DNA of 64,000 nt from Vibrio mimicus (GTDB taxonomy: Bacteria; Pseudomonadota; Gammaproteobacteria; Enterobacterales; Vibrionaceae), in assembly GCF_019048845.1 (NCBI RefSeq), contig NZ_CP077425.1, positions 744,001-808,000 of the forward strand, given 5' to 3'. Position numbers and translations under genes: made by a program. The notes beneath the pieces were generated by a model. The model was not told where the DNA came from, made no database searches, and saw only the letters and a program-made list of their open reading frames with translations. Of this stretch, positions 1 through 64,000 are shown piece after piece (within the stretch, counting starts at the first letter, position 1; every line of letters begins with the position of its first letter).

Positions 1-43
1 ACCAGCGAATTAAGTAATGTATCTTGCATGCCTGTGGCCTTGG

Positions 44-1954
44 TTACTTATCAACAATGAAGCCTTGGAAAACTTCAATAAAATGTTCAGAGAGAAAATC
101 GAGCTGAGTCTGTGTTTCAACTCGTGAGGCGATGGTCGTAATCCCCAAGTTGTGTGCCGTACGCGAGATAGAGGTCAGAGTAAATTTCTGGCGTTCATCA
201 TCCAAGTTATGGGTGAACAGATAATCCAATTTCACGTACTTAGGACGGAACTCGTTAATGTAATCGAGAGATTGGAAGTTACGTCCATAGTTGTCCACGC
301 CAAAATCCGCCCCCGCATTACGCACAGCGTTACAAAATAGAGCAGTGTAATGAGGTTCGTTGACAAAGCAGCCTTCTGGAATTTCAAAATGCAGCAGATG
401 GGCGATGGAGAGGTGCTTACTTAAGGTTTGGCTGATCCAACGGATAAAGCTAGGTTGAGAAATGCTGTTTTGGGTAATGTTGATCGCCAGTGGTTCCGTT
501 TGCGCACCACTTTCAAGTAGACCGATCACTTGCTCAATCACATACTGATCAAAGAGATGACTCGCATTGAGCTGTTCAAGAGCAAACAAGAATTGGTTTG
601 CGCTGTAACGAACACCGTCTTTTTCAAACGCGGAGAAAACCTCGCGGTGGAAGGTTTTTCCCCAACTGCTGTTGGCTGCTTGGAAGCGGAAAGTGAACCA
701 ATCGTTATGCATAGCTTCTTCAACCAAGGTTTTCCACTGCTGCTTACCTAAAATCACTTTATCAGTATCACTGCTGATAAAGCCGTAGTTGAGCTCTGGA
801 TTGGCTTTGGCTTTGGCGACAGCATTATCTAATATCGAAAGCAGTTGTGTTGTCGTGGATTGGCGTTTATTGCTCACCACACCCAGTGACAGGTTGGCTT
901 TCGCCATACCAGTCGGGTCAGGGTTGATGTCTTCCACACAGGTTACAATGCTATCAGCCACGATTTTGAGTTCGCTTTCATCGGTGTTTGGCATGATGAT
1001 GCCAAACTCATAAGTGGAGATACGCGCAATCGAAATATCTTTTGTGGTAATCGAGTTTTTCAGGCGTTCAGCAAGCTCGCGAACCATGCCATCACCCGCT
1101 TCATAGCCTTTATCTTCGTACAGTTCTTTAATGAATTCTGCTTGTAGAATGGCCACACCGCCAATGCCACTTTCTGAAAGCCAGCCACTCAATTGACTCA
1201 TGTAATACGCCCGGTTACCCAGATGAGAAACAGGGTCAAGGTAGGCTCTTTCACGCAGCTGTTGTGCTTCTTTCGCCTGAGCTTTAAATGCTTTTTCTAC
1301 CTGCTCAGACATTTTGTTGATGCCATCCACCACATAGATCAAATCTTGAGTGTTGGGGCGGGGCAGTGGTTCACCAAATTGATTGTTCGCGACTTGCTCC
1401 ATTTTATTAACGATCAACTGCAATGGCTTGAGTGAGCGTTTCAGAATAAAGGCAACGGCAAACATACCAATCACTAAAATGGCCACGAAGGCACTACTGA
1501 GACGAATCAATGCTTCCCATAGTTGGGCGTAGGCAGGCCCTGGGTGGCTAACGATTTCAACTTCGGCTAATTGCATCCAACCACTGGTGACAACTCGTCG
1601 GTCATGAATCGGTTCAAAGAGGTTCAATTGGGTAAACCATTTTGGGACATCATTGGGTTGAATGGGGTAGGAGCGAAGAATTTCGGTACCGTCATCAAGG
1701 AAAATCAAACGAACAACCGAGTAGCTGCTGCCATCAAACAGAGCGTTGATCACAGATTCTACCGCAACGTTATCCTTTTTCTCCAAATAGGGCGCTAAAG
1801 CCAATCCCACCGTATTGATGGTGTTATTGACCTCAGAGCGTTGTTGTTGCTCAAGACTGTCGCGAGTGGTGTTGAATTGGATGGTAAAAACCGAACCCAA
1901 CAACAAAATAAACACCGCAATCATCCCTGCGACCAGTTGTTTGTATAGCGTCAT
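44..1954 (-). CDS. lapD: LapD-like inner-membrane c-di-GMP receptor (degenerate GGDEF-EAL)
   Basis: 636 residues. Membrane segments lie at about 8-28 and 150-171 around a periplasmic LapD/MoxY-type domain, then a HAMP linker (about 172-222), a GGDEF-family domain (about 240-390) and an EAL-family domain (about 400-636). The GGDEF signature is STYEF at 313-317, and the EAL signature after FRFQ is missing, so neither cyclase nor phosphodiesterase activity is expected. The EAL tail (KYVKLD, FQGFIVDK) is kept, which fits c-di-GMP binding. In the LapD family, c-di-GMP binding makes the periplasmic domain sequester the protease LapG. The gene follows lapG by 9 bases in the same operon, which supports the role. 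The family and degeneracy are seen; the ligand behaviour is inferred. Confidence 0.88.
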   Translation of the reverse strand: MTLYKQLVAGMIAVFILLLGSVFTIQFNTTRDSLEQQQRSEVNNTINTVGLALAPYLEKKDNVAVESVINALFDGSSYSVVRLIFLDDGTEILRSYPIQPNDVPKWFTQLNLFEPIHDRRVVTSGWMQLAEVEIVSHPGPAYAQLWEALIRLSSAFVAILVIGMFAVAFILKRSLKPLQLIVNKMEQVANNQFGEPLPRPNTQDLIYVVDGINKMSEQVEKAFKAQAKEAQQLRERAYLDPVSHLGNRAYYMSQLSGWLSESGIGGVAILQAEFIKELYEDKGYEAGDGMVRELAERLKNSITTKDISIARISTYEFGIIMPNTDESELKIVADSIVTCVEDINPDPTGMAKANLSLGVVSNKRQSTTTQLLSILDNAVAKAKANPELNYGFISSDTDKVILGKQQWKTLVEEAMHNDWFTFRFQAANSSWGKTFHREVFSAFEKDGVRYSANQFLFALEQLNASHLFDQYVIEQVIGLLESGAQTEPLAINITQNSISQPSFIRWISQTLSKHLSIAHLLHFEIPEGCFVNEPHYTALFCNAVRNAGADFGVDNYGRNFQSLDYINEFRPKYVKLDYLFTHNLDDERQKFTLTSISRTAHNLGITTIASRVETQTQLDFLSEHFIEVFQGFIVDK

Positions 1955-1963
1955 AGTGCTTGC

Positions 1964-2638
1964 CTACTCATCATAGCTAACTAGAGGTTTATTTAATTTT
2001 AGAGAGCGCTCTCTGGCTCTTAAATCGTTCCACAAACTCAATCTCGAAGAGTCCCCTGCCAATTGTCCGTTATTGGATTTCATTAGCCACAAATTCTTAC
2101 CGTTAAAGCTGTAGATGGGTAGTAAGTCTTTGCGTGTTGATGCGGGTTTAATTTGTGGATTGATGTTATCCAAAATCACTGGCTCGGAACTCGGGGTGGA
2201 GTAATACGCCAAGACCATATGAAATTGGTTTAATTCAATTGCTTTAACATACACGAGACGGAGTTTTTTATCTGATACACCCAGCTCTAACAGCGAGAAA
2301 TACTTCGCAATTGTGAAATCTTCACAGTCTCCCGCATTACTACCAAGAAACTCTAATGGGGTGGCCCAATAATCGTTGGAACCCCAAAGATAGATATCAT
2401 TGACGAAATTGAGCTGGTTAAAAAACGCATTCACTTCTTGTAGCTTCACTTTCTCTGATACGGAAGCCAGCTGTGCCATCTTAAGCCGCCAAGTCTCTAC
2501 GCGTTTGCCTGCTCGCGGGCCATAGGTTGCCTTTACCGCATTCACCCACTGTTGCTCCTTGGTATTGAGCGCCAGTGAAAGAGAGGAGGCACAAATCGCC
2601 AGTGAGAGAACAATCCAACGTTTCATAATCAGGATCAT
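1964..2638 (-). CDS. lapG: LapG-like periplasmic cysteine protease (transglutaminase-like, BTLCP)
   Basis: 224 residues with an N-terminal signal sequence (hydrophobic stretch about 8-23). The catalytic triad of the bacterial transglutaminase-like cysteine proteinase family is visible: Cys105 in AGDCEDFTIAKY, His140 in FHMVLAYY and Asp157 in VILDNINP. LapG cleaves the N-terminus of large RTX-type surface adhesins and releases biofilm cells unless LapD holds it. The start at 2638 overlaps the stop of the upstream membrane fusion gene (ATGA), which implies translational coupling. A second ATG four codons in (2626) would give a cleaner signal peptide. The adhesin substrate is not in this window. 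Confidence 0.9.
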   Translation of the reverse strand: MILIMKRWIVLSLAICASSLSLALNTKEQQWVNAVKATYGPRAGKRVETWRLKMAQLASVSEKVKLQEVNAFFNQLNFVNDIYLWGSNDYWATPLEFLGSNAGDCEDFTIAKYFSLLELGVSDKKLRLVYVKAIELNQFHMVLAYYSTPSSEPVILDNINPQIKPASTRKDLLPIYSFNGKNLWLMKSNNGQLAGDSSRLSLWNDLRARERSLKLNKPLVSYDE

Positions 2639-4026
2639 TCCCTGAGCGCATTACTTTGCGCACTCAAGATGGGTTTCAGCAGGTAGTCCAACACGGTTCT
2701 TTTGCCAGTGATGATATCGACAGATGTCGTCATCCCAGGAATGATCGGCAAGTTCTTGTCATGGCCTAACGTTGTCTCTTTGGTTCGTACCCTAACGAGA
2801 TAAAAGCTGTTTCCTTCTTCATCTTGAGTGGTATCTGCGCTGATGTGTTCTAGAGTTCCCTCCAAGCCACCATAGCGTGTGAAATCATAAGCTGTGAATT
2901 TGACAATCGCGGGTAAGTCTGGGCGTAGGAAAGCAATATCTTGTGGAGCAATTTGTGCCTCCACCAGTAAAGTGTCCTCGGTTGGAACGATTTCGATGAT
3001 GTTCATCCCAGGTTGAATCACCCCCCCCACCGTATTCACATAGAGGGTTTTTACTGTGCCTGTAACCGGTGAAACCACGACAGTTCGATTTACTTTGTCT
3101 TCTAAGCCAACCGCAGATTCGGTCATGGCTGAGAGTTTGTCTTGTGCTTGGTTTAGCTTATCTTGCTGCTCGGTACGAAACTTTTGCGCGGCGTTAATTC
3201 GGCTGAGCATTGCTTCACGTACGGCGGCTTTAAGTACCGGAATTTTTAGCTCTGTTGAAGTTAATTCTCGGCGAGTATCGTTAAGTTGACGTTGTAATTT
3301 AAGCAGTTCAATTTTCGGGACGACACCTTCATTCGCGAGAGGCTCCGTGATATCTAACTCTTTTTTCGCAAAATCATAGCTTTGGCGTAGGTTAATCACC
3401 CTAGCTTCCGCTTCAACCAGATCTTGTTGCTTCTGTTTGATTTGTTGGGAAAGAACCGATAACTGGTTGCGTAGGTTGTCCAAATCTTGTCGATATTGGT
3501 CACGTTGTCGCTCAACCAATTCCGGTTGTGAGTCACTCAATACGGGAGGAAACGCAAGCTTGCTGTAATCCAAACGTACGCTGTTCGTCCAATTCTTCTC
3601 ATCAAAATTTTCATCGATAATGACGCTAGAGATTGAGGCAGAAAGCTGCAGTACGTTGGCTGTTAAGTTGGCCACTTGCTGTTCACGTTCACGAAAATCG
3701 GAGCGAAAGCGGGTATCGTCAATCAGGATCAACTGTTGACCTTTTTGAACTTGTTCCCCTTCGCGCACCAAAATCTGTTTTACTAACCCACCTTCGAGGT
3801 TTTGGATCACTTGCACTTGAGAGGAAGGGACTACTTTACCTTGTCCGACCGTGACTTTATCTATTTCTGCCCAAGATGCCCAAGCAATGGCCAAAACGAA
3901 AAATAGCACCATAGCCCAGAGAATAATGCGCGCGCTATGAGGGGTATTCAGTAACAAAGCGGCGGTTTTATCGTCCACATAGTCCAATTCTTCGGCGGTG
4001 AGCTTGTTATAACTGCGATTGCTCAT
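2635..4026 (-). CDS. lapC: HlyD-family membrane fusion protein of a type I secretion system (LapC-like)
   Basis: 463 residues. There is one N-terminal membrane helix (about 33-54), then a lipoyl/barrel-sandwich half (GKVVPSSQVQVIQNLEGG, about 77-94), a long coiled-coil hairpin (about 120-310), and the second half (VVSPVTGTVKTLYV, QPGMNIIEIVP). This is the standard layout of periplasmic adaptors that link an ABC transporter to a TolC-like porin. It is first in a three-gene minus-strand operon with LapG- and LapD-like proteins, so the likely cargo is a large adhesin. The ABC transporter and adhesin genes are not within the window and may lie beyond base 1. Confidence 0.88.
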   Translation of the reverse strand: MSNRSYNKLTAEELDYVDDKTAALLLNTPHSARIILWAMVLFFVLAIAWASWAEIDKVTVGQGKVVPSSQVQVIQNLEGGLVKQILVREGEQVQKGQQLILIDDTRFRSDFREREQQVANLTANVLQLSASISSVIIDENFDEKNWTNSVRLDYSKLAFPPVLSDSQPELVERQRDQYRQDLDNLRNQLSVLSQQIKQKQQDLVEAEARVINLRQSYDFAKKELDITEPLANEGVVPKIELLKLQRQLNDTRRELTSTELKIPVLKAAVREAMLSRINAAQKFRTEQQDKLNQAQDKLSAMTESAVGLEDKVNRTVVVSPVTGTVKTLYVNTVGGVIQPGMNIIEIVPTEDTLLVEAQIAPQDIAFLRPDLPAIVKFTAYDFTRYGGLEGTLEHISADTTQDEEGNSFYLVRVRTKETTLGHDKNLPIIPGMTTSVDIITGKRTVLDYLLKPILSAQSNALRE

Positions 4027-4307
4027 GTGTAATTCCTGTTTAACACCATCCCCTTTCTCTTTGAAGTTGCTACGGTGTTAACTTAGCATTCCAAGTCGTT
4101 TGGGTTTTTTAGTCGGTTGATTTTATTATGCGAGCCAATAATTGTTAAGGATATGCTATCTAGGGCGAAAGGCCTATTCAGCAATTTAATAAATTACGCA
4201 ATTTTTAGAAATTGTGATCTTATTTTGTCTGGCTGAACATTCCCTAGCTTGCTTGAGTTATCAGCGCGATAGGCGCACAATCGGTCAAAAATAAGTGAGG
4301 AGCAGAA

Positions 4308-4943
4308 ATGGATCTTTCCGATATTCGCCGCGAGTACATTCACGGAGGCCTAAGAAGAAAAGACTTACAGGCCAACCCTATCGATCAGTTTAATTTGTGG
4401 CTACAGCAGGCGATTGATGCCAATTTGTCGGATCCGACCGCGATGACGGTAGCGACAGTTGATGAAAATGGGCAGCCTTTTCAAAGAATTGTATTACTGA
4501 AAAATGTCGATGATGCAGGGTTTGTGTTTTACACCAACTTAGGTAGCCGTAAAGCGCAGCATATTGCTCATAACAACAGAATTAGCCTGCATTTCCCTTG
4601 GCATCCACTTGAGCGCCAAGTGCACATTACTGGTGTGGCAGAAAAGCTCACCGCGATGGAAAACATGAAATATTTCATGTCTCGACCTAAAGAGAGCCAA
4701 ATTGCGGCTATTGCCAGTCATCAGAGTAGCCGAATTTCGGCTCGTGGTGTGTTGGAAGGAAAGTATCTTGAGCTGAAACAGAAGTTTGCGAATGGTGAAA
4801 TCCCAGTACCGAGTTTTTGGGGGGGGTATCGTATCAAGCCGGAAAGCATCGAGTTTTGGCAAGGTGGTGAACACCGACTGCATGATCGCTTCCTTTATTC
4901 TCGCGAAGGAAACACTTGGCTAGTAGATCGTCTGGCTCCATAA
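4308..4943 (+). CDS. pdxH: pyridoxamine/pyridoxine 5'-phosphate oxidase
   Basis: 211 residues, full length for the family. The protein makes pyridoxal 5'-phosphate from PNP/PMP with FMN. Diagnostic stretches are the N-terminal substrate-binding [16 protein letters not shown], the FMN-binding [32 protein letters not shown], and the C-terminal [20 protein letters not shown] and RLHDRF. A GAGGAG ribosome site precedes the ATG by 6 bases. It is transcribed alone and divergently from the lapC operon, facing vqmA tail to tail. Confidence 0.97.
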
Positions 4944-4973
4944 GTTAAGAGATTGAGCTCCTAAACTAAAGCT

Positions 4974-4994
4974 GCAGCAAGGAGTGCTTGCTGC
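4974..4994. terminator. weak hairpin between pdxH and vqmA
   Basis: An 8-base stem GCAGCAAG/CTTGCTGC with a 5-base loop lies between the convergent ends of pdxH and vqmA. It is followed by ACTTTAAG rather than a clean U run, so terminator function is only probable. Confidence 0.45.
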
Positions 4995-5022
4995 ACTTTA
5001 AGTGTCGATAACGCCCTCAGAT

Positions 5023-5736
5023 TTAAGTCACGTGATCACTTAACACGACTGAAAGCTGTTTCTTGAGTAAGGTTTTGGGTATGACCGAACCAAAACCGTG
5101 GTCAAGCGCTAAATCAATCAATTGATCTTTACTCAACGCGCCAAACTTACTGCGCAGCTTTGCTTCATATCCCTCAACCGTTTTTATTGAAATCCCCATC
5201 ACTCGTGCAATGTGCTGTGGTTTTTTGCCATACAGCAGTAGAAACAGCACTTCTGATTCACGTGCCGTAAGTTTTAATGCCGCGCGATCAGCGGCCGACT
5301 TAAAGGGTGTGGTATTGGAGAGCCCTGTTGCTCGGCATACCCAATGTCCGACTTCTAGGATGGCGGTATCGGTTAAGTCTTGTCCGAAGAAAATGGTACC
5401 TTGAATATTGCCCTGCCTGTCCCGCCAAGGGGTTTTGGTAAAAATGTGAGCATGCCAGTGACCATCAGGGTAGGGGTGTATGTCTAAGACTTTAACGGAA
5501 TGCCCCGTTTCAATCACATATCGATCCTGTTGCTGAAAATCGGCAGCACAAGCGGCCGTTGGGCTTGGCATTTCAAAATCGGTACGGCCGATACACTCTT
5601 CTTCGCTATCGACTCCGATCAGTTGACCATAGGCTTGATTGGCATACACAAATACGGAATTGAGGTCTTTACATCCCCAATAGCCGGGCAGTTGTTTAAA
5701 TAATGAAATTTGCTCTGATGTCAGATGGTTAGGCAC
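5023..5736 (-). CDS. vqmA: VqmA, DPO-responsive PAS-LuxR transcription factor
   Basis: 237 residues from a GTG start at 5736, which has a GGAGG site 7 bases upstream and gives the known VqmA N-terminus (V/M-PNHLTSEQISLFKQLPG). A PAS domain (about 10-115, YWGCKDLNSVFVYANQAYGQ) binds the autoinducer DPO. A LuxR-type helix-turn-helix follows at about 170-225 (LTARESEVLFLLL, GISIKTVEGYEAKL). VqmA activates the vqmR sRNA encoded just upstream. The open frame continues 73 codons further upstream to 5955, but that part runs through vqmR and is not expected to be protein. The C-terminus ends at LSDHVT, which seems a few residues shorter than the V. cholerae protein I remember (about 246). Confidence 0.95.
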   Translation of the reverse strand: MPNHLTSEQISLFKQLPGYWGCKDLNSVFVYANQAYGQLIGVDSEEECIGRTDFEMPSPTAACAADFQQQDRYVIETGHSVKVLDIHPYPDGHWHAHIFTKTPWRDRQGNIQGTIFFGQDLTDTAILEVGHWVCRATGLSNTTPFKSAADRAALKLTARESEVLFLLLYGKKPQHIARVMGISIKTVEGYEAKLRSKFGALSKDQLIDLALDHGFGSVIPKTLLKKQLSVVLSDHVT

Positions 5737-5826
5737 GCCATATCCTCCGCTGAGAATGCGGCAATATGATACCAAGAGCATTGCATCTTGTAAGCTAAAC
5801 TCATCGACTTTATGACTGTTTGAATG

Positions 5827-5855
5827 AAAAAAAGCCAGCCTGAAGACGGGCTGGC
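5827..5855 (-). terminator. intrinsic terminator of vqmR
   Basis: Minus-strand GCCAGCC, loop CGTCTTCA, GGCTGGC, then TTTTTTT. Read-through would reach vqmA about 90 bases later, so vqmA may be partly co-transcribed with vqmR. Confidence 0.9.
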
Positions 5856-5972
5856 ATAAATACAAGAAACATATCTTGTCGACGTGTAGAAGAGGTTCCA
5901 TGGATTCAGCGAGGGTCTGCCAAAAACACGGAGGTATCATGTTGATACCAGACATCAGTCATGCAACTCATG
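5827..5972 (-). ncRNA. vqmR: VqmR regulatory small RNA
   Basis: This lies on the minus strand between the VqmA operator and vqmA. It ends in a strong intrinsic terminator: a GCCAGCC/GGCTGGC stem (5834-5855) followed by seven U. The length to a start near 5972 is about 140-145 nt, as known for VqmR. The internal stretch ATGATACCTCCGTG (5949-5936) contains a CCTCC anti-ribosome-site segment suited to pairing with mRNA starts, which is how VqmR represses targets such as vpsT in V. cholerae. The 5' end is estimated, with a possible -10 TAAAGT near 5989-5984. Confidence 0.88.
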
Positions 5973-6011
5973 TCTTGTTAACTACTTTACCGAATGGAAT
6001 ACAAACGAAAA

Positions 6012-6029
6012 AGGGGGGAAATCCCCCCT
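6012..6029 (-). promoter_or_regulatory. VqmA operator in the vqmR promoter
   Basis: The minus strand reads AGGGGGGATTTCCCCCCT, a near-perfect 18-base palindrome that is the published VqmA recognition sequence at the vqmR promoter. It sits about 40-55 bases upstream of the expected vqmR start, where an activator would act. It also lies 25 bases past the stop of the FGE-PEGA gene upstream. Confidence 0.93.
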
Positions 6030-6054
6030 TTCTGTATGATTTTTCAAGTGAAAA

Positions 6055-7872
6055 TTATAATTCTCGCAACACTCGAAAACCGACATAGTTAGCCGCAGTG
6101 GTTGGTCCGACAAACATTTCGCTATGAGCTTTTGCCATTTCAGGGGAGAAGCTCCAAGCCCCACCTTTGGCTAAACCGCGTGAGTCACCAGTCCATTCCC
6201 AAACGTTACCCACCATGTCATAGAAACCGAGGGCATTTGGAGTAAAAGCTTTGACTGGAGAAGTGCTCTTGTTTGACCAAGTTGTACCGCCCCAACCGGT
6301 GTTGGCTTTACCTGCTCCAAATTTGTTTCCCCACCAATAGTCGGTCTTACTGCCTGCACGCGCGGCAATTTCCCACTCTTCCTTCGTTGGTAAACGGTAT
6401 TTGAAACCTGTTTGTTTTGAAAGCCAACGCGCATAAGCTTTGGCATCATTTTGGCTTACACAAACGACAGGTGAATCTTTACCCTGTTTAAATCCTGGAT
6501 TGCGCCAATAACTGTCGGAAACCGGCGCCACTTCGGATTCATTGACCGAAATACACAGCTTTTTCAGCTCAGCATCGGTTTGGTAGTTTGAAAGATTGAT
6601 GAATTTTTCGAATTGCTCAACGGTTACTGGCGTTGCGCTCAGTGCGAAAGCATGATCAAGGTTATACTGCTGTGAAGCATTTTCACTTAATAGATATTCC
6701 CCTGGCAAAATCGTAATGACTTCTGGTGCATTTACTTTGCCTTTCACCGAATCAGCAAATTTTTGCCCAGCACGAAGTGGGTTAGTTTTTTCGTGTAAAT
6801 TGACACGTAACGTCTGATCTGACGTGATATTCACTTCTTGCTGGAATGGGCGAAATCCCTCTTTTTCTATCTGCACTAAGTGTTTACCCACGGGGAGCAT
6901 GACTTCAACGGGAGTGCTGCCGTAGTTAACGCCATCAACCGTGACGCGATCACCGTGTTGATTCGAACGCAGTGATAGACTAATCCAAGCGATCTCTTGC
7001 TGCTGTTGATCTATTTGACTTTCACCTGGCGCAAAACAGTACTGTGAGTCGATGTTAAGCAGCTTACAAGGTGCATTTTCCGCAGGACGAGCTTCAAGTT
7101 GAGCATTGACAACGCTTCTAAAACGCATGCCATCATAGAAACCAGAATCCACAACCGCATGTTTTAGTACATGGATGTTCAAGGAGACATTGTTAAGCTG
7201 TGGTTTGATCGCATTCGACTCGCTGCTTTCATCGATCAACCAGACTTGAAACTGGTTAACTGCTTTTTGCAAAGCCAGATCGTTGGTCTGTTTGCTACAT
7301 TGAGCAAAAGTCATATCCGCGTTACACACATTGGTGAAACTCACTTTTTGCTCGCCAGAGCGTTGCAACTCCTCGCGCAATCTGTCCACCCGAGCACGCA
7401 TTTTATCTTGTTGGAGTAAAGCTATGCTCTGCTCTATGGTCTGCTGCTGAGCTTGGTACTGAGCTAAAACCGTTTGCATCTCTTGCAGCTTTTGTTCGGC
7501 ATCCAAACGAGCGACTTGGTTCTGTTTCACTTCAGCCCATGCAGCTTGATAAGCATTCTGTGTGGGCTGAATATCCAGATCCGGCTCATCAATCATCTTT
7601 TGATAATCACGCTCAAGATTGGTTTTGGCATTTTTCAGCGCAGTATCCAAAGCTTTTGCTTGCTGAGTTAAACGATTCAACTCGGACTGTTGGTTATCAA
7701 CAGCCGCTTTCTGAAGCTTGGCCGCATCCGTAGCGTTTTTCAGCTCGGTATGTTTGCCAAACAGCGCATCGTCAATGGCAAGAACAGAAGAAGCAATTTC
7801 TTCTGCTAGCACTGGTGCTGCCATCAAGCAAGGTGAAAGTGCTATTAATAAAGCGGGAATCCCTTGTCGCAT
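6055..7872 (-). CDS. secreted PEGA-domain protein with formylglycine-generating-enzyme-like domain
   Basis: 605 residues. A signal peptide (1-23, ending VLAEE) is followed by a long coiled-coil region (about 35-180, rich in Q/E/K), a cysteine-containing middle, a PEGA domain (about 305-350, DRVTVDGVNYGSTPVEVMLP), and a C-terminal FGE/SUMF1-type domain (about 385-603). The FGE signatures include YRLPTKEEWEIAARAG, GFYDMVGNVWEWTGD, LAKGGAWSF and YVGFRVLREL. This fold makes formylglycine in sulfatases but is also used for sugar or peptide binding. The N-terminal 350 residues parallel the next gene upstream. No sulfatase gene is nearby, so I do not assign an enzyme activity. Confidence 0.85.
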   Translation of the reverse strand: MRQGIPALLIALSPCLMAAPVLAEEIASSVLAIDDALFGKHTELKNATDAAKLQKAAVDNQQSELNRLTQQAKALDTALKNAKTNLERDYQKMIDEPDLDIQPTQNAYQAAWAEVKQNQVARLDAEQKLQEMQTVLAQYQAQQQTIEQSIALLQQDKMRARVDRLREELQRSGEQKVSFTNVCNADMTFAQCSKQTNDLALQKAVNQFQVWLIDESSESNAIKPQLNNVSLNIHVLKHAVVDSGFYDGMRFRSVVNAQLEARPAENAPCKLLNIDSQYCFAPGESQIDQQQQEIAWISLSLRSNQHGDRVTVDGVNYGSTPVEVMLPVGKHLVQIEKEGFRPFQQEVNITSDQTLRVNLHEKTNPLRAGQKFADSVKGKVNAPEVITILPGEYLLSENASQQYNLDHAFALSATPVTVEQFEKFINLSNYQTDAELKKLCISVNESEVAPVSDSYWRNPGFKQGKDSPVVCVSQNDAKAYARWLSKQTGFKYRLPTKEEWEIAARAGSKTDYWWGNKFGAGKANTGWGGTTWSNKSTSPVKAFTPNALGFYDMVGNVWEWTGDSRGLAKGGAWSFSPEMAKAHSEMFVGPTTAANYVGFRVLREL

Positions 7873-8031
7873 GGTGGTCTACTTCAAGTTAGGAAATTAA
7901 GTCTAAGTTATGAGCATTCTAAACGAAAACGCCATTCCGTCAGAAGTCATCTTTCAATAACTTAGTGACAAAATGGCGTTTTATCTACAGCTTTGTGAAT
8001 TCCAACAAAAAATCGTTGAATTTTTGCGCCG

Positions 8032-9138
8032 TTAACTGTCTTTGCTTGGTCTGAGTTTTACCCATACCGTATCGTGACCGTTGACGGTAATCACACGATT
8101 GTAGGTTTCATACCCTTCTTTCGATACGGTCACTTGATGACGACCTGCGGGTAACACCAGTTCAATCGGAGTACTACCATAGTTGATGCCATTAATGGTC
8201 ACTGAATCATTGTATTGATCAGAACGTACTGTGACGTTAGCCCATTGCTTATCTTGTTTTTTCGGTGCTGGCTGCTCCGCCTCACCTTTCAAGCAGTAAC
8301 GAGTCTCTACATTCAAGAGTTTACAAGCTGCCACTGCTTCTGGTTTGGCTTGTAACTGAGCTTGCACTTGAGTGAAGTATTCGTTGTTACCTTCAAAACC
8401 AGAACGGATCATCTGGCTCTCTTGAACGTGGATATTGAGCTCAACCCCTTTCAAGTTTTGTTTGGCAATCGCAGATTCGGTTAACTCATTGATCAGCTTT
8501 TCTCGAAACGCTTTCACCGCTTTTTGCTTGGTGAGATATTGGCCTTGGTTAGCACATTCACCTAAAGTCATTGTCGTTGAACAGGTCGTTTTGAAACTGG
8601 TCTCAAGTACATCACTTTCGCGTAGTTCAGCCGCTAAGCGTTTCACCCGAGCATCAATTCTGGCTTCTTCCAAATTGGTCATCTCAGTGTTCAAACGAGC
8701 TTGCTTTTGTTTGATCTGCGATAGGCGCATTTCAATTTCTGTTACCGCTTGCTCATTCTCTAACTTGAGTGATTGATTACCCTTCAGCGCATTCCACGCC
8801 TCTTGGTAACGCTTTTGGAAAGTAACTAGGTCAGTGTCAGGATCTTCAAGAAGACGGGTATATTGTTTATCCAACTCTGACTTAGCACGATTACGCTTGG
8901 CATCTAACTCTTCACTTTCACGCTGTAGTCGGTTTTGCTCATTCTTGAGTTGTTGGAGTTTACCGCTTTCCACCTCGTAGTCGGTGAGAATAGCGTTGAT
9001 TTCGTTCTGTTTGGTATTCATCTTCTCATCGATAGTCACAACGGGGTCAGCTTGTGTGACCTCCTCTGCGAACACCGATGCAGATATCCATAACGGGGAT
9101 AGCGCAAGCAATAGCGCTGGGATGCGACGTTTAATCAT
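8032..9138 (-). CDS. secreted PEGA-domain coiled-coil protein (paralogue without FGE domain)
   Basis: 368 residues from the ATG at 9138 (start MIKRRIPALLLALSP, with AGGG upstream). The frame is open 11 codons further. It has a signal peptide (ends VFAEE), a coiled-coil segment (about 30-190), a middle with three or four cysteines (TTCSTTMTLGECANQGQ; ACKLLNVETRYC), and a terminal PEGA domain (DSVTINGINYGSTPIELVLP). The same order and motifs occur in the N-terminal part of the downstream FGE protein, so the two are tandem duplicates. The function is unknown; PEGA domains are usually envelope or surface modules. Confidence 0.85.
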   Translation of the reverse strand: MIKRRIPALLLALSPLWISASVFAEEVTQADPVVTIDEKMNTKQNEINAILTDYEVESGKLQQLKNEQNRLQRESEELDAKRNRAKSELDKQYTRLLEDPDTDLVTFQKRYQEAWNALKGNQSLKLENEQAVTEIEMRLSQIKQKQARLNTEMTNLEEARIDARVKRLAAELRESDVLETSFKTTCSTTMTLGECANQGQYLTKQKAVKAFREKLINELTESAIAKQNLKGVELNIHVQESQMIRSGFEGNNEYFTQVQAQLQAKPEAVAACKLLNVETRYCLKGEAEQPAPKKQDKQWANVTVRSDQYNDSVTINGINYGSTPIELVLPAGRHQVTVSKEGYETYNRVITVNGHDTVWVKLRPSKDS

Positions 9139-9563
9139 AGGTCCCTGCAACACATTTACGTTTAGCCACAAAAAGTGGGAAAGACAAACTTTTGACAGCT
9201 TTGTAGATAGCTGAATTATTAATGCAAACTTTGTTCCGCTTAGTCAGAAATCATCACAAATCTGAACACTTAGGTGACTGATTTTTTGAACTTTAGATCT
9301 AAGCATTTTCATTGTGAGCAGATTCGAGAAATATGCAAGCTGAGTTTTCCGATCTACTTTAACGTTTTTTATATTGAGTACACATTGACCGTAATTTATG
9401 TGCACTTGATCATTGTTCCGAGATGAGAATCCGCCCTAATTGCAGCCAAGTTTATCCATCAATATGCGTGTAATTGGTTATTAAGACAGGCTAAATGGGT
9501 GTGATTTCGTTTTAAGACGATTTGAGATACCATGACGCGCAAACACCACCTTGTGAGGTCGAC
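9139..9563. other. divergent intergenic region, PEGA gene / AraC-type regulator
   Basis: About 425 AT-rich bases between two divergent genes. I see no convincing ORF or terminator. A TTG-start extension of the regulator (from 9522) runs into it but lacks a ribosome site. It presumably holds promoters for both sides. Confidence 0.5.
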
Positions 9564-10394
9564 ATGGCTCAATCGTCTGCTTTTGATGTAGCCAAAGGTT
9601 CCCAAATAGCCAAAGTTTTGTCGCCTAAGCCGGCAGAGCTGATCACTTTACCTTCGCACATGGCTTGCCATGATCATAGTTACACGCAAATTGTGATTGG
9701 TTTAAAAGGCCAAGCGGAATTTGAAGTGCGTGGCATCGGCAATATTGTTGGCCCATGGCAGGGGTGTGTCGTGACTTCGGGCTCAGATCACGCGTTTGGT
9801 GGCGTAGTCGGACAATCGGATATTCTGGTGTTAAATATGCCTATGCCGAGTGACGATGACCCGCTACTGCTGCGTAAACTGAATGAACTCGCGGTCGGTG
9901 ATGTCTATTTTCAACTGGATGGTCAGATCCAACGTTTGATCCAAATGCTGGTGCAGGAGATGCAAGCCTGTCCTGATGATCTTCTGCTCGGTCGAGCTTG
10001 TAACGATACGGTCGTTGCGCTTTTGCAACGCCACATCAGTGCGCTTGCCAGTGCGCATAAAGAATCCCGTTTTGATATGGAAGTGGTGGATCGCTATATC
10101 GAGCAGCACTTAGCGCATCGTATTTCCGTTGCACAGTTAGCAGGCAGCGTGTTCTTAAGCGAAAGCCAATTTCACGCGCTGTTTAAAGAGCAGATGGGGC
10201 TCACGCCGCATCAATATGTGCTGAATAAACGCGTTGATATGGCGAAAAAGCTGATTGAACAGGGGCGGCTCAATTTGGGCCAGATTGCGGAGCTGACGGG
10301 GTTCTCCAGTCAAAGCACTTTCGCACATACCTTCTCACGGCTGCATGGTATTTCCCCTTCACACTATAAGCGGCGCTTTTCTACAGCATCGTAA
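9564..10394 (+). CDS. AraC-family regulator, likely of proline catabolism
   Basis: 276 residues from the ATG at 9564 (GAGG 7 bases upstream). A cupin-like N-terminal sensor half (HMACHDHSYTQIVIGLKG, about 35-52) precedes a C-terminal double helix-turn-helix (about 175-275: ISVAQLAGSVFLSESQFHALF; QIAELTGFSSQSTFAHTF; HGISPSHYKRRF). It sits directly upstream of putA on the same strand with 341 bases between. The PutA here lacks the DNA-binding domain that makes E. coli PutA its own repressor. A separate regulator is therefore expected, and this gene is the natural candidate (PutR-like). The target is inferred from position. Confidence 0.85.
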   Translation: MAQSSAFDVAKGSQIAKVLSPKPAELITLPSHMACHDHSYTQIVIGLKGQAEFEVRGIGNIVGPWQGCVVTSGSDHAFGGVVGQSDILVLNMPMPSDDDPLLLRKLNELAVGDVYFQLDGQIQRLIQMLVQEMQACPDDLLLGRACNDTVVALLQRHISALASAHKESRFDMEVVDRYIEQHLAHRISVAQLAGSVFLSESQFHALFKEQMGLTPHQYVLNKRVDMAKKLIEQGRLNLGQIAELTGFSSQSTFAHTFSRLHGISPSHYKRRFSTAS

Positions 10395-10735
10395 TTGTTA
10401 TTGATCTTTTAATTCCCAACTAATCAAGTGAGCTCGCTAAGATGGCGTTGCTCCCAATCCTGCATATTCATTTCCCTCTTGGTACAGAACAATAGTGACT
10501 ACACGTGATGGTAAGTAGATCTCTTTTTATCGTTGTTGAGTTGCAACAATTGCAAAATAATTGACGGGTAAACTTGCTCTAATTGGTGTGATCTTGTTTT
10601 TGTTTTGTTAAAACTCGGAGTTATTGACAAAATACTAGGACTTTTTGACAAGTTTTCTTCTCACGCTCAAAATACACTGCCAGCCATTGCAGGAAACCTG
10701 ACTCAATCTGTCAGGTATGAGATGAAGGAAACCAC
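10395..10735 (+). promoter_or_regulatory. putA upstream region with 21-base-spaced direct repeats
   Basis: TTGACAA occurs at 10624-10630 and again at 10645-10651, 21 bases apart (two helical turns). A related TTGAC lies at 10561. Paired direct repeats with this spacing are typical of AraC-family operators, and an AraC-type gene lies immediately upstream. The second repeat could double as a -35 box with a poor -10 (CAAAAT, 10668-10673). No ORF is present. Confidence 0.45.
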
Positions 10736-13700
10736 ATGTTTACAGCAACCGATGTGTTGAACGCAGCGTTTATCGAGCAGCCGCTAGATAAACTATGGTC
10801 GCTGATCTCGCCACTGTATATGGTGGACGAATCCCAATGGCTGACCCAATTATTGCCTCTCGCAACGCCAAGCCATGCTGAAAAAGCAGCAATGGCGGAG
10901 AAAACCACGCGCTTAATCGAAGCGATCCGCAGCGATAAAAAAGCGGTGCAGATGATTGATGCACTGCTTTTGGAATACAGCTTGGATACCCAAGAGGGTA
11001 TTTTGCTGATGTGTTTGGCTGAAGCGTTAATGCGTATTCCTGATGCGGAAACGGCCGATGCCTTCATTAAAGATCGCCTTGGTGTTGCGGATTGGAAATC
11101 CCACCTGAAGAATTCAGATTCTGTGTTTGTGAACGCTTCAACTTGGGGCTTGATGCTGACAGGTAAAGTGATTGGCCTAGCTGATGGTGAAACCGCAAGC
11201 CCAGTACAGGCGGTGAATCGTTTAGTCAATAAGCTGACTGAACCTGTGATCCGCAAAGCCATGCATCAAGCGATGAAGATCATGGGTCATCAATTCGTGC
11301 TTGGACGCACCATTGAAGAAGCGCAGAAAAATGGCCGCCCGATGCGCGACAAAGGTTATACCTACTCGTTTGACATGTTGGGCGAAGCGGCGCTCACTTC
11401 CGCCGATGCACACAAATATTTCAAAGATTACTTGATGGCGATTGAGGCGGTAGGCCGCGACAAATATGGTCTGGAAACCAGCCCAGCCCCGTCGGTGTCG
11501 ATCAAGCTTTCGGCTTTGCATCCTCGTTACCAAGTGGCGAATGCCGATCGTGTAATGACCGAGCTGTACAGCACTCTGATCCAACTGCTTGAACGCGCGA
11601 AAGAGCTAGATGTGGCAATCACGATTGATGCTGAAGAGGCAGATCGTTTAGAGCTGTCACTGCATCTGTTTAAAAAGCTCTATCGCAGCGACACTCTGCG
11701 TGGTTGGGGCAAGTTTGGTTTGGTGGTTCAAGCCTACTCCAAACGTGCGTTGCCAGTATTGGTATGGCTGACTGCACTCGCGAAAGAGCAGGGCGATTTA
11801 ATCCCTGTACGTTTAGTGAAAGGTGCGTATTGGGATAGCGAAATCAAGATGTCGCAGCAACGCGGTTTTACTGGCTATCCGGTTTATACGCGCAAAGAAG
11901 CGACCGATGTTTCTTATCTCGCTTGTGCTCGTTTCCTACTGAGCGAATCGGTACGCGGCAATCTGTTCCCACAATTTGCAAGCCATAACGCGCAAACCGT
12001 GACCGCGATTGCGGTGATGGCGCAGCACAAAGATTTTGAATTCCAGCGCCTGCATGGCATGGGGGATGCGCTTTATCACCATGCGAAAGCCGCTTATCAG
12101 CAGTCGGTACGGATTTATGCCCCCGTGGGCAGCCATAAAGATCTACTGCCCTATCTGGTGCGTCGATTATTGGAGAATGGCGCTAACAGCTCATTTGTCC
12201 ATCGCTTGGTGGATTCTCGCTGCCCGATTGGTGCGTTGACTCAGCATCCAGTCGATATGCTGCTCGCGTTTGAAACCTTAAATAACCGTAAGATCCCATT
12301 GCCAACGGAAATTTTTGCAGAGCGCAAAAACTCATTGGGGATCAACATTGATATTGAGAGTGAAGCGAAGCCGTTTGAAGCTAAGATCCACGCTTGGTTA
12401 GATAAGCAGTGGCAAGCTGCACCGATCATTGGCGGACACTCTTATTACGAAAGCATGATCAAGGCTGGTCACAATGCAGAGCCCGTCACTGCGCCTTACG
12501 ATCGCCGTATTCAAGTCGGTCAGATGTTTCACGCTAACCTTGATCATGTTTCCGCTGCGATCGACTCTGCTCAACAAGCTTTTGCAACTTGGAATGCGCT
12601 CGATGCTAAGGAGCGTGCGAGTAAATTGGATGCGCTGGCGGATCTGCTTGAACAGCATATGCCTGAGTTGGTTGCCTTGTGTCACCAAGAAGCGGGCAAA
12701 ACCATTCACGACAGCATTGATGAAGTGCGTGAAGCGGTCGATTTCTGTCGTTATTACGCCAAACAAGTCGATGTGCTGGGCGAGTTCAGTGTTGAAAGCT
12801 TTGATGGTTCAACACGTCGTGTCAGCCGCCAAGGTCGCGGAGTGTTTGTGTGTATTAGCCCGTGGAACTTCCCGCTGGCGATTTTCCTTGGCCAAATCAG
12901 TGCCGCCTTGGTGGCCGGAAATACCGTGATTGCTAAACCTGCCGAGCAAACCAGTTTGATCGCGTATCGCGCGGTTGAGCTGATGCAAGAAGCGGGTTTC
13001 CCAGCCGGAACTATCCAGCTTCTACCGGGGCGCGGTGCAGATATAGGTAGTGCACTCACTTCTCATCCTGCCATCGCGGGTGTGGCGTTTACCGGTTCAA
13101 CCGCCACGGCGCAACGTATTAATCAAACCCTCGCGCAACGTGAAGCGGCTCCGGTGCCGTTTATTGCAGAAACTGGTGGCCAAAACGCCATGATTGTGGA
13201 CAGCACAGCGTTGCCAGAACAAGTGGTGCGTGATGTGCTGCGTTCAGCTTTCGCCTCTGCTGGCCAACGCTGTTCGGCACTGCGTGTGCTGTTTGTACAG
13301 CAAGATATTGCCGATCGCGTGATCACTTTGATTCAGGGCGCGATGCAAGAGCTGAAAGTGGGTGTGCCGCATCTGCATCAAACCGATGTAGGGCCAGTGA
13401 TTGATGAGAAAGCCAAACAGAAACTGTTGGCGCACATTGAACATATGAGCCAAACCCAGAAGAAAATCGCTCAGTTAACCTTGGGTGAAACTTGCCAACA
13501 CGGCGACTTTGTTGCGCCAACCGCCTTTGAAATTGATGACATTGCTGTGCTGAGTGAAGAACAGTTTGGCCCGATCTTGCACATAGTTCGGTTTAAAGCG
13601 CGCGAACTGGCGCAGATCGTCGACAAAATCAACCAAACTGGTTTTGGTTTAACCATGGGTATCCATAGCCGTAACGAAACCACGTATCGCTGGATTGAAA

Positions 13701-13855
13701 AGCATGCTCGGGTGGGCAACTGCTACATCAACCGCGATCAAGTCGGGGCTGTGGTGGGTGTACAACCGTTTGGCGGACAAGGGTTGTCTGGCACTGGTCC
13801 GAAAGCGGGCGGGCCTCACTATCTTTACCGCTTTACTCAAGTGCAATACCAATAA
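10736..13855 (+). CDS. putA: bifunctional proline dehydrogenase / P5C dehydrogenase, short type
   Basis: 1039 residues. It oxidises proline to P5C with FAD, then to glutamate with NAD. The N-terminal alpha domain is followed by the proline dehydrogenase barrel (about 130-440: SIKLSALHPRY, LVKGAYWDSEIK, FASHNAQTV) and the P5C dehydrogenase domain (about 520-1020: CISPWNFPLAIFLGQ, VAFTGSTATAQ, ETGGQNAMIV, catalytic Cys846 in SAGQRCSALR, EEQFGPILH). It has no ribbon-helix-helix DNA-binding N-terminus and no C-terminal ALDH-superfamily extension, both present in E. coli PutA (about 1320). The latter appears as the next gene. The ATG has GAAGGAA upstream. Confidence 0.97.
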   Translation: MFTATDVLNAAFIEQPLDKLWSLISPLYMVDESQWLTQLLPLATPSHAEKAAMAEKTTRLIEAIRSDKKAVQMIDALLLEYSLDTQEGILLMCLAEALMRIPDAETADAFIKDRLGVADWKSHLKNSDSVFVNASTWGLMLTGKVIGLADGETASPVQAVNRLVNKLTEPVIRKAMHQAMKIMGHQFVLGRTIEEAQKNGRPMRDKGYTYSFDMLGEAALTSADAHKYFKDYLMAIEAVGRDKYGLETSPAPSVSIKLSALHPRYQVANADRVMTELYSTLIQLLERAKELDVAITIDAEEADRLELSLHLFKKLYRSDTLRGWGKFGLVVQAYSKRALPVLVWLTALAKEQGDLIPVRLVKGAYWDSEIKMSQQRGFTGYPVYTRKEATDVSYLACARFLLSESVRGNLFPQFASHNAQTVTAIAVMAQHKDFEFQRLHGMGDALYHHAKAAYQQSVRIYAPVGSHKDLLPYLVRRLLENGANSSFVHRLVDSRCPIGALTQHPVDMLLAFETLNNRKIPLPTEIFAERKNSLGINIDIESEAKPFEAKIHAWLDKQWQAAPIIGGHSYYESMIKAGHNAEPVTAPYDRRIQVGQMFHANLDHVSAAIDSAQQAFATWNALDAKERASKLDALADLLEQHMPELVALCHQEAGKTIHDSIDEVREAVDFCRYYAKQVDVLGEFSVESFDGSTRRVSRQGRGVFVCISPWNFPLAIFLGQISAALVAGNTVIAKPAEQTSLIAYRAVELMQEAGFPAGTIQLLPGRGADIGSALTSHPAIAGVAFTGSTATAQRINQTLAQREAAPVPFIAETGGQNAMIVDSTALPEQVVRDVLRSAFASAGQRCSALRVLFVQQDIADRVITLIQGAMQELKVGVPHLHQTDVGPVIDEKAKQKLLAHIEHMSQTQKKIAQLTLGETCQHGDFVAPTAFEIDDIAVLSEEQFGPILHIVRFKARELAQIVDKINQTGFGLTMGIHSRNETTYRWIEKHARVGNCYINRDQVGAVVGVQPFGGQGLSGTGPKAGGPHYLYRFTQVQYQ

Positions 13856-13876
13856 CCCACAGCAAGGAGACGTATC

Positions 13877-14575
13877 ATGGTGCATCAAGTAACCCGTTTT
13901 TCAGACGCCTTTTCTGCTTGGGAAAATTGGAATCTGACCGACTTTGACTCGAAATGTGAGTGTTTACTCGCGTTGAAATCTTTATTGGAAAACAGCATGC
14001 CCGGTGTGGCAAAAGTGATTTCCTACCATCTTCAACAGGCATCAACCTTGTTGGCGCATACGCACCAACTGATTGGGCCTACCGGAGAAACCAATGAGCT
14101 TTATACCGCAGGGCGTGGTGTTGCCCTGATCATCCAAGAGGATAATGGTGTTCAAGCGAAACAAGCCGCAGTAGCTCAATTGACCGCTGCCCTCGTGGCC
14201 GGTAATAGTGTTGTTTTTTGTAGTGACGATGCTGAATTGAGTTCTGCGTTAGTGACTGCTTACCAGCAGTCATCCCTTCCGGCGAATCTGTTGCAGTTTG
14301 CTTCTTTTGACGCGTATCACCAGCTGATCGAATCAGACGTGAGATGCGTTGGATATGTCGGAACCCCGTCGGTTGAGGCCACGCTCAATCGCCAACTCGC
14401 GAAACGTACAGGCGCGATTGTTAGCCTAGTTTCAGAAACGGATCTGCTTACCTTGCCGGTGGCGCATGATCCACATTTATCACTGCGCTTTATCACTGAG
14501 CGCACACGCACAATAAATATAACAGCAGTGGGTGGAAACGCGACGCTCTTGGAGCTGGGTGTGGATACTCATTAG
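13877..14575 (+). CDS. stand-alone PutA C-terminal (ALDH-superfamily) domain protein
   Basis: 232 residues, 21 bases after putA, with AAGGAGA before the ATG. It resembles an aldehyde dehydrogenase coenzyme-binding fold without catalytic residues (LTAALVAGNSVVFCSDDAE, VGYVGTPSVEATLN). Its end, ERTRTINITAVGGNATLLELG, closely follows the C-terminus I remember for E. coli PutA (ERSLSVNTAAAGGNASLMTIG), and GPTGETNELY recalls GPTGERN there. In long PutAs this domain stabilises the dimer and closes the substrate channel. Here it would have to do so in trans, bound to the short PutA. The resemblance is from memory; the trans role is inference. Confidence 0.75.
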   Translation: MVHQVTRFSDAFSAWENWNLTDFDSKCECLLALKSLLENSMPGVAKVISYHLQQASTLLAHTHQLIGPTGETNELYTAGRGVALIIQEDNGVQAKQAAVAQLTAALVAGNSVVFCSDDAELSSALVTAYQQSSLPANLLQFASFDAYHQLIESDVRCVGYVGTPSVEATLNRQLAKRTGAIVSLVSETDLLTLPVAHDPHLSLRFITERTRTINITAVGGNATLLELGVDTH

Positions 14576-14648
14576 TCCTTTCAGCGTTTACCCCCTTTGG
14601 ATAAAAGGGGGGTATGAAGGGCGATCTTGAAAAAGAGGACAAAACACA

Positions 14649-16139
14649 ATGGAAAATAGCTTCGCTATTACAACCACCTTTATCGTCTACCTCATTTTGA
14701 TGTTGGCGATTGGGGTTTACGCTTATCAGCGAACGAAAAACTCAGCCGACTACTTTCTGGGTGGCCGTTCATTAGGGCCATGGCCTGCGGCACTTTCCGC
14801 TGGCGCATCCGACATGAGTGGCTGGTTGCTGCTGGGTCTACCGGGTTATGCGTATGCGGCGGGTATTGAGTCATTCTGGTTGGCTGGCGGCTTGCTCATC
14901 GGTACTTGGGCTAACTGGTTAGTGAACGCTAAGCGTCTGCGTACCTACAGTATTACCACGGACTCTCTGACTTTACCTGAGTTTTTGTCACGCCGATTTA
15001 ACGACAACTCAAAACTGATCCAAACCATTTCTGCGTTCTTTATTCTGCTGTTCTTCCTCTTCTATACCAGTTCGGGTTTGGTGGCAGGCGGTAAACTGTT
15101 TGAAACCGTATTCGGCTTGGATTACTCCACCGCGGTGATTGTGGGTACGGTTTGTGTGGTTTCGTACACCTTGTTTGGTGGCTTCTTAGCGGTATCTTGG
15201 ACTGACTTGGTGCAAGGCTTGCTGATGGCGGCGGCGCTGATGATTGTGCCGATTGCTGCGATGGAAGGGGGCTTTACTCAGCTTGATCACGATTTGGCGG
15301 CGATTAACCCAGAGTTACTGACTTTGTGGAACGACGCAAAAGGCGAACCTCTGTCCGCGATTGCGATTATCTCGCTGGTGGCTTGGGGCTTGGGCTATTT
15401 TGGACAGCCGCACATTCTGGCGCGTTTCAAAGCCTCACGTTCAAATAAAGATCTGACTACGGCGCGCCGTATCGCTGTGGTATGGACTGGCCTTTCAATG
15501 ATGGGTGCGATTCTGGTCGGTTTAACCGGTCTGATTTTTGTCACGCAATCGGGCACGATTGGTCTGGATGATGGCGAAAAAATCTTCATGTTGCTGGTGA
15601 ACTCGTTGTTCCATCCTGTCATCGCAGGCATGCTGCTGGCTGCAATTCTGGCAGCAATCATGAGTACTGCCGATTCGCAACTGCTGGTGTCTTCATCTGC
15701 TCTGGCGGAAGACTTCTACAAGCAAGTGTTCAAAACCGATGCGAGCTCAGAAGAGATTGTCCGCGTTGGCCGTGCCGCGGTTGTGATCATTTCTCTGATT
15801 GCGCTGTTCTTAGCCATGACGCCGGATAGCTCAGTGCTTGGTTTGGTGTCCTACGCTTGGGCGGGTTTTGGTGCGGCATTTGGTCCTGCGCTGGTGTTGA
15901 GCCTCTATTGGTCACGTATGAACCGTAATGGTGCCTTGGCAGGTATCATTGTGGGTGGTGTGACTATCGTGGTTTGGAAGCAGCTTTCAGGCGGTTGGTT
16001 TGATGTGTACGAAATCGTGCCGGGAATTATCCTTTCAATCCTGTCGATTGTTGTGGTCAGCCTGCTCACTGGTGAGCCAGATGAGAAAGTCAAAGCACAG
16101 CACCTAACGTTCAAAAAACACCTGATTGAACTTGAATAA
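14649..16139 (+). CDS. putP: sodium/proline symporter
   Basis: 496 residues and about 13 membrane helices of the SSS family. Typical PutP segments are visible: SADYFLGGRSLGPWPAALSA near the N-terminus, SDMSGWLLLGLPGYAY, GYFGQPHILARFKA, and the helix MLLAAILAAIMSTADSQLL. It is the last gene of putA - PutA-CTD - putP, with 73 bases and a G-rich stretch before it, and supplies the substrate for PutA. Confidence 0.97.
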   Translation: MENSFAITTTFIVYLILMLAIGVYAYQRTKNSADYFLGGRSLGPWPAALSAGASDMSGWLLLGLPGYAYAAGIESFWLAGGLLIGTWANWLVNAKRLRTYSITTDSLTLPEFLSRRFNDNSKLIQTISAFFILLFFLFYTSSGLVAGGKLFETVFGLDYSTAVIVGTVCVVSYTLFGGFLAVSWTDLVQGLLMAAALMIVPIAAMEGGFTQLDHDLAAINPELLTLWNDAKGEPLSAIAIISLVAWGLGYFGQPHILARFKASRSNKDLTTARRIAVVWTGLSMMGAILVGLTGLIFVTQSGTIGLDDGEKIFMLLVNSLFHPVIAGMLLAAILAAIMSTADSQLLVSSSALAEDFYKQVFKTDASSEEIVRVGRAAVVIISLIALFLAMTPDSSVLGLVSYAWAGFGAAFGPALVLSLYWSRMNRNGALAGIIVGGVTIVVWKQLSGGWFDVYEIVPGIILSILSIVVVSLLTGEPDEKVKAQHLTFKKHLIELE

Positions 16140-16162
16140 GACAGTTTCACTCTATGTAACAA

Positions 16163-16188
16163 GCCTCGCTTTGCGAGGCTTTCTTTTT
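16163..16188 (+). terminator. intrinsic terminator after putP
   Basis: GCCTCGC, loop TTT, GCGAGGC, followed by TTTCTTTTT, 24 bases after the putP stop. Confidence 0.92.
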
Positions 16189-16322
16189 GCCCTGCATCTC
16201 TGTTATTGAGTAATTTTTTAATACAGGTCACGAAATTTGCACAACAAATTATGTCTGAGGAACCTATCGCTGCAAAATGCGTCAATTGTCAATAGTGATG
16301 AATCGGATAGGAGATCTCCGAC

Positions 16323-16553
16323 ATGTCTAAAGCATATTGTCGTGGTTGTGGTAAACAAACCGCACACAAAATGGTGATGAAACGTGTGCAAACACAGCCA
16401 GAAGGCTGGCAAGGTTTCCAACAATTTCTCACTATGTTGATGCAAGGGCAGCATTACTACCAGATGGAGCAACAATACTTTTGCCGAGTCTGCAACCAGC
16501 AGAATGAACGCGTTAAACAGCACGATATCTTAGCTGAGATCAGAGTTTCTTAA
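16323..16553 (+). CDS. small zinc-ribbon protein
   Basis: 76 residues with two Cys-x-x-Cys knuckles, CRGCGKQ near residue 6 and CRVCNQQ near residue 58, as in a rubredoxin-type zinc ribbon. A GGAGAT site precedes the ATG by 7 bases. The gene is monocistronic, after the putP terminator. No function is known to me; a nucleic-acid or protein-binding role is possible. Confidence 0.75.
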   Translation: MSKAYCRGCGKQTAHKMVMKRVQTQPEGWQGFQQFLTMLMQGQHYYQMEQQYFCRVCNQQNERVKQHDILAEIRVS

Positions 16554-16806
16554 GCTCGCAAGTTCCTTCCTAATCAAACGCCACTCTCCACCCTTATTGT
16601 GTGTGGTGAGCTGTGCATTCCCAAGCGCCTTTCTGACCAATTAACACTTTCCATCTTCGGTTGCACCATTTTGGACAGAAGCTCACACTTTAGTCATTCG
16701 TTGTTATCACTCATTACAATTATGGGAGCTTTCACATAGTAATTTGCTCTTATTTTGATAGCTTGCTCTCATATTAATGCAATTTAATATGAATGGAGTA
16801 TTGTTC

Positions 16807-18696
16807 ATGAGATTGAGTCTGAAGAGAAAAATGGTTTTCTCTGTGGTTGTGGCAATTGCCGTGACGGCGGCGGCGCTAGTCATCGCAGGGTATCAAACCT
16901 TTAAAAAGGATAGCTGGCGGGCGATTGAAAGTGAAAGTCGCAACACTTTACAAGCGCATGCCAAAGGGATTGGTGACTGGTTTTTAGGTAAGCAGCTCGC
17001 GCTTAAAGGGCTACGTGAAGAAATTGAACGCAATCCGCAGTTAGAGTTAGTCCCTCATTTAAGACAGACATTGCAGTCCGGCTCCTTTGGGCTGAGTTAC
17101 TACGGTAACGAGCAAGGTGAAATGTTCCGTCAAGATCCGTCTCTCAACACGGCGGATTATGATCCACGCGTTCGAGGTTGGTATAAAGAAGCGAAAGCGG
17201 CGGGCAAACCGATTACGACCGATCCTTATGTGAGTGTCACCATGCAAACCTTAGTGGTGACTCTTGCTGAGCCTGTTCGCTATCAAGGTCAGTTGATTGG
17301 GGTGGCCGCATCAAATCTCGCGTTAGACAAGCTGATTAAAGATGTTTTGGCCATTGAAGTCCCCGGAAAAGGTTATGCCGTACTGGTAAACCAGAAAGGC
17401 AAAATCGTTGCTCACCCAACTCAAGATTTGATCCTAAAACCGACGGAAGAGATGTCGGCTCAACTGACTATTTCTAAGCTCAATATCGCGGCCAAAGACC
17501 ATTCGCTCTTCCAACTGAGCATGGACGGGCGAGATAAGGTCTTGATGGCTGAGGAAGTGGCGAATACCGATTGGTTACTGGTCATGGTGATGGACAAAGC
17601 GGTACTTGAGCAGCCACTGAACGATATGTTGATGGTGCAGATCGGGATTGGACTCGGTATCTTGCTTGTGATGGCACTGCTTACGTCTTGGTTTGTGGCT
17701 CGTCAGCTTAATGAGCTCGGTAATATCGCTAATGCTCTGGCGGATATTGCCGAAGGGGATGGCGATTTGACTCGTCGGTTGGAAGTCCGCAGCCAAGATG
17801 AAGTGGGTCTACTGGCCGATAAGTTCAATAAGTTTGTCGATCGTTTACACCACATGGTGAAAAACGTGCGTGAAGTTTCGGTCGCGCTTAATCAGGGGGC
17901 GGATCATGCTGCCGCATCAGCAACCCAAGCGAGCAAGCGGATTCGTACTCAGCAGGATGAAATCACCATGGTCGCTACTGCCGTAACCGAAATGGCATCG
18001 GCGACCGCAGAAATTGCCGGAAACGCCGAAAATACAGCGAAGAATGCGACTCAATCGGTACAGTTGGGCGAAGACGGCTTTGCGCAAATGCAGCAAAGTA
18101 AGCAGTCGATTGACCAGCTTGCTCAAGAATTAACTGGCGCGGTGAGCATCATCAGTGAGCTAGAAGTGCATGCCAATGAAATTTCCACCATCTTGTCGAC
18201 CATTCGTGGCATCGCAGAACAGACTAATTTGTTGGCACTAAACGCGGCAATTGAAGCGGCGCGTGCGGGTGAACAAGGGCGTGGATTTGCGGTGGTGGCG
18301 GATGAAGTCCGTGTGCTGTCGCAGCGTACCCATGCTTCGACGGAGGAAATCCAAGCCAAGATTGCTGGTTTGCAGAAAGTGACCACCACAGCGGTATCGG
18401 TGATGACCGAAAGCCATAAGCTGGTGGAAACGAGTGTAACGGATGTCAACCAAACGGGTGAAAGCTTGCAAGCGATCAGTGAAGCCATTCAGCAGATCAG
18501 CGATATGGCGACACAAATTGCTTCTGCAGCAGAAGAACAATCTTTAGTGACCGCCGATATCAATATGAATACGGAATCGGTGCGCGAAGTGTGTGATCAA
18601 CTAGCCGAAGAAGCGCAGCATTCGGTTCAGCAAGCCAAATCTTTACACTCGATGGCGCAAGAACTGAATAAAGAGATCTCCCGCTTTAAGTTATAA
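16807..18696 (+). CDS. methyl-accepting chemotaxis protein with periplasmic dCache-type sensor
   Basis: 629 residues from the ATG at 16807, which has GGAG 9 bases upstream; an in-frame ATG at 16777 overlaps that site. There is a membrane helix at about 9-30, a Cache-type ligand domain (about 40-270, with [17 protein letters not shown] and [21 protein letters not shown]), a second helix (about 275-298), HAMP (to about 350), and the signalling domain with the invariant tip [22 protein letters not shown] at about 475. DPRVRGWY is typical of dCache amino-acid or carboxylate receptors; the ligand cannot be named. An intrinsic terminator follows. Confidence 0.95.
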
Positions 18697-18717
18697 AAGC
18701 AAAGGAAAAGAGTGAGA

Positions 18718-18742
18718 GGGCATCGTCAGATGCCCTTTTTTT
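18718..18742 (+). terminator. intrinsic terminator after the chemoreceptor gene
   Basis: GGGCATC, loop GTCA, GATGCCC, followed by eight T, 21 bases after the stop. Confidence 0.93.
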
Positions 18743-18837
18743 CGCGTGATGTTTATCACAGCTTATCGCATGACATTTCGGCACGCTTGCAGATGCCAGT
18801 ATTTTATTGGCGATGAATCATTACAGGATGCAATGTT

Positions 18838-19314
18838 ATGAATCTGGATCGGGTGGATGTGCAAATTCTGCGGATTCTGCACAACAAAGGTCGCTTGCCA
18901 GTGGTCGAATTGGCAAAACTCGTCAACTTAACCACTTCGCCTTGCTCTGAGCGGGTAAAACGGCTGGAAAAAGAAGGATACATCAAAGGCTATCACGCTG
19001 AATTGAATCCTGAGAAGTTAGGGCTTGATGTGCAGGTCTTTATCCATATTCGGCTCGATCAGAGCAGTTTCTCGATTTTTGATCGCTTTGCGAAAGCGGT
19101 GGCCGATATGCCAGAAATTGAAGCCTGTTATTCACTCTCTGGTGATTTTGACACCATGATTAAAGTTCGGGTGAAGGACATGAAAGCTTACCAAGCCTTT
19201 ATGTCTGGAAAGCTGGGCACTTTGCCGGGCGTTATTCAAACACGCAGTGAGTTTGTGATAGAAGAACACAAAACCAGTTTTGGGATAAATCCTGATCTGA
19301 TTACGCATTTTTAA
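18838..19314 (+). CDS. Lrp/AsnC-family transcription regulator
   Basis: 158 residues. The N-terminal helix-turn-helix is VDVQILRILHNKGRLPVVEL with LTTSPCSERVKRLEKEG, followed by the RAM/ligand-binding half (ACYSLSGDFDTMIKV, LPGVIQTRSEFV). It lies 11 bases upstream of an aldehyde dehydrogenase gene on the same strand, so it probably regulates that gene and itself in response to an amino acid or an aldehyde-derived signal. The effector is unknown. Confidence 0.92.
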   Translation: MNLDRVDVQILRILHNKGRLPVVELAKLVNLTTSPCSERVKRLEKEGYIKGYHAELNPEKLGLDVQVFIHIRLDQSSFSIFDRFAKAVADMPEIEACYSLSGDFDTMIKVRVKDMKAYQAFMSGKLGTLPGVIQTRSEFVIEEHKTSFGINPDLITHF

Positions 19315-19325
19315 CGGGAGGTTTT

Positions 19326-20765
19326 ATGACTCAACTCTCAGTGGTTTCCTCTAAACCCGATCTTGTCAGCGATGAGATTAAAGTGATGCAGGCCGAGTTT
19401 GCTCGTCTGCAAACGCAATACAACAATGAACCTTATCCCAATTTAATGCGCCGTGAGCAGCGTTTGGTGCAGTTAAAACGTGCTTTGCTAGAAGAGCAAG
19501 AAGCCTTGATTGCGGCGATGAATGAGGACTATGGTTTTCGCAGCCGCTTTGATACTTCATTGTGCGATTTATTGCCCTCCGTCAACCACCTCAACTATAC
19601 CCTCAAGCATCTGAAAGGTTGGATGAAGCCGAAAAGCCGTCATGCGGGTTTGATGATTCTGCCCTCGCGCGTTGAAGTGCAGTACCAACCCGTGGGTGTG
19701 GTAGGCATTATTGTGCCGTGGAATTTTCCTATTCTGCTTAGCTTAGCGCCACTGATCACCGCCATCGCGGCGGGCAACCAAGTGATGATCAAGTTCAGTG
19801 AATACACACCGAAAACCAACCAAGTGCTTGAGCGAATCATACGTTCTTTGGGTGATGCGGCGGTGTGTGTGGAAGGGGAAGCCAAAATGGCTTCGGCATT
19901 CAGTGCGCTGCCTTTCAATCACCTTCTATTTACTGGCTCTACCACCGTAGGGAAGTTGGTGGCACAAGCGGCAGCGAAAAACCTGACCCCAGTTACCTTG
20001 GAGCTTGGCGGTAAGTCTCCGGTGATCATCGCTGACGATGCGGATCTCGCGCGCAGCGTGGATAGCATTATGCTTGGCAAAACCACCAATGCAGGGCAAA
20101 TCTGTGTTGCACCAGATTATGTGATGCTGCCGCAAGAGAAAGTTGCCACGTTTGTAGATCTTTATTTGCAGCGTTTTGCGCGCCGTTTTATCCGTAATGG
20201 CCGCTTGGATGTCACGCAAATTATTAACCAAGCACAGTTTGAGCGCTTGCAGCATTATCTGGATGATGCGCAGCAAAAAGGGGCCAAAGTTAATACCGTT
20301 GTGGGTAAAACGGTTGAGTTAGAAGCAAGACAGATGCTGCCTCAATTACTGACTGAGGTGAGTGGCGACATGCTGGCGATGCAGCAAGAGATTTTTGGCC
20401 CGATCCTGCCGGTGATCGGTTATCGCAATATTGAAGAAGCGATTGAGCGAGTCAATCAAGGCCAGCGGCCATTGGCACTGTACGTGATGACCAAAGATAA
20501 GCATCTGGCGAATCACATCTTACAGCGCACTCACAGCGGTGGCGCGTGTGTGAACGATACCTTGATGCATGTTGCTGCGGATGATGCGCCATTTGGTGGC
20601 ATCGGTGAATCAGGACAGGGGCATTATCACGGAATCGAAGGGTTTAAAACCTTCTCGCACAGCAAAACGGTGCTTCATTCAGCCGCTTGGTTGCCACGTA
20701 ATGGCTGGCTGCTGACTTATCGTAAATCCGTGCTGCGTCTGCTAACACGGTTTTTCTTACGTTAA
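19326..20765 (+). CDS. NAD(P)-dependent aldehyde dehydrogenase, coniferyl-aldehyde type (CalB family)
   Basis: 479 residues. Motifs seen are GIIVPWNFPILLSLAPLITA (about 132), LFTGSTTVGK (about 202), the catalytic Glu in LELGGKSPVII and Cys in NAGQICVAPDYV (about 260), and EIFGPILPV. The C-terminal extension after FSHSKTV is hydrophobic and basic (LLTYRKSVLRLLTRFFLR), as in the coniferyl/fatty-aldehyde subgroup, and suggests membrane association. It is co-transcribed with the Lrp-type regulator (AACGGGAGG before the ATG). The physiological substrate is uncertain. Confidence 0.9.
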   Translation: MTQLSVVSSKPDLVSDEIKVMQAEFARLQTQYNNEPYPNLMRREQRLVQLKRALLEEQEALIAAMNEDYGFRSRFDTSLCDLLPSVNHLNYTLKHLKGWMKPKSRHAGLMILPSRVEVQYQPVGVVGIIVPWNFPILLSLAPLITAIAAGNQVMIKFSEYTPKTNQVLERIIRSLGDAAVCVEGEAKMASAFSALPFNHLLFTGSTTVGKLVAQAAAKNLTPVTLELGGKSPVIIADDADLARSVDSIMLGKTTNAGQICVAPDYVMLPQEKVATFVDLYLQRFARRFIRNGRLDVTQIINQAQFERLQHYLDDAQQKGAKVNTVVGKTVELEARQMLPQLLTEVSGDMLAMQQEIFGPILPVIGYRNIEEAIERVNQGQRPLALYVMTKDKHLANHILQRTHSGGACVNDTLMHVAADDAPFGGIGESGQGHYHGIEGFKTFSHSKTVLHSAAWLPRNGWLLTYRKSVLRLLTRFFLR

Positions 20766-20785
20766 TTCACGATGATTAATAGTTA

Positions 20786-20821
20786 CTTCAAGCCGAGTTT
20801 CAATTCGGCTTGAAGGTTTTT
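20786..20821. terminator. intrinsic terminator between convergent genes
   Basis: An 11-base stem CTTCAAGCCGA / TCGGCTTGAAG with an 8-base loop, followed by GTTTTT on the plus strand. It serves the aldehyde dehydrogenase gene. Confidence 0.88.
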
Positions 20822-20852
20822 AAATTCCCGATCATTAAACCCCCGATGTAGG

Positions 20853-22022
20853 TTAAAAGTAGAATTCAGCTTTAATAGAGAGATAACTTTCACTGCTCAG
20901 GTAAGCAATTGGCTCATTATTGGCCATGGCAGATAAATAGTAGCTCTCAGCCACCCAGCGCCAGTGATGGTTAATCCGACCGGAGGCAGTGAGTTTATAA
21001 ATCTGCGAAGCATCCTCTAAATCAAACAGACCGGAGAGCAACAGTTCGGTATCACTCACATCGTTGGCTTGCCAACGTAGCCCTAAAAATAGGTCGTTGT
21101 CATAAATGGTTGCCGGGGCAGAAGTATCTCGGTTATCCCAAGTGTATTCCGCAATCAGTCCCAATTGCCCTTGAGAAAAGCTAAAGCCATACAGGGAATA
21201 TTCAAAGCCAGCGACGAGCGTTCCGTAGGCACTGCCTTCTCCCGATTTCAGTGTTCCTTCCCCTTTGACTAAAAGATCATCCTTTGTCCATTGCAGCTCA
21301 GTGCCGAACTGAAAAATTTTGGCGTAACTTTGTTGCCATTCACTCGCTGTTTCTATCAGCAAGGGCTCACGACTATTGCCATAGAAAGCGCTCAAGGCAA
21401 TATCCAATTCATCCTGCCAGAAACTCACACGGCTCGCCAAATCGAGTGGTTGTTCGCCGTCAGGATAAAGTGCATCACTGCTTACGGGTTTAGTTAAAGC
21501 TCGCCTTTGATTGGGTTCGCGCCACGTTCTGGTTTGGTGAAATGGCAGTATAAGAAACTGCGTTTCTCCCCACTCTGGCAACCAGCGCATTTGCAGCATA
21601 GGTTGCCCCATTTTTTCCTCGTAACCCAATGCGATGCGCCCATCATACTGATTCACAATATTGACGGGTTGGTAGACTTCCGTAACGCCCCAATACACCA
21701 ATCCATAGCCAATAAGCCACTCGGTGGTTTCCGCAGCATAGGTCAGGTTTGCTTCCCGCAAATTGATGAACCCTTGTTCGGATGGTGCTTCGTATTCCAT
21801 ATAAGGGGTGAAGTTGACTGTCCATCCTTGTTCATTCCACCAAGACATTCTGGGCGCAAGGATCATGGTTGCCGCAAAATGATCACAACACACCGAGCTG
21901 GGAGAGGACTCTTGATAAAAGTCAGCAGCAAGGCCGATATACCCTTCAACTTTCTCCTCGGCGCCAGAGAATGACGCCCAAAGAGAGAATGGCAATAGGG
22001 CGTAAATCAGTTTGTTCGCCAT
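20853..22022 (-). CDS. putative outer-membrane beta-barrel protein
   Basis: 389 residues. A signal peptide (about 1-21, ending SGAEE) is followed by repeated amphipathic strands with many aromatic residues, and the protein ends in SIKAEFYF. A terminal Phe is the usual outer-membrane insertion signal. The ATG overlaps the stop of the upstream LolA-like gene (TGATG), so the two are translationally coupled. With the divergent MMPL exporter it could form an export route across both membranes. The exact family is not recognised; DUF1302-like porins are a possible comparison. Confidence 0.75.
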   Translation of the reverse strand: MANKLIYALLPFSLWASFSGAEEKVEGYIGLAADFYQESSPSSVCCDHFAATMILAPRMSWWNEQGWTVNFTPYMEYEAPSEQGFINLREANLTYAAETTEWLIGYGLVYWGVTEVYQPVNIVNQYDGRIALGYEEKMGQPMLQMRWLPEWGETQFLILPFHQTRTWREPNQRRALTKPVSSDALYPDGEQPLDLASRVSFWQDELDIALSAFYGNSREPLLIETASEWQQSYAKIFQFGTELQWTKDDLLVKGEGTLKSGEGSAYGTLVAGFEYSLYGFSFSQGQLGLIAEYTWDNRDTSAPATIYDNDLFLGLRWQANDVSDTELLLSGLFDLEDASQIYKLTASGRINHHWRWVAESYYLSAMANNEPIAYLSSESYLSIKAEFYF

Positions 22023-22801
22023 CAGTTATGCCTGTATGCATTACGAAGTTGATTCGGTTCAAAATATGAAGTGGGAACGTCAACACCCAACTGCATGTTT
22101 TGCCAAATCAGTGTTGAGCTGCGCTGGTTTTGCAGATTGTCCATTTGCGCGAATTTGGGTCGCCAGTAACGCTGGTTAAACTGCTGATACTCCGTTAAAG
22201 AAAGCTGCTTAAATAAGCTGCCTTTACGGTCGTAATACTCAATCTTTCTGGGTTGGTAGATGGATTGGTCGATCCAGGCGACTAGTTTGGAATAGCCAGA
22301 GTTTTCATATTGTGGGTAGCACGCCAATAGCCAGAATTGCTGGCCGTTTTCCGTCTTTTCCCCAATGAGCTCGTAACGATATTTATCCAGCTCCCAAGAA
22401 CTCATGTCTTCATAAGCGAATTCACTACCCATAAATGGACCTGAACGGTTATTGGATGAAATGCGTTTAACCCGTTTGACCGAAGGCAGGTAGAGCCATT
22501 GATCATCCGCCTCAATCGCGTGGCTGAACGTGAGTAACGCGGTTCCCGCAATATCCAAAGGTGCTTGAAAATAGGTCACGATTTTGTCGCCATCGTTCTC
22601 TTGTTCAATTCCTTTGATCATCAATTGGCGCGTCACGGTATCACCATTCGATGCACTGATTTTCATTTGAACATCAGCCGTATAAGAGAGATAGCCACTA
22701 TCTCGATTGACCATTTCCGTTGCGATATCTAACCCTGACAGAGTTTGTTGTGCCATCACACTACTGGAAAGTGCTAGCAACACGGCTGACCACATTCTCA
22801 T
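22022..22801 (-). CDS. outer-membrane lipoprotein-sorting-like protein (LolA fold)
   Basis: 259 residues from the ATG at 22801, which has AAGGA 7 bases upstream; ATGs at 22807 and 22795 are alternatives, and the frame is open to 22930. A signal peptide ends at VMAQQ. The mature part matches the COG2834-type pattern: GYLSYTADVQMKISASNGDT, DKIVTYFQAPLDIAGTALL, WLYLPSVKRVKRISSNNRSG, FMGSEFAYEDM and RKIEYYDRKGSLFK. Members of this family sit next to RND/MMPL exporters, as here where the exporter is divergent. A periplasmic lipid-carrier role is inferred. Confidence 0.85.
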   Translation of the reverse strand: MRMWSAVLLALSSSVMAQQTLSGLDIATEMVNRDSGYLSYTADVQMKISASNGDTVTRQLMIKGIEQENDGDKIVTYFQAPLDIAGTALLTFSHAIEADDQWLYLPSVKRVKRISSNNRSGPFMGSEFAYEDMSSWELDKYRYELIGEKTENGQQFWLLACYPQYENSGYSKLVAWIDQSIYQPRKIEYYDRKGSLFKQLSLTEYQQFNQRYWRPKFAQMDNLQNQRSSTLIWQNMQLGVDVPTSYFEPNQLRNAYRHN

Positions 22802-22969
22802 CTTCATTTCCTTATCAAAATCCCAATCTCGCAAGCAAAGTACCGGAGTTCGGAGAAAGTGGAACCTGTCCAAGTGGACAGTCGTTCGATGCGCAAACAA
22901 CAGGTAAAAAGGCAAGGTGAGAATGGCCATCCAACAATGGATGGCGGAAATGGAGAGGAAATTCCCAAA

Positions 22970-25294
22970 ATGGAAAAATGGACAACGCCCAGAGCTTGGC
23001 CAGTTATAATGGCGTGGCTTGCTGTTATGGTTATTGCTTTTATGGGGCTAGGTAAACTCAGCCTAAATAATGATTACAAAGTCTTTTTTAGTAAGGACAA
23101 CCCAGATTTAGTGGCTTTCGAAGCAATTGAAAATAAATACAACAGCAATGACAGCGTGCTGATTGTTGTACACCCAAAATTGGGTGACGTATTTCAGCCT
23201 GAGGTATTGCAAGCGGTTTTGGAACTTACCGATTACGCATGGCAAACCCCGCACTCATATCGTGTGGATTCGATAAGCAATTACCAGTACACCTATGCGA
23301 AAAATGATGATCTGATCGTTGAAGACTTCATCACTCAAGCCAACTTGAATCAGCCTCAAGGCTTACAAGAGAAGAAAGCGTATGCGTTAAAGCAACCGGA
23401 GTTAGTGAACCGCTACTTGGCTCAGGATGCACACTCGACAGCGATCAATGTACTCGTCAGTTTGACCACCGAAGGGCAATCTGAAGAAGTACGTGAAATT
23501 GCTCAATTTTGGCAAGACAAGAAGCAAGAGATGGAAGCAAGCTATCCAAACCTTTCTTTCTACTTGACAGGGCAAGTGATGCAGAACGATGCGTTTGGTG
23601 AGGCCGCCCAACGTGATATGGGGAGTTTGGTTCCAGCAGCATTACTGCTGATCATTGTTGGAACGGGCATTTACCTGCGTAGTGTCTGGAGCTCAGTCGT
23701 GATGACTCTCACGATCGTCTCATCCATCTTTATCGCTTTAGGATCAGCCGGGTGGCTTGGTATGGCCATTACCTCGCCATCGGCGTCTGCACCTTTGATC
23801 ATCTTAACGATGGCGGTAGCGGATTGTATCCATTTCCTTCAAGGATACCGACAAGGGATTCAAAATGGGCTGGTGAAAAAAGACGCGCTTCAGTACTCCA
23901 TGCATAAACACCGCTTACCGATCATTTTGACCAGCTTGACCACCGCGGTGGGCTTCCTTTCGATGAACTTCAGTGATTCTCCACCGTTTAACGATCTGGG
24001 TAATATCACGGCTATGGGCGTGATCGCTGCCATGCTGTTGACCTTATTCTTGGTGCCCGCATTGCTTGCTGTGCTGCCGGTAGGCCGTCAGCGCAAAGTG
24101 AAACCGCTGTCCGTTTCAAACCCACAAGGTTCAGCAAAGCCACTAGAGCGTATTGCTCAGTGGTCAATGGTCAAACCGGGGTTGAAAATCGCGGTTATTG
24201 TGGTGTGCAGTCTAGTTATCGCCGTGAATATGGTTCGCAACGATATTGATGACACTCTATTTGAGTACTTCGATCACTCTTATGCGGTGCGCCAAGCGAA
24301 TGATTTTACCTATGCGAATCTCACTGGTGTAGCAAGTATTCAATACGCGATCAGACCAGAAAAAGGGGAGTTGGTGACATCGCCCGATTTCCTGAACAAG
24401 CTAGATCGCTTTGTGGCAACCGCGCGTGAAACACAGGGTGTTTATCATGTGCAGTCACTCACTGACATCATGAAGCGTTTGAATAGCAGCTTGCACAACG
24501 ATGATCCGGCTTTCTACCAATTGCCAACGGATCCCGATTTGTCTGCGCAAACCTTGCTGCTTTATGACATGTCTCTGCCTTATGGCTTAACACTCAGCAA
24601 TCAAGTTGCACTGGATAAACAAGAGCTGCGAGTGGTTGTGACGGCGAAGAAGATGTCTTCCAACGATTTGGTGAGCCTTGAAGCAAACTTACGCCAACAA
24701 TTGTTAGCTCTATTTCCTGAATCCAGCATAAGCCCTGGAGTAAGTGCCGACATCATGTTTGCTCATATTGGTTACCGTAATAACGTCAGCATGTTAACGG
24801 CATCCGCGGGAGCTTTGCTGGTAATTTCATTGTTGATTGGGCTTATTTTGCGTTCAGTACGTTTAGGCTTAATTAGTTTGTTGCCTAACGTGCTACCCGC
24901 TTCCATCGCATTTGGTTTGTGGGGCATTCTGGTGGGCGAAGTTGGGCTTAGTCTGTCCGTCATTGCGAGTATGACGTTAGGTATTGTGGTCGATGACACT
25001 ATCCATTTGCTCTATCGTTTCCATACTGCACGTAAAGAAGGGCAATCAGAAAATGAGGCGATTGTGACTGCTGTCAGAGAAACAGGCGTTGCCATTATCG
25101 GTACCACTTTGATACTCAGTGCTGGTTTCTTAGTGCTAGCAAGCAGCAGCTTTAAGATGAACGCCAATATGGGCTTGATGACGGCCATTACAATAATGAT
25201 TGCACTTATATTGGATCTCTTGTTGGTTCCTGCGTTGCTCAAAGTCACAGGACAATCGAAGAAAGTGTTGAGACAGCAAACGCAGACAGCGTAG
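22970..25294 (+). CDS. RND/MMPL-superfamily exporter
   Basis: 774 residues from the ATG at 22970 (MEKWTTPRAWPVIMAW), preceded by GAGAGGAA; the frame is open 37 codons further into the divergent promoter region. It has two repeats, each with one helix, a periplasmic loop and five helices (about 12-32, 225-385, 405-425, 600-760). Charged residues expected for proton coupling are in TM4 of each half: LTMAVADCIHFLQGYRQG and LGIVVDDTIHLLYRFH. It belongs to the COG1033 type (predicted exporters of hydrophobic compounds). With the LolA-like and barrel genes it suggests a lipid or sterol-like export system of unknown cargo. Confidence 0.88.
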   Translation: MEKWTTPRAWPVIMAWLAVMVIAFMGLGKLSLNNDYKVFFSKDNPDLVAFEAIENKYNSNDSVLIVVHPKLGDVFQPEVLQAVLELTDYAWQTPHSYRVDSISNYQYTYAKNDDLIVEDFITQANLNQPQGLQEKKAYALKQPELVNRYLAQDAHSTAINVLVSLTTEGQSEEVREIAQFWQDKKQEMEASYPNLSFYLTGQVMQNDAFGEAAQRDMGSLVPAALLLIIVGTGIYLRSVWSSVVMTLTIVSSIFIALGSAGWLGMAITSPSASAPLIILTMAVADCIHFLQGYRQGIQNGLVKKDALQYSMHKHRLPIILTSLTTAVGFLSMNFSDSPPFNDLGNITAMGVIAAMLLTLFLVPALLAVLPVGRQRKVKPLSVSNPQGSAKPLERIAQWSMVKPGLKIAVIVVCSLVIAVNMVRNDIDDTLFEYFDHSYAVRQANDFTYANLTGVASIQYAIRPEKGELVTSPDFLNKLDRFVATARETQGVYHVQSLTDIMKRLNSSLHNDDPAFYQLPTDPDLSAQTLLLYDMSLPYGLTLSNQVALDKQELRVVVTAKKMSSNDLVSLEANLRQQLLALFPESSISPGVSADIMFAHIGYRNNVSMLTASAGALLVISLLIGLILRSVRLGLISLLPNVLPASIAFGLWGILVGEVGLSLSVIASMTLGIVVDDTIHLLYRFHTARKEGQSENEAIVTAVRETGVAIIGTTLILSAGFLVLASSSFKMNANMGLMTAITIMIALILDLLLVPALLKVTGQSKKVLRQQTQTA

Positions 25295-25315
25295 TTTTAG
25301 AAATGTATCTTGATG

Positions 25316-25341
25316 ATAGGCTTAGGAATTCCTAAGCCTAT
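25316..25341. repeat. perfect 26-base palindrome after the MMPL gene
   Basis: Two 13-base arms with no spacer (ATAGGCTTAGGAA and its exact complement), 21 bases after the stop. It can form a hairpin and may terminate or protect the transcript, but there is no U run. Its last three bases overlap the start of the neighbouring ERIC-like element. Confidence 0.8.
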
Positions 25342-25384
25342 ACCCTTCCCACTTGGGGCAGCAACGCCAAGTGGGAAGGGTATA
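25339..25384. repeat. internally deleted ERIC-like element
   Basis: 46 bases with perfect 18-base inverted ends (TATACCCTTCCCACTTGG and its complement) around GGCAGCAACG. The ends are those of the Vibrio ERIC family seen at 52498; the roughly 80-base centre is missing. Confidence 0.75.
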
Positions 25385-25397
25385 TCCGTTTTGTTAT

Positions 25398-26072
25398 TTA
25401 TTCTTTGTACCAACCGAGTTCAATCGCTTTCGCAATCGCATGGGTTCGATTATGCGTTTCCAGTTTCCGATAAATGTTTTGCAGGTGGTACTTCACCGTG
25501 CGTTCACTGATGTTCAACAAACGACTGATTTCCCAGTTGCTTTTCCCTAACTTTAGCCATGGGAGCAGCTCGCATTCTCGATCGGTTAATGGATTGAGAG
25601 GGGGCGGTAAATGCAACTGCTGTGATTGGTGTGCGATAGAGTCTGACGCCATATATAAATGAGGGGTGAGTAAATAGAGCGTATCGATCTCATCACTGGA
25701 TGGGTGCCTATTGCCAAAGGAAGTCAGAAAAATCGCTTTCTTTTCGCCATGTTGGCCAGCGAGAAGTAATCTTTTTCCGTAATCGGGATGATTATAGGGA
25801 TCCATTAAAGCCATTATTCCTCGTCCAGATTGCAGTACTGCCGTGACGAAAGGATCGTTTTCTGATCTTTTATGGCCAAAGCAAGTCGAAAATTGGGTTG
25901 GAGAGAATCCATAGCAGAGTGGTTCTAGAGTGTAATGCTCTCCAAAAACACCTAATATGCTGAATTCAAATGAAATGTCTTTTTTAAGCTCATCGAACCA
26001 ATGGTGTATCGATGCTGAGTCTTCTGCGCACCTAAGTTGGTTCGCTAATTCAAAAATCCGATGCTTATCCAT
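25398..26072 (-). CDS. LuxR-family transcription regulator
   Basis: 224 residues. The C-terminal LuxR helix-turn-helix (about 160-220: PLTDRECELLPWLKLGKSNW, ISRLLNISERTVKYHLQNIY) follows an N-terminal domain (about 10-145) that resembles the autoinducer-binding fold of LuxR solos (WFDELKKDISFEFSILGVFG, ENDPFVTAVL). I do not see a LuxI gene. The gene converges on the MMPL gene and diverges from the speFL-speF operon. The ligand and targets are unknown. Confidence 0.85.
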   Translation of the reverse strand: MDKHRIFELANQLRCAEDSASIHHWFDELKKDISFEFSILGVFGEHYTLEPLCYGFSPTQFSTCFGHKRSENDPFVTAVLQSGRGIMALMDPYNHPDYGKRLLLAGQHGEKKAIFLTSFGNRHPSSDEIDTLYLLTPHLYMASDSIAHQSQQLHLPPPLNPLTDRECELLPWLKLGKSNWEISRLLNISERTVKYHLQNIYRKLETHNRTHAIAKAIELGWYKE

Positions 26073-26513
26073 AAGCTATTGTGTGTCCTAGCGAGTGAGT
26101 GTTGAGTCCTAACATGAAAGAAAGGAACTCGTTCTTCTTTTCCCTATATTTATCTCATTACTACTTGAGGATGCAGCCGTGTTGGCGGCAACATCAAGTC
26201 ATTTGGGTACATGCCGGTGCGACTTGATTTGCAATCAGTTGCATTTTTTCTCTTTGTTTATGGGTTGATAAATAGTGTGTTGTGCTGTTTGAATGTGAGT
26301 TGTGTAATTTAATCAACGTATAAATAGGCATCTATATTGAGATATATATGGCAATACCTATTATTGTTGGTAAATAAATCTAAAATATATATCTATGCGC
26401 ATTAGGGTGTGATGATGGTCAAATTTTAAATTTTCCTTGGGGTATAGAATGCGCCTGCTTTCTAAGCAAAACGACGTAGACTGGTTTCTTGATTATTTGT
26501 AACGGAGTTGTAT
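26073..26513 (+). promoter_or_regulatory. speFL-speF promoter region
   Basis: 441 bases between the divergent LuxR-type gene and the speF leader. It is AT-rich, with a degenerate ERIC remnant in its first part and no ORF. The promoter of the polyamine operon should lie in its last 150 bases, but I cannot assign boxes confidently. Confidence 0.5.
26158..26211. repeat. degenerate ERIC-like remnant
   Basis: CTACTTGAGGATGCAGCCGT and GTTGGCGGCAACATCAAG recall the left end of the full element (CTACTTGAAGCTGCAGCGGT at 52508) joined directly to its right end (CAAGT...TTTGGGTA). It is an internally deleted, diverged copy. Confidence 0.55.
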
Positions 26514-26630
26514 ATGAAAAAGAAATCAAAAATCATGGCACACATTCGCAGGACTCGGCACATCATGATGCCGTCTCACCGTGACTACTTTGACTACTCT
26601 TTCTTTACCCAATCGACATCTCATCTGTAA
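26514..26630 (+). CDS. speFL: SpeFL ornithine-sensing leader peptide
   Basis: 38 codons with GGAG 7 bases before the ATG. The product contains HIRRTRHIM followed by HR..FD..FF, the pattern of the SpeFL arrest peptide of E. coli (HIRRTTHIM...HR..FD..FF). In E. coli, ornithine makes the ribosome stall on this peptide, which prevents Rho-dependent termination and switches on speF. Here the gene lies 339 bases upstream of speF on the same strand with a hairpin just after its stop, so the same mechanism is expected. It is too short for routine gene calling. The tail after FF (TQSTSHL) is longer than in E. coli. Confidence 0.93.
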   Translation: MKKKSKIMAHIRRTRHIMMPSHRDYFDYSFFTQSTSHL

Positions 26631-26969
26631 CGAGTGCTTTAGGCTGCTTGTCAGCTAAAGGTTCGTCCTATACCTGCTTTCCTCATGTTGAGGTATTAAG
26701 GCATATTCATTGATTTTTTACGCCGTTTGGCGTGATGTGAAATCATGTAGATTTTGCCTGCTATGATCGTGACTGAGCGAATCTCTAGGTATGCCCAAGA
26801 AAAATCATTATTAAGCAAAAGAATATTCACCCGTTCTTAGGCTGGGGCTCTCCATTATTTCTATCTCAGCCTTTGTGACGGCAATATTTATTTTGCTGAG
26901 CGATTTCCTGCACGCTAAAAATAATTTGGCTTGGAATTCGTTTAATCAAAAAAATAAGAAAGGCTAAAT
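26631..26969 (+). promoter_or_regulatory. speF leader: hairpin and presumed Rho-dependent region
   Basis: 339 untranslated bases between speFL and speF. A hairpin (TTTAG-CTG / CAGCTAAA with one bulge, 26638-26659) starts 7 bases after the speFL stop, close enough to be melted or masked by a ribosome stalled there. Further pairing elements are AGGCTG/CAGCCT around 26838-26872 and a small ACGCC/GGCGT hairpin near 26720. No U-tailed terminator is visible, in keeping with Rho control. Confidence 0.6.
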
Positions 26970-29132
26970 ATGAATTCATTAAAAATTGCTACGAGTTTAT
27001 CGGTTCGCTCTTGCTTCACAACCCAACGTGAAGTGGTGGATGTACTGAAAACCGACTTCTGTGACATTGGTGCGGCGGTGGTTTCCGTCGAAGACGTACA
27101 AAACGGCATCATAGATAAAATGAATGCGACCGGTTTGAAACTGCCGATCTTTGTTGCTGTGTGCTGCGAAGACCAATTCCCAGATGATTTTTGCGCCGAT
27201 ATCACCGGGGTATTTGAGCTGTGTGATGCCAAAGTCGAGTTCTACGGTAAGCAAGTGGAAACTGCCGTGCGTCGTTATCAAGAAAGTTTGTTGCCACCTT
27301 TCTTTGGTACATTGAAAAAATACGTAGACATGGGGAACTCGACCTTTGCTTGCCCTGGTCATCAAGGCGGTCAGTTCTTCCGTAAGCACCCGGTTGGTCG
27401 CCAGTTCTTTGATTTCTTTGGTGAAACCTTGTTCCGCTCGGATATGTGTAACGCGGACGTACGTTTGGGCGACTTGCTGATCCATGAAGGCGCCCCACAT
27501 GATGCGCAGGCTTATGCTGCGAAAGTGTACAACGCGGATAAAACCTACTTTGTACTCAACGGCACATCGGCCTCCAACAAAGTGGTGTGTAACGCGCTGC
27601 TGACACCGGGAGATCTGGTGCTGTTTGACCGCAACAACCATAAATCCAACCACCACGGTGCGTTAATTCAAGCGGGTGCGACACCGGTTTACTTAGAAAC
27701 GGCGCGTAACCCATTTGGTTTTATCGGCGGGATTGATGCACACTGCTTTAACGAATCTTACCTGCGTGATGCGGTACGTAATGTCGACCCAAGCCGTGCG
27801 GAAGCGAAACGTCCATTCCGTCTTGCGATCATTCAGCTCGGTACTTACGACGGCACGATTTACAACGCGCGTCAGGTGGTCGATCGCATTGGTCATCTGT
27901 GTGACTACATCCTGTTTGACTCAGCGTGGGTCGGCTATGAACAGTTCATTCCCATGATGAAAGACTGCTCACCACTTCTTCTCGATCTGAAGCCTGAAGA
28001 TCCGGGCATCATCGTCACTCAGTCCGTGCATAAACAGCAGGCGGGTTTCTCGCAAACTTCGCAAATCCACAAGAAAGATCACCACATCAAAGGTCAAGAG
28101 CGTTACTGCAACCATAAACGCTTTAACAACGCCTTTATGCTGCACGCCTCAACCAGCCCATTCTACCCGTTGTTTGCGGCGCTCGATGTGAACGCCAAGA
28201 TGCACGAAGGGGATAGTGGCCGCTACCTATGGCGCGAAGCGGTGAAAACTGGTATCGAAGCCCGTAAGCTTCTGATGAAAAAATGCAAATACATCAAACC
28301 GTTCATCCCACCAATGATCGAAGGTAAACCTTGGCAATCTCACCCCACCGAGCAAATTGCCGATGATTTGCGTTTCTTTGAATTTGAGCCGGGTCAGAAA
28401 TGGCATGCGTTTGAAGGTTACGAACATGGTCAGTATTTCGTTGACCCTTGTAAGTTCCTGCTCACCACACCGGGGATTGACCCAGAAACCGGCGAATACG
28501 AGCACTTTGGTATTCCGGCCACCATACTGGCCAACTTCCTGCGTGAGAACAACATCATCCCAGAGAAGTGCGATTTGAACTCGATCCTCTTCCTGCTCAC
28601 CCCAGCCGAAGATATGGCGAAGATGCAGCATTTAGTGGCACAAATTGCCCGTTTTGAACGCTTGATTGAAGAAGATGCACCACTGAGCGAAGTATTGCCG
28701 AACGTGTACCGTGCGAATCGCGAACGTTACAAAGGCTACACCATCCGTCAGTTGTGTCAGGAAATGCACGATCTGTATGCCAGTCATGATGTAAAACAGC
28801 TGCAAAAAGAGATGTTCCGCGCGCGTTATTTCCCACGTGCGGTAATGAACCCACAAGAAGCGAACTTGGCCTTTGTACGTGGTCAAGTTGAGCTAGTCCC
28901 ACTGCGTGAAGTGGAAGGCCGTATCGCCGCTGAAGGCGCACTGCCTTACCCTCCGGGTGTGTTGTGTGTGGTTCCGGGAGAAATATGGGGCGGTTCAGTA
29001 CAGCGTTACTTCCTCGCTCTAGAAGAAGGCATTAACTTGCTGCCGGGTTTTGCGCCTGAATTGCAAGGGGTGTATTTGGAGCCGACAGGCGAGGGACGAG
29101 TGCAAGCCATGGGCTATGTACTGAAACGTTAA
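26970..29132 (+). CDS. speF: inducible ornithine decarboxylase
   Basis: 720 residues. This PLP enzyme converts ornithine to putrescine and consumes a proton. A flavodoxin-like wing domain (about 1-105) precedes the fold-I PLP core. The PLP lysine is Lys355 in QSVHKQQAGFSQTSQIHKKD. Other core motifs are CPGHQGGQFFRKHP, VLNGTSASNKVV and FDSAWVGYEQF, and the C-terminal domain ends QAMGYVLKR. The length equals that of bacterial inducible ODCs. It is followed by potE, forming an acid-response putrescine/ornithine cycle. Confidence 0.97.
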   Translation: MNSLKIATSLSVRSCFTTQREVVDVLKTDFCDIGAAVVSVEDVQNGIIDKMNATGLKLPIFVAVCCEDQFPDDFCADITGVFELCDAKVEFYGKQVETAVRRYQESLLPPFFGTLKKYVDMGNSTFACPGHQGGQFFRKHPVGRQFFDFFGETLFRSDMCNADVRLGDLLIHEGAPHDAQAYAAKVYNADKTYFVLNGTSASNKVVCNALLTPGDLVLFDRNNHKSNHHGALIQAGATPVYLETARNPFGFIGGIDAHCFNESYLRDAVRNVDPSRAEAKRPFRLAIIQLGTYDGTIYNARQVVDRIGHLCDYILFDSAWVGYEQFIPMMKDCSPLLLDLKPEDPGIIVTQSVHKQQAGFSQTSQIHKKDHHIKGQERYCNHKRFNNAFMLHASTSPFYPLFAALDVNAKMHEGDSGRYLWREAVKTGIEARKLLMKKCKYIKPFIPPMIEGKPWQSHPTEQIADDLRFFEFEPGQKWHAFEGYEHGQYFVDPCKFLLTTPGIDPETGEYEHFGIPATILANFLRENNIIPEKCDLNSILFLLTPAEDMAKMQHLVAQIARFERLIEEDAPLSEVLPNVYRANRERYKGYTIRQLCQEMHDLYASHDVKQLQKEMFRARYFPRAVMNPQEANLAFVRGQVELVPLREVEGRIAAEGALPYPPGVLCVVPGEIWGGSVQRYFLALEEGINLLPGFAPELQGVYLEPTGEGRVQAMGYVLKR

Positions 29133-29138
29133 TCGGGG

Positions 29139-29166
29139 CATCGGGACAGAGGTTTCTGCCCCGATG
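29139..29166 (+). other. speF-potE intercistronic hairpin
   Basis: CATCGGG...CCCGATG arms enclose CAGA...TCTG in the 67-base gap, without a following U run. It may tune relative speF/potE mRNA stability rather than terminate. Confidence 0.5.
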
Positions 29167-29199
29167 ACAACACGAAAAGACCCATAGAAGGGGAATATC

Positions 29200-30519
29200 A
29201 TGAGTAAATCCAATAACAAAATTGGTGTAGTGCAACTCACCATCCTGACTATCGTTAACATGATGGGGTCGGGCATCATTATGCTCCCGACTCAGCTTGC
29301 CCAAGTCGGCACCATTTCTATCTTATCTTGGTTAGTCACTGCCGCAGGTTCAACTGCCTTGGCGTTTGCCTTTGCAAAATGCGGTATGTTCAGTAAAAAA
29401 TCCGGCGGTATGGGTGGTTACGCCGAATACGCGTTTGGCCGCAGTGGCAACTTTATGGCCAACTATACCTACGCGGTTTCCTTGTTGATCGCGAACGTGG
29501 CGATTGCCATTTCCGCTGTCGGCTATGCCGATGTGCTGTTTGGCTTCCATCTCACTCCGATTGAAACCTGTATTGCGACTATTTTGGTATTGTGGGTCGC
29601 CACCGTGGCCAACTTTGGTGGTGCGCGCATTACTGGCCAAGTCTCCAGTGTTACCGTTTGGGGCATCATTATTCCGGTGATTGGGGTATCCATCATCGGT
29701 TGGTACTGGTTTGATTTTGACTTGTATCGCGCGGCATGGAACCCACATGGTTTGCCATTTTTCCAAGCGCTCGGCGGCTCAATTGCAATGACGCTGTGGG
29801 CATTCTTGGGTTTGGAATCGGCGTGTGCTAATGCTGATGCGGTGGAAAACCCAGAGAAAAACGTACCGATTGCGGTCATGGGTGGCACCTTGGGGGCTGC
29901 GGTGATTTACATCATCTCAACCAACGTGATTGCTGGGATTGTGCCAAACGCGGATCTGGCTAACTCGAACGCACCGTTTGGTCTGGCTTTTGCGCAGATG
30001 TTTAACCCAACCATGGGCGCGATTGTCATGGCGTGTGCGATAGTGTCTTGTACCGGTTCACTGCTTGGCTGGCAATTTACCATTGCGCAAGTGTTTAAAG
30101 CCTCGGCCGATGAAGGTTTCTTCCCTAAATTGTTCTCTAAAGTGACCAAAGCCGATGCCCCTGTACTAGGTATGCTGACCATCGTCTCGATTCAAACGGT
30201 GTTGAGTTTGATGACCATCAGCCCATCACTCAATAAGCAGTTTGAGGCGCTAGTGAATTTGGCGGTTGTGACCAACATCATTCCGTACATCCTCTCTATG
30301 GCTGCGCTGGGTGTGATGCAAAAGCAGCTCAATGTACCAGTGAGCCAAGCAAAAGTGGCCAACGTGATGGCCTTTATTGGTGCCATGTACAGCTTCTACG
30401 CGCTGTACAGTTCCGGTGAAACCGCGGTTATGCTTGGCTCGATTGCGACTTTCTTTGGTTGGGTGCTGTACGGTGCGATTTCTCGCTCACAGCAAAATAC
30501 CCCATTGAAACACGCCTGA
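29200..30519 (+). CDS. potE: putrescine/ornithine antiporter
   Basis: 439 residues and about 12 membrane helices of the APC superfamily. It starts KIGVVQLTILTIVNMMGSGI, with the GSG substrate motif typical of basic amino acid antiporters, and has GGMGGYAEYAFGRSGNF and WAFLGLESACANADAVENP. It exchanges internal putrescine for external ornithine and so partners SpeF. GAAGGGGA precedes the ATG. A terminator follows at 30548. Confidence 0.96.
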   Translation: MSKSNNKIGVVQLTILTIVNMMGSGIIMLPTQLAQVGTISILSWLVTAAGSTALAFAFAKCGMFSKKSGGMGGYAEYAFGRSGNFMANYTYAVSLLIANVAIAISAVGYADVLFGFHLTPIETCIATILVLWVATVANFGGARITGQVSSVTVWGIIIPVIGVSIIGWYWFDFDLYRAAWNPHGLPFFQALGGSIAMTLWAFLGLESACANADAVENPEKNVPIAVMGGTLGAAVIYIISTNVIAGIVPNADLANSNAPFGLAFAQMFNPTMGAIVMACAIVSCTGSLLGWQFTIAQVFKASADEGFFPKLFSKVTKADAPVLGMLTIVSIQTVLSLMTISPSLNKQFEALVNLAVVTNIIPYILSMAALGVMQKQLNVPVSQAKVANVMAFIGAMYSFYALYSSGETAVMLGSIATFFGWVLYGAISRSQQNTPLKHA

Positions 30520-30547
30520 TTGGGTTAACGCTTAAGGTATAAGATAA

Positions 30548-30575
30548 ACAGCGCGGCGAATCTGCGCTGTTTTTC
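30548..30575 (+). terminator. intrinsic terminator after potE
   Basis: ACAGCGC, 9-base loop, GCGCTGT, followed by TTTTCT. Confidence 0.88.
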
Positions 30576-30731
30576 TATCCGCGCTGTTTTCTATCTGATG
30601 TTTCTTTTTCATCGACTTTTCTTGCTCAAAAGCGGTGATATTCAAAACAAGTTTGTCCGTAACGCTTTTCAGCGCCTGTTGAACTGACTACACTAGGCGG
30701 CGTTTCAGAATCGTCTGAAACACAACAATAT

Positions 30732-30862
30732 TCTCAGGGCGGGGCGAAATTCCCCACCGGTGGTATGCCGCAAGGCGAGCCCACGAGCGCTCGATTCGTC
30801 GAGGTCAGCAGATCTGGTGAGAAGCCAGAGCCGACGGTTACAGTCCGGATGAGAGAGAATGA
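30732..30862 (+). promoter_or_regulatory. FMN riboswitch (RFN element)
   Basis: The conserved RFN blocks appear in order: CTCAGGGCGGGGCGAAATTC, CCCACCGGTGGTAT, GCCGCAAGGCGAGCCCACGA, GTCAGCAGATCTGGTGAGA, AGCCAGAGCCGACGGTTACA and GTCCGGATGAGAGAG. It lies about 115 bases upstream of ribB on the same strand. FMN binding is expected to lower ribB expression; there is no strong terminator before ribB, so translational control is possible. Confidence 0.97.
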
Positions 30863-30978
30863 CAAACACACTGAATCTCAAGGTGCGGCGTTGCTACATC
30901 TTTCGGTTTTCAGTGCTTTTCGTTTTGGATTTTGATCCCTCATAAGCCCTGATTCTGGTCATTTTTTGGAGTATTACC

Positions 30979-31635
30979 ATGAATCAGTCCTCATTACTTG
31001 CCGAATTCGGCGACCCAATTACTCGTGTAGAAAACGCACTGCAAGCCTTACGTGAAGGGCGTGGTGTGCTGCTGCTCGATGATGAAGATCGCGAAAACGA
31101 AGGCGATATTATCTACGCAGTAGAATCTCTTACTACAGCGCAAATGGCATTGATGATCCGTGAATGCAGCGGCATCGTCTGTTTGTGTCTGACTGAAGCG
31201 CAAGCCGATCGCTTAGCCCTGCCGCCTATGGTGGTCAACAACAACAGTGCGAACCAAACGGCGTTTACGGTATCGATCGAAGCCAAACATGGCGTAACCA
31301 CAGGAGTTTCCGCGCAAGATCGCGTCACCACCATCAAAACCGCCGCGAACCCACAAGCAAAGCCGGAAGATTTGGCGCGTCCCGGCCATGTATTCCCACT
31401 ACGTGCTCGTGCGGGTGGGGTATTGGCACGTCGTGGCCATACCGAAGGTACGGTTGATTTGATGCAGATGGCAGGTTTGCAGCCAGCGGGGGTGCTGTGC
31501 GAACTGACCAACCCAGATGGCAGCATGGCAAAAACGCCAGAAATCATCGAGTTCGGCAAACTGCACAATATGCCCGTATTGACCATCGAAGACATGGTGC
31601 AATACCGCATTCAGTTTGATCTGAAACTGGCTTAA
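30979..31635 (+). CDS. ribB: 3,4-dihydroxy-2-butanone-4-phosphate synthase
   Basis: 218 residues, the length of single-domain RibB. The acidic active-site loop is [20 protein letters not shown] (about 33-52), followed by [54 protein letters not shown] and [20 protein letters not shown]. It converts ribulose 5-phosphate to the four-carbon precursor of riboflavin. It stands alone behind the FMN riboswitch, outside the main rib operon, as usual in gamma-proteobacteria. Confidence 0.97.
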
Positions 31636-31658
31636 GATTTTTCTATTCCACATTATTT

Positions 31659-31704
31659 AAGCCCATGGTTCATTACTAAATCATGGGCTTTGGTTATTCT
31701 TTTC
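31659..31704 (+). terminator. probable terminator after ribB
   Basis: AAGCCCATG / CATGGGCTT stem with a 14-base loop, then TGGTTATTCTTTT. The U tract is interrupted. Confidence 0.65.
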
Positions 31705-31816
31705 TGCTGATAATTCATTTTATGTCAGCCAAATCCACTTTATGGGTAGGGATTCTTACATTTTTCTGACGTAATGGTGCTAGCCTTACCGCCAATTGTT
31801 GTACAGGAGATTGTGT

Positions 31817-32971
31817 ATGAAATTACACCATAGAGTTACCAGCATCATGGTATCGCTCCCCTTGCTACTCGGTGGATGTTCTTTATTGGAAGTGAAGCTG
31901 GATAGCCAAACTACGCCGTTAACTCAGCAAGAGCTGAATATGCGGCTGATGACTCGCGAATACGCTCACCAGTTTTTCTCTGCGGTTGAGCAAAGTGCCG
32001 ATCAAATCGCTGCACAATATGAAGCGCAAGATAAGCTGCATCAATCCTATGTGTTGCTTTGGAAAATCAATGCGGAAGAAGGTTTACAGCGTTCGGCTTA
32101 TCAGCTTTCGCCTATGGCTGCACTGATTGATAGTTGGGTTTTTACCCAGCAGATGGATAACTTTTTCCAAACGGGGAAAGGGCAATCACTTTTTAGCGGT
32201 GAGCAGGCTAAGCAAACGGCAGCCGGATTAACTCGCGATGTTGAGCAACTTGCCCAGTCACTACTGAAAAAAGAGAGCTATCAAACCGCCCAAGCTTTTG
32301 TGAAATCTTTTGCCAGCGTAAACCCTTTTACCGATCTCACTTTCACGCGTACTCCGGCTTATCGGGCTTGGCTGCAAGCGAATAAGATCGATGAAGCGCA
32401 AGCCGTTTCAACAGTAGGCACCATGCCAGAAGCGATGAGTGACGTTTCGGATCGGCTCAGCTTGGTATCGGAACAGTCACCGAAAATCATGACTTGGAAA
32501 GCACAATTGATTGCGATGAATAGTGCGTTGAGTGGTGAGCAACTGACGGAAACGCTGCAAAGCATTCAAGCTTCATCCGCTTCGTTTCAAGATTTTGTGA
32601 ACAATAATCCTGAATACATGCGTAACCTCGCGGAATATATGGCCATTGAGCTGCAACCCTTGGTGGAAGATATTGACCAGAAAACCCAGCAGCATTTGGA
32701 TAAACTCAGTGATGAGCGCGCAGCGCTGGAGGCGATGGTGGCCAGAGAGCGAACTGAAATCGCGGCGATTATCCATACCGAACGAGCGCAGTTTGCCGCT
32801 GATATTGATAAGATTTCGCAGAATGTGCTGGCGTTAGCGATGGATAAAGTCACGCAGTTAATAAAGAGCACCATCTTGTACTTTGTGCTGTTTATCGTGG
32901 TGATCTTTTTTGCTCCGCTCGGTCTGGGTTACTGGCTGGGTAAACGTTCTGCTGGAAAACAAACAAGCTAA
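31817..32971 (+). CDS. putative lipoprotein with C-terminal membrane anchor
   Basis: 384 residues from the ATG at 31817 (AGGAG 9 bases upstream). The lipobox LGGC gives a lipidated Cys at about 21 (SLPLLLGGCSLLEVK). The body is helical, with a coiled coil at about 285-345 (QKTQQHLDKLSDERAALEAM). A membrane helix follows at about 352-374 (STILYFVLFIVVIFFAPLGL) with a basic tail. A lipoprotein with a second, C-terminal membrane segment is unusual. I do not recognise the family. A strong terminator follows. Confidence 0.75.
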   Translation: MKLHHRVTSIMVSLPLLLGGCSLLEVKLDSQTTPLTQQELNMRLMTREYAHQFFSAVEQSADQIAAQYEAQDKLHQSYVLLWKINAEEGLQRSAYQLSPMAALIDSWVFTQQMDNFFQTGKGQSLFSGEQAKQTAAGLTRDVEQLAQSLLKKESYQTAQAFVKSFASVNPFTDLTFTRTPAYRAWLQANKIDEAQAVSTVGTMPEAMSDVSDRLSLVSEQSPKIMTWKAQLIAMNSALSGEQLTETLQSIQASSASFQDFVNNNPEYMRNLAEYMAIELQPLVEDIDQKTQQHLDKLSDERAALEAMVARERTEIAAIIHTERAQFAADIDKISQNVLALAMDKVTQLIKSTILYFVLFIVVIFFAPLGLGYWLGKRSAGKQTS

Positions 32972-32986
32972 GATTGTTCACAATAG

Positions 32987-33011
32987 AAAAAGGCGGGATC
33001 CCCGCCTTTTT
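32987..33011. terminator. bidirectional intrinsic terminator
   Basis: AAAAAGGCGGG ATC CCCGCCTTTTT between the lipoprotein gene and the convergent trmY gene. T runs flank the stem on both strands, so it can serve both. Confidence 0.92.
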
Positions 33012-33065
33012 GCTTTCATGTCACCGATTCAGTGAGCGGCTATTGAGCTAATTGAGTCGTTTGGT

Positions 33066-33671
33066 CTACCAGCCTGCTTCTTGATGATCAATCTCGTTAT
33101 GGATCAGCGTGACACACTGTGAAGCAAACAGCATTTTTGGCCCAAGGCTGATTTTTTCTACTCCAAGGCGCTTCATCGAGTTTCCACTCTTTTTCGGCAT
33201 CGGGATGTGATCGGTCAGAATAAAACACGGGTTCGGGCCGATCTTAATATCACGGATTGAATCGCCTTTTTTATCCATCATGTACAGTGAGTGATGCTCT
33301 GCCAACTCACCGAGTAGCGCTTCAAAACTGATAGTGCGCACGGTCAATCCCGGCTGAACCACACGAGTTTGTTCTTTTCCCATACCAACAGAGGCATCCA
33401 GCGCTTTCACCAACAGGGCAATCAACGCCGCTTCATGGAACCCGCCCACATCACTGATTTCATTCGCTTCGACCGTGATGGTGCGTGAATAATCGCGCGT
33501 GCTTTCCAATACCAGATGAATCACCACATCTTCACGATGGGACTGCGCGGTAAACAGGCTGTTCATCATGCAGTGAGCCAAAATTTCGGTATGGCATTTA
33601 CCACCAATTTCGTCCAGTAGGCGTTGGCTATCTGTCGGTGCGGAGCGAGCTCGAAGGATAAAACTGCGCAT
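33066..33671 (-). CDS. trmY: TrmY-type tRNA (pseudouridine54-N1)-methyltransferase (UPF0217)
   Basis: 201 residues from the ATG at 33671 (MRSFILRARSAPTDSQ); the frame is open four codons further. The SPOUT-type features are HCMMNSLFTAQSHREDVVIH near the N-terminus and the knotted C-terminal half with FILTDHIPMPKKSGNSM and EKISLGPKMLFASQCVTLIH. The family is mainly archaeal, where it methylates pseudouridine 54 of tRNA; bacterial members are known in Vibrio and relatives. The bacterial substrate is uncertain because bacterial position 54 is normally ribothymidine. Confidence 0.85.
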   Translation of the reverse strand: MRSFILRARSAPTDSQRLLDEIGGKCHTEILAHCMMNSLFTAQSHREDVVIHLVLESTRDYSRTITVEANEISDVGGFHEAALIALLVKALDASVGMGKEQTRVVQPGLTVRTISFEALLGELAEHHSLYMMDKKGDSIRDIKIGPNPCFILTDHIPMPKKSGNSMKRLGVEKISLGPKMLFASQCVTLIHNEIDHQEAGW

Positions 33672-33776
33672 GGTATTTCTCATTCGTTGTCATTCAAAGT
33701 GCGGTATTGTCGCTAAGCGCGCCGAACTTGACCAGTCTTTTATGCTGCCGTTTTGCGAGAGTCATGACTCGCCGAT

Positions 33777-34682
33777 TTATTCGATGACGCCCTGCTCAAA
33801 ATAACGCTTACTGAACTCAATAAACCGCTTTAAGCGCACCGGTTGATATTTGTCTTTATGGTAGATGAGTGAAAACTCAACGCTCGGGATATGCCAATCC
33901 TGAAACACTTCGACCAACTCGCCGCGGGCGATCTCTTGGTGGCAGTAGAAAGTGGGTACGCGAATGATGCCGTTATGCGCCAATGCCGCTCGAACTAACA
34001 CTCGGCCGTTTTTACACTGTAAATCTCCATCGACGGGTACATCGAGAGTTTGCTTCGTCTCTTTGTGTTGGTAGCTCCAACGTTTTACCGAACCGGTTAA
34101 GCAGCGATGCTCAGCGAGTTGCTTGGGATGTTGAGGTTGACCACACTGCGTAAAGTACGTAGGGCTAGCGAGCGTGCTCATGCTGATTTCGGTGAGTTTA
34201 CGCGCCACAAAGCTGGCATCTTCTAATTTTCCCATCCGAAATGCCACGTCAAAGCCTTCTTCAATCAAATCAACGCGATGACTACTGAAATCAAGGTGAA
34301 TACGCACATCGGGGTTTTCTTGCATAAAAGCACTGCAAATGTCGGCAATTAACTCTTCCCCAATATGCCCGCCCACACTGTTGATGCGTAGCTCACCGCG
34401 CGCTTCTTGCACATCATCTACAGCGGCTAACACGGCTTGTTCAATACTGCTCAAGGCTTGTTCGCATTGACGATAGAAGATCTCCCCAGCATCCGTGAGC
34501 GAAAGGCTGCGTGTAGTGCGGATGACAAGAGTGACGCCCATGCTATTCTCTAACTGGCTCAGCTGGCGTGAAACATGTGAGCGAGAAACCTCCAGCTCTT
34601 CCGCCGCTTTAGTAAAATTGCCGAGTTTCGCAATCAGTACAAAGGCGCGAATGTCGGCCAGATTAAGTTGGTTAAGTTGCAT
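33777..34682 (-). CDS. LysR-family transcription regulator
   Basis: 301 residues from the ATG at 34682 (AGGGA upstream); an upstream in-frame start at 34748 is less likely. The N-terminal winged helix is NLADIRAFVLIAKLGNFTKA with LEVSRSHVSRQLSQLENSMG, followed by a CrgA/AaeR-type effector domain (about 90-295). It diverges from the SDR gene at 34830, the standard arrangement for a LysR regulator and its target. The effector is unknown. Confidence 0.93.
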   Translation of the reverse strand: MQLNQLNLADIRAFVLIAKLGNFTKAAEELEVSRSHVSRQLSQLENSMGVTLVIRTTRSLSLTDAGEIFYRQCEQALSSIEQAVLAAVDDVQEARGELRINSVGGHIGEELIADICSAFMQENPDVRIHLDFSSHRVDLIEEGFDVAFRMGKLEDASFVARKLTEISMSTLASPTYFTQCGQPQHPKQLAEHRCLTGSVKRWSYQHKETKQTLDVPVDGDLQCKNGRVLVRAALAHNGIIRVPTFYCHQEIARGELVEVFQDWHIPSVEFSLIYHKDKYQPVRLKRFIEFSKRYFEQGVIE

Positions 34683-34829
34683 GAGCAATCCCTTATATTT
34701 GTCATTATTTGGCAACAGTTTGTGAACCTGTCGACTATATATCAACAATCTGCTTTCGCCTAGACTGCTCGCATTGCAACGAACTCCTGTGTTCAGGAGA
34801 ATTTTTCTAAGAATGAATGAGGTAATCCA

Positions 34830-35549
34830 ATGAAATCATTAGTCGTTATTACAGGTGCAAGTTCTGGTATTGGTGAAGCTATCGCACGCCGTTTCAGTGA
34901 AGCGGGTCATCCACTGCTGTTGGTGGCACGCCGTGTGGAGCGTTTAGAGGCACTGAACCTGCCCAATACACTGTGTGAAAAAGTGGATGTGACAGAAGCG
35001 GCGACCTTAGTGGCTGCGATTGCGAAAGCAGAAGCGCTATATGGCCCTGCGGATCTGCTGGTGAACAATGCCGGTGTTATGCTGCTTGGACAGATTGACA
35101 CGCAAGAGGCGAATGAATGGAAGCGCATGTTTGATGTGAATGTGCTAGGCCTGCTCAATGGTATGCACGCCGTGTTGGCCGATATGAAAGATCGCAACCA
35201 CGGTACGATCGTGAACATCAGTTCTATTGCGGGTAAGAAAACATTCCCGAATCATGCTGCTTACTGTGGAACTAAGTTTGCGGTACATGCGATTTCTGAA
35301 AACGTGCGTGAGGAAGTGGCTGCCAGCAATGTGCGTGTGACCACGATTGCTCCGGGAGCGGTAGAAACTGAACTGCTTTCACACACCACATCAAGCGAAA
35401 TTAAAGATGGCTATGATGCTTGGAAAGTGGACATGGGCGGCGTGTTGGCGGCGGATGATGTCGCGCGTGCGGTACTGTTTGCTTATCAGCAGCCACAAAG
35501 CGTGTGCATTCGTGAGATTGCGTTGGCACCGACCAAACAACAACCATAG
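34830..35549 (+). CDS. short-chain dehydrogenase/reductase (SDR)
   Basis: 239 residues of the classical SDR fold. It shows the TGASSGIG cofactor motif (7-14), LLVNNAGVMLLG (about 82-93), catalytic Ser in VNISSIAGKK and YCGTK (Tyr-x-x-x-Lys, about 149-153). The VARRVER stretch after the second strand suggests NADPH. Members of this subgroup (YdfG/clavaldehyde-type) reduce small hydroxy acids or carbonyls. The substrate is unknown, and regulation by the divergent LysR protein is likely. Confidence 0.92.
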   Translation: MKSLVVITGASSGIGEAIARRFSEAGHPLLLVARRVERLEALNLPNTLCEKVDVTEAATLVAAIAKAEALYGPADLLVNNAGVMLLGQIDTQEANEWKRMFDVNVLGLLNGMHAVLADMKDRNHGTIVNISSIAGKKTFPNHAAYCGTKFAVHAISENVREEVAASNVRVTTIAPGAVETELLSHTTSSEIKDGYDAWKVDMGGVLAADDVARAVLFAYQQPQSVCIREIALAPTKQQP

Positions 35550-35593
35550 TTCATTACGAAAGATGTGTTGATCCCAGATTTGGATGATTGAAG

Positions 35594-35623
35594 AAAGCGA
35601 CTCGAGAGGGTCGCTTTTCTTTT
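35594..35623 (+). terminator. intrinsic terminator after the SDR gene
   Basis: AAAGCGAC, 8-base loop, GTCGCTTT, followed by TCTTTT. Confidence 0.88.
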
Positions 35624-35821
35624 GCCAATAAATTCAGTTTGTTGAGTTTGAACCGCGCAATCTACTACAACTTTTGTTGCATTTTTTTTGTGAAAGGAAA
35701 GTGTGGTAGCTATGCTTGTTATGAGTATCTATTCCTATAACAAAATAGTTTTAATTTGATGACATATCGTTGGCGACATTTTGAATTTATGCAGGGCTGA
35801 ATATTTTTTCAGGGGAACAAC

Positions 35822-38134
35822 ATGAAAATTGCCAACAAAATCGTACTTTCAATGACTTTTCTTTCGATTGTTGCGGTGGTGATTGCAGGAGCGTGGATCG
35901 GCTGGAGTGCATCACGTCTTTCTGAACAAGCCATTTATAGCCGAGCATCGAATCAGTTGCTGTCGGTTCGAGAAACTAAGAAAAGTGAAATCGAACGCTA
36001 CCTGAACCGTGTAGGAGGGCAACTCACCACGTTGGCGAACATGGTTTCCACGGTTGATGCCATGGAAGAGTTGTCTAAGGCATTTCAAAACTATCCCGTT
36101 GATCAAGTTCCTGCTACTTCATTTAGCGCTTTAAAGGATTATTACACTTCTCAATTTGGCCAGAATTACCAGAAACTGAATGATGGTCAGGATGCCAATC
36201 CATTAACACGCTTAAGCCTCTTGTCCAAGCAGGGGGAAGCGCTGCAATCTCGCTACATTGCCAGCAACCCTAATCCGCTAGGTTCCAAGCATGAATGGAT
36301 GGGGGACTCTCTCGGTACGTCTTATGATCAGTTGCATCAAAAGTACCATCCTGGGATTAAACAGTATCTAGAGCAGTTTGGACTGTACGATGTGTTCATG
36401 GTCGATAACGATGGCAACGTGGTATACACCGTTTTCAAAGAACTCGATTTTGCTACCAACCTACTTAGTGGACCATACAAAGACACTGGTTTGGCAAGAG
36501 CTTATCTGAAAGCCAAAGCGTTGCCGGATAATCAGTATTACCTTGATGATTTTGCCCCTTATTACCCTTCCTACGAGGCCGCGGCTTCATTTATTGCAAC
36601 TCCTATTTTTGATGGTGAAACTCGTGTTGGAGTGCTGATTTTCCAAATGCCAGTGGATGAAATTAATCAAATCATGACCTTTGATGGGCGTTGGAAAGAA
36701 AATGGGCTGGGCGAAACTGGGGAGAGTTATTTGGTTGGTAGTGATCATTTGCTGCGCAGCCAACCTCGTCAGTTATTGCAAAATGAAGCGACATTCATTG
36801 GTGCATTGGATGTGATGAATGTTGACCGAGTAACGGTTAACCAAATCCGCAGTAAAAGTTCGGCGATTGGTTTATTGAGCATGAACACGCAAGCGGTGGA
36901 TAACGCGTTACGGGGTGAAAGTGGGCTGCTAATGGAGAACAACAGTGTTGGTGTCCACTTATTATCGGCTTATGCACCTATTGAGGCGCTCGGTTCACGT
37001 TGGGCATTGGTCACTGAAATGCAATCTAGCGAGGCTTTGGCTGATATTGCTTTGCTTAATAATGAAGTCATTTTAAAAGTTGTGATAGCGATTGTGGTGG
37101 CCGCCATTGCCGCAACTTTTGCCGCTTTAGCGGTAGGAAGAGGCATTTCAACCCCGATTCGTAATGCGATAAACCAAATTCAACGCATTAGCCAAGATAA
37201 CGACCTCACCGCCCGTTTGTCAGAGCAAGGCAGTGTTGAGATCAAACAGCTCGCGAAAGCGCTCAATACCATGCTTTCACATCTGCAGGACACTATTTGC
37301 CAGTTCGCTCAGGCGACCGATAAGTTGAACTCTCATACCCAAGTGATTTCGCAAAATATGGGGGGAACGCGTGATTCGGTTTCTGATCAGCATGAGCGTA
37401 CAGAATCGGTCGTGACTGCGGTCAACCAGATGAGTGCCTCCATCGCAGAAGTATCACAATTTGCGCAGCGTGCTGCTCAGTTTGTGCAAGAAGCCAACCA
37501 TAAAGGGCACAGTGGTGTATCAGTGGGCGATGAATTAGCGCGAGATATGACATCGATAAACCAACAGATGGCTTCAGCTGTTGAAGCCATTTCAAGGTTG
37601 AATCACGAAAGCCAATCTATTGCATCGGTACTCGATGTTATCCAAGCGATTGCCGAGCAGACCAACTTGCTGGCATTGAATGCGGCGATTGAAGCGGCTC
37701 GCGCCGGAGAGCAAGGTCGTGGTTTTGCGGTAGTGGCTGATGAAGTGCGTAATCTTGCAGCGAAAACTCAGACATCCACAGAGGAAATCCGCAATAAAAT
37801 TGACCGCTTGCAACATGAGACTCAATCGGTGGCCAGCTCAATCGAAGGGGCGAATAATACGGTGATGCGAGGGGTATCGACCTGTAATAGCAACACCGAC
37901 ATGCTCAAACAGATTGTGGATATGCTCAATGAACTGAATGAGATGAACATTCAAATCGCTACCGCAACGGAGCAGCAACGCAGCGTAACTGAAGAGATCA
38001 ACGCTAATATCACTTCGATTTCAGATGTCTCTTCATCAGTTACCGTACAGGTGGGTGAGGTGGACTCGATTGTGAATGAGCTCTCCCATGAAGCGACAGG
38101 TTTAAGCAAACGAATGGGACAATTCCGCTACTGA
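35822..38134 (+). CDS. methyl-accepting chemotaxis protein with large periplasmic sensor
   Basis: 770 residues. Helices lie at about 8-28 and 416-440 (VVIAIVVAAIAATFAALAVG), and enclose an almost 390-residue periplasmic region with DYYTSQFGQNYQKLNDG, MPVDEINQIMTFDGRWKENG and GESYLVGSDHLLRSQPR, a Cache-related type. HAMP (to about 495) and the signalling domain with [20 protein letters not shown] (about 610) follow. The periplasmic part is longer than in the receptor at 16807, and the ligand is unknown. GGGGAA precedes the ATG. Confidence 0.94.
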   Translation: MKIANKIVLSMTFLSIVAVVIAGAWIGWSASRLSEQAIYSRASNQLLSVRETKKSEIERYLNRVGGQLTTLANMVSTVDAMEELSKAFQNYPVDQVPATSFSALKDYYTSQFGQNYQKLNDGQDANPLTRLSLLSKQGEALQSRYIASNPNPLGSKHEWMGDSLGTSYDQLHQKYHPGIKQYLEQFGLYDVFMVDNDGNVVYTVFKELDFATNLLSGPYKDTGLARAYLKAKALPDNQYYLDDFAPYYPSYEAAASFIATPIFDGETRVGVLIFQMPVDEINQIMTFDGRWKENGLGETGESYLVGSDHLLRSQPRQLLQNEATFIGALDVMNVDRVTVNQIRSKSSAIGLLSMNTQAVDNALRGESGLLMENNSVGVHLLSAYAPIEALGSRWALVTEMQSSEALADIALLNNEVILKVVIAIVVAAIAATFAALAVGRGISTPIRNAINQIQRISQDNDLTARLSEQGSVEIKQLAKALNTMLSHLQDTICQFAQATDKLNSHTQVISQNMGGTRDSVSDQHERTESVVTAVNQMSASIAEVSQFAQRAAQFVQEANHKGHSGVSVGDELARDMTSINQQMASAVEAISRLNHESQSIASVLDVIQAIAEQTNLLALNAAIEAARAGEQGRGFAVVADEVRNLAAKTQTSTEEIRNKIDRLQHETQSVASSIEGANNTVMRGVSTCNSNTDMLKQIVDMLNELNEMNIQIATATEQQRSVTEEINANITSISDVSSSVTVQVGEVDSIVNELSHEATGLSKRMGQFRY

Positions 38135-38164
38135 ATTATTTTGCTGCCGATGAATGAGAGTAAA

Positions 38165-38197
38165 CATTGCCCAACCAAACCGTTGGGCAATGTTGTT
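38165..38197. terminator. bidirectional hairpin between MCP and LysR genes
   Basis: An 11-base stem CATTGCCCAAC / GTTGGGCAATG with a 6-base loop, then TTGTTT on the plus strand. It ends at the stop of the convergent LysR gene. Confidence 0.75.
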
Positions 38198-39087
38198 TAA
38201 GGCCAGAGCAAATCTTGTTGCCAGCGATCGGCCAAAAAATCAATAAACTGTCTAACTAAAGGAGTTTGGTAACTACGTGATAAATACACCGCCCAAATTG
38301 AGCTGCTGGGCAGATGATATTCCGGTAGCAGAGCTTGTAATTGACCGGATTTTAGCAAGGGGTTAGCGAGATCGCAGGGCAGACGGATGATGCCTTTATG
38401 GTTAAGCGCGACACGACATAAGGTTCCCATATCATTGGCGCGCACATTGCCATTGACCATCACACTGAACGGTTCGTTATCTCGCACGAAATCCCATTTA
38501 TTGGCGCTGACGTGTACTAGGCAGTTATGTTCGGTCAAATCATGTGGGGTATGGATTGGTGGGTGCTTCGCGAGATAATCCGCGGTGGCACACACCACTA
38601 CACCGACTTCCAATAAACGACGGGCGATCAAATTTTCGTCTGGTTGCTGGGTAAAGCGTAAGGCAATATCGACTCGCTCATCCACCAACTGCGCAAAGCG
38701 ATCCGACGCCAGAAGATCAAAATTCACCTGCGGATGCAAGTCAGTAAATGCTTGGACTGCATCGAGCAGCATATTTTGGGTCAGCCCTATCGGGGCAGAA
38801 ACACGAATACTGCCATGTAAAGAGCCCGATTGCTCCAACGCGCGCATTTCCAATTCCATGGTTTGATGCAGAATTTGTTCGCAGCGTTGCAGCGCTTCTT
38901 CCCCAGCGGCGGTTAAGCTGACACGGCGAGTCGTGCGATGCAACAAGCGCTGCTTTAGCCAATCTTCAATGTCTTGAACATGGCGAGAAACCTGTAAACG
39001 GCTGAGATTTAGATTATCCGCCGCTTGAGTAAAACTGGCGGTATTCGCCACTTCAATAAAGCTGCGCATAGCGGTGAGGCGATCCAT
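38197..39087 (-). CDS. LysR-family transcription regulator
   Basis: 296 residues from the ATG at 39087 (MDRLTAMRSFIEVANTASFT, GAGAG upstream); the frame is open 11 codons further. The helix-turn-helix (LNLSRLQVSRHVQDIEDWLK) is followed by the CrgA-type effector domain (SGSLHGSIRVSAPIGLTQNM; RLLEVGVVVCATADYLAKHP). It is divergent from the NAD(P)-binding protein gene at 39218 with a shared 130-base promoter region, so that gene is the likely target. Confidence 0.93.
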   Translation of the reverse strand: MDRLTAMRSFIEVANTASFTQAADNLNLSRLQVSRHVQDIEDWLKQRLLHRTTRRVSLTAAGEEALQRCEQILHQTMELEMRALEQSGSLHGSIRVSAPIGLTQNMLLDAVQAFTDLHPQVNFDLLASDRFAQLVDERVDIALRFTQQPDENLIARRLLEVGVVVCATADYLAKHPPIHTPHDLTEHNCLVHVSANKWDFVRDNEPFSVMVNGNVRANDMGTLCRVALNHKGIIRLPCDLANPLLKSGQLQALLPEYHLPSSSIWAVYLSRSYQTPLVRQFIDFLADRWQQDLLWP

Positions 39088-39217
39088 AAATTCTCTCATT
39101 TGCAAACTAACCAGATACAATGTACATCATTTTTGTGCATTTATCGCGAGAGATGCTACAAACTATACTTACCTTAACAAACGAACTTATCTAAACAGTT
39201 TCAAAAGGAAGGTAAAA

Positions 39218-39856
39218 ATGAAAGTGGCAATTTTAGGTGCATCGGGTTGGATTGGCAGTCATTTAGCGGCGGAAGCCAAAATGCGTGGCCATGAAGTCAT
39301 TGCTGTGGTGCGAGACCCAGCAAAAGTGACATTAAAAGGTGTGGCAATCCATCAACTGGATATTCTCAACCCTGAGAGCGATCTGAAGCAGGCGCTACAA
39401 GGTGTTGATGCGGTCGTGGCTTCTATCGGTGGGCGTGCCGCTGGTAATCACGACATGGTGGCGAAAGCAGCGCAGCGTTTATTGAATGAGTTACCCCAAG
39501 CGGGTGTTGACCGTTTACTGTGGGTGGGTGGTGCGGGTTCACTGGAAGTCGCACCGGGTGTGAAGTTAGTGACAGTGCCTGATTTCCCAGCAGAATACAA
39601 AGGTGAAGCGCTAGCACAAGGGGAAGCGCTGGAAGTATTTCGCGCTAGCAATAGCGATGTGAACTGGACTTTCGTCAGTCCTGCTGCAGAAATATTCCCT
39701 GGTGATAAGCAAGGCCAATACCGTGTCGGCGGCGATCAACTGCTGACTGACAACCAAGGTAACAGCCGTATTTCGGTTGCTGACTACGCAGTGGCGCTGA
39801 TTGATGAACTGGAATACGCGGATCATCCTCGCCAACGCATTGGTGTAGCTTATTAA
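39218..39856 (+). CDS. NAD(P)-binding atypical SDR protein
   Basis: 212 residues from the ATG at 39218, which has AAGGAAGG 6 bases upstream; the frame is open 48 codons further into the LysR gene, which I reject. The Rossmann start is VAILGASGWIGSHLAAEAKM, then VDAVVASIGGRAAGNHDM and VDRLLWVGGAGSLEV. This is the YwnB/NmrA-like group of NADP-binding proteins without a YxxxK pair. The role may be a redox sensor or reductase. A degenerate ERIC remnant follows. Confidence 0.9.
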   Translation: MKVAILGASGWIGSHLAAEAKMRGHEVIAVVRDPAKVTLKGVAIHQLDILNPESDLKQALQGVDAVVASIGGRAAGNHDMVAKAAQRLLNELPQAGVDRLLWVGGAGSLEVAPGVKLVTVPDFPAEYKGEALAQGEALEVFRASNSDVNWTFVSPAAEIFPGDKQGQYRVGGDQLLTDNQGNSRISVADYAVALIDELEYADHPRQRIGVAY

Positions 39857-39870
39857 TCCATACTGGCGGT

Positions 39871-39910
39871 TTATTCCCTTTCTACCGACAACGCCAAGTA
39901 GTTTGGGCAT
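39871..39910. repeat. degenerate, internally deleted ERIC-like remnant
   Basis: TTATTCCCTTTCTACC followed by AACGCCAAGTAGTTTGGGCA matches both ends of the full element at 52498-52695 (CCAAGTAGTTTGAGTC), with the centre gone. Confidence 0.6.
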
Positions 39911-39932
39911 TATCAATGGATGGCTCAGAGAT

Positions 39933-39965
39933 TCAGAAAGATGTGCGGCATCTTTCTGAGTTTTG
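39933..39965 (+). terminator. intrinsic terminator
   Basis: TCAGAAAGATG, loop TGCGG, CATCTTTCTGA, followed by GTTTTG, downstream of the NAD(P)-binding protein gene. Confidence 0.8.
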
Positions 39966-40029
39966 CTATTTCGGCGCTTTAAAGCTTGTGGCACACTGCA
40001 TGCTCATTAAACCGACAAGGAGAAGTCGA

Positions 40030-40425
40030 ATGTCTAGTGCCGTATCTCGCGTGCCTGCTGCGTCCAGTGCCGATGCTCTGGCGCACTTTGAAGCGTTGTT
40101 GCAGTTTGAAACCGATTGCTGGGATGTTCACCACGCGATCACCAATGAAAGACAAGATTTTGTGTTACTCGATGTCCGTGGTGAAGCCCTGTATGCCGAA
40201 GGACATGTGCCATGCGCCATCAGCTTGCCGCATTCACGCCTGAACGAAAAAACCTTAGCCGATTACCCCATGGACACACTGTTTGTGGTCTATTGTGCTG
40301 GGCCTCACTGCAATGGCACGGAAAAAGCGGCGATTCGTTTAGCCAAGTTGGGTCGGCCGGTGAAGAAAATGATTGGCGGCGTAACGGGTTGGCTAGATGA
40401 AGGATTCACTTTGGTCACAGAGTAG
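40030..40425 (+). CDS. rhodanese-domain protein
   Basis: 131 residues from the ATG at 40030 (AAGGAG 8 bases upstream). It is a single rhodanese fold: DFVLLDVRGEALYAEGHVPC, AISLPHSRLNE, active-site loop VVYCAGPHCNGTEKAAIRLA and MIGGVTGWLDEGF. The catalytic Cys is in the strand-loop YCAGPHC. Single-domain rhodaneses carry persulfide sulfur. It is placed alone between two terminators; the acceptor is unknown. Confidence 0.9.
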   Translation: MSSAVSRVPAASSADALAHFEALLQFETDCWDVHHAITNERQDFVLLDVRGEALYAEGHVPCAISLPHSRLNEKTLADYPMDTLFVVYCAGPHCNGTEKAAIRLAKLGRPVKKMIGGVTGWLDEGFTLVTE

Positions 40426-40468
40426 CTTGCCTCAACACGCTCTATCATTTTGATGTCATTTAAGAGAA

Positions 40469-40505
40469 GCGGTCGCCTTTGCAAGCGGCCGCTGGTCGTT
40501 TTTAT
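40469..40505 (+). terminator. probable terminator after the rhodanese gene
   Basis: AGCGGTCGC, loop CTTTGCAA, GCGGCCGCT with one G-T pair, then GGTCGTTTTTA. Confidence 0.7.
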
Positions 40506-40621
40506 CGGTGAGTGAGCCTAAATTTCTGATATGCCCGCTTGAGCGAAACGTTTCTATTGCGAAATATTGCTGAACTGATACCGTCAATGTCATTCGATAC
40601 ATCGCAGTACAAGGGAGCGAA

Positions 40622-41344
40622 ATGGAGTATTTAGGCGCGAGTGCATGGATTGCCATGCTATTGGTTTGCATGGGTTCCTTTGTGCAGACTGCAATCGGCT
40701 TTGGGCTCGCGGTCGTTGCATCGCCGCTGCTGTTCCTTATTTCGCCGGATTATGTACCATCACCGATCTGCTTAGTCGCGCTGTTTATTTCGGTGCTTAA
40801 TGCGATGAAACATCGCGAGAGTATTTCGATTGGCGGCTTAAAAATGGCCTTAATCGGGCGCATTCCGGGGTCGATTGTGGGTGGTTTGCTGCTGATGTGG
40901 ATTTCCACACAGGCGTTGGCGCTGTGGCTTGGCTTGTTGGTGCTGTTTGCGGTAGCGGTAAGTTTGCTGCCGCTGCGTATTGAACCGAACCCAACTCGAA
41001 TGGGGATTGCGGGATTTTTCTCCGGCGTATTTGGTACCAGCAGTGGCATCGGCGGTCCTCCTATGGCGCTATTGCTGCAGCATCAAGAAGCTAATCAATT
41101 GCGCGGTAATTTGTCAGCCTTCTTCGTGTTTAGCTCGATCATCTCTTTGATGGTGCAGTGGCCGACGGGGTTTTTAACGTGGCACCATGTGTTACTGACT
41201 TTGCCGCTGATCCCCGCTGCTTGGTTAGGCTATGCGTTGGCACGTAAAACCACTCACTCATTGCCGAAAGAAAAAATTCGCTTCGCGGCGCTGGCGCTCT
41301 GTTTGGTGAGTGGTGCGACCGCGGTTTGGCATGGCTTTTTTTGA
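40622..41344 (+). CDS. TauE/SafE-family membrane transporter
   Basis: 240 residues and about 7-8 membrane helices. The family repeats are visible as GSFVQTAIGFGLAVVASPLL and FFSGVFGTSSGIGGPPMALL. Members export sulfite, sulfoacetate or other small anions. It follows the rhodanese gene by about 200 bases, so sulfur anion transport is a reasonable guess but not shown. Confidence 0.9.
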   Translation: MEYLGASAWIAMLLVCMGSFVQTAIGFGLAVVASPLLFLISPDYVPSPICLVALFISVLNAMKHRESISIGGLKMALIGRIPGSIVGGLLLMWISTQALALWLGLLVLFAVAVSLLPLRIEPNPTRMGIAGFFSGVFGTSSGIGGPPMALLLQHQEANQLRGNLSAFFVFSSIISLMVQWPTGFLTWHHVLLTLPLIPAAWLGYALARKTTHSLPKEKIRFAALALCLVSGATAVWHGFF

Positions 41345-41419
41345 TCATTCATTTCCTGTTCATAGTCGCCGAATTAGCGTTAGGCGCATGAAACACCTTC
41401 AACAACTTGAGGTAACGTG

Positions 41420-41851
41420 ATGTTAAGAACACTAGGCAACATTATTTGGTTTTTATGCGGCGGCATAGTGATGGGATTGGCTTGGTGGCTATTTGGCGTG
41501 CTGGCATTTATCAGCATCATTGGTATTCCGTGGGGACGCGCTTGCTTTGTAATGGGGAATTTCTCATTTTGGCCGTTTGGTTATGAAGCCATTTCCCGTG
41601 ATGAATTGACTGATCAAACCGACATTGGCACCAGCGGTTTTGGCGTATTAGGCAATATTATTTGGTTTGTCTTGGCCGGTTTTTGGTTGGCGGTGGGGCA
41701 TATTTTGTCTGCAGTGGCCTGTTTTATCACCATCATCGGTATTCCGTTTGCGTTGCAGCATTTAAAACTGGCGGTGATTTCATTGGCACCGATTGGTAAA
41801 ACCGTGGTGCCGATTGAAGAAGCCGCGCGTGCGCGTTATCGCGCTCGTTAA
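41420..41851 (+). CDS. yccF: YccF-like inner-membrane protein (DUF307)
   Basis: 143 residues with an internal duplication: GNIIWFLCGGIVMGLAWWL...ISIIGIPWG and GNIIWFVLAGFWLAVGHIL...ITIIGIPFA. This is the hallmark of the YccF domain family, whose function is unknown. Start ATG at 41420, with TTGAGG 8 bases upstream; the GTG one codon before is an alternative. It overlaps the convergent next gene by 4 bases. Confidence 0.9.
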   Translation: MLRTLGNIIWFLCGGIVMGLAWWLFGVLAFISIIGIPWGRACFVMGNFSFWPFGYEAISRDELTDQTDIGTSGFGVLGNIIWFVLAGFWLAVGHILSAVACFITIIGIPFALQHLKLAVISLAPIGKTVVPIEEAARARYRAR

Positions 41852-42714
41852 TACGCTTTAATGCCGAATTCACGCAATTTTGCGGGCAAAATGTCATCCA
41901 GTTGCGTGATCTCATGAGATTGGATCTCAATGAGTGCTAACCCGTGTGCTTGATAAAGTGCGCGGGTTTTTTGTTGCTCACTCGGGGCTATTCCACCTTC
42001 GTCTGTACCCCAAAATTGCAAGTACACCTTACCGCTTGGCAGATAAAAATCACTGGTCACTTCCTCTTCGATGGGAAGTGGGCGCTGATAAGCGTGTACC
42101 ACACCAGCCAGATACAGCCAGTTATCAATCAGCAGTTCACCCGTTGAACGGACATAATGCCCATCCAAAGTGCGGTGTTTGGCAGCAAACTTCTGGCGAA
42201 AGCTGGAATAAGATTTATCGGTCGCGTGAGCCTGTGCTTCTTGGCCGAGAAACTCCACCACGGATTGGCGTAAGTGGCGGTTACGCAGGATGGCTTCATG
42301 CCAGACCACAAACCCATTACCTGAGCTTTTCTCTTCACGCTGCTGCGCTCCGGCACGCAGGCCGCTTTCCGTGGCATGCCAACCAGCTTCGCTACGCGCA
42401 ATCCAACCTAATTCACTGAATAACTGATTCATTTTCTTCGGGTTTAATTTGAAATATTCCCCGACTTGCGTGGCGGTGAGTGTTTGGCCTGAAGTGGCGT
42501 GCAAGTCGATCAGCAAATTCTCAGGCCAGACAATAAAGCGACCATACTTAGGATGCTGGGCATACTCACCACCAAACTTGGTGCCGAGATCGGTCAATAT
42601 CCACTGCTCATCATGGCGATGGATGTAACCCGCGGTTTTCAAATCTTGAAACAGCTGTTTGGCATCTTGCTGGCGCTTTTTTGCCAAGGCGGAGGTGGAA
42701 AGTTTGTCGGCCAT
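41848..42714 (-). CDS. conserved protein with possible PD-(D/E)XK nuclease-like C-terminus
   Basis: 288 residues from the ATG at 42714 (GAGGAA upstream); the frame is open 19 codons further. The N-terminal part has two winged-helix-like segments (DLKTAGYIHRHDEQWILTDL and YFKLNPKKMNQLFSELGWI). The C-terminal part reads STGELLIDNWLYLAGVVHAY then DFYLPSGKVYLQFWG and LALIEIQSHEI. An E...(D)x10-QxW pattern like this occurs in minimal PD-(D/E)XK nucleases, with Gln in place of the usual Glu/Lys pair. The function is inferred weakly, and I recognise no named family. Confidence 0.65.
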   Translation of the reverse strand: MADKLSTSALAKKRQQDAKQLFQDLKTAGYIHRHDEQWILTDLGTKFGGEYAQHPKYGRFIVWPENLLIDLHATSGQTLTATQVGEYFKLNPKKMNQLFSELGWIARSEAGWHATESGLRAGAQQREEKSSGNGFVVWHEAILRNRHLRQSVVEFLGQEAQAHATDKSYSSFRQKFAAKHRTLDGHYVRSTGELLIDNWLYLAGVVHAYQRPLPIEEEVTSDFYLPSGKVYLQFWGTDEGGIAPSEQQKTRALYQAHGLALIEIQSHEITQLDDILPAKLREFGIKAY

Positions 42715-42928
42715 GCTGAAATTCCTCAGTGTCTGCGCTCCATTCAAGCATAAGGCGTGGAAGGGACTCAATGCCGATCGGCAATGGGAACAGAAATCTG
42801 TGAGGCTCTAGGCAATCTCATTTTATTGGCTAACTGATTTGAATCAGTGATGTTCAGAATGCGATCTATTTGTTCAAATTAAAACACAATAAGCTGTCAC
42901 CGTATTGATGCACTACGGAGACATAAAC

Positions 42929-43783
42929 ATGAATTTTACTCGTACCTTTTTGACCACTGCACTGATGTTACCTGCTTTTTCAAGCTTTGCTGCGCTGCAA
43001 CTACAAACTTACAACCTCGGTGAGCAGGGCATATTCCCCGTCAGCTCTACGCTGATCAGTGGCGAAAAGCACGCCATCTTAGTGGATGCTCAATTTGGTG
43101 TGAATGATGGCGCTAAGTTGGTGGAGATGGTGAAACAGTCAGGCAAAGAGCTCACCGCTATTTACATCAGCGCGGGCGATCCGGATTACTATTTTGGCCT
43201 ACAACCTTTGGTGGAAGCCTTTCCCAACGTTCCGGTTTTAGCCAGTGAGAGTGTGGTTAAACACATTGAAATGACCAAAGATGCGAAAATTGGCTATTGG
43301 GGGCCAATCCTCGCTGAAAATGCGCCAACCAAAGTGATTGTGCCTAAAGTGGATAACCGCACCGAATTTGTGCTGGATGGCGAAAAGATCGAGATCAAGC
43401 AGCTCAATCACCCACAAGCCTACTTGTGGTTGCCTGCAGAGAAAACGATTTTGGGCGGTGTCGCGGTGATGAGTGATATGCACGTTTGGACGGCAGACAG
43501 CCAAACCAAGCAAGCTCGTATGGAATGGGTTGAAACCCTAGATCGTATGGCCGACCTGAAGCCTAAGCAGGTGATTCCGGGGCATTATGGCCACGAGATT
43601 CCACAAGGGCTACAAGCGGTGACATTCACCAAAGAGTACTTAGTGAAATTCGAACAGGCTTTGGATAGCTCGACTCACTCTTCACAAGTGATTGAGAAAA
43701 TGCGCGCGATTTACCCAACCTTGCCGGATGACGGTAGCTTGCAGCTCAGTGCGGAAGTGAACATGGGCGAAAAAAGCTGGTAA
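42929..43783 (+). CDS. secreted MBL-fold protein lacking the canonical zinc motif
   Basis: 284 residues from the ATG at 42929 (CGGAG 9 bases upstream), with a signal peptide (1-21, SSFAALQ). The metallo-beta-lactamase fold outline is present: ILVDAQFGVNDGAKLVEMVK, VIPGHYGHEI and GEKIEIKQLNHPQAYLW. However, where the zinc motif HxHxDH should be, the sequence is ISAGDPDYYFGL, with no histidine in the first three positions. Later positions (SDMHVW, GHYGH) keep some. It may bind one metal, or act on a thiol or lipid-type substrate differently. Confidence 0.85.
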   Translation: MNFTRTFLTTALMLPAFSSFAALQLQTYNLGEQGIFPVSSTLISGEKHAILVDAQFGVNDGAKLVEMVKQSGKELTAIYISAGDPDYYFGLQPLVEAFPNVPVLASESVVKHIEMTKDAKIGYWGPILAENAPTKVIVPKVDNRTEFVLDGEKIEIKQLNHPQAYLWLPAEKTILGGVAVMSDMHVWTADSQTKQARMEWVETLDRMADLKPKQVIPGHYGHEIPQGLQAVTFTKEYLVKFEQALDSSTHSSQVIEKMRAIYPTLPDDGSLQLSAEVNMGEKSW

Positions 43784-43830
43784 GTGCGGCGTTATAGACT
43801 CGTTCCATCGAAGCAGGTTGATGAAATATA

Positions 43831-43871
43831 TTCACCCCAACCCTAGAGGGTATCTCCGAGGTTGGGGTGAA
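43831..43871. terminator. inverted repeat between convergent genes
   Basis: Perfect 12-base arms TTCACCCCAACC / GGTTGGGGTGAA with a 17-base loop, between the MBL gene and the Gfo/Idh/MocA gene. No U run follows on either strand, so it may act as an mRNA 3'-end stabiliser. Confidence 0.5.
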
Positions 43872-43927
43872 CTCATTGGCTCGAAACTGAAATTGCGCGA
43901 GTCAGTTTCCTGCTGCTTCGATTCGAC

Positions 43928-44860
43928 TTATCGTTGAACCTGTTGAATGAGATGTTCGCAAATCGCTTCTGCCAGCTGATGGCTCGCTAAGTTACGTTCA
44001 ATGATATGAGCAGGAAGCGTGCCTGTTGCCACAGTCTGTAGCCAGTCTTGCACCATATGCTCAAAGCCTTTGCTAGCCAGCATCGGCGTCCAATCTTTTA
44101 AGGCCACTCGGCTTTCTTGGTTATCTCGCCACGCTTTTCCTTGGGTAAAGGAATCAAACTGATAGGCCACATTGTCATAGCTGGCCGTGACATGCTCGGT
44201 GGTGATCCCAAACTGACGGTTCATCGAAGCGTGCAGTAAGGTATCGCCCGCTTGCCATTGAAGATCAAGGCGAGCAAGCAGCCCGCCGTTCATGTGATAG
44301 GTCAGTTGGATGTCGGCTAAATTGCGCTGACGCGAAAGGTTGACGCTATCTAGAGGATGAATGAAATCATCAAACACAAACGTGCGAATATCGCCGGGTA
44401 GGGCGTGGCGATGTTTTTCCCAACGCAGTGAACGCAGCGCCCCACACTCTTGTTGAGCCAGCTCGGGCAGATGTTGGTTGTAGAGCGGAATATGACGGCG
44501 GTTAAACCCAACATAAAGTGGTTGACGATGTTTTTCCGCTAACTCATACAAGTCTTCACACTCTTGTGCGCTCGCGGCTAATGGTTTATCGACAAAGGTT
44601 GGGATCCCCAAACGCAGAAAAAATGCCGCGAGAGTACAGTGCACTTCGGTCGCCGCATGGATCATCACCGCATCCACGCCATGCTGTAAGACATCTCGGT
44701 AGTCGGTGCAGGTCTCGCTTACCCGATAACGAGCCGCTAGCTTGGCTAAGATCTGTGGGTTGCGAGTGCATAGCACCAGTTCGACATCGGGTAATTGAGC
44801 TAATACAGGAAGATAAGCTTTCTGGGCGATATCACCCAAACCAATCATGGCGATTTTCAT
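43928..44860 (-). CDS. Gfo/Idh/MocA-family oxidoreductase
   Basis: 310 residues. The N-terminal Rossmann domain is KIAMIGLGDIAQKAYLPVLA (2-21), then the VDKPLAASAQECEDL motif with the catalytic-type EKP variant DKP (about 94), and YVGFNRRHIPLYN. The C-terminal half binds substrate. Members oxidise or epimerise sugars and inositols. It lies downstream of the mannitol operon on the same strand (127 bases after mtlR), so a polyol-linked role is conceivable. The substrate is unknown. Confidence 0.9.
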   Translation of the reverse strand: MKIAMIGLGDIAQKAYLPVLAQLPDVELVLCTRNPQILAKLAARYRVSETCTDYRDVLQHGVDAVMIHAATEVHCTLAAFFLRLGIPTFVDKPLAASAQECEDLYELAEKHRQPLYVGFNRRHIPLYNQHLPELAQQECGALRSLRWEKHRHALPGDIRTFVFDDFIHPLDSVNLSRQRNLADIQLTYHMNGGLLARLDLQWQAGDTLLHASMNRQFGITTEHVTASYDNVAYQFDSFTQGKAWRDNQESRVALKDWTPMLASKGFEHMVQDWLQTVATGTLPAHIIERNLASHQLAEAICEHLIQQVQR

Positions 44861-44987
44861 TCTTCGATCATCGGTTATCAGAAACGGATTTCAGGCTAGC
44901 ACGATAAACAGACAATGCGAAAAATGGGTGTGAGATTTGTGTTGTGATCGCATGATTTGCGTGTGGTTGATGTCCAACCCTCACGGT

Positions 44988-45518
44988 TTAAAACGGGCTG
45001 TCTTTGTTGAGCGTATTACAAATTTGAATGATGGCTAAAGAGAGTCCTGACTTGATGACTTGCTGCTGACGTTGTAACTGCAAATGGTAAAAGCTGAGGT
45101 CAATATCATCATCGGGTTCGACGACATCTAAGTGCAACATACCCATTTTTTTGACCAGATTGAGTGCTTTAATCGGGACTAGAATTTGTGGATCGGTGAA
45201 TTGGTACTCTGTGGCATCTTGATTGAGCTGGTTACGCAGTTTGATGAGCTGCTCAATATCATGGAAAGCTTCATCAGGAATCACGCCGAGGCCGAATAAA
45301 AGCTTCAGGCGTACGGCAAGATCGCCCAGTGGGCCTGTGTCGTGTAATAGCGGTTCTACCACGGATTTCACTGCAAAGTTGTCTTTACGGAAAATGCGTT
45401 GCATCAGTGCATCAATGGCTTCGGTCAGCACATCAACCGTTGTAATGAAGAATCCTCGTACCGTGTGGGTCTGATTCAAGCGCTCCAGAATGTCGGATTC
45501 GTTAATTTTTTCTGCCAT
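44988..45518 (-). CDS. mtlR: mannitol operon repressor MtlR
   Basis: 176 residues from the ATG at 45518 (MAEKINESDILERLNQTHTV); the frame is open 17 codons further. All-helical MtlR family, with VRGFFITTVDVLTEAIDALM, LFGLGVIPDEAFHDIEQLIK and LRNQLNQDATEYQFTDPQIL. MtlR represses mtlADR in enterics and Vibrio but lacks a classical DNA-binding domain. It follows mtlD in the same operon (99 bases). Confidence 0.94.
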   Translation of the reverse strand: MAEKINESDILERLNQTHTVRGFFITTVDVLTEAIDALMQRIFRKDNFAVKSVVEPLLHDTGPLGDLAVRLKLLFGLGVIPDEAFHDIEQLIKLRNQLNQDATEYQFTDPQILVPIKALNLVKKMGMLHLDVVEPDDDIDLSFYHLQLQRQQQVIKSGLSLAIIQICNTLNKDSPF

Positions 45519-45617
45519 AAACTGATCTGTTGTTGGGTTAGGTCGAGAGCGGGTGGCAGCTCTCGACATTTAAAGACTTCCGATAACAGCGTTTTTTCAA
45601 ACGGTTATCCTGAGACT

Positions 45618-46772
45618 TCAATTCATTTGTTGATAAAGTGCTTCAATCTGCTGCGCTTCAACACTGTCTGCTGCCAACCCCGTGTAGCGAGCCAGTGTAG
45701 AGCGAACCCCTTCTTTTTCAATGCTTTGCTGCAGTTCCACAGCTTGCGGATCACTGTCGTTACGGTATTTCAGTGCGGCCGCGATGCCTCTCAATAACAT
45801 GCCGTTTGGCAGACCATACTCGATTGTACCGAGTAACGGTTTGATTAATCTATCATTTGCGCCAAGTTTTCTTAGCGGCTGACGGCCAACGCGATCCACT
45901 TCATCCACCAGATAAGGATTGGCAAAGCGGCTTAGGATTTTTTCGATATAGGCGCTGTGCAGTGCGCGATCAAAACCGTAACGGCGGATCAGCACTTCGC
46001 CGCTCTCCTGCATCGCTTGTTTCACCTGTGCTTGAATGCTCGGATCTTCAATGGCCTCACGAATGGTGCGGTGCCCTTTCAAACAGCCCAAATAAGCGGT
46101 AATACAATGACCCGTATTAAGGGTAAACAGTTTACGCTCGACAAACGCCATCAGGTTATCGGTTTTCTCCATCCCCTCAATCTGTGGGATCTCGCCTTTA
46201 AACTGCTGCTCATCAACAATCCATTCACTAAAGTTTTCTACTGTCACTTCCAGCGGATCATCGTTGGCGGCTTGCAGCGGTGGCACAATGCGATCGACTG
46301 CGGAATCTACAAACCCTACTAAAACATCGGCTTGTTGTTGCTCGTCGGTGGTGAGGAATTGATATACCTGCTGTTTAAGGTGGGTGGTACCGCGCACCAT
46401 ATTTTCACAGGCGATGATGTTGAGTGGCTGAGTATTGCCAGCAGCAAAGCGAGCGCTCAAACCCTTGGCGATGGTTTTGGCAATAATATCGAGCACCGTT
46501 GGCCCCACCGCCGTGGTGACTAAATCGGTTTTGATAATCCGCTCTATCAGGGCTTCACTGGCACTGTTAACCGCAGTGATGTGGCTAACGGTCTCCATTT
46601 TGCATTCGTTACCCACTACTTTGACTGTGTATTCTTGCTGATGGCTCAACTGATCCACTAACGGTTCGTTAACATCGGCGAAGGTGACGGCGATATCGGC
46701 ATCCGCTAGAAGTTTGCCAATAAAGCCGCGGCCAATGTTACCTGCACCAAAATGAACTGCATTCTTTTTCAT
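45618..46772 (-). CDS. mtlD: mannitol-1-phosphate 5-dehydrogenase
   Basis: 384 residues, full length. NAD-binding [20 protein letters not shown] at the N-terminus, [32 protein letters not shown], the catalytic Lys region [20 protein letters not shown] and [23 protein letters not shown] substrate motif ([20 protein letters not shown]). It oxidises mannitol 1-phosphate made by MtlA to fructose 6-phosphate. It is the middle gene of mtlA-mtlD-mtlR. Confidence 0.97.
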
Positions 46773-46872
46773 TTTTACCTACCTAAATTTTGAATGTTTC
46801 TCTGATTGCCAGAGGTGAGGTCAGCCACATAGGGGGCGTTGCTGACCTCGTTTTGCCTCAGGAGCAAAAACG

Positions 46873-48822
46873 TTATGCTGCTTGGCTGGTGGCCAAAATG
46901 CTCAATACATCACTCACATCCTTGGTAGAGGTGAGTTTGTCGATAGCACTTGGATCATCAAGAGCATTGGTAATGGTAGTAATGACTTGAATATGCTCGT
47001 CATTTTTGGCTGCGATACCGATGACGAGCTTCGCAACATCGCCGCTGTCTTCGCTAAAGGCTACGCCTTGTGGGTATTGGCAAATCACGATGCCGGTTTT
47101 GATCACGCGATCTTTGGCATCCACAGTGCCGTGAGGCACCGCGATGGATTCACCGAGGTAGGTCGAAACCAGCTTTTCACGTTCGAACATGGCATCGACA
47201 TACTCTGGGTGAACGTAACCCAATTCGACCAATTTGTTACCCGCGAAGCGAATCGCCTCCTCTTTATTTTTGGCATTTAGACCAAGGTGAATGTTCTCTT
47301 TTTGCAGTTGGAATACGCTTGGCTGCTGCACTTCATAGCTGTCATCGTTAGCGGCCAAAATCGAAGGCTTGATCAACTGGCTATCGTTGGCCGCTTGGCG
47401 CTTTGCGGCGAGAAGCTGCGTGACCAGTTGGCTATACAGTGCGCTGTCTAAGAAGTTATTGAGTGAGATATGTTCGGCGTTTGGTGCATGTTTGCGTGCA
47501 CGATCCGTCAAATCTTGGTGGGTGATAACGATATCCACATCCGCAGGGAGTGAGTTAATCGCCATATTGATCACCGTGACAGGTAAGCCGACTTCCTGCA
47601 CTTTTTTGCGAAGCATGCTAGCGCCCATCGCACTGGAACCCATACCTGCATCACAGGCTACGATGATGCTTTGCACATTCGCCATGTCGATTTTTTTGCT
47701 TTGGGTGGCTGCCGGTGCCGCTTGACCTTTCGAACCTGCTTTCATCTCTTGCATTTTGGAGGTGGCTTTCACTAACGCATCTTTATCACCATCCTGTTCG
47801 GTTGAGGTTTGCGCTTTCATCAGCAAGGCTGCAACGGTGAAGGAAACGGCAGTGGCGGCGAAAATAGAACACAGCACACCTAAGATTGACCCTTTATTGG
47901 TCATCAACAAGATCGCGAAAATGGAACCCGGTGAGGCGGGAGAAACCAATCCGGCATTGAATACTGTCAGGGTAAACACGCCAGTCATACCCCCCGCAAT
48001 CGCGGCCAAAATCAGGCGTGGATTCATCAGGATATAAGGGAAGTAGATTTCGTGGATACCGCCAAAGAAATGGATGATGGTTGCACCGCCAGCGGTTTGG
48101 CGAGCGGAGCCTTTACCAAACACCATGTACGCCAGCAAAATGCCAAGGCCTGGGCCAGGGTTGGCTTCAATCAAGAAGAAGATGGATTGACCCGTTTCAC
48201 TGGCTTGCTGAATGCCTAGTGGTGAGAAAATACCGTGGTTAATCGCGTTGTTGAGGAACAGGATTTTGGCTGGCTCAACAAAAATGGAAGTCAGAGGGAG
48301 TAGGTGAGCGGTCACAAGGAAATTAACCCCAGCCGCTAATGCGCCTGACAGCACTTTCACAAAGGGGCCAATCAGGAAGAACGCGATGATAGCACACAGC
48401 ATACCGATAATGCCGGCTGAAAAGTTGTTGACCAACATTTCAAAGCCACTGCGCACTTTGCCATCGACTTTGTTATCGAAAGTCTTGATCGCCCAGCCAC
48501 CCATAGGCCCTACGATCATCGCGCCCATAAACATCGGGATGTCCGTGCCAACAATCACGCCCATCGTGGTGATTGCACCTACCACAGCACCACGTTCGCC
48601 GCCGACCAGTTTACCGCCGGTGTAACCGATCAAAAGCGGCAGTAAATACGTAATCATAGGGCCAACCAAAGAGGCTAACGTCTCATTGGGTACCCAACCT
48701 GTTGGAATAAAAAGCGCGGTAATAAAGCCCCACGCAATAAAAGCGCCGATATTCGGCATGACCATGTTTGATAAGAAGCGGCCAAAATTTTGTATCTTGA
48801 CCTTGGCGTCTGATGATATCAT
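46873..48822 (-). CDS. mtlA: mannitol-specific PTS enzyme IICBA
   Basis: 649 residues with all three domains. The membrane IIC (about 1-340) has MPNIGAFIAWGFITALFIPT and HFFGGIHEIYFPYIL. IIB has its phospho-Cys in IIVACDAGMGSSAMGASML (about 385-403). IIA (about 500-645) has its phospho-His in VSTYLGESIAVPHGTVDAKD. It imports and phosphorylates mannitol. The ATG is preceded by GGGGGACG. The 5' untranslated region is covered on the opposite strand by the MtlS RNA candidate, so glucose-linked post-transcriptional repression is expected. Confidence 0.97.
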   Translation of the reverse strand: MISSDAKVKIQNFGRFLSNMVMPNIGAFIAWGFITALFIPTGWVPNETLASLVGPMITYLLPLLIGYTGGKLVGGERGAVVGAITTMGVIVGTDIPMFMGAMIVGPMGGWAIKTFDNKVDGKVRSGFEMLVNNFSAGIIGMLCAIIAFFLIGPFVKVLSGALAAGVNFLVTAHLLPLTSIFVEPAKILFLNNAINHGIFSPLGIQQASETGQSIFFLIEANPGPGLGILLAYMVFGKGSARQTAGGATIIHFFGGIHEIYFPYILMNPRLILAAIAGGMTGVFTLTVFNAGLVSPASPGSIFAILLMTNKGSILGVLCSIFAATAVSFTVAALLMKAQTSTEQDGDKDALVKATSKMQEMKAGSKGQAAPAATQSKKIDMANVQSIIVACDAGMGSSAMGASMLRKKVQEVGLPVTVINMAINSLPADVDIVITHQDLTDRARKHAPNAEHISLNNFLDSALYSQLVTQLLAAKRQAANDSQLIKPSILAANDDSYEVQQPSVFQLQKENIHLGLNAKNKEEAIRFAGNKLVELGYVHPEYVDAMFEREKLVSTYLGESIAVPHGTVDAKDRVIKTGIVICQYPQGVAFSEDSGDVAKLVIGIAAKNDEHIQVITTITNALDDPSAIDKLTSTKDVSDVLSILATSQAA

Positions 48823-48828
48823 CGCGTC

Positions 48829-48948
48829 CCCCGTTGGATGTTCTGCTTGAATTTAATCGTAGTAACGGTTCGGCAAAAAACCGTTGATTGCTTAGTACAC
48901 AATCACTCTACCACACAAATTTCGAACAGAATTCCCAACGGGTTTTTT
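48829..48948 (+). ncRNA. mtlS: MtlS-like antisense RNA of mtlA
   Basis: V. cholerae encodes MtlS, a roughly 120-nt RNA on the strand opposite the mtlA 5' leader that represses MtlA synthesis. Here the plus strand just upstream of mtlA ends in CCCAACGGG followed by six T (48934-48948). A -10-like TATCAT at 48817-48822, inside the mtlA start region, would start a transcript near 48829, giving 120 nt. The first 60-70 nt would be fully complementary to the mtlA leader. The terminator stem is short but can be extended by CCGTTG (48881-48886) pairing with CAACGG (48937-48942). The ends are estimates. Confidence 0.65.
48892..48897 (-). promoter_or_regulatory. probable mtlA -10 box
   Basis: The minus strand reads TGTGTACTAA, an extended -10 (TACTAA). 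The start would be near 48885, giving a leader of about 63 bases, most of it complementary to the MtlS candidate. Confidence 0.45.
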
Positions 48949-49425
48949 GTGATCATTGTTATAAAAATGTGCTTATCATTCGGATTTTTTAGTGATCCAT
49001 TTCAACTATTTGTCATGTAAATTTAATACATTTTTGTCAATTTTATTTTGTCAATTATTTTAAAGCGATCAATGCCACAAATTTATATTTTTAATTTTTA
49101 TAAATTAAGTGATCAAATCCACATTTAGTGAATATTGTTCGTTTAAAAATAAAACTATTGATGATTAAGATCACATTTTTATTTCCTTGGCACTCCGTAA
49201 TCTGCATTTCTCCTTTCATTATTGTTTGATTTGTAATTAAGCTACGAAATCCGTCATGTTTTCTGCCTATAAGCGTAATTAACGTGTGGGTAAGATACCT
49301 AATTCACAAAATGCGCAATAAGGTTGTGAATGGGCTTCAATGACCTTATGCAAAAGGTTTAGATGGGGGGAGTTCCTTGTTATCATCCGCCCCACTTTGC
49401 CGTCCAGATGAAGAAATAAAGCAGT
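48949..49425. other. AT-rich intergenic region, mtlA / M23 peptidase gene
   Basis: Nearly 480 bases, very AT-rich at 49010-49160. TGTGATCATTG (48948-48958) and GATTAAGATCACA (49163-49175) resemble half-to-full CRP sites, which would suit a mannitol operon. No ORF with a ribosome site is seen. The promoter of the peptidase-bactofilin pair must lie near 49370-49400. Confidence 0.45.
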
Positions 49426-50367
49426 ATGAAAGAAAGAGTGATTGTCTCGGTTTCCTCGATTCATGGAACCCAGCATTTTCATTTGGATAGAGTGTTTCGT
49501 TTCGCTCTCAAGAGTTTGGGTTACATCACCTTGGTGGGGGTATTTGCCACGGGGGGCGTAATTTATTATCTGAAAAACCAAGTCGATTTTGCCAAACTCA
49601 AACAGCAAGAGTTGGAAAGTCAGTCAATGTCCTTACTGGAAGAGGTTGCTTCACTTAGTGAGCTAAAAGAAAGCCTTGAAAGTGACTTAGCGGTACGCGA
49701 AGAGAAAATTCAGATCGTTTCCGATCGCCTCGGTGATTTGGAAAAAGTGCTTGGCGTGGATGAAACGGGCGCTGAATTAGAATCTCGTTTAGATGCCGCC
49801 GCGATTACATCCTCAGTGCGAACTATGATGTTGACACAAATTCCAAGTGGTTCCCCTGTTCCAAACGCACGGATCTCTTCCGGTTACGGTAAGCGGATTC
49901 ATCCGGTGACCAAGCAAGCTAAATTGCACCGCGGTCAGGATTTTGCGGTCAACATAGGGACCCCAATTTATGCCCCGGCTGACGGCGTTGTAGAAGTGAC
50001 TCGCGCCAGCAAAGTGGGCTCAGGGAATTTTATTCGTTTGTTGCATGCGTATGGGTTCAGCAGTTCGTATTCACATTTGCAGAAGTTTGCCGTGAAAAGT
50101 GGTGAGTTTGTGCAAAAAGGCGACTTGTTGGGCTATTCCGGTAACAGCGGGCTCTCATCCGGCCCGCACTTACATTACGAAATCCGTTTTATTGGTCGAT
50201 CATTAGACCCACGACCTTTTGTCGATTGGGGAGTCAATGATTTTGAAACCATATTCACTAAAGTAAGAGGTATTCGATGGGAATCTTTAGTAAACAAAGT
50301 CGAGCAAAGAGTCAGCTCTCAGCTACAACTCTCATCGCAAAAGGTAGCCACATCTCCGGAGAGCTGA
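49426..50367 (+). CDS. M23-family peptidoglycan endopeptidase, membrane-anchored
   Basis: 313 residues. A single helix (about 33-50, LGYITLVGVFATGGVIYYL) is followed by a coiled coil (about 50-110) and an LytM/M23 domain (about 145-275). The zinc ligands are visible in HRGQDFAV (His and Asp) and in the GPHLHYEIRF motif. It cuts peptide cross-links in the cell wall. Its last 91 bases overlap the bactofilin gene, and this pairing of M23 peptidase and bactofilin recurs in bacteria where the two shape the cell (for example CcmA with Csd proteins in Helicobacter). Confidence 0.92.
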   Translation: MKERVIVSVSSIHGTQHFHLDRVFRFALKSLGYITLVGVFATGGVIYYLKNQVDFAKLKQQELESQSMSLLEEVASLSELKESLESDLAVREEKIQIVSDRLGDLEKVLGVDETGAELESRLDAAAITSSVRTMMLTQIPSGSPVPNARISSGYGKRIHPVTKQAKLHRGQDFAVNIGTPIYAPADGVVEVTRASKVGSGNFIRLLHAYGFSSSYSHLQKFAVKSGEFVQKGDLLGYSGNSGLSSGPHLHYEIRFIGRSLDPRPFVDWGVNDFETIFTKVRGIRWESLVNKVEQRVSSQLQLSSQKVATSPES

Positions 50368-50678
50368 AAGTGGAAAGCAGCATTCAGGTTGATGGCCTAG
50401 TAGAAGGCGAACTGCATGTTGATAAAACACTGGTGATCAGTGAAAGCGGTGTGGTTCGTGGCGAAATCTTTGCTGACCATCTGATCATTAATGGTCTGTT
50501 TGAGGGTACTGGTCACGCCGGTAAAATTGAGATCCTCAACAAAGGTCGTGTCAATGGTACTTTGTTCAGCGATGATCTCAGTATTGAACAAGGCGGCCGT
50601 TTTACGGGCAATACCCACCCTTCACCAGAGCATCAAGTGGTTGACTTTAAAGATGCCAAAGCTGCGGCTGAAGGTTAA
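50277..50678 (+). CDS. bactofilin
   Basis: 133 residues. The central beta-helix with regular hydrophobic repeats runs about 18-115 (SHISGELKVESSIQVDGLVE, GELHVDKTLVISESGVVRGE, IFADHLIINGLFEGTGHAGK) and is flanked by short polar tails. Bactofilins polymerise into nucleotide-free filaments at the membrane. The start lies inside the M23 gene in another frame, with AAGAGG 7 bases upstream, so translation is probably coupled. A terminator follows. Confidence 0.95.
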   Translation: MGIFSKQSRAKSQLSATTLIAKGSHISGELKVESSIQVDGLVEGELHVDKTLVISESGVVRGEIFADHLIINGLFEGTGHAGKIEILNKGRVNGTLFSDDLSIEQGGRFTGNTHPSPEHQVVDFKDAKAAAEG

Positions 50679-50700
50679 CTTAACGCTCAGTAAACAATAA

Positions 50701-50729
50701 AAGAGAGGCATTAGCCTCTCTTTGTTTTT
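50701..50729 (+). terminator. intrinsic terminator after the bactofilin gene
   Basis: AAGAGAGGC, loop ATTA, GCCTCTCTT, followed by TGTTTTTG. It may also serve the convergent phosphohexomutase gene. Confidence 0.88.
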
Positions 50730-50754
50730 GTAAAAGGCATGTGCTTAAAGCGAG

Positions 50755-52458
50755 TTATAAGCTGGTTTGATGCTCAGCAATCAGTAGCGACATCTGCTCA
50801 TCGGCACGCTCTTGCACGCTCGCAAAATCTTCGCCAGCCGCAAACGGCGTCACCACTTCGTAGTAGCATTTCAGCTTAGGCTCAGTACCCGATGGGCGCA
50901 CAATCACGCGAGCGCCACCGTCCAGATGGTAGATCAGTACATCACTGGTTGGCAGGGTAATCGCTTCGGTTTTGCCATCGGCAAAGGTGCGGTGTGCCAG
51001 TTTAAAGTCTTCCACGATAAGCACTTTACGCCCTGCAATTTCTGTTGGTGGCGTGGCACGCAATTTATCACCCACCGGTGGTGAGTTCGGAGCTAGCGCA
51101 ATACTGCGCTGTGCATTCACATGCAGACCATGCTGGCGATACAGCGCTTCAAGCTGATCCCATACCGTTTTACCTTGTGCATTCAGTTCTGCCGCCAGTT
51201 GAGCAAAAGCGACCAGAGCAGAAAGGCCATCCTTATCCCACACTGTGCTACCAATGGTGTATCCCAAGGCTTCTTCATAAGCGAACAGGAATTGATGCTG
51301 CTCGGTTTGCTCTTGCATCGCCACGTTGGTCAACCATTTGAAACCAGTGAGGGTTTGGTAATAACGCGCGCCATGAGCTGCGGCGATTTTGCTGAGCAAG
51401 CTGGAAGAGACGATAGTGTTGCCGACCAATTGGCGACGAGCATCGGTTTGCGAGAGCAGATAGTGACCAAACAGTGAGCCGACTTGATCGCCGGTCAGCA
51501 TTTGATATTCGCCATCGGCTTTACGCGCGGCAACCGCAAAGCGATCTGCATCGGGGTCATTGGCGGAGGCCAAGTGAGCGTCAGCTTGCTTCGCCAGAGC
51601 CATCACCATATCCATCGCGCCCGCTTCTTCAGGGTTCGGGAAGTTGACAGTTGGGAATGTGCCATCCGGCTCGCGCTGTTCCTTCACGCTGCTGACGTGA
51701 GTAAAACCGACATCGGCGAGTAAGGTTTCTGCCATATTGGCACCCACGCCATGCATCGCAGTGTAAGCCAAGCTTAGCGCTTGCGGCTTAGTGTGATGTT
51801 GCAACAGTGGGCTTGCTCCAATGGTTTTACGGTAAGTTTGGTAATACTCATCACACAGCCAATGCAGCAGGCCTTGTTGCTCTGCCTGTTCAAGGGCGAG
51901 ATAAGGAATCGCTTGCTGCGCCGCTTGGTCAATACAAGCCGCAATACCTGCATCATGCGGCGGAATAATTTGCGCGCCGTTTTCCCAATACACTTTAAAG
52001 CCGTTGTATTCCGGCGGGTTGTGGCTTGCGGTTACTACAACTGCGGCGGCCGCATTGAAATGGCGTACGCCGAAAGCCACGATAGGGGTCGCCGCGACTT
52101 GGTAGGTCAAATAGGTTTTGATGCCGAGTGAAGTCAGCACGCTTGCGGTATCGTGAGCAAACTGCTTTGAATCTGGGCGGCCATCGTAACCAATCACTAC
52201 GCCGCGGCTTTTGGCATCGGGTAATTGAGCAATCAAGTACTGCCCCAGACCCGCCGCCGTTTCTTGGATCACTAAACGGTTCATTCGGTTCGGGCCACAG
52301 CCGACTTTGCCACGCAAACCCGCAGTACCAAATTCAAGGCGTGATTGAAAGCGCTCGGCAATCTGCGCGTTTTGCTGAGTATCGATCAACTGTTGCAGTT
52401 CTTGACGAGTTTTAGGATCCGGATCTCTGGCCAACCAGTGTGTGACTTGTGAATTCAT
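50755..52458 (-). CDS. alpha-D-phosphohexomutase (phosphoglucomutase/phosphomannomutase)
   Basis: 567 residues, the size of the PgcA/PGM2-like group. The four phosphohexomutase loops are seen: phospho-Ser in VVVTASHNPPEYNGFKVYWE, metal-binding DPDADRFAV, sugar-binding FAYEEALGYTIGSTV (about 385) and phosphate-binding VIVRPSGTEPKLKCYYE. RGVVIGYDGRPDSKQFA lies in domain 1. It interconverts hexose 1- and 6-phosphates. It is monocistronic on the minus strand with AGGTGA before the ATG. Confidence 0.93.
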   Translation of the reverse strand: MNSQVTHWLARDPDPKTRQELQQLIDTQQNAQIAERFQSRLEFGTAGLRGKVGCGPNRMNRLVIQETAAGLGQYLIAQLPDAKSRGVVIGYDGRPDSKQFAHDTASVLTSLGIKTYLTYQVAATPIVAFGVRHFNAAAAVVVTASHNPPEYNGFKVYWENGAQIIPPHDAGIAACIDQAAQQAIPYLALEQAEQQGLLHWLCDEYYQTYRKTIGASPLLQHHTKPQALSLAYTAMHGVGANMAETLLADVGFTHVSSVKEQREPDGTFPTVNFPNPEEAGAMDMVMALAKQADAHLASANDPDADRFAVAARKADGEYQMLTGDQVGSLFGHYLLSQTDARRQLVGNTIVSSSLLSKIAAAHGARYYQTLTGFKWLTNVAMQEQTEQHQFLFAYEEALGYTIGSTVWDKDGLSALVAFAQLAAELNAQGKTVWDQLEALYRQHGLHVNAQRSIALAPNSPPVGDKLRATPPTEIAGRKVLIVEDFKLAHRTFADGKTEAITLPTSDVLIYHLDGGARVIVRPSGTEPKLKCYYEVVTPFAAGEDFASVQERADEQMSLLIAEHQTSL

Positions 52459-52497
52459 GGGGTCACCTTTGTCTATTGAGGTTTTGATAATTCAGTC

Positions 52498-52695
52498 TAT
52501 ACCCTTCCTACTTGAAGCTGCAGCGGTGTTGGCTACGTTCGTTCACCCCAATCACATAGTTTATCTATGCTCATGGGGATTATGAGAGCCATCCTTGGCT
52601 CTCACCAAAGGCCAGCCGATGGCTGTGCAAATTTGTTCCAGACAAATTTGTCACTCTCTTGCCGCCTACCTGCAACTCCAAGTAGTTTGAGTCTA
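52498..52695. repeat. ERIC-type element with an internal insertion of about 70 bases
   Basis: It begins TATACCCTTCCTACTTGAAG and ends CCAAGTAGTTTGAGTCTA. The core GTTCACCCCAATCACATAG...CTATGCTCATGGGGATT corresponds to the ERIC core (reverse complement of ...TGACTGGGGTGA...). Between about 52582 and 52655 an extra block forms two hairpins (GAGAGCC/GGCTCTC and CAAATTTGT/ACAAATTTG). Total about 198 bases, against about 127 for a standard ERIC. It fills most of the gap between the phosphohexomutase gene and the ABC permease gene. Confidence 0.85.
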
Positions 52696-52766
52696 ATTGA
52701 TATTTATTCTCAAAAATATCGAAGCAATCGCTAAACTGGCTTTGCTTCGATACCGTCTTTCATCGT

Positions 52767-53663
52767 TCAACGGCTTAAATGGCGTAAGCTGCGCTTCTCT
52801 ACTTGTTTAAACAGCATAGACAGGGATAAGCAAAGCACCAGATAGGCTGCGCCGACAATCAGCCAAATCTCAAAAATTAGCCCAGATGAGTTGGCAATTT
52901 CGCTGCCGACAAAGGTCAGTTCTTGAATCGAAATCAGCGAGATGATCGACGTGTCTTTGATGAGGGATATTGTCTGCCCTGCCAGCGCTGGGGTAATGGC
53001 GGTCAGCACTTGTGGGGCAATCACATAACGGTATTTGACCCACGTTGGCAAGCCAAGCGAATCCGCAGCCTCCCATTGTCCCTGCGGGATGTTGGCGAGC
53101 CCAGCACGCACGATTTCCGCAATGTAAGCAGAAGAGAGCAGCCCGATACACAACACGCCAGACAACAAGTTTTCCCACAAGCTGGCGGGGCCAAACAGCC
53201 AAGTGATCAGCGGATGCACTTCTGTTCTGTAATTACGCAGTAACTCATCTAAACCCAGCAGTGGGATGAGCTGATTGGAGATAAAAAAATAGAAGATGAA
53301 CACAAACACCAGTGGTGGAATATTGCGTATTAGCTGCACAAATGCGTTAGCGGGTAAACGCACAAACCAAGCCTTGCGGCTGCGCGCAATGCCGATCAGC
53401 GACCCTAACACTAAAGCCAGTACCATGCCCCATAAGCTTAAACGTAACGTTGCGCCTAAGCCTTGTAAGAAGTAGGGCAAGCTGCCATCCGCACGCGGCG
53501 TGAAAATCAACGTCCACGCTTCACGCCAATGCCAATGGTAGTGAATTCCCACTTCAGATCGGTAATAGAGCCAGCCAATGAGGCTGGCTATTCCGAGCAG
53601 TAATCCGCCATCCAGCAGAGTGAAGCGGTAGCCAGATGAAGGTTTTGCACCATAGTTATTCAT
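52767..53663 (-). CDS. polar amino acid ABC transporter permease
   Basis: 298 residues and about 6-8 helices with the HisM/GlnP-type motif (NIPPLVFVFIFYFFI; YIAEIVRAGLANIPQGQWEA, the EAA loop). A long N-terminal region includes YRSEVGIHYHWHWREAWTLI. It follows the binding-protein gene by 14 bases. With the other permease it should form the membrane heterodimer of an AapQM-like transporter. Confidence 0.92.
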   Translation of the reverse strand: MNNYGAKPSSGYRFTLLDGGLLLGIASLIGWLYYRSEVGIHYHWHWREAWTLIFTPRADGSLPYFLQGLGATLRLSLWGMVLALVLGSLIGIARSRKAWFVRLPANAFVQLIRNIPPLVFVFIFYFFISNQLIPLLGLDELLRNYRTEVHPLITWLFGPASLWENLLSGVLCIGLLSSAYIAEIVRAGLANIPQGQWEAADSLGLPTWVKYRYVIAPQVLTAITPALAGQTISLIKDTSIISLISIQELTFVGSEIANSSGLIFEIWLIVGAAYLVLCLSLSMLFKQVEKRSLRHLSR

Positions 53664-53677
53664 TTATTGACCTGAAT

Positions 53678-54514
53678 TTACTGGCCTGAAGCCACCTGAT
53701 CTTGCCAATCTAAAGTGGAGAACCAGTATTCGTAACGTGCTTGCAGCCAGCCATCAGCAGTGCGATCTGCAATCCATTGATCAAAATAGGCTTTCTTGTC
53801 TTCTTCCCCTAAACGCACTGCAAACGCTTCATTGCCTTTACTTAAACGTTCACTGAAAGGAAGAAACAGCGAATCACTGTGTTTGATGCTTTCATGCTCG
53901 GGTTTTGGGCTTGAAGCAATCACCGCATGCGCGTTGCCGTTGATCACTTCTTGGAAAGCTTGGGCATCGTCATCAAATTGCAGCACGCTGGCTTTCGGGA
54001 AAGTTTCACGCGCCACTTGCACGGTAAAAGCACCACGGCGAGCCGCGATTTTTACGTTGCGCTTGTTAAAGTCTTCCAACTTGGAAAAGCCTTCCGCAAG
54101 CTTTTTGCTCGCGGCCAGTTGCACACCAGAGTGCGAATAGGGCGCAGTAAACAGCACACTTTTGGAGCGTTCTGGCGTGACCGACATTCCGCCGATGATC
54201 ACATCAAATTTTTTGGCCAGCAGAGCGGGAATAATGCCATCCCATGCGGTGGGTACAAATTCCACTTGCCAACCTGAGTCGGCGGCTAAGCGTTTAGCAA
54301 CATCAATCTCAAAGCCAATCAACTCACCTTGTTTATCGCGCATTGCCCAAGGCACAAACGTCGACATACCCACGCGCAGCGTACCGCGCTCTTTAATCGC
54401 ATCAAGATTGGGTGTGTCGCTCGCCACTGCTGGCAAAGTGAAAGCCAGACCCAACAAGCCCGTAAGTAAGGTTTTAACGCTGAATCGACCTAAACGTTGT
54501 CCAAATGGTTTCAT
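53678..54514 (-). CDS. amino acid ABC transporter substrate-binding protein
   Basis: 278 residues from the ATG at 54514 (AAGGGA upstream); the frame is open 18 codons further, overlapping the permease gene. The signal peptide ends PAVASDT. SBP_bac_3 motifs are RGTLRVGMSTFVPWAMRDKQ, GFEIDVAKRLAADSGW, WDGIIPALLAKKFDVIIGGM and SVTPERSKSVLF. The arginine in TPERSK normally holds the ligand carboxylate. Ligand class: a polar or basic amino acid, not further resolved. Confidence 0.93.
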   Translation of the reverse strand: MKPFGQRLGRFSVKTLLTGLLGLAFTLPAVASDTPNLDAIKERGTLRVGMSTFVPWAMRDKQGELIGFEIDVAKRLAADSGWQVEFVPTAWDGIIPALLAKKFDVIIGGMSVTPERSKSVLFTAPYSHSGVQLAASKKLAEGFSKLEDFNKRNVKIAARRGAFTVQVARETFPKASVLQFDDDAQAFQEVINGNAHAVIASSPKPEHESIKHSDSLFLPFSERLSKGNEAFAVRLGEEDKKAYFDQWIADRTADGWLQARYEYWFSTLDWQDQVASGQ

Positions 54515-54552
54515 AGGAGTTCCCTTTTTATTTCGCGCATTTTTATTTCGCG

Positions 54553-55350
54553 TTACTGTGAGCGCCACTGCGCGCCCAGTTTATGTTCTAGCCAAGCTGA
54601 TAACGCTGACAGAGTCAGGGTTAACAACAGATAGATCGCCGCTACGCTGAACCAGATCTCAAACGGCATCGCGGTTTCCGAGACGATATTTCGCCCCTGA
54701 GTGGTGAGATCAAAAATCGCCATCACACTGACAATAGACGAGTTTTTAATCAGCGACACCATCTCATTGGTCAGTGGAGGTAATGTACGTTGCAGAAGTT
54801 GCGGCAGGATCACATCGTAAAAGGTAAAAAAGCGCGATAAGCCGAGCGAGCGCGCCGCTTCATACTGGCCTTGCGGAATGCTGTTTAACCCGCCGCGAAA
54901 TACCTCTGCGGTATACGCACCTTGAAACAGAGCGAGGGCAAGCACCGCGGTGGCAAAACGGTCGAGCCCAATGACGGGACCAAACACAAAGTAGAGTAGG
55001 TAAATTTGCACCAAAAGCGGCGTGTTGCGGACTACCGCTATGTATCCGGTGCCTAAAGCGCGCCCGACCAGTGAACGTGACTGACGCAGCAAAGCGGTGG
55101 TTAAACCCAAAGCCAAAGTGAAAATCAAACTGATCCCAGTGAGCTGCAATGTGACCAACAGGCCGTGCAGTAAATCACCTGCCCACCATTCGCCGTCTTC
55201 AAAAATCAACACATACTCAGGCACGCGATGCCACTGCCATGTATAGCCCATCGCCTCTGCGCCGGAATCGAGCAGCCAGACCAATCCGGCAAATACCAAG
55301 ATCATTTGCAGGGTGGCGAACAGCAGTGGGCGAAGATAGCGTTTTAGCAT
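54553..55350 (-). CDS. polar amino acid ABC transporter permease
   Basis: 265 residues, start ATG at 55350 overlapping the ATPase stop (TGATG). The HisM-type fold shows NTPLLVQIYLLYFVFG and the EAA loop YTAEVFRGGLNSIPQGQYEA. An N-terminal helix and the ELWEDG-like periplasmic loop (EYVLIFEDGEWWAGDLLHG) resemble the other permease at 52767, and both carry a W-Q/H-W-H-R-P/E stretch. Partner of that permease. Confidence 0.93.
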   Translation of the reverse strand: MLKRYLRPLLFATLQMILVFAGLVWLLDSGAEAMGYTWQWHRVPEYVLIFEDGEWWAGDLLHGLLVTLQLTGISLIFTLALGLTTALLRQSRSLVGRALGTGYIAVVRNTPLLVQIYLLYFVFGPVIGLDRFATAVLALALFQGAYTAEVFRGGLNSIPQGQYEAARSLGLSRFFTFYDVILPQLLQRTLPPLTNEMVSLIKNSSIVSVMAIFDLTTQGRNIVSETAMPFEIWFSVAAIYLLLTLTLSALSAWLEHKLGAQWRSQ

Positions 55351-56069
55351 CAATGGCTCAGGATCTGATTGAGAAATTGTTGGGTACGCGGATGCGTTGG
55401 GTTTTGGAACAACTGTTCGGGTGAACCCACTTCGAGAATTTCCCCTTCATCCATAAACATCACGCGGTGTGCGACTTTGCGCGCAAAGCCCATTTCATGG
55501 GTTACGCACATCATGGTAATGCCATCTTGCGCGAGGTCGACCATCACTTCGAGCACCTCGTTAATGGTTTCAGGATCGAGCGCGGAAGTGGGTTCATCAA
55601 ACAGCAAAATCTCCGGTTGCATGCAGAGAGAGCGAGCAATCGCTACTCGTTGCTGTTGGCCGCCAGAGAGTTGAATCGGGTACTTATGTGCTTGATCGGT
55701 GATCTTCACCCGTTGCAGAAAATGATAAGCCCGCTCCTTGGCTTCTTGCGCAGAGAGCTTGAGCGTGCGGATGGGCGCGAGAGTGAGATTTTCCAATACC
55801 GTTAAGTGTGGAAACAGATTGAAATGCTGAAACACCATGCCGATCTTGCCGCTGCGTCGAGTGCGTTCATCCAGATTGGGTAGCACAGTAATTTCACCAG
55901 CATCAATGTTTTCTAAACCATTCACGGTACGGATCAGGGTTGATTTACCGGAGCCTGAAGGGCCGCAAATCACCACAATTTCCCCTTTGTTGACGGCCAG
56001 AGAAATTGACTTCAGTGCTTGAAATTGACCATACCATTTGCTGACTTGGTGAAACTCTATCACTTTCAT
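55350..56069 (-). CDS. amino acid ABC transporter ATPase
   Basis: 239 residues from the ATG at 56069; the frame is open 14 codons further. Walker A is GPSGSGKSTLIR (about 34-45), then the Q-loop MVFQHFNLFPH, signature LSGGQQQRVAIARSL, Walker B ILLFDEPTSALDPE and switch His in CVTHEMGFARK. GlnQ/HisP subfamily. First gene of the minus-strand transporter operon ATPase-permease-binding protein-permease. Confidence 0.96.
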   Translation of the reverse strand: MKVIEFHQVSKWYGQFQALKSISLAVNKGEIVVICGPSGSGKSTLIRTVNGLENIDAGEITVLPNLDERTRRSGKIGMVFQHFNLFPHLTVLENLTLAPIRTLKLSAQEAKERAYHFLQRVKITDQAHKYPIQLSGGQQQRVAIARSLCMQPEILLFDEPTSALDPETINEVLEVMVDLAQDGITMMCVTHEMGFARKVAHRVMFMDEGEILEVGSPEQLFQNPTHPRTQQFLNQILSH

Positions 56070-56241
56070 GTTGTTATCTTTGTTGTTCTTCTTGGCATAC
56101 CTTAGCAACATAAAACTGACATTGCATTAATTGATTCTGTCTTGAAAGTCGCTTTTGTTCTTTGTCCCAACCCTGTTTTATTCCCGCAACTTCAGGCAGT
56201 TTGAAAATGATTCCTCAGTTCTTAGTACCCTACCTCTAAAG

Positions 56242-56259
56242 TGTAATTTATTTTTTACA
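56242..56259 (+). promoter_or_regulatory. candidate TyrR box upstream of aroG
   Basis: TGTAAT-TTATTT-TTTACA fits the TyrR consensus TGTAAA-N6-TTTACA with one mismatch. A second, weaker TGTAAA lies at 56272. Both are about 155-185 bases before the aroG start. E. coli aroG is repressed by TyrR with phenylalanine. Confidence 0.7.
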
Positions 56260-56427
56260 CAATGATTTTGTTGTAAAGAAAAGTGGAATCTTGCCTTTAT
56301 TTAAAAATAGTGCTTGCGATATTTTCTGAGTGCCGATAAGTTACCCGAAGACACGACAGGTGCAGTAACTACCGTAGCGAGAGCCGTTACTCGCTAGGTG
56401 AACCAGAAAGTAAAGGAAGAAGTGACA

Positions 56428-57480
56428 ATGTTTCAAACCGATGATGTAAAAATTAAGAAAATTAAAGAGCTACTGCCACCAGTCGCGGTGTTAGAGAAAT
56501 TTCCGGCTACCGAAACCGCGTCTTCGACCACGTTTCAGGCGCGCGAAGCCATTCATAACATGCTGCAAGATAAAGACGATCGCCTGCTGGTGGTGATTGG
56601 CCCTTGTTCCATTCATGACCCGAAAGCGGCCATTGAATACGGTCAGCGTTTAAAAGCACTGCGTGATGAGCTCAGTGGTCAGTTAGAAATCGTGATGCGT
56701 GTATATTTTGAGAAGCCACGTACCACAGTCGGTTGGAAAGGATTAATTAACGATCCGTACCTCAATGACACCTATGAAATTAACGATGGTTTACGCATGG
56801 GGCGCAAACTGCTGCTGGATCTGACCGATCTGGGTATGCCAACCGCCAGTGAATTCCTTGATATGATCACCCCACAGTATGTGGCGGATCTCATCAGTTG
56901 GGGCGCGATCGGTGCTCGCACAACGGAATCTCAAGTGCATCGTGAGTTGGCTTCAGGGCTTTCCTGCCCAGTGGGTTTCAAAAACGGGACCGATGGCAAC
57001 ATTAAAATCGCTTCCGATGCGATTCGCTCTGCAGGCGCTTCGCACCACTTCTTGTCGGTCACTAAGTTTGGCCATTCGGCGATTGTCGAAACGGCGGGTA
57101 ACCCAGATTGCCACATTATTCTGCGTGGCGGTAAAGAGCCAAACTACAGCGCGGCGCACGTTAGCAATATCAAGCAAGAGCTGGAAGTAGCTGGCTTACC
57201 ACAAAAAGTCATGATCGATTTCAGTCACGCGAACAGCTCTAAGCAGTTCAAACGCCAAATGGTGGTAGCGGAAGATGTCGCGGCACAGATTGCCCAAGGT
57301 GAACATGCGATCTTTGGAGTGATGATTGAATCGCACCTTGTTGAAGGTCGTCAGGATCTGACTCCAGGTTGTAACCTGACTTACGGTCAATCCATCACTG
57401 ATGCTTGTATTGGCTGGGAAGATACTGAAACTGTATTGCGCCAACTGGCTGCGGCGATTGAAACGCGTCGCCAAGCTTAA
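56428..57480 (+). CDS. aroG: 3-deoxy-7-phosphoheptulonate synthase, AroG type
   Basis: 350 residues from the ATG at 56428 (AAGGAAG 8 bases upstream); the frame is open 10 codons further. It condenses phosphoenolpyruvate with erythrose 4-phosphate, the first step of aromatic biosynthesis. Class I alpha motifs are LLVVIGPCSIHDPKAAIEYG, VMRVYFEKPRTTVGWKGLIN, GAIGARTTESQVHRELASGL, DCHIILRGGKEPNYSAAHV and MIDFSHANSSKQFKRQM. The N-terminal IKKIKELLPPVAVLEKFPAT is closest to E. coli AroG, suggesting the phenylalanine-sensitive isoform. Confidence 0.95.
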   Translation: MFQTDDVKIKKIKELLPPVAVLEKFPATETASSTTFQAREAIHNMLQDKDDRLLVVIGPCSIHDPKAAIEYGQRLKALRDELSGQLEIVMRVYFEKPRTTVGWKGLINDPYLNDTYEINDGLRMGRKLLLDLTDLGMPTASEFLDMITPQYVADLISWGAIGARTTESQVHRELASGLSCPVGFKNGTDGNIKIASDAIRSAGASHHFLSVTKFGHSAIVETAGNPDCHIILRGGKEPNYSAAHVSNIKQELEVAGLPQKVMIDFSHANSSKQFKRQMVVAEDVAAQIAQGEHAIFGVMIESHLVEGRQDLTPGCNLTYGQSITDACIGWEDTETVLRQLAAAIETRRQA

Positions 57481-57497
57481 TTGTGTTGCTTAAATGC

Positions 57498-57531
57498 AAA
57501 GGCCCTTCACTGATGTGAAGGGCCTTTTTTA
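57498..57531 (+). terminator. intrinsic terminator after aroG
   Basis: A 13-base stem AAAGGCCCTTCAC / GTGAAGGGCCTTT with loop TGAT, continuing into TTTT. Confidence 0.94.
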
Positions 57532-57578
57532 TGGTGGCTTCTTAGTGTTAAAGATGGGCAGCGAGTGGTTTGAACCTT

Positions 57579-58907
57579 CTACGCGACCGCGTGACAAGCG
57601 TTTTCAAGCTGACGCAACGCTCGTTGATAGCTCAACCACGCAACCCAACCCGCTAAAATATTGCCCACTAACGCGCCAATAAACAGACCGGTAAGCCCGT
57701 AAACTTGCGCCCCGATCCATAAGCAAGGCAGATAAAAAGCAAACAGTCGTAAGGCCGAAATAGTTAACGCGACATAGGCTCTGCCAAGCGCATTAGCAAC
57801 CGATACCATCAACATACAGATGCCGAGTGCGCCTAAGCTGATTGGAACAATGGTTAAGTGTTGGAGCAAAATTGCCGCAACTTCAGTCTCACTGGTCATT
57901 AGCGATGACAGCTGGCTGGCTAGGAGATAAGTGGCTAGTGCAATCAGCAGTTGGAACCCAAGCACAAACTGGCAAGCGATGCGAACCAACTGGCGAATAT
58001 CCGCCACATTTTTAGCGCCGAGCATTCGCCCTACCATGGGAGGAATCGACATCGTCAGTGCCAGTACTGCCACTAAAGCAAAAAATTCAAATCGAGAACC
58101 CAACGCCCAAGCCGCTACGGCTGCCGTACCGAAACCTGCTAATAACTTGGTCGCGAACATAGAAGAGAGCGGTGGTAACAACTGGCTTAGCATTGCAGGT
58201 CCCATAATGTGACCGAGTGAGGTTAAGCTCTTCGCAATATCCAGATCATGCCAGTCGAAACTCATCCATTGGCGTTGAGTGACTTTAGGAGCCACGATGG
58301 CGATCCCGATGCCAAACGCCAAGATAGTGGCAATGGCTGCACCGTTGATGCCCCAATCCAACGTAAAAATAAACAGCGGATCCAGAATCAGATTCAGCAC
58401 GCTGGTCACCATCATCATAGTTCCGGGCAGCAGTGTGTTGCCGTTGGCACGGCATAAGCTGTAAAAGAAGTAGAGCATCGCGCCTGTCCAGGCACTCACC
58501 AACCACCAGATCCAGTAATGATCGATGATTTGCAGCACATCATCAGAGGCACCAAGCAAAGACAGTAGCGGATGGCGCAACAAATAAAGCAGCATGGCAA
58601 TTACAGCAACGCCAACACCACCGACCCCTACGACTAAACCGCCGAGCTGCTTTGCATAGCGTTCTTTGCCGGCGCCTAAAGCTCGGGAGATCACCGCCGT
58701 GGTGGCAATGCCTAAACCGACTTGCACACCAATGATCACCATTTGAATGGGCATGGTAAAGCCCTGTGCAGCAAGGGGAAGAATGCCGAGTTGGCCGATA
58801 AAAGCGCTATCAACCAATTGAAAACTCATTAATGACAGTACGCCAAATAACATTGGCCAAGTCATTTGGAAAAGTTGTTTCGCTAATGACGCAGAAGTGG
58901 TAGGCAT
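57579..58907 (-). CDS. MATE-family multidrug efflux pump
   Basis: 442 residues and 12 helices in two pseudo-repeats. MATE-type segments include MLFGVLSLMSFQLVDSAFIG, GQLGILPLAAQGFTMPIQMV, GLGIATTAVISRALGAGKER, and in the second half MLGAKNVADIRQLVRIACQF. It exports cations or drugs against Na+ or H+. It is transcribed alone, convergent with aroG. The substrate cannot be read from sequence. Confidence 0.94.
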   Translation of the reverse strand: MPTTSASLAKQLFQMTWPMLFGVLSLMSFQLVDSAFIGQLGILPLAAQGFTMPIQMVIIGVQVGLGIATTAVISRALGAGKERYAKQLGGLVVGVGGVGVAVIAMLLYLLRHPLLSLLGASDDVLQIIDHYWIWWLVSAWTGAMLYFFYSLCRANGNTLLPGTMMMVTSVLNLILDPLFIFTLDWGINGAAIATILAFGIGIAIVAPKVTQRQWMSFDWHDLDIAKSLTSLGHIMGPAMLSQLLPPLSSMFATKLLAGFGTAAVAAWALGSRFEFFALVAVLALTMSIPPMVGRMLGAKNVADIRQLVRIACQFVLGFQLLIALATYLLASQLSSLMTSETEVAAILLQHLTIVPISLGALGICMLMVSVANALGRAYVALTISALRLFAFYLPCLWIGAQVYGLTGLFIGALVGNILAGWVAWLSYQRALRQLENACHAVA

Positions 58908-59022
58908 AAGAGTTATTATCCAGATAAGTGTGATTGTTATATTTGGGTTAAATCTTTATTCACAACCCTAAATCTCGTTTTACTGGCAAAAAATCATCTT
59001 AGAAAATGGTGGGAAAATGGAT

Positions 59023-59053
59023 AAAAAAAAGCCTTGAAGGGGCGCTTCAAGGC
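59023..59053 (-). terminator. intrinsic terminator of the PAS chemoreceptor gene
   Basis: Minus strand: GCCTTGAAG, loop CGCCC, CTTCAAGGC, then TTTTTTTT. Confidence 0.92.
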
Positions 59054-59083
59054 TAAATAAGGTACAAGGAACTTATAAAATTC

Positions 59084-60640
59084 TTACAGTCGGCGGAACT
59101 GACTCACTAGGCTAGTTTGCGATGATAAGTTTTCCACTAGGTGTAAACATTCGTTACGTGTTCCTTCGGCTAAGACGAGGCTTGATGAAGAAACATCACT
59201 GATGGATTGCACGCTACGGTTCATATCTTCCGTCACTTTCGCCATCTCCTCCACCGCAGTGGCGATTTGTTCGTTACGCATTGCAATATCAGAGACTTGT
59301 GAGAGCAGAGTGGTCAACTTGTCACCTGATGTGTTGGCGCTGCTGACACAAGATTCAGAGAGTTGGTTGCCTTGTTCAATCGCATTCACGGCATTACGAG
59401 TACTGCTCTGGATCGAGGTAATCACTTCTTTAATCTCTTCGGTCGATTCCGTACTGCGTTGAGCCAGTTTACGGACCTCATCAGCAACAACTGCGAAGCC
59501 TCGGCCTTGTTCTCCCGCACGCGCTGCTTCAATCGCTGCGTTAAGAGCCAGTAAGTTGGTTTGTTCTGCAATGCTTTGAATCACTTCCATTACTTGACCA
59601 ATCGTTGCACTTTGTGCCGACAGTTGTTCAATGACTTTGCTTGCTTGAGCTAACTGGGTAGCCATGTGAGTCATGGCATCAACAGTTTGTTCTACCGCTT
59701 GCATCCCTTCTCGGGCAGCATTTTGCGCTTCACTTGTTGCATCGGAAGCGGCTTGAGCACTTTGAGCAATTTCCGTTGCCGTGATGTTCATTTGAGTAAT
59801 CGCGGCGGCGACTTGCTCGGTTTCTCTGGTTTGTGAATCTAAATTTTCTGCGGTGGTTTCGCTGTTTTTGGAGGAGAGTTTCGCAGCCTCACCTATTTGG
59901 ATGCTGGAGTCTTGGATGCGTCCCACTACGGCATTCAGTTCAGACTGGCGCATTTTCATCGCAAGTTTGATTTCAGAGAAATCATCGACTCTATCGTTGT
60001 ACACTAACTCCATCAGCGGGTTATCGAACACTTTTCTAGCCTCTTGTGAAAGCTCTTCGAGACGTCGAGTAAATTGGTACGCCATTGCTACAGTGAGCAG
60101 GAGCATTAAAGGAACTCCGGCACCAGTTAAGAAAAAGTCAGCGATGAAGCTGAGCCCTGCAGCAACCACAAATCCAGCACCTAAACGTTGCCACAATCGA
60201 GTGCGGGGCATTTTTAAGCGCCAATGAGTTTTACCTTCGCGAATCTGTTTGTAGAGTTTTTCTGCATTTTCAACATGTTGCCGACTCGGAGATAAACGGA
60301 CAGATTGGTATTCCACCACTTTGCCATTTTCTTTGATTGGTGAAGCAAAGGCATCAACCCAGTAGTAATCACCGTTTTTGCAACGGTTTTTTACCATGCC
60401 CATCCATGACTTGCCGGCTTTGATATGCTCCCACATATCTTTAAAGGCTTCAGGTGGCATGTCTGGGTGGCGAACCATGTTATGGGGTTGATTGATTAAT
60501 TCATCGAGTGTGTATCCTGCAACATCGCAGAAATCTTTACTCGCGTATTTAATATGGCTACTTAAAGTGGTGGTGGAAAGAAGATTAAAGTGAGGTGGAT
60601 AAGTCACTTCCTTCTGTGTAACAGGTTGATTGTTTCTCAT
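59084..60640 (-). CDS. Aer-like PAS-domain chemoreceptor
   Basis: 518 residues from the ATG at 60640 ([19 protein letters not shown] upstream); the frame is open 9 codons further. The N-terminal PAS domain (about 20-120: [40 protein letters not shown]) matches the FAD-binding aerotaxis type. It is followed by a short hydrophobic hairpin (about 160-195), a HAMP-like region, and the signalling domain with [20 protein letters not shown] (about 365). No periplasmic domain is present, so it senses an internal cue, probably redox or oxygen. Confidence 0.93.
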
Positions 60641-61130
60641 ATGTGCGCCCCGAAATTGGCCAAACAAAGTGAGCCTAAATCTGTCGTTGTTCCGTAGGAC
60701 TCATGTCAAACCGTTTAATTTAACATGGTCACTTCTAGGTATAGTTATCTATACCAAAGTATGCAAATCAACATGGGGCAATACTTCTTAAGTAGTATGT
60801 TTGTTAAATGATTTCGCAATAGATTGATAATCAATCTGTTTCATTACCTTTACTGTGGAGATTGCTCGTGCTTTTGACTGATTTCATCGTGCGTCAGCTA
60901 AGAATGTCTAATGCAATCAATGGCTCATCCCGGTTCGACTCTTGGCAGACTAAATCACCCATAGTCGAAAAACAGCGGTTGGAATTTCCTCGAGATTAGG
61001 TAGAGGAAAACTTGTCTGAATACCTCAAATCTTGTCTATAGCTTTAGAATCATAACAAGCCAATTAGATTGAACGTTTAATTTTAAGGTGATGTTGAGTA
61101 GTCTGCGCCTTTCCTTATCAAGGAGAAACC
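60641..61130. other. divergent intergenic region, PAS chemoreceptor / stressosome remnant
   Basis: 490 bases between divergent genes. It holds an 18-base palindrome GGTATAG-TTAT-CTATACC at 60738-60755 that looks like an operator. I see no ORF or terminator. The region before 61131 has AAGGAG 8 bases upstream of the ATG. Confidence 0.5.
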
Positions 61131-62006
61131 ATGAGGACAGTACAGTCATCCGTACTCAGTGATCCTGAAGCATTGCTTGCTTTGCATGATCTTACGGAAG
61201 CCGATCTCGCTTTGATTCGTAAGTTTGGTCAGATCATTCAGCCAAAACTTAAAGAGTATGTCACCCATTTCTACGGTTGGTTGCAGACTACTTCCGCCTA
61301 TGACCAATTTTTCCATGACCCCCTAAAGTTGACCCGAGTGCAAGATCAGCAACTGAATTATTGGCGTAGCTTTTTTAATGCACGAGTGGATGCGCAATAT
61401 GTGAAAGAACGAGCTGAAGTTGGGGAGGTTCATGCCCGAGTAGGGTTGCCTTTGCCCACCTATTTTGCAGGCATGAATATGTTGATGGTGATTTTTACCA
61501 AACGTATGTACGACGGCAGCCTTTACAGTGATGAGTACAGTTCTCTGGTCACGGCGTTTACCAAATTACTGCACATGGATACCACCATAGTGGTGGATAC
61601 TTATTCGCGCTTAATCAATAAAAAAATTTCTGAACAGAGCGAAGCGTTGTTGGCGATGTCGACACCGGTCACCATGATCTGGCAAGACATTTTGATGCTG
61701 CCAATTGTCGGGATCATCGATTCCAAACGCGCACAGGACATTATGATCACCGTGCTTAATAAAATCGCTGAATACCGTGCCAAAGTATTCATTATGGACA
61801 TTTCGGGTGTGGCGGTGGTGGATACCGCAGTGGCAAACCATTTCATTAAAATTACTAAGGCGACCAAACTGATGGGCTGTGAATGCCTTGTCTCTGGTGT
61901 TTCTCCCTCTATAGCTCAAACTATGGTGCAACTAGGCATCAATGTTGGGGAAGTAAAAACCAATGCTACCTTGCGATCTTCGAGGTTTGCGAGTGCTGCT
62001 TACTGA
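61131..62006 (+). CDS. RsbR-like stressosome protein (globin + STAS), C-terminus replaced by a deletion junction
   Basis: 291 residues. The N-terminal globin-type sensor (about 10-165) has a candidate heme-ligand His101 in EVGEVHARVGLPLPTYFAGM. The C-terminal STAS domain (about 180-280) has TPVTMIWQDILMLPIVGIID and IMDISGVAVVDTAVANHFIK, where the Thr in VVDTAVA matches the phosphorylated position of RsbR proteins. The STAS end runs normally to EVKTNATLR, then continues as SSRFASAAY in a frame belonging to the next gene's DNA. No rsbS or rsbT follows. The family is well supported; that the protein is still functional is doubtful. Confidence 0.82.
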   Translation: MRTVQSSVLSDPEALLALHDLTEADLALIRKFGQIIQPKLKEYVTHFYGWLQTTSAYDQFFHDPLKLTRVQDQQLNYWRSFFNARVDAQYVKERAEVGEVHARVGLPLPTYFAGMNMLMVIFTKRMYDGSLYSDEYSSLVTAFTKLLHMDTTIVVDTYSRLINKKISEQSEALLAMSTPVTMIWQDILMLPIVGIIDSKRAQDIMITVLNKIAEYRAKVFIMDISGVAVVDTAVANHFIKITKATKLMGCECLVSGVSPSIAQTMVQLGINVGEVKTNATLRSSRFASAAY

Positions 62007-63057
62007 AGATAATGAGATCAACCAGCAAATTGCCCTCGAACTTATGGAAGCCAAAGAGCTTTTAGTCACCACCGCTAATAATGGCAAAGAAGCACTCGAA
62101 CATTTGGCCCACTCTTTAGAAACTCAGCAGCGTTTTGACATCATTTTCATGGATTTACAAATGCCTGTGATGGATGGTTATGAAGCGACACGCCATATTC
62201 GCTCAATTCCAGAGCATAATGACACCCCACTGATTGCGATGACTGCCCATGCCATGGTGGAAGAACGCGAGCGCTGTTTGGGCATAGGGATGAACGATCA
62301 TGTATCCAAGCCCATCGACCCAGATTTGCTCTATCGAACCATTGGCAAGTGGTGTGAAAGAAAAACAGTGCCGCAAACAGAAAGCCTCACTCGGCGAGAG
62401 TCTATTCATCCCCAAGCATCGAGTGCGAAGACTCGCTTTGAATTGAGTGATATCGAGTTTTTGGATGTGAAAAATGGTCTGTTGAGAGTCGCTGGAAATG
62501 AGAAGTTGTATCGGCGTTTACTGTCACAGATGTTGGATAAAGAGCACAACATCGTTAAGCGTATTGAATTGGCCTTGGAGCAGCAGGATCGAGAACTCGC
62601 GGTTATGTATGCACATACTTTAAAAGGAACCGCCGCCAATTTAGGGGCGATGAGAGCTTCTGATATTGCTGCTCGACTCGAAATGGCGTTAGACAAAAAG
62701 AGCGATGTAACTCAGCTTCAAGGCTTATTGAACGAGTTAACAAGCCGCCTTGAGCACTTCTTTGCCCTAGTGGCTAAAGCACTGAATCGACCGAATCCCA
62801 GTAGAACTAGCACACAAGCGTTAAATAAAGAGACGATTGCCATCTTGCACCAGCTTCATCTCTATCTTTTGGACATGGATGCAGCGGCGCTCGATTTTCT
62901 TGAACAGCACGACCTACATCTCAATACCTTGTTCAAATCTGAGGATTTTGCGATTTGTTGCCAATTGATCAGTGAGTGTGATTTTGCTGCTGCGGAAGTG
63001 GCATTAAGGCGTGCTGTCAGCCTCTACCCATTGGATTTAGACAAGATTTATGGATAA
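61963..63057 (+). pseudogene. C-terminal remnant of a hybrid histidine kinase (receiver + HPt)
   Basis: Up to 364 residues. It opens directly in the inter-domain linker typical of hybrid kinases (DLRGLRVLLTEDNEINQQIA), followed by a receiver domain (about 8-125; phospho-Asp in IIFMDLQMPVMDGYEATR, VSKPIDPDLLY) and an HPt domain (about 165-260; phospho-His in YAHTLKGTAANLGA), then an uncharacterised tail. Sensor, dimerisation and ATPase domains are missing, and the first codons overlap the RsbR-like gene by 44 bases in another frame without a ribosome site. I read it as what remains after a deletion that joined two genes. Confidence 0.8.
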
Positions 63058-63304
63058 ATCGATCATGAGTGAACTAGAAACTATCTTGATTGTGGATGAT
63101 AACCCTGAAAATCGGGCGTTGTTGGCTGGATTACTTAAACCTCATTATCGCCTGCTAGTGGCGGTGAGTGGGGCGCAGGCTCTGGCGATTTGCCATAAAC
63201 AGAAACCGGATCTTGTTTTGCTTGATATCATGATGCCAGAAATGGATGGCTATGAAGTGTGTCAACGGATGAGAGCGATGAGAGCCAGTACTGGCTCTCA
63301 CTAA
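63050..63304 (+). pseudogene. truncated response regulator (receiver domain fragment)
   Basis: 84 codons. It overlaps the kinase remnant stop (ATGGATAA), with an alternative ATG at 63065. The receiver begins normally (ETILIVDDNPENRALLAGLL, phospho-Asp in DLVLLDIMMPEMDGYEVCQR) but stops after RMRAM. The last codons, RASTGSH and the stop, are supplied by an ERIC-insert-like sequence starting at 63278. A full receiver needs about 35 more residues (Thr/Ser and Lys switch), and an output domain is absent. Confidence 0.85.
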
Positions 63305-63322
63305 AGGCTAGGCTATGGCTGT
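63278..63322. repeat. fragment of the ERIC-insert type repeat
   Basis: 45 bases here align without gaps to 52582-52626, the extra block inside the full ERIC-type element, with 37 identities (ATGAGAGCC...GGCTCTCAC...AAAGGC...ATGGCTGT). The GAGAGCC/GGCTCTC hairpin is preserved. It marks the truncation point of the response regulator. Confidence 0.8.
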
Positions 63323-63403
63323 ATAAGTGTGCTCCCGATAGATAGGCCACTTACCCGTTGCCCACAACTCGATTCTGGTTGGGCATGCGCGTAATCATTT
63401 AGT

Positions 63404-64000
63404 TTACACCATCCCTTCTTTTTCCACCCACCGTGGTCTGGCGACTTCATCCACCAGATACAAGATGGATTGATAAGGAATGCCGCTGTGGTGTGATAAG
63501 CCGATTTCACACGTGCGGCTGTTACTAAAACCACGGCTACAGTGCGCTGGCACTTGCTCTTTGAGCGAATGGACGGCAGCGGCATTGAGCTCAGGCGTAG
63601 TAAAGCCTTTGTCACCCGCCCAGCCACAGCACTGAATGTGCTCAGGCACTATCACCTCACTGGCGCAGGCTTTCGCCAATTTCAGCATATCGTTTTCTAA
63701 GCCGAGGCGGCGCGAGCTGCAAGTGACATGCAGCATGATGGTTTCTTGCTTCGGCGCGAGTGTTAGGTGATCCAGTAAGTAACGACTTACCAACCCCGTT
63801 GGCTCCAGAATTTCCATCGGTTTGGTAAACTGCTCAATGCTGCGTTTGGCGCACGGGCTAGTGTCCATCAATATCGGATAACGCCCCCCTTGGCTGGCTT
63901 GCCATAAAGCGTTTTCCAACTGCTGGGCTTTGCTTTGTGCAATCTCGGTCATCCCTTTGCTGTCATAAGGCATACCGCAGCACTGGCTGCTGAGCTCTGT
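63404..64000 (-). CDS. C-terminal part of an FAD/4Fe-4S lactate-dehydrogenase-type oxidoreductase (edge-truncated)
   Basis: The frame is open to the window end; 198 residues are visible and the gene continues beyond 64000. Two CCG (heterodisulfide-reductase/GlpC-type) cysteine modules are seen: SSQCCGMPYDSKG at the edge and IQCCGWAGDKGFTTPELNAA, with LHVTCSSRRLG and SNSRTCEIGLSHHSGIPYQS between and after. These are typical of the C-terminal half of large D-lactate/2-hydroxyacid dehydrogenases fused to an iron-sulfur domain. An internal ATG at 63973 is not the start. Confidence 0.82.
   Translation of the reverse strand, partial: TELSSQCCGMPYDSKGMTEIAQSKAQQLENALWQASQGGRYPILMDTSPCAKRSIEQFTKPMEILEPTGLVSRYLLDHLTLAPKQETIMLHVTCSSRRLGLENDMLKLAKACASEVIVPEHIQCCGWAGDKGFTTPELNAAAVHSLKEQVPAHCSRGFSNSRTCEIGLSHHSGIPYQSILYLVDEVARPRWVEKEGMV

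Follow-up and report, generated by a model that had tools for sequence, protein, structure and literature searches.

The window (the whole stretch analysed, 64,000 nucleotides) corresponds to positions 744001-808000 of contig C1 (1,082,652 bp) in a Vibrio genome of 4.35 Mb that is assembled in 3 contigs and is 100% complete. Near its end, between genes for a chemotaxis protein and a D-lactate dehydrogenase-type enzyme, we find three frames in succession on the + strand (Table 1). Pfam places Protoglobin and STAS in the first, receiver and HPt in the second and positions 1-68 of 111 of the receiver family in the third; among the NCBIfam results listed, no family scores above its cut-off for the three proteins. 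Upon scanning 60600-63450, we observe 1 promoter site versus 4.8 expected and 5 terminator-like sites versus 2.2 expected, all of the latter within coding frames. The plasmid collection gave no match.

Table 1. Features of the remnant locus and its flanks, in window positions.
Feature	Positions	Strand	Remarks
PAS-containing methyl-accepting chemotaxis protein (MCP)	59084..60667	-	conserved neighbour on the side away from dld
rsbR* (fused, shortened rsbR frame)	61131..62006	+	291 aa; residues 1-282 RsbR-like, then 9 from kinase DNA in a different frame
Receiver-HPt frame	61963..63057	+	364 aa; C-terminal tail of a hybrid kinase (VvD1 homologue), from residue 687 of the V. mimicus CAIM 602 kinase on
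Junction 1	61975..61977		rsbR match to 61975/61976, kinase match from 61975; overlap ~2 bp
Truncated response regulator (VvD2 homologue)	63050..63304	+	84 aa; ~75 receiver residues, then 9 unrelated
Junction 2	63276..63278		regulator DNA adjoins ERIC-like arm; 8-bp word ATGAGAGC twice, side by side
Partial outer arm of dispersed ERIC-like repeat	63278..63351		74% over 74 bp to fuller copy at 52582-52655
80 bp from repeat arm to conserved dld DNA	63352..63431		no longer match; from 63404 onward codes for the altered final residues of dld
dld 3' end (putative name), FAD/Fe-S D-lactate dehydrogenase-type	63404..64000	-	95-96% identity to relatives from 63432 on

Examining the first frame, we find that rsbR* follows intact RsbR through R282 in the alignment of RsbR proteins and then diverges, the final 24 residues of the 306-aa form being replaced by the 9 others. 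Its Protoglobin match is near complete (E 6e-29; profile 7-154 of 158), and a complete C-terminal STAS is absent, the match (E 1e-13) ending at profile position 94 of 106, whereas the RsbR of V. mimicus CAIM 602 reaches 106 of 106. Position 118 is serine in 10/10 other aligned RsbR proteins and leucine in rsbR*. The structure 7o0i_B of the PDB matches residues 9-284, and in an AlphaFold model of the fused protein the globin part is well modelled (block means of 73-94 for residues 11-160), with pLDDT below 50 for residues 244-291. A control model of the intact RsbR of Vibrio sp. RC586 is also below 50 over residues 170-306, and a helix at 281-291 is drawn in the control and absent from the fused protein, at low confidence in both. 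Confidence in both models, built from the same 11 sequences each, is confined to the globin half, 11 being too few for the STAS part, and the models are uninformative on the folding of the shortened STAS.

Across the genus, the RsbR query matches in 36 of 148 genomes and is near full-length at ≥70% identity in 17 of them, the window's own genome being counted both times; in all 16 other near full-length relatives the match stops at query residue 284 and their frames continue. The nearest RsbR among these 148 genomes is that of V. mimicus CAIM 602 (97% identical), and Vibrio sp. RC586 carries a 306-aa RsbR with the usual C-terminus, which aligns to 98% of the query at 99% identity. Within its own genome the query found itself alone, and queries with RsbR, RsbS, RsbT and RsbX located no second copies of stressosome genes elsewhere.

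The comparison with V. mimicus CAIM 602 (locus L031) shows what the fusion has removed. By blastn, window 61088-61975 corresponds to L031 11329-10441, ending in a clean break, and window 61975-63276 to L031 6931-5624, so that the points joined at junction 1 are 3,510 bp apart in the relative. Missing from between them are the last 24 codons of rsbR, rsbS (115 aa), rsbT (149 aa), rsbX (198 aa) and, of the kinase, residues 1-686; these carry PAS, HisKA and HATPase as well as one of its two receiver stretches, the second being placed at residues 693-809. A first-pass annotation, made from the letters alone, had proposed that rsbR was fused by deletion to a hybrid-kinase tail in another frame, with the centre gone, the outer parts kept and the junction near 61970-61980, and the alignments bear it out on each of these points. 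It had also advised looking for short homology at the junction; the overlap of about 2 bp is present and no long repeat was seen, judged against V. mimicus CAIM 602 only. The RsbS, RsbT and RsbX proteins of this relative gave no match in the window's own genome at E 1e-3 in searches run without a positive control; tblastn with the same proteins does recover relatives, at 24-59% identity. Homology to intact loci is collinear on either side of junction 1, which places the remnant in descent from a Vibrio-type operon.

The second frame is 82% identical to residues 687-1053 of the V. mimicus CAIM 602 kinase, and the kinase query finds 67 matches in all in the window's own genome, at many other kinase and receiver places. 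Translation from ATG 61963 gives 364 aa, and from GTG 61993 gives 354 aa, which is the form in the protein database. This GTG lies 7 nt downstream of a GAGG, with a 14-nt overlap between the frame that it opens and the end of rsbR*, and it is possible that the receiver-HPt protein is translated from it, putatively coupled to termination of rsbR*. The third frame lacks the rest of its receiver and the HD output domain. An intact VvD1-VvD2 two-component module is therefore absent, what is left being the kinase tail from residue 687 and about 75 residues of the regulator.

That the response regulator is truncated had been recognised in the first-pass annotation, and its receiver is indeed cut after about 75 residues; missing from that account was that the cut is a second breakpoint. 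Homology to VvD2 of V. mimicus CAIM 602 ends at 63276 and resumes at 63432 in dld (blastn), and the counterparts of these positions are ~4.5 kb apart in the relative and 155 bp apart in the window. The relative encloses there the rest of VvD2, ppsA (817 aa, with three PEP-utilising-enzyme domains in its product) and a kinase/pyrophosphorylase gene (PF03618) that is probably PSRP, with ppsA lying between PSRP and VvD2. Junction 2 is read as a deletion by comparison with V. mimicus CAIM 602, the sole relative compared that has ppsA at the site. One copy of the 8-bp word continues VvD2 and the second belongs to the repeat arm. A perfect 22-bp inverted repeat occupies 63279-63300, inside the arm.

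The arm at 63278-63351 resembles an element in 52501-52720 that has 59 matching pieces in its own genome, several of which often make up one copy, 40 of 54 candidates having been scored. Aligned to an ERIC core sequence, the fuller copy scored 57, the maximum of 100 shuffles being 35, and 63265-63440, which holds the outer arm alone, scored 19 and 24 on the two strands, not exceeding shuffle means of 23 and 25. A repeat origin for the entire 63265-63440 was considered and rejected, as the arm alone matched and the remainder found short matches (16-24 bp) in its own genome.

We also find no ppsA elsewhere in the window's own genome, where a query with PpsA of V. mimicus CAIM 602 finds three matches, all weak and partial (60 bits at best). 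They sit in two frames, of 576 and 751 codons, that presumably encode PTS enzymes. The PpsA family model is above cut-off in 179 of 227 genus genomes. The best E-values for the family are 8.9e-39 in the window's own genome, 7.0e-39 in the related genome G034 and 9.5e-39 in both G058 and G088, versus 0 in V. mimicus CAIM 602, from which we infer that ppsA is missing in the first four and present in the last, where gene content agrees. In the excerpts of two papers, VCA0987 is named ppsA in V. cholerae, so that the clade is mixed for this gene. When nine proteins of the V. mimicus CAIM 602 locus are searched by tblastn against the MCP-dld stretches of G034, G058 and G088, dld alone is found. ERIC-like copies occur in the MCP-dld spacer of G088 and G034 and none was found in that of G058, and G034 retains a sequence resembling the spacer that separates PSRP from dld in V. 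mimicus CAIM 602 (L031 3-1199). Judged by these sequences, this suggests losses at the MCP-dld site in more than one lineage. The ERIC-like copies lie at L095 2891-3081 and 4980-5117 and at L094 5201-5335, the genomes there also being without ppsA, and G058 carries two tandem MCP copies beside dld (L096 3642-7020), 75% and 69% identical to the window MCP.

The empty sites of G034, G058 and G088, which have no stressosome between MCP and dld, are what would be expected if the short arrangement were ancestral and the full operon had been built later. We consider this extremely improbable, since the rsbR frame breaks in a conserved C-terminus and runs out of frame into the kinase linker, and since all 33 named loci, among them records with the labels Myxococcales and Prochloron, show the long form with RsbT. 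In these 33 loci (tblastn), RsbR is followed by RsbS in 32 and RsbX in 29, and a kinase match lies downstream in 32, which outside Vibrio may be any hybrid kinase. Because RsbT follows RsbR in every one, the short form is derived. The survey of relatives that the first-pass annotation had called for thus yielded no intact relative with the short arrangement, and the order that it had given for V. vulnificus, rsbR-rsbS-rsbT-rsbX-kinase-regulator, appears in print in the portions of the papers available and in every one of 14 loci (L036-L048 and L065; 13 Vibrio and one Aeromonas diversa by their labels). When the DNA of 59084-64000 is compared with the 227 genus genomes, no match from rsbR outside the window's own genome passes 61977 among those listed.

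We next consider whether the remnants have decayed. No internal stops are found in the remnant frames, and dN/dS between the window and V. mimicus CAIM 602 is 0.016 for rsbR (282 codons), 0.028 for the regulator (75 codons) and 0.040 for receiver-HPt (357 codons; dS 2.7, near saturation). Tajima tests of the three fragments with nine outgroups gave chi2 ≤2.0 in 26 of 27 cases and 4.0 in one (rsbR with V. zhanjiangensis as outgroup; 4 window versus 0 mimicus changes). Where ≥80% of the outgroups share an amino acid, window-only versus mimicus-only replacements number 1:0 in rsbR, 1:0 in receiver-HPt and 0:0 in the regulator. Relaxed selection as a sign of age was not seen, there being no consistent excess of substitutions. 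The 354-aa receiver-HPt product is listed with 22 contigs (6 member sequences) and the truncated regulator, in a 79-aa form, with 24 (2 members), counts that copies of one assembly in several sources may inflate; in both cases the longest contig is as long as C1. Open frames, no consistent acceleration and presence in 22-24 contigs together suggest a young loss common to several records, and the label of a long-decayed fossil given in the first-pass annotation is not upheld.

The same counts bear on an assembly artefact or chimeric contig, which the closeness of the two breakpoints and the single genome of the species in the comparison might bring to mind. We regard this as highly improbable, given a genome of 3 contigs at full completeness and both products recurring in other contigs, even if one assembly's copies could inflate that recurrence.

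Continued use of some kind would also be compatible with frames that are open in 22-24 contigs. The locus could be a rewired working module, in which O2 is bound by the orphan globin-STAS protein and receiver-HPt acts as a shuttle or a drain for phosphate from other hybrid kinases of the cell. In favour of this, family matches persist for Protoglobin, most of STAS, receiver and HPt, the model of the globin part is of good confidence, no consistent rate increase is seen, the GTG start is preceded by its GAGG and overlaps the rsbR* stop, and the kinase query has matches at many further kinase and receiver places of the genome. However, the RsbS and RsbT partners are not found, the STAS match is cut short, S118 has become leucine, and a recent deletion also accounts for the open frames; we therefore hold a working module to be very unlikely. 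That the deletion itself made a new pair that has been kept, with an O2-binding globin-STAS orphan translationally coupled to a free receiver-HPt serving other hybrid kinases, is in our judgement very unlikely.

Upon examining the flanks, we observe that the dld end is 94.7-96.5% identical among the compared genomes. The identity of the window MCP is 80% to V. mimicus CAIM 602 and 75-77% to G088, G058 and G034. In window 26970-36000 the main pieces match G088 at 97% identity, G058 at 95-96% and both V. mimicus CAIM 602 and G034 at 93%, with lesser pieces at 83% (V. mimicus CAIM 602) and 72-73% (G088 and G058). For aroDAHP, MATE and MCP, the window is 96, 94 and 80% identical to V. mimicus CAIM 602 versus 90, 81 and 75% to G088. 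Between clade members, divergence is much greater in the DNA of MATE, MCP and the stressosome (56398-61975) than at the dld end. These sequence comparisons suggest allele exchange around the stressosome site.

Overall, the locus is very probably a Vibrio-type stressosome operon that was disabled recently. Its ancestor would have carried MCP, then rsbR-rsbS-rsbT-rsbX-hybrid kinase (VvD1)-response regulator (VvD2), then ppsA-PSRP, then dld. One deletion of ~3.5 kb would have brought codon 282 of rsbR up against the kinase, immediately ahead of its second receiver. In a second loss, ~4.5 kb by V. mimicus CAIM 602, the remainder of VvD2 would have gone together with ppsA and PSRP, with a partial ERIC-like repeat left behind at the joint. 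That the events were separate and recent, which of them came first, and that function was lost are inferred. In stressosomes, RsbS is the scaffold, RsbT the switch kinase and RsbX the phosphatase; RsbT acts on RsbR and RsbS and relays the signal, and RsbX resets it, as described in part in PMC9237108. With RsbS, RsbT, RsbX and the kinase core missing, an O2 signal is not relayed by the stressosome route, and such signalling is excluded on gene content. As leftovers, the globin-STAS orphan and the loose receiver-HPt protein may continue to be produced.

Operon deletion remnants are common in bacteria, so this one, which is left from a system of known kind, is of interest mainly to specialists. 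The locus represents a halfway state between intact relatives and relatives with nothing left at the site, and provides at least one case in which internal deletion gave rise to the patchy distribution, ppsA also being lost there. The reason for the restriction of stressosomes to a few Vibrio species is called "presently unknown" in the portion of PMC9237108 available, and no mention of such a remnant was found in the parts of the Vibrio stressosome literature covered.

Compared with V. mimicus CAIM 602 (L031/L036), the window shares the neighbourhood of MCP and dld, with DNA identities of 87% in rsbR, 76-78% in the kinase tail and 85% in the regulator, whereas the relative has a complete R-S-T-X-D1, ppsA, PSRP and an extra pcp-like gene. 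The latter, a pyrrolidone-carboxylate peptidase-like gene named by eye, lies between rsbR and MCP (L031 11508-12152), and the rsbR-MCP spacer of the window is too short for it. VvD2 of V. mimicus CAIM 602 (L031 4600-5850) stops inside the HD domain and similar coding goes on in another frame, which appears to be a frameshift in the draft record or a sequencing error. In V. vulnificus, the excerpted literature gives the order rsbR-S-T-X-VvD1-VvD2 (PMC10014275; PMC9237108), and the window resembles this system in its globin-STAS RsbR (82% to a database entry labelled V. vulnificus), its receiver/HPt hybrid kinase, its receiver-HD regulator, their order and their strand, and differs in having no rsbS, rsbT, rsbX, kinase core, first receiver or regulator output half. 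According to the part of PMC10014275 available, the stressosome locus occurs in 317 of 720 V. vulnificus genomes, a distribution that is patchy as it is here, but in which the locus is either present or not, whereas the window holds a partial deletion caught midway.
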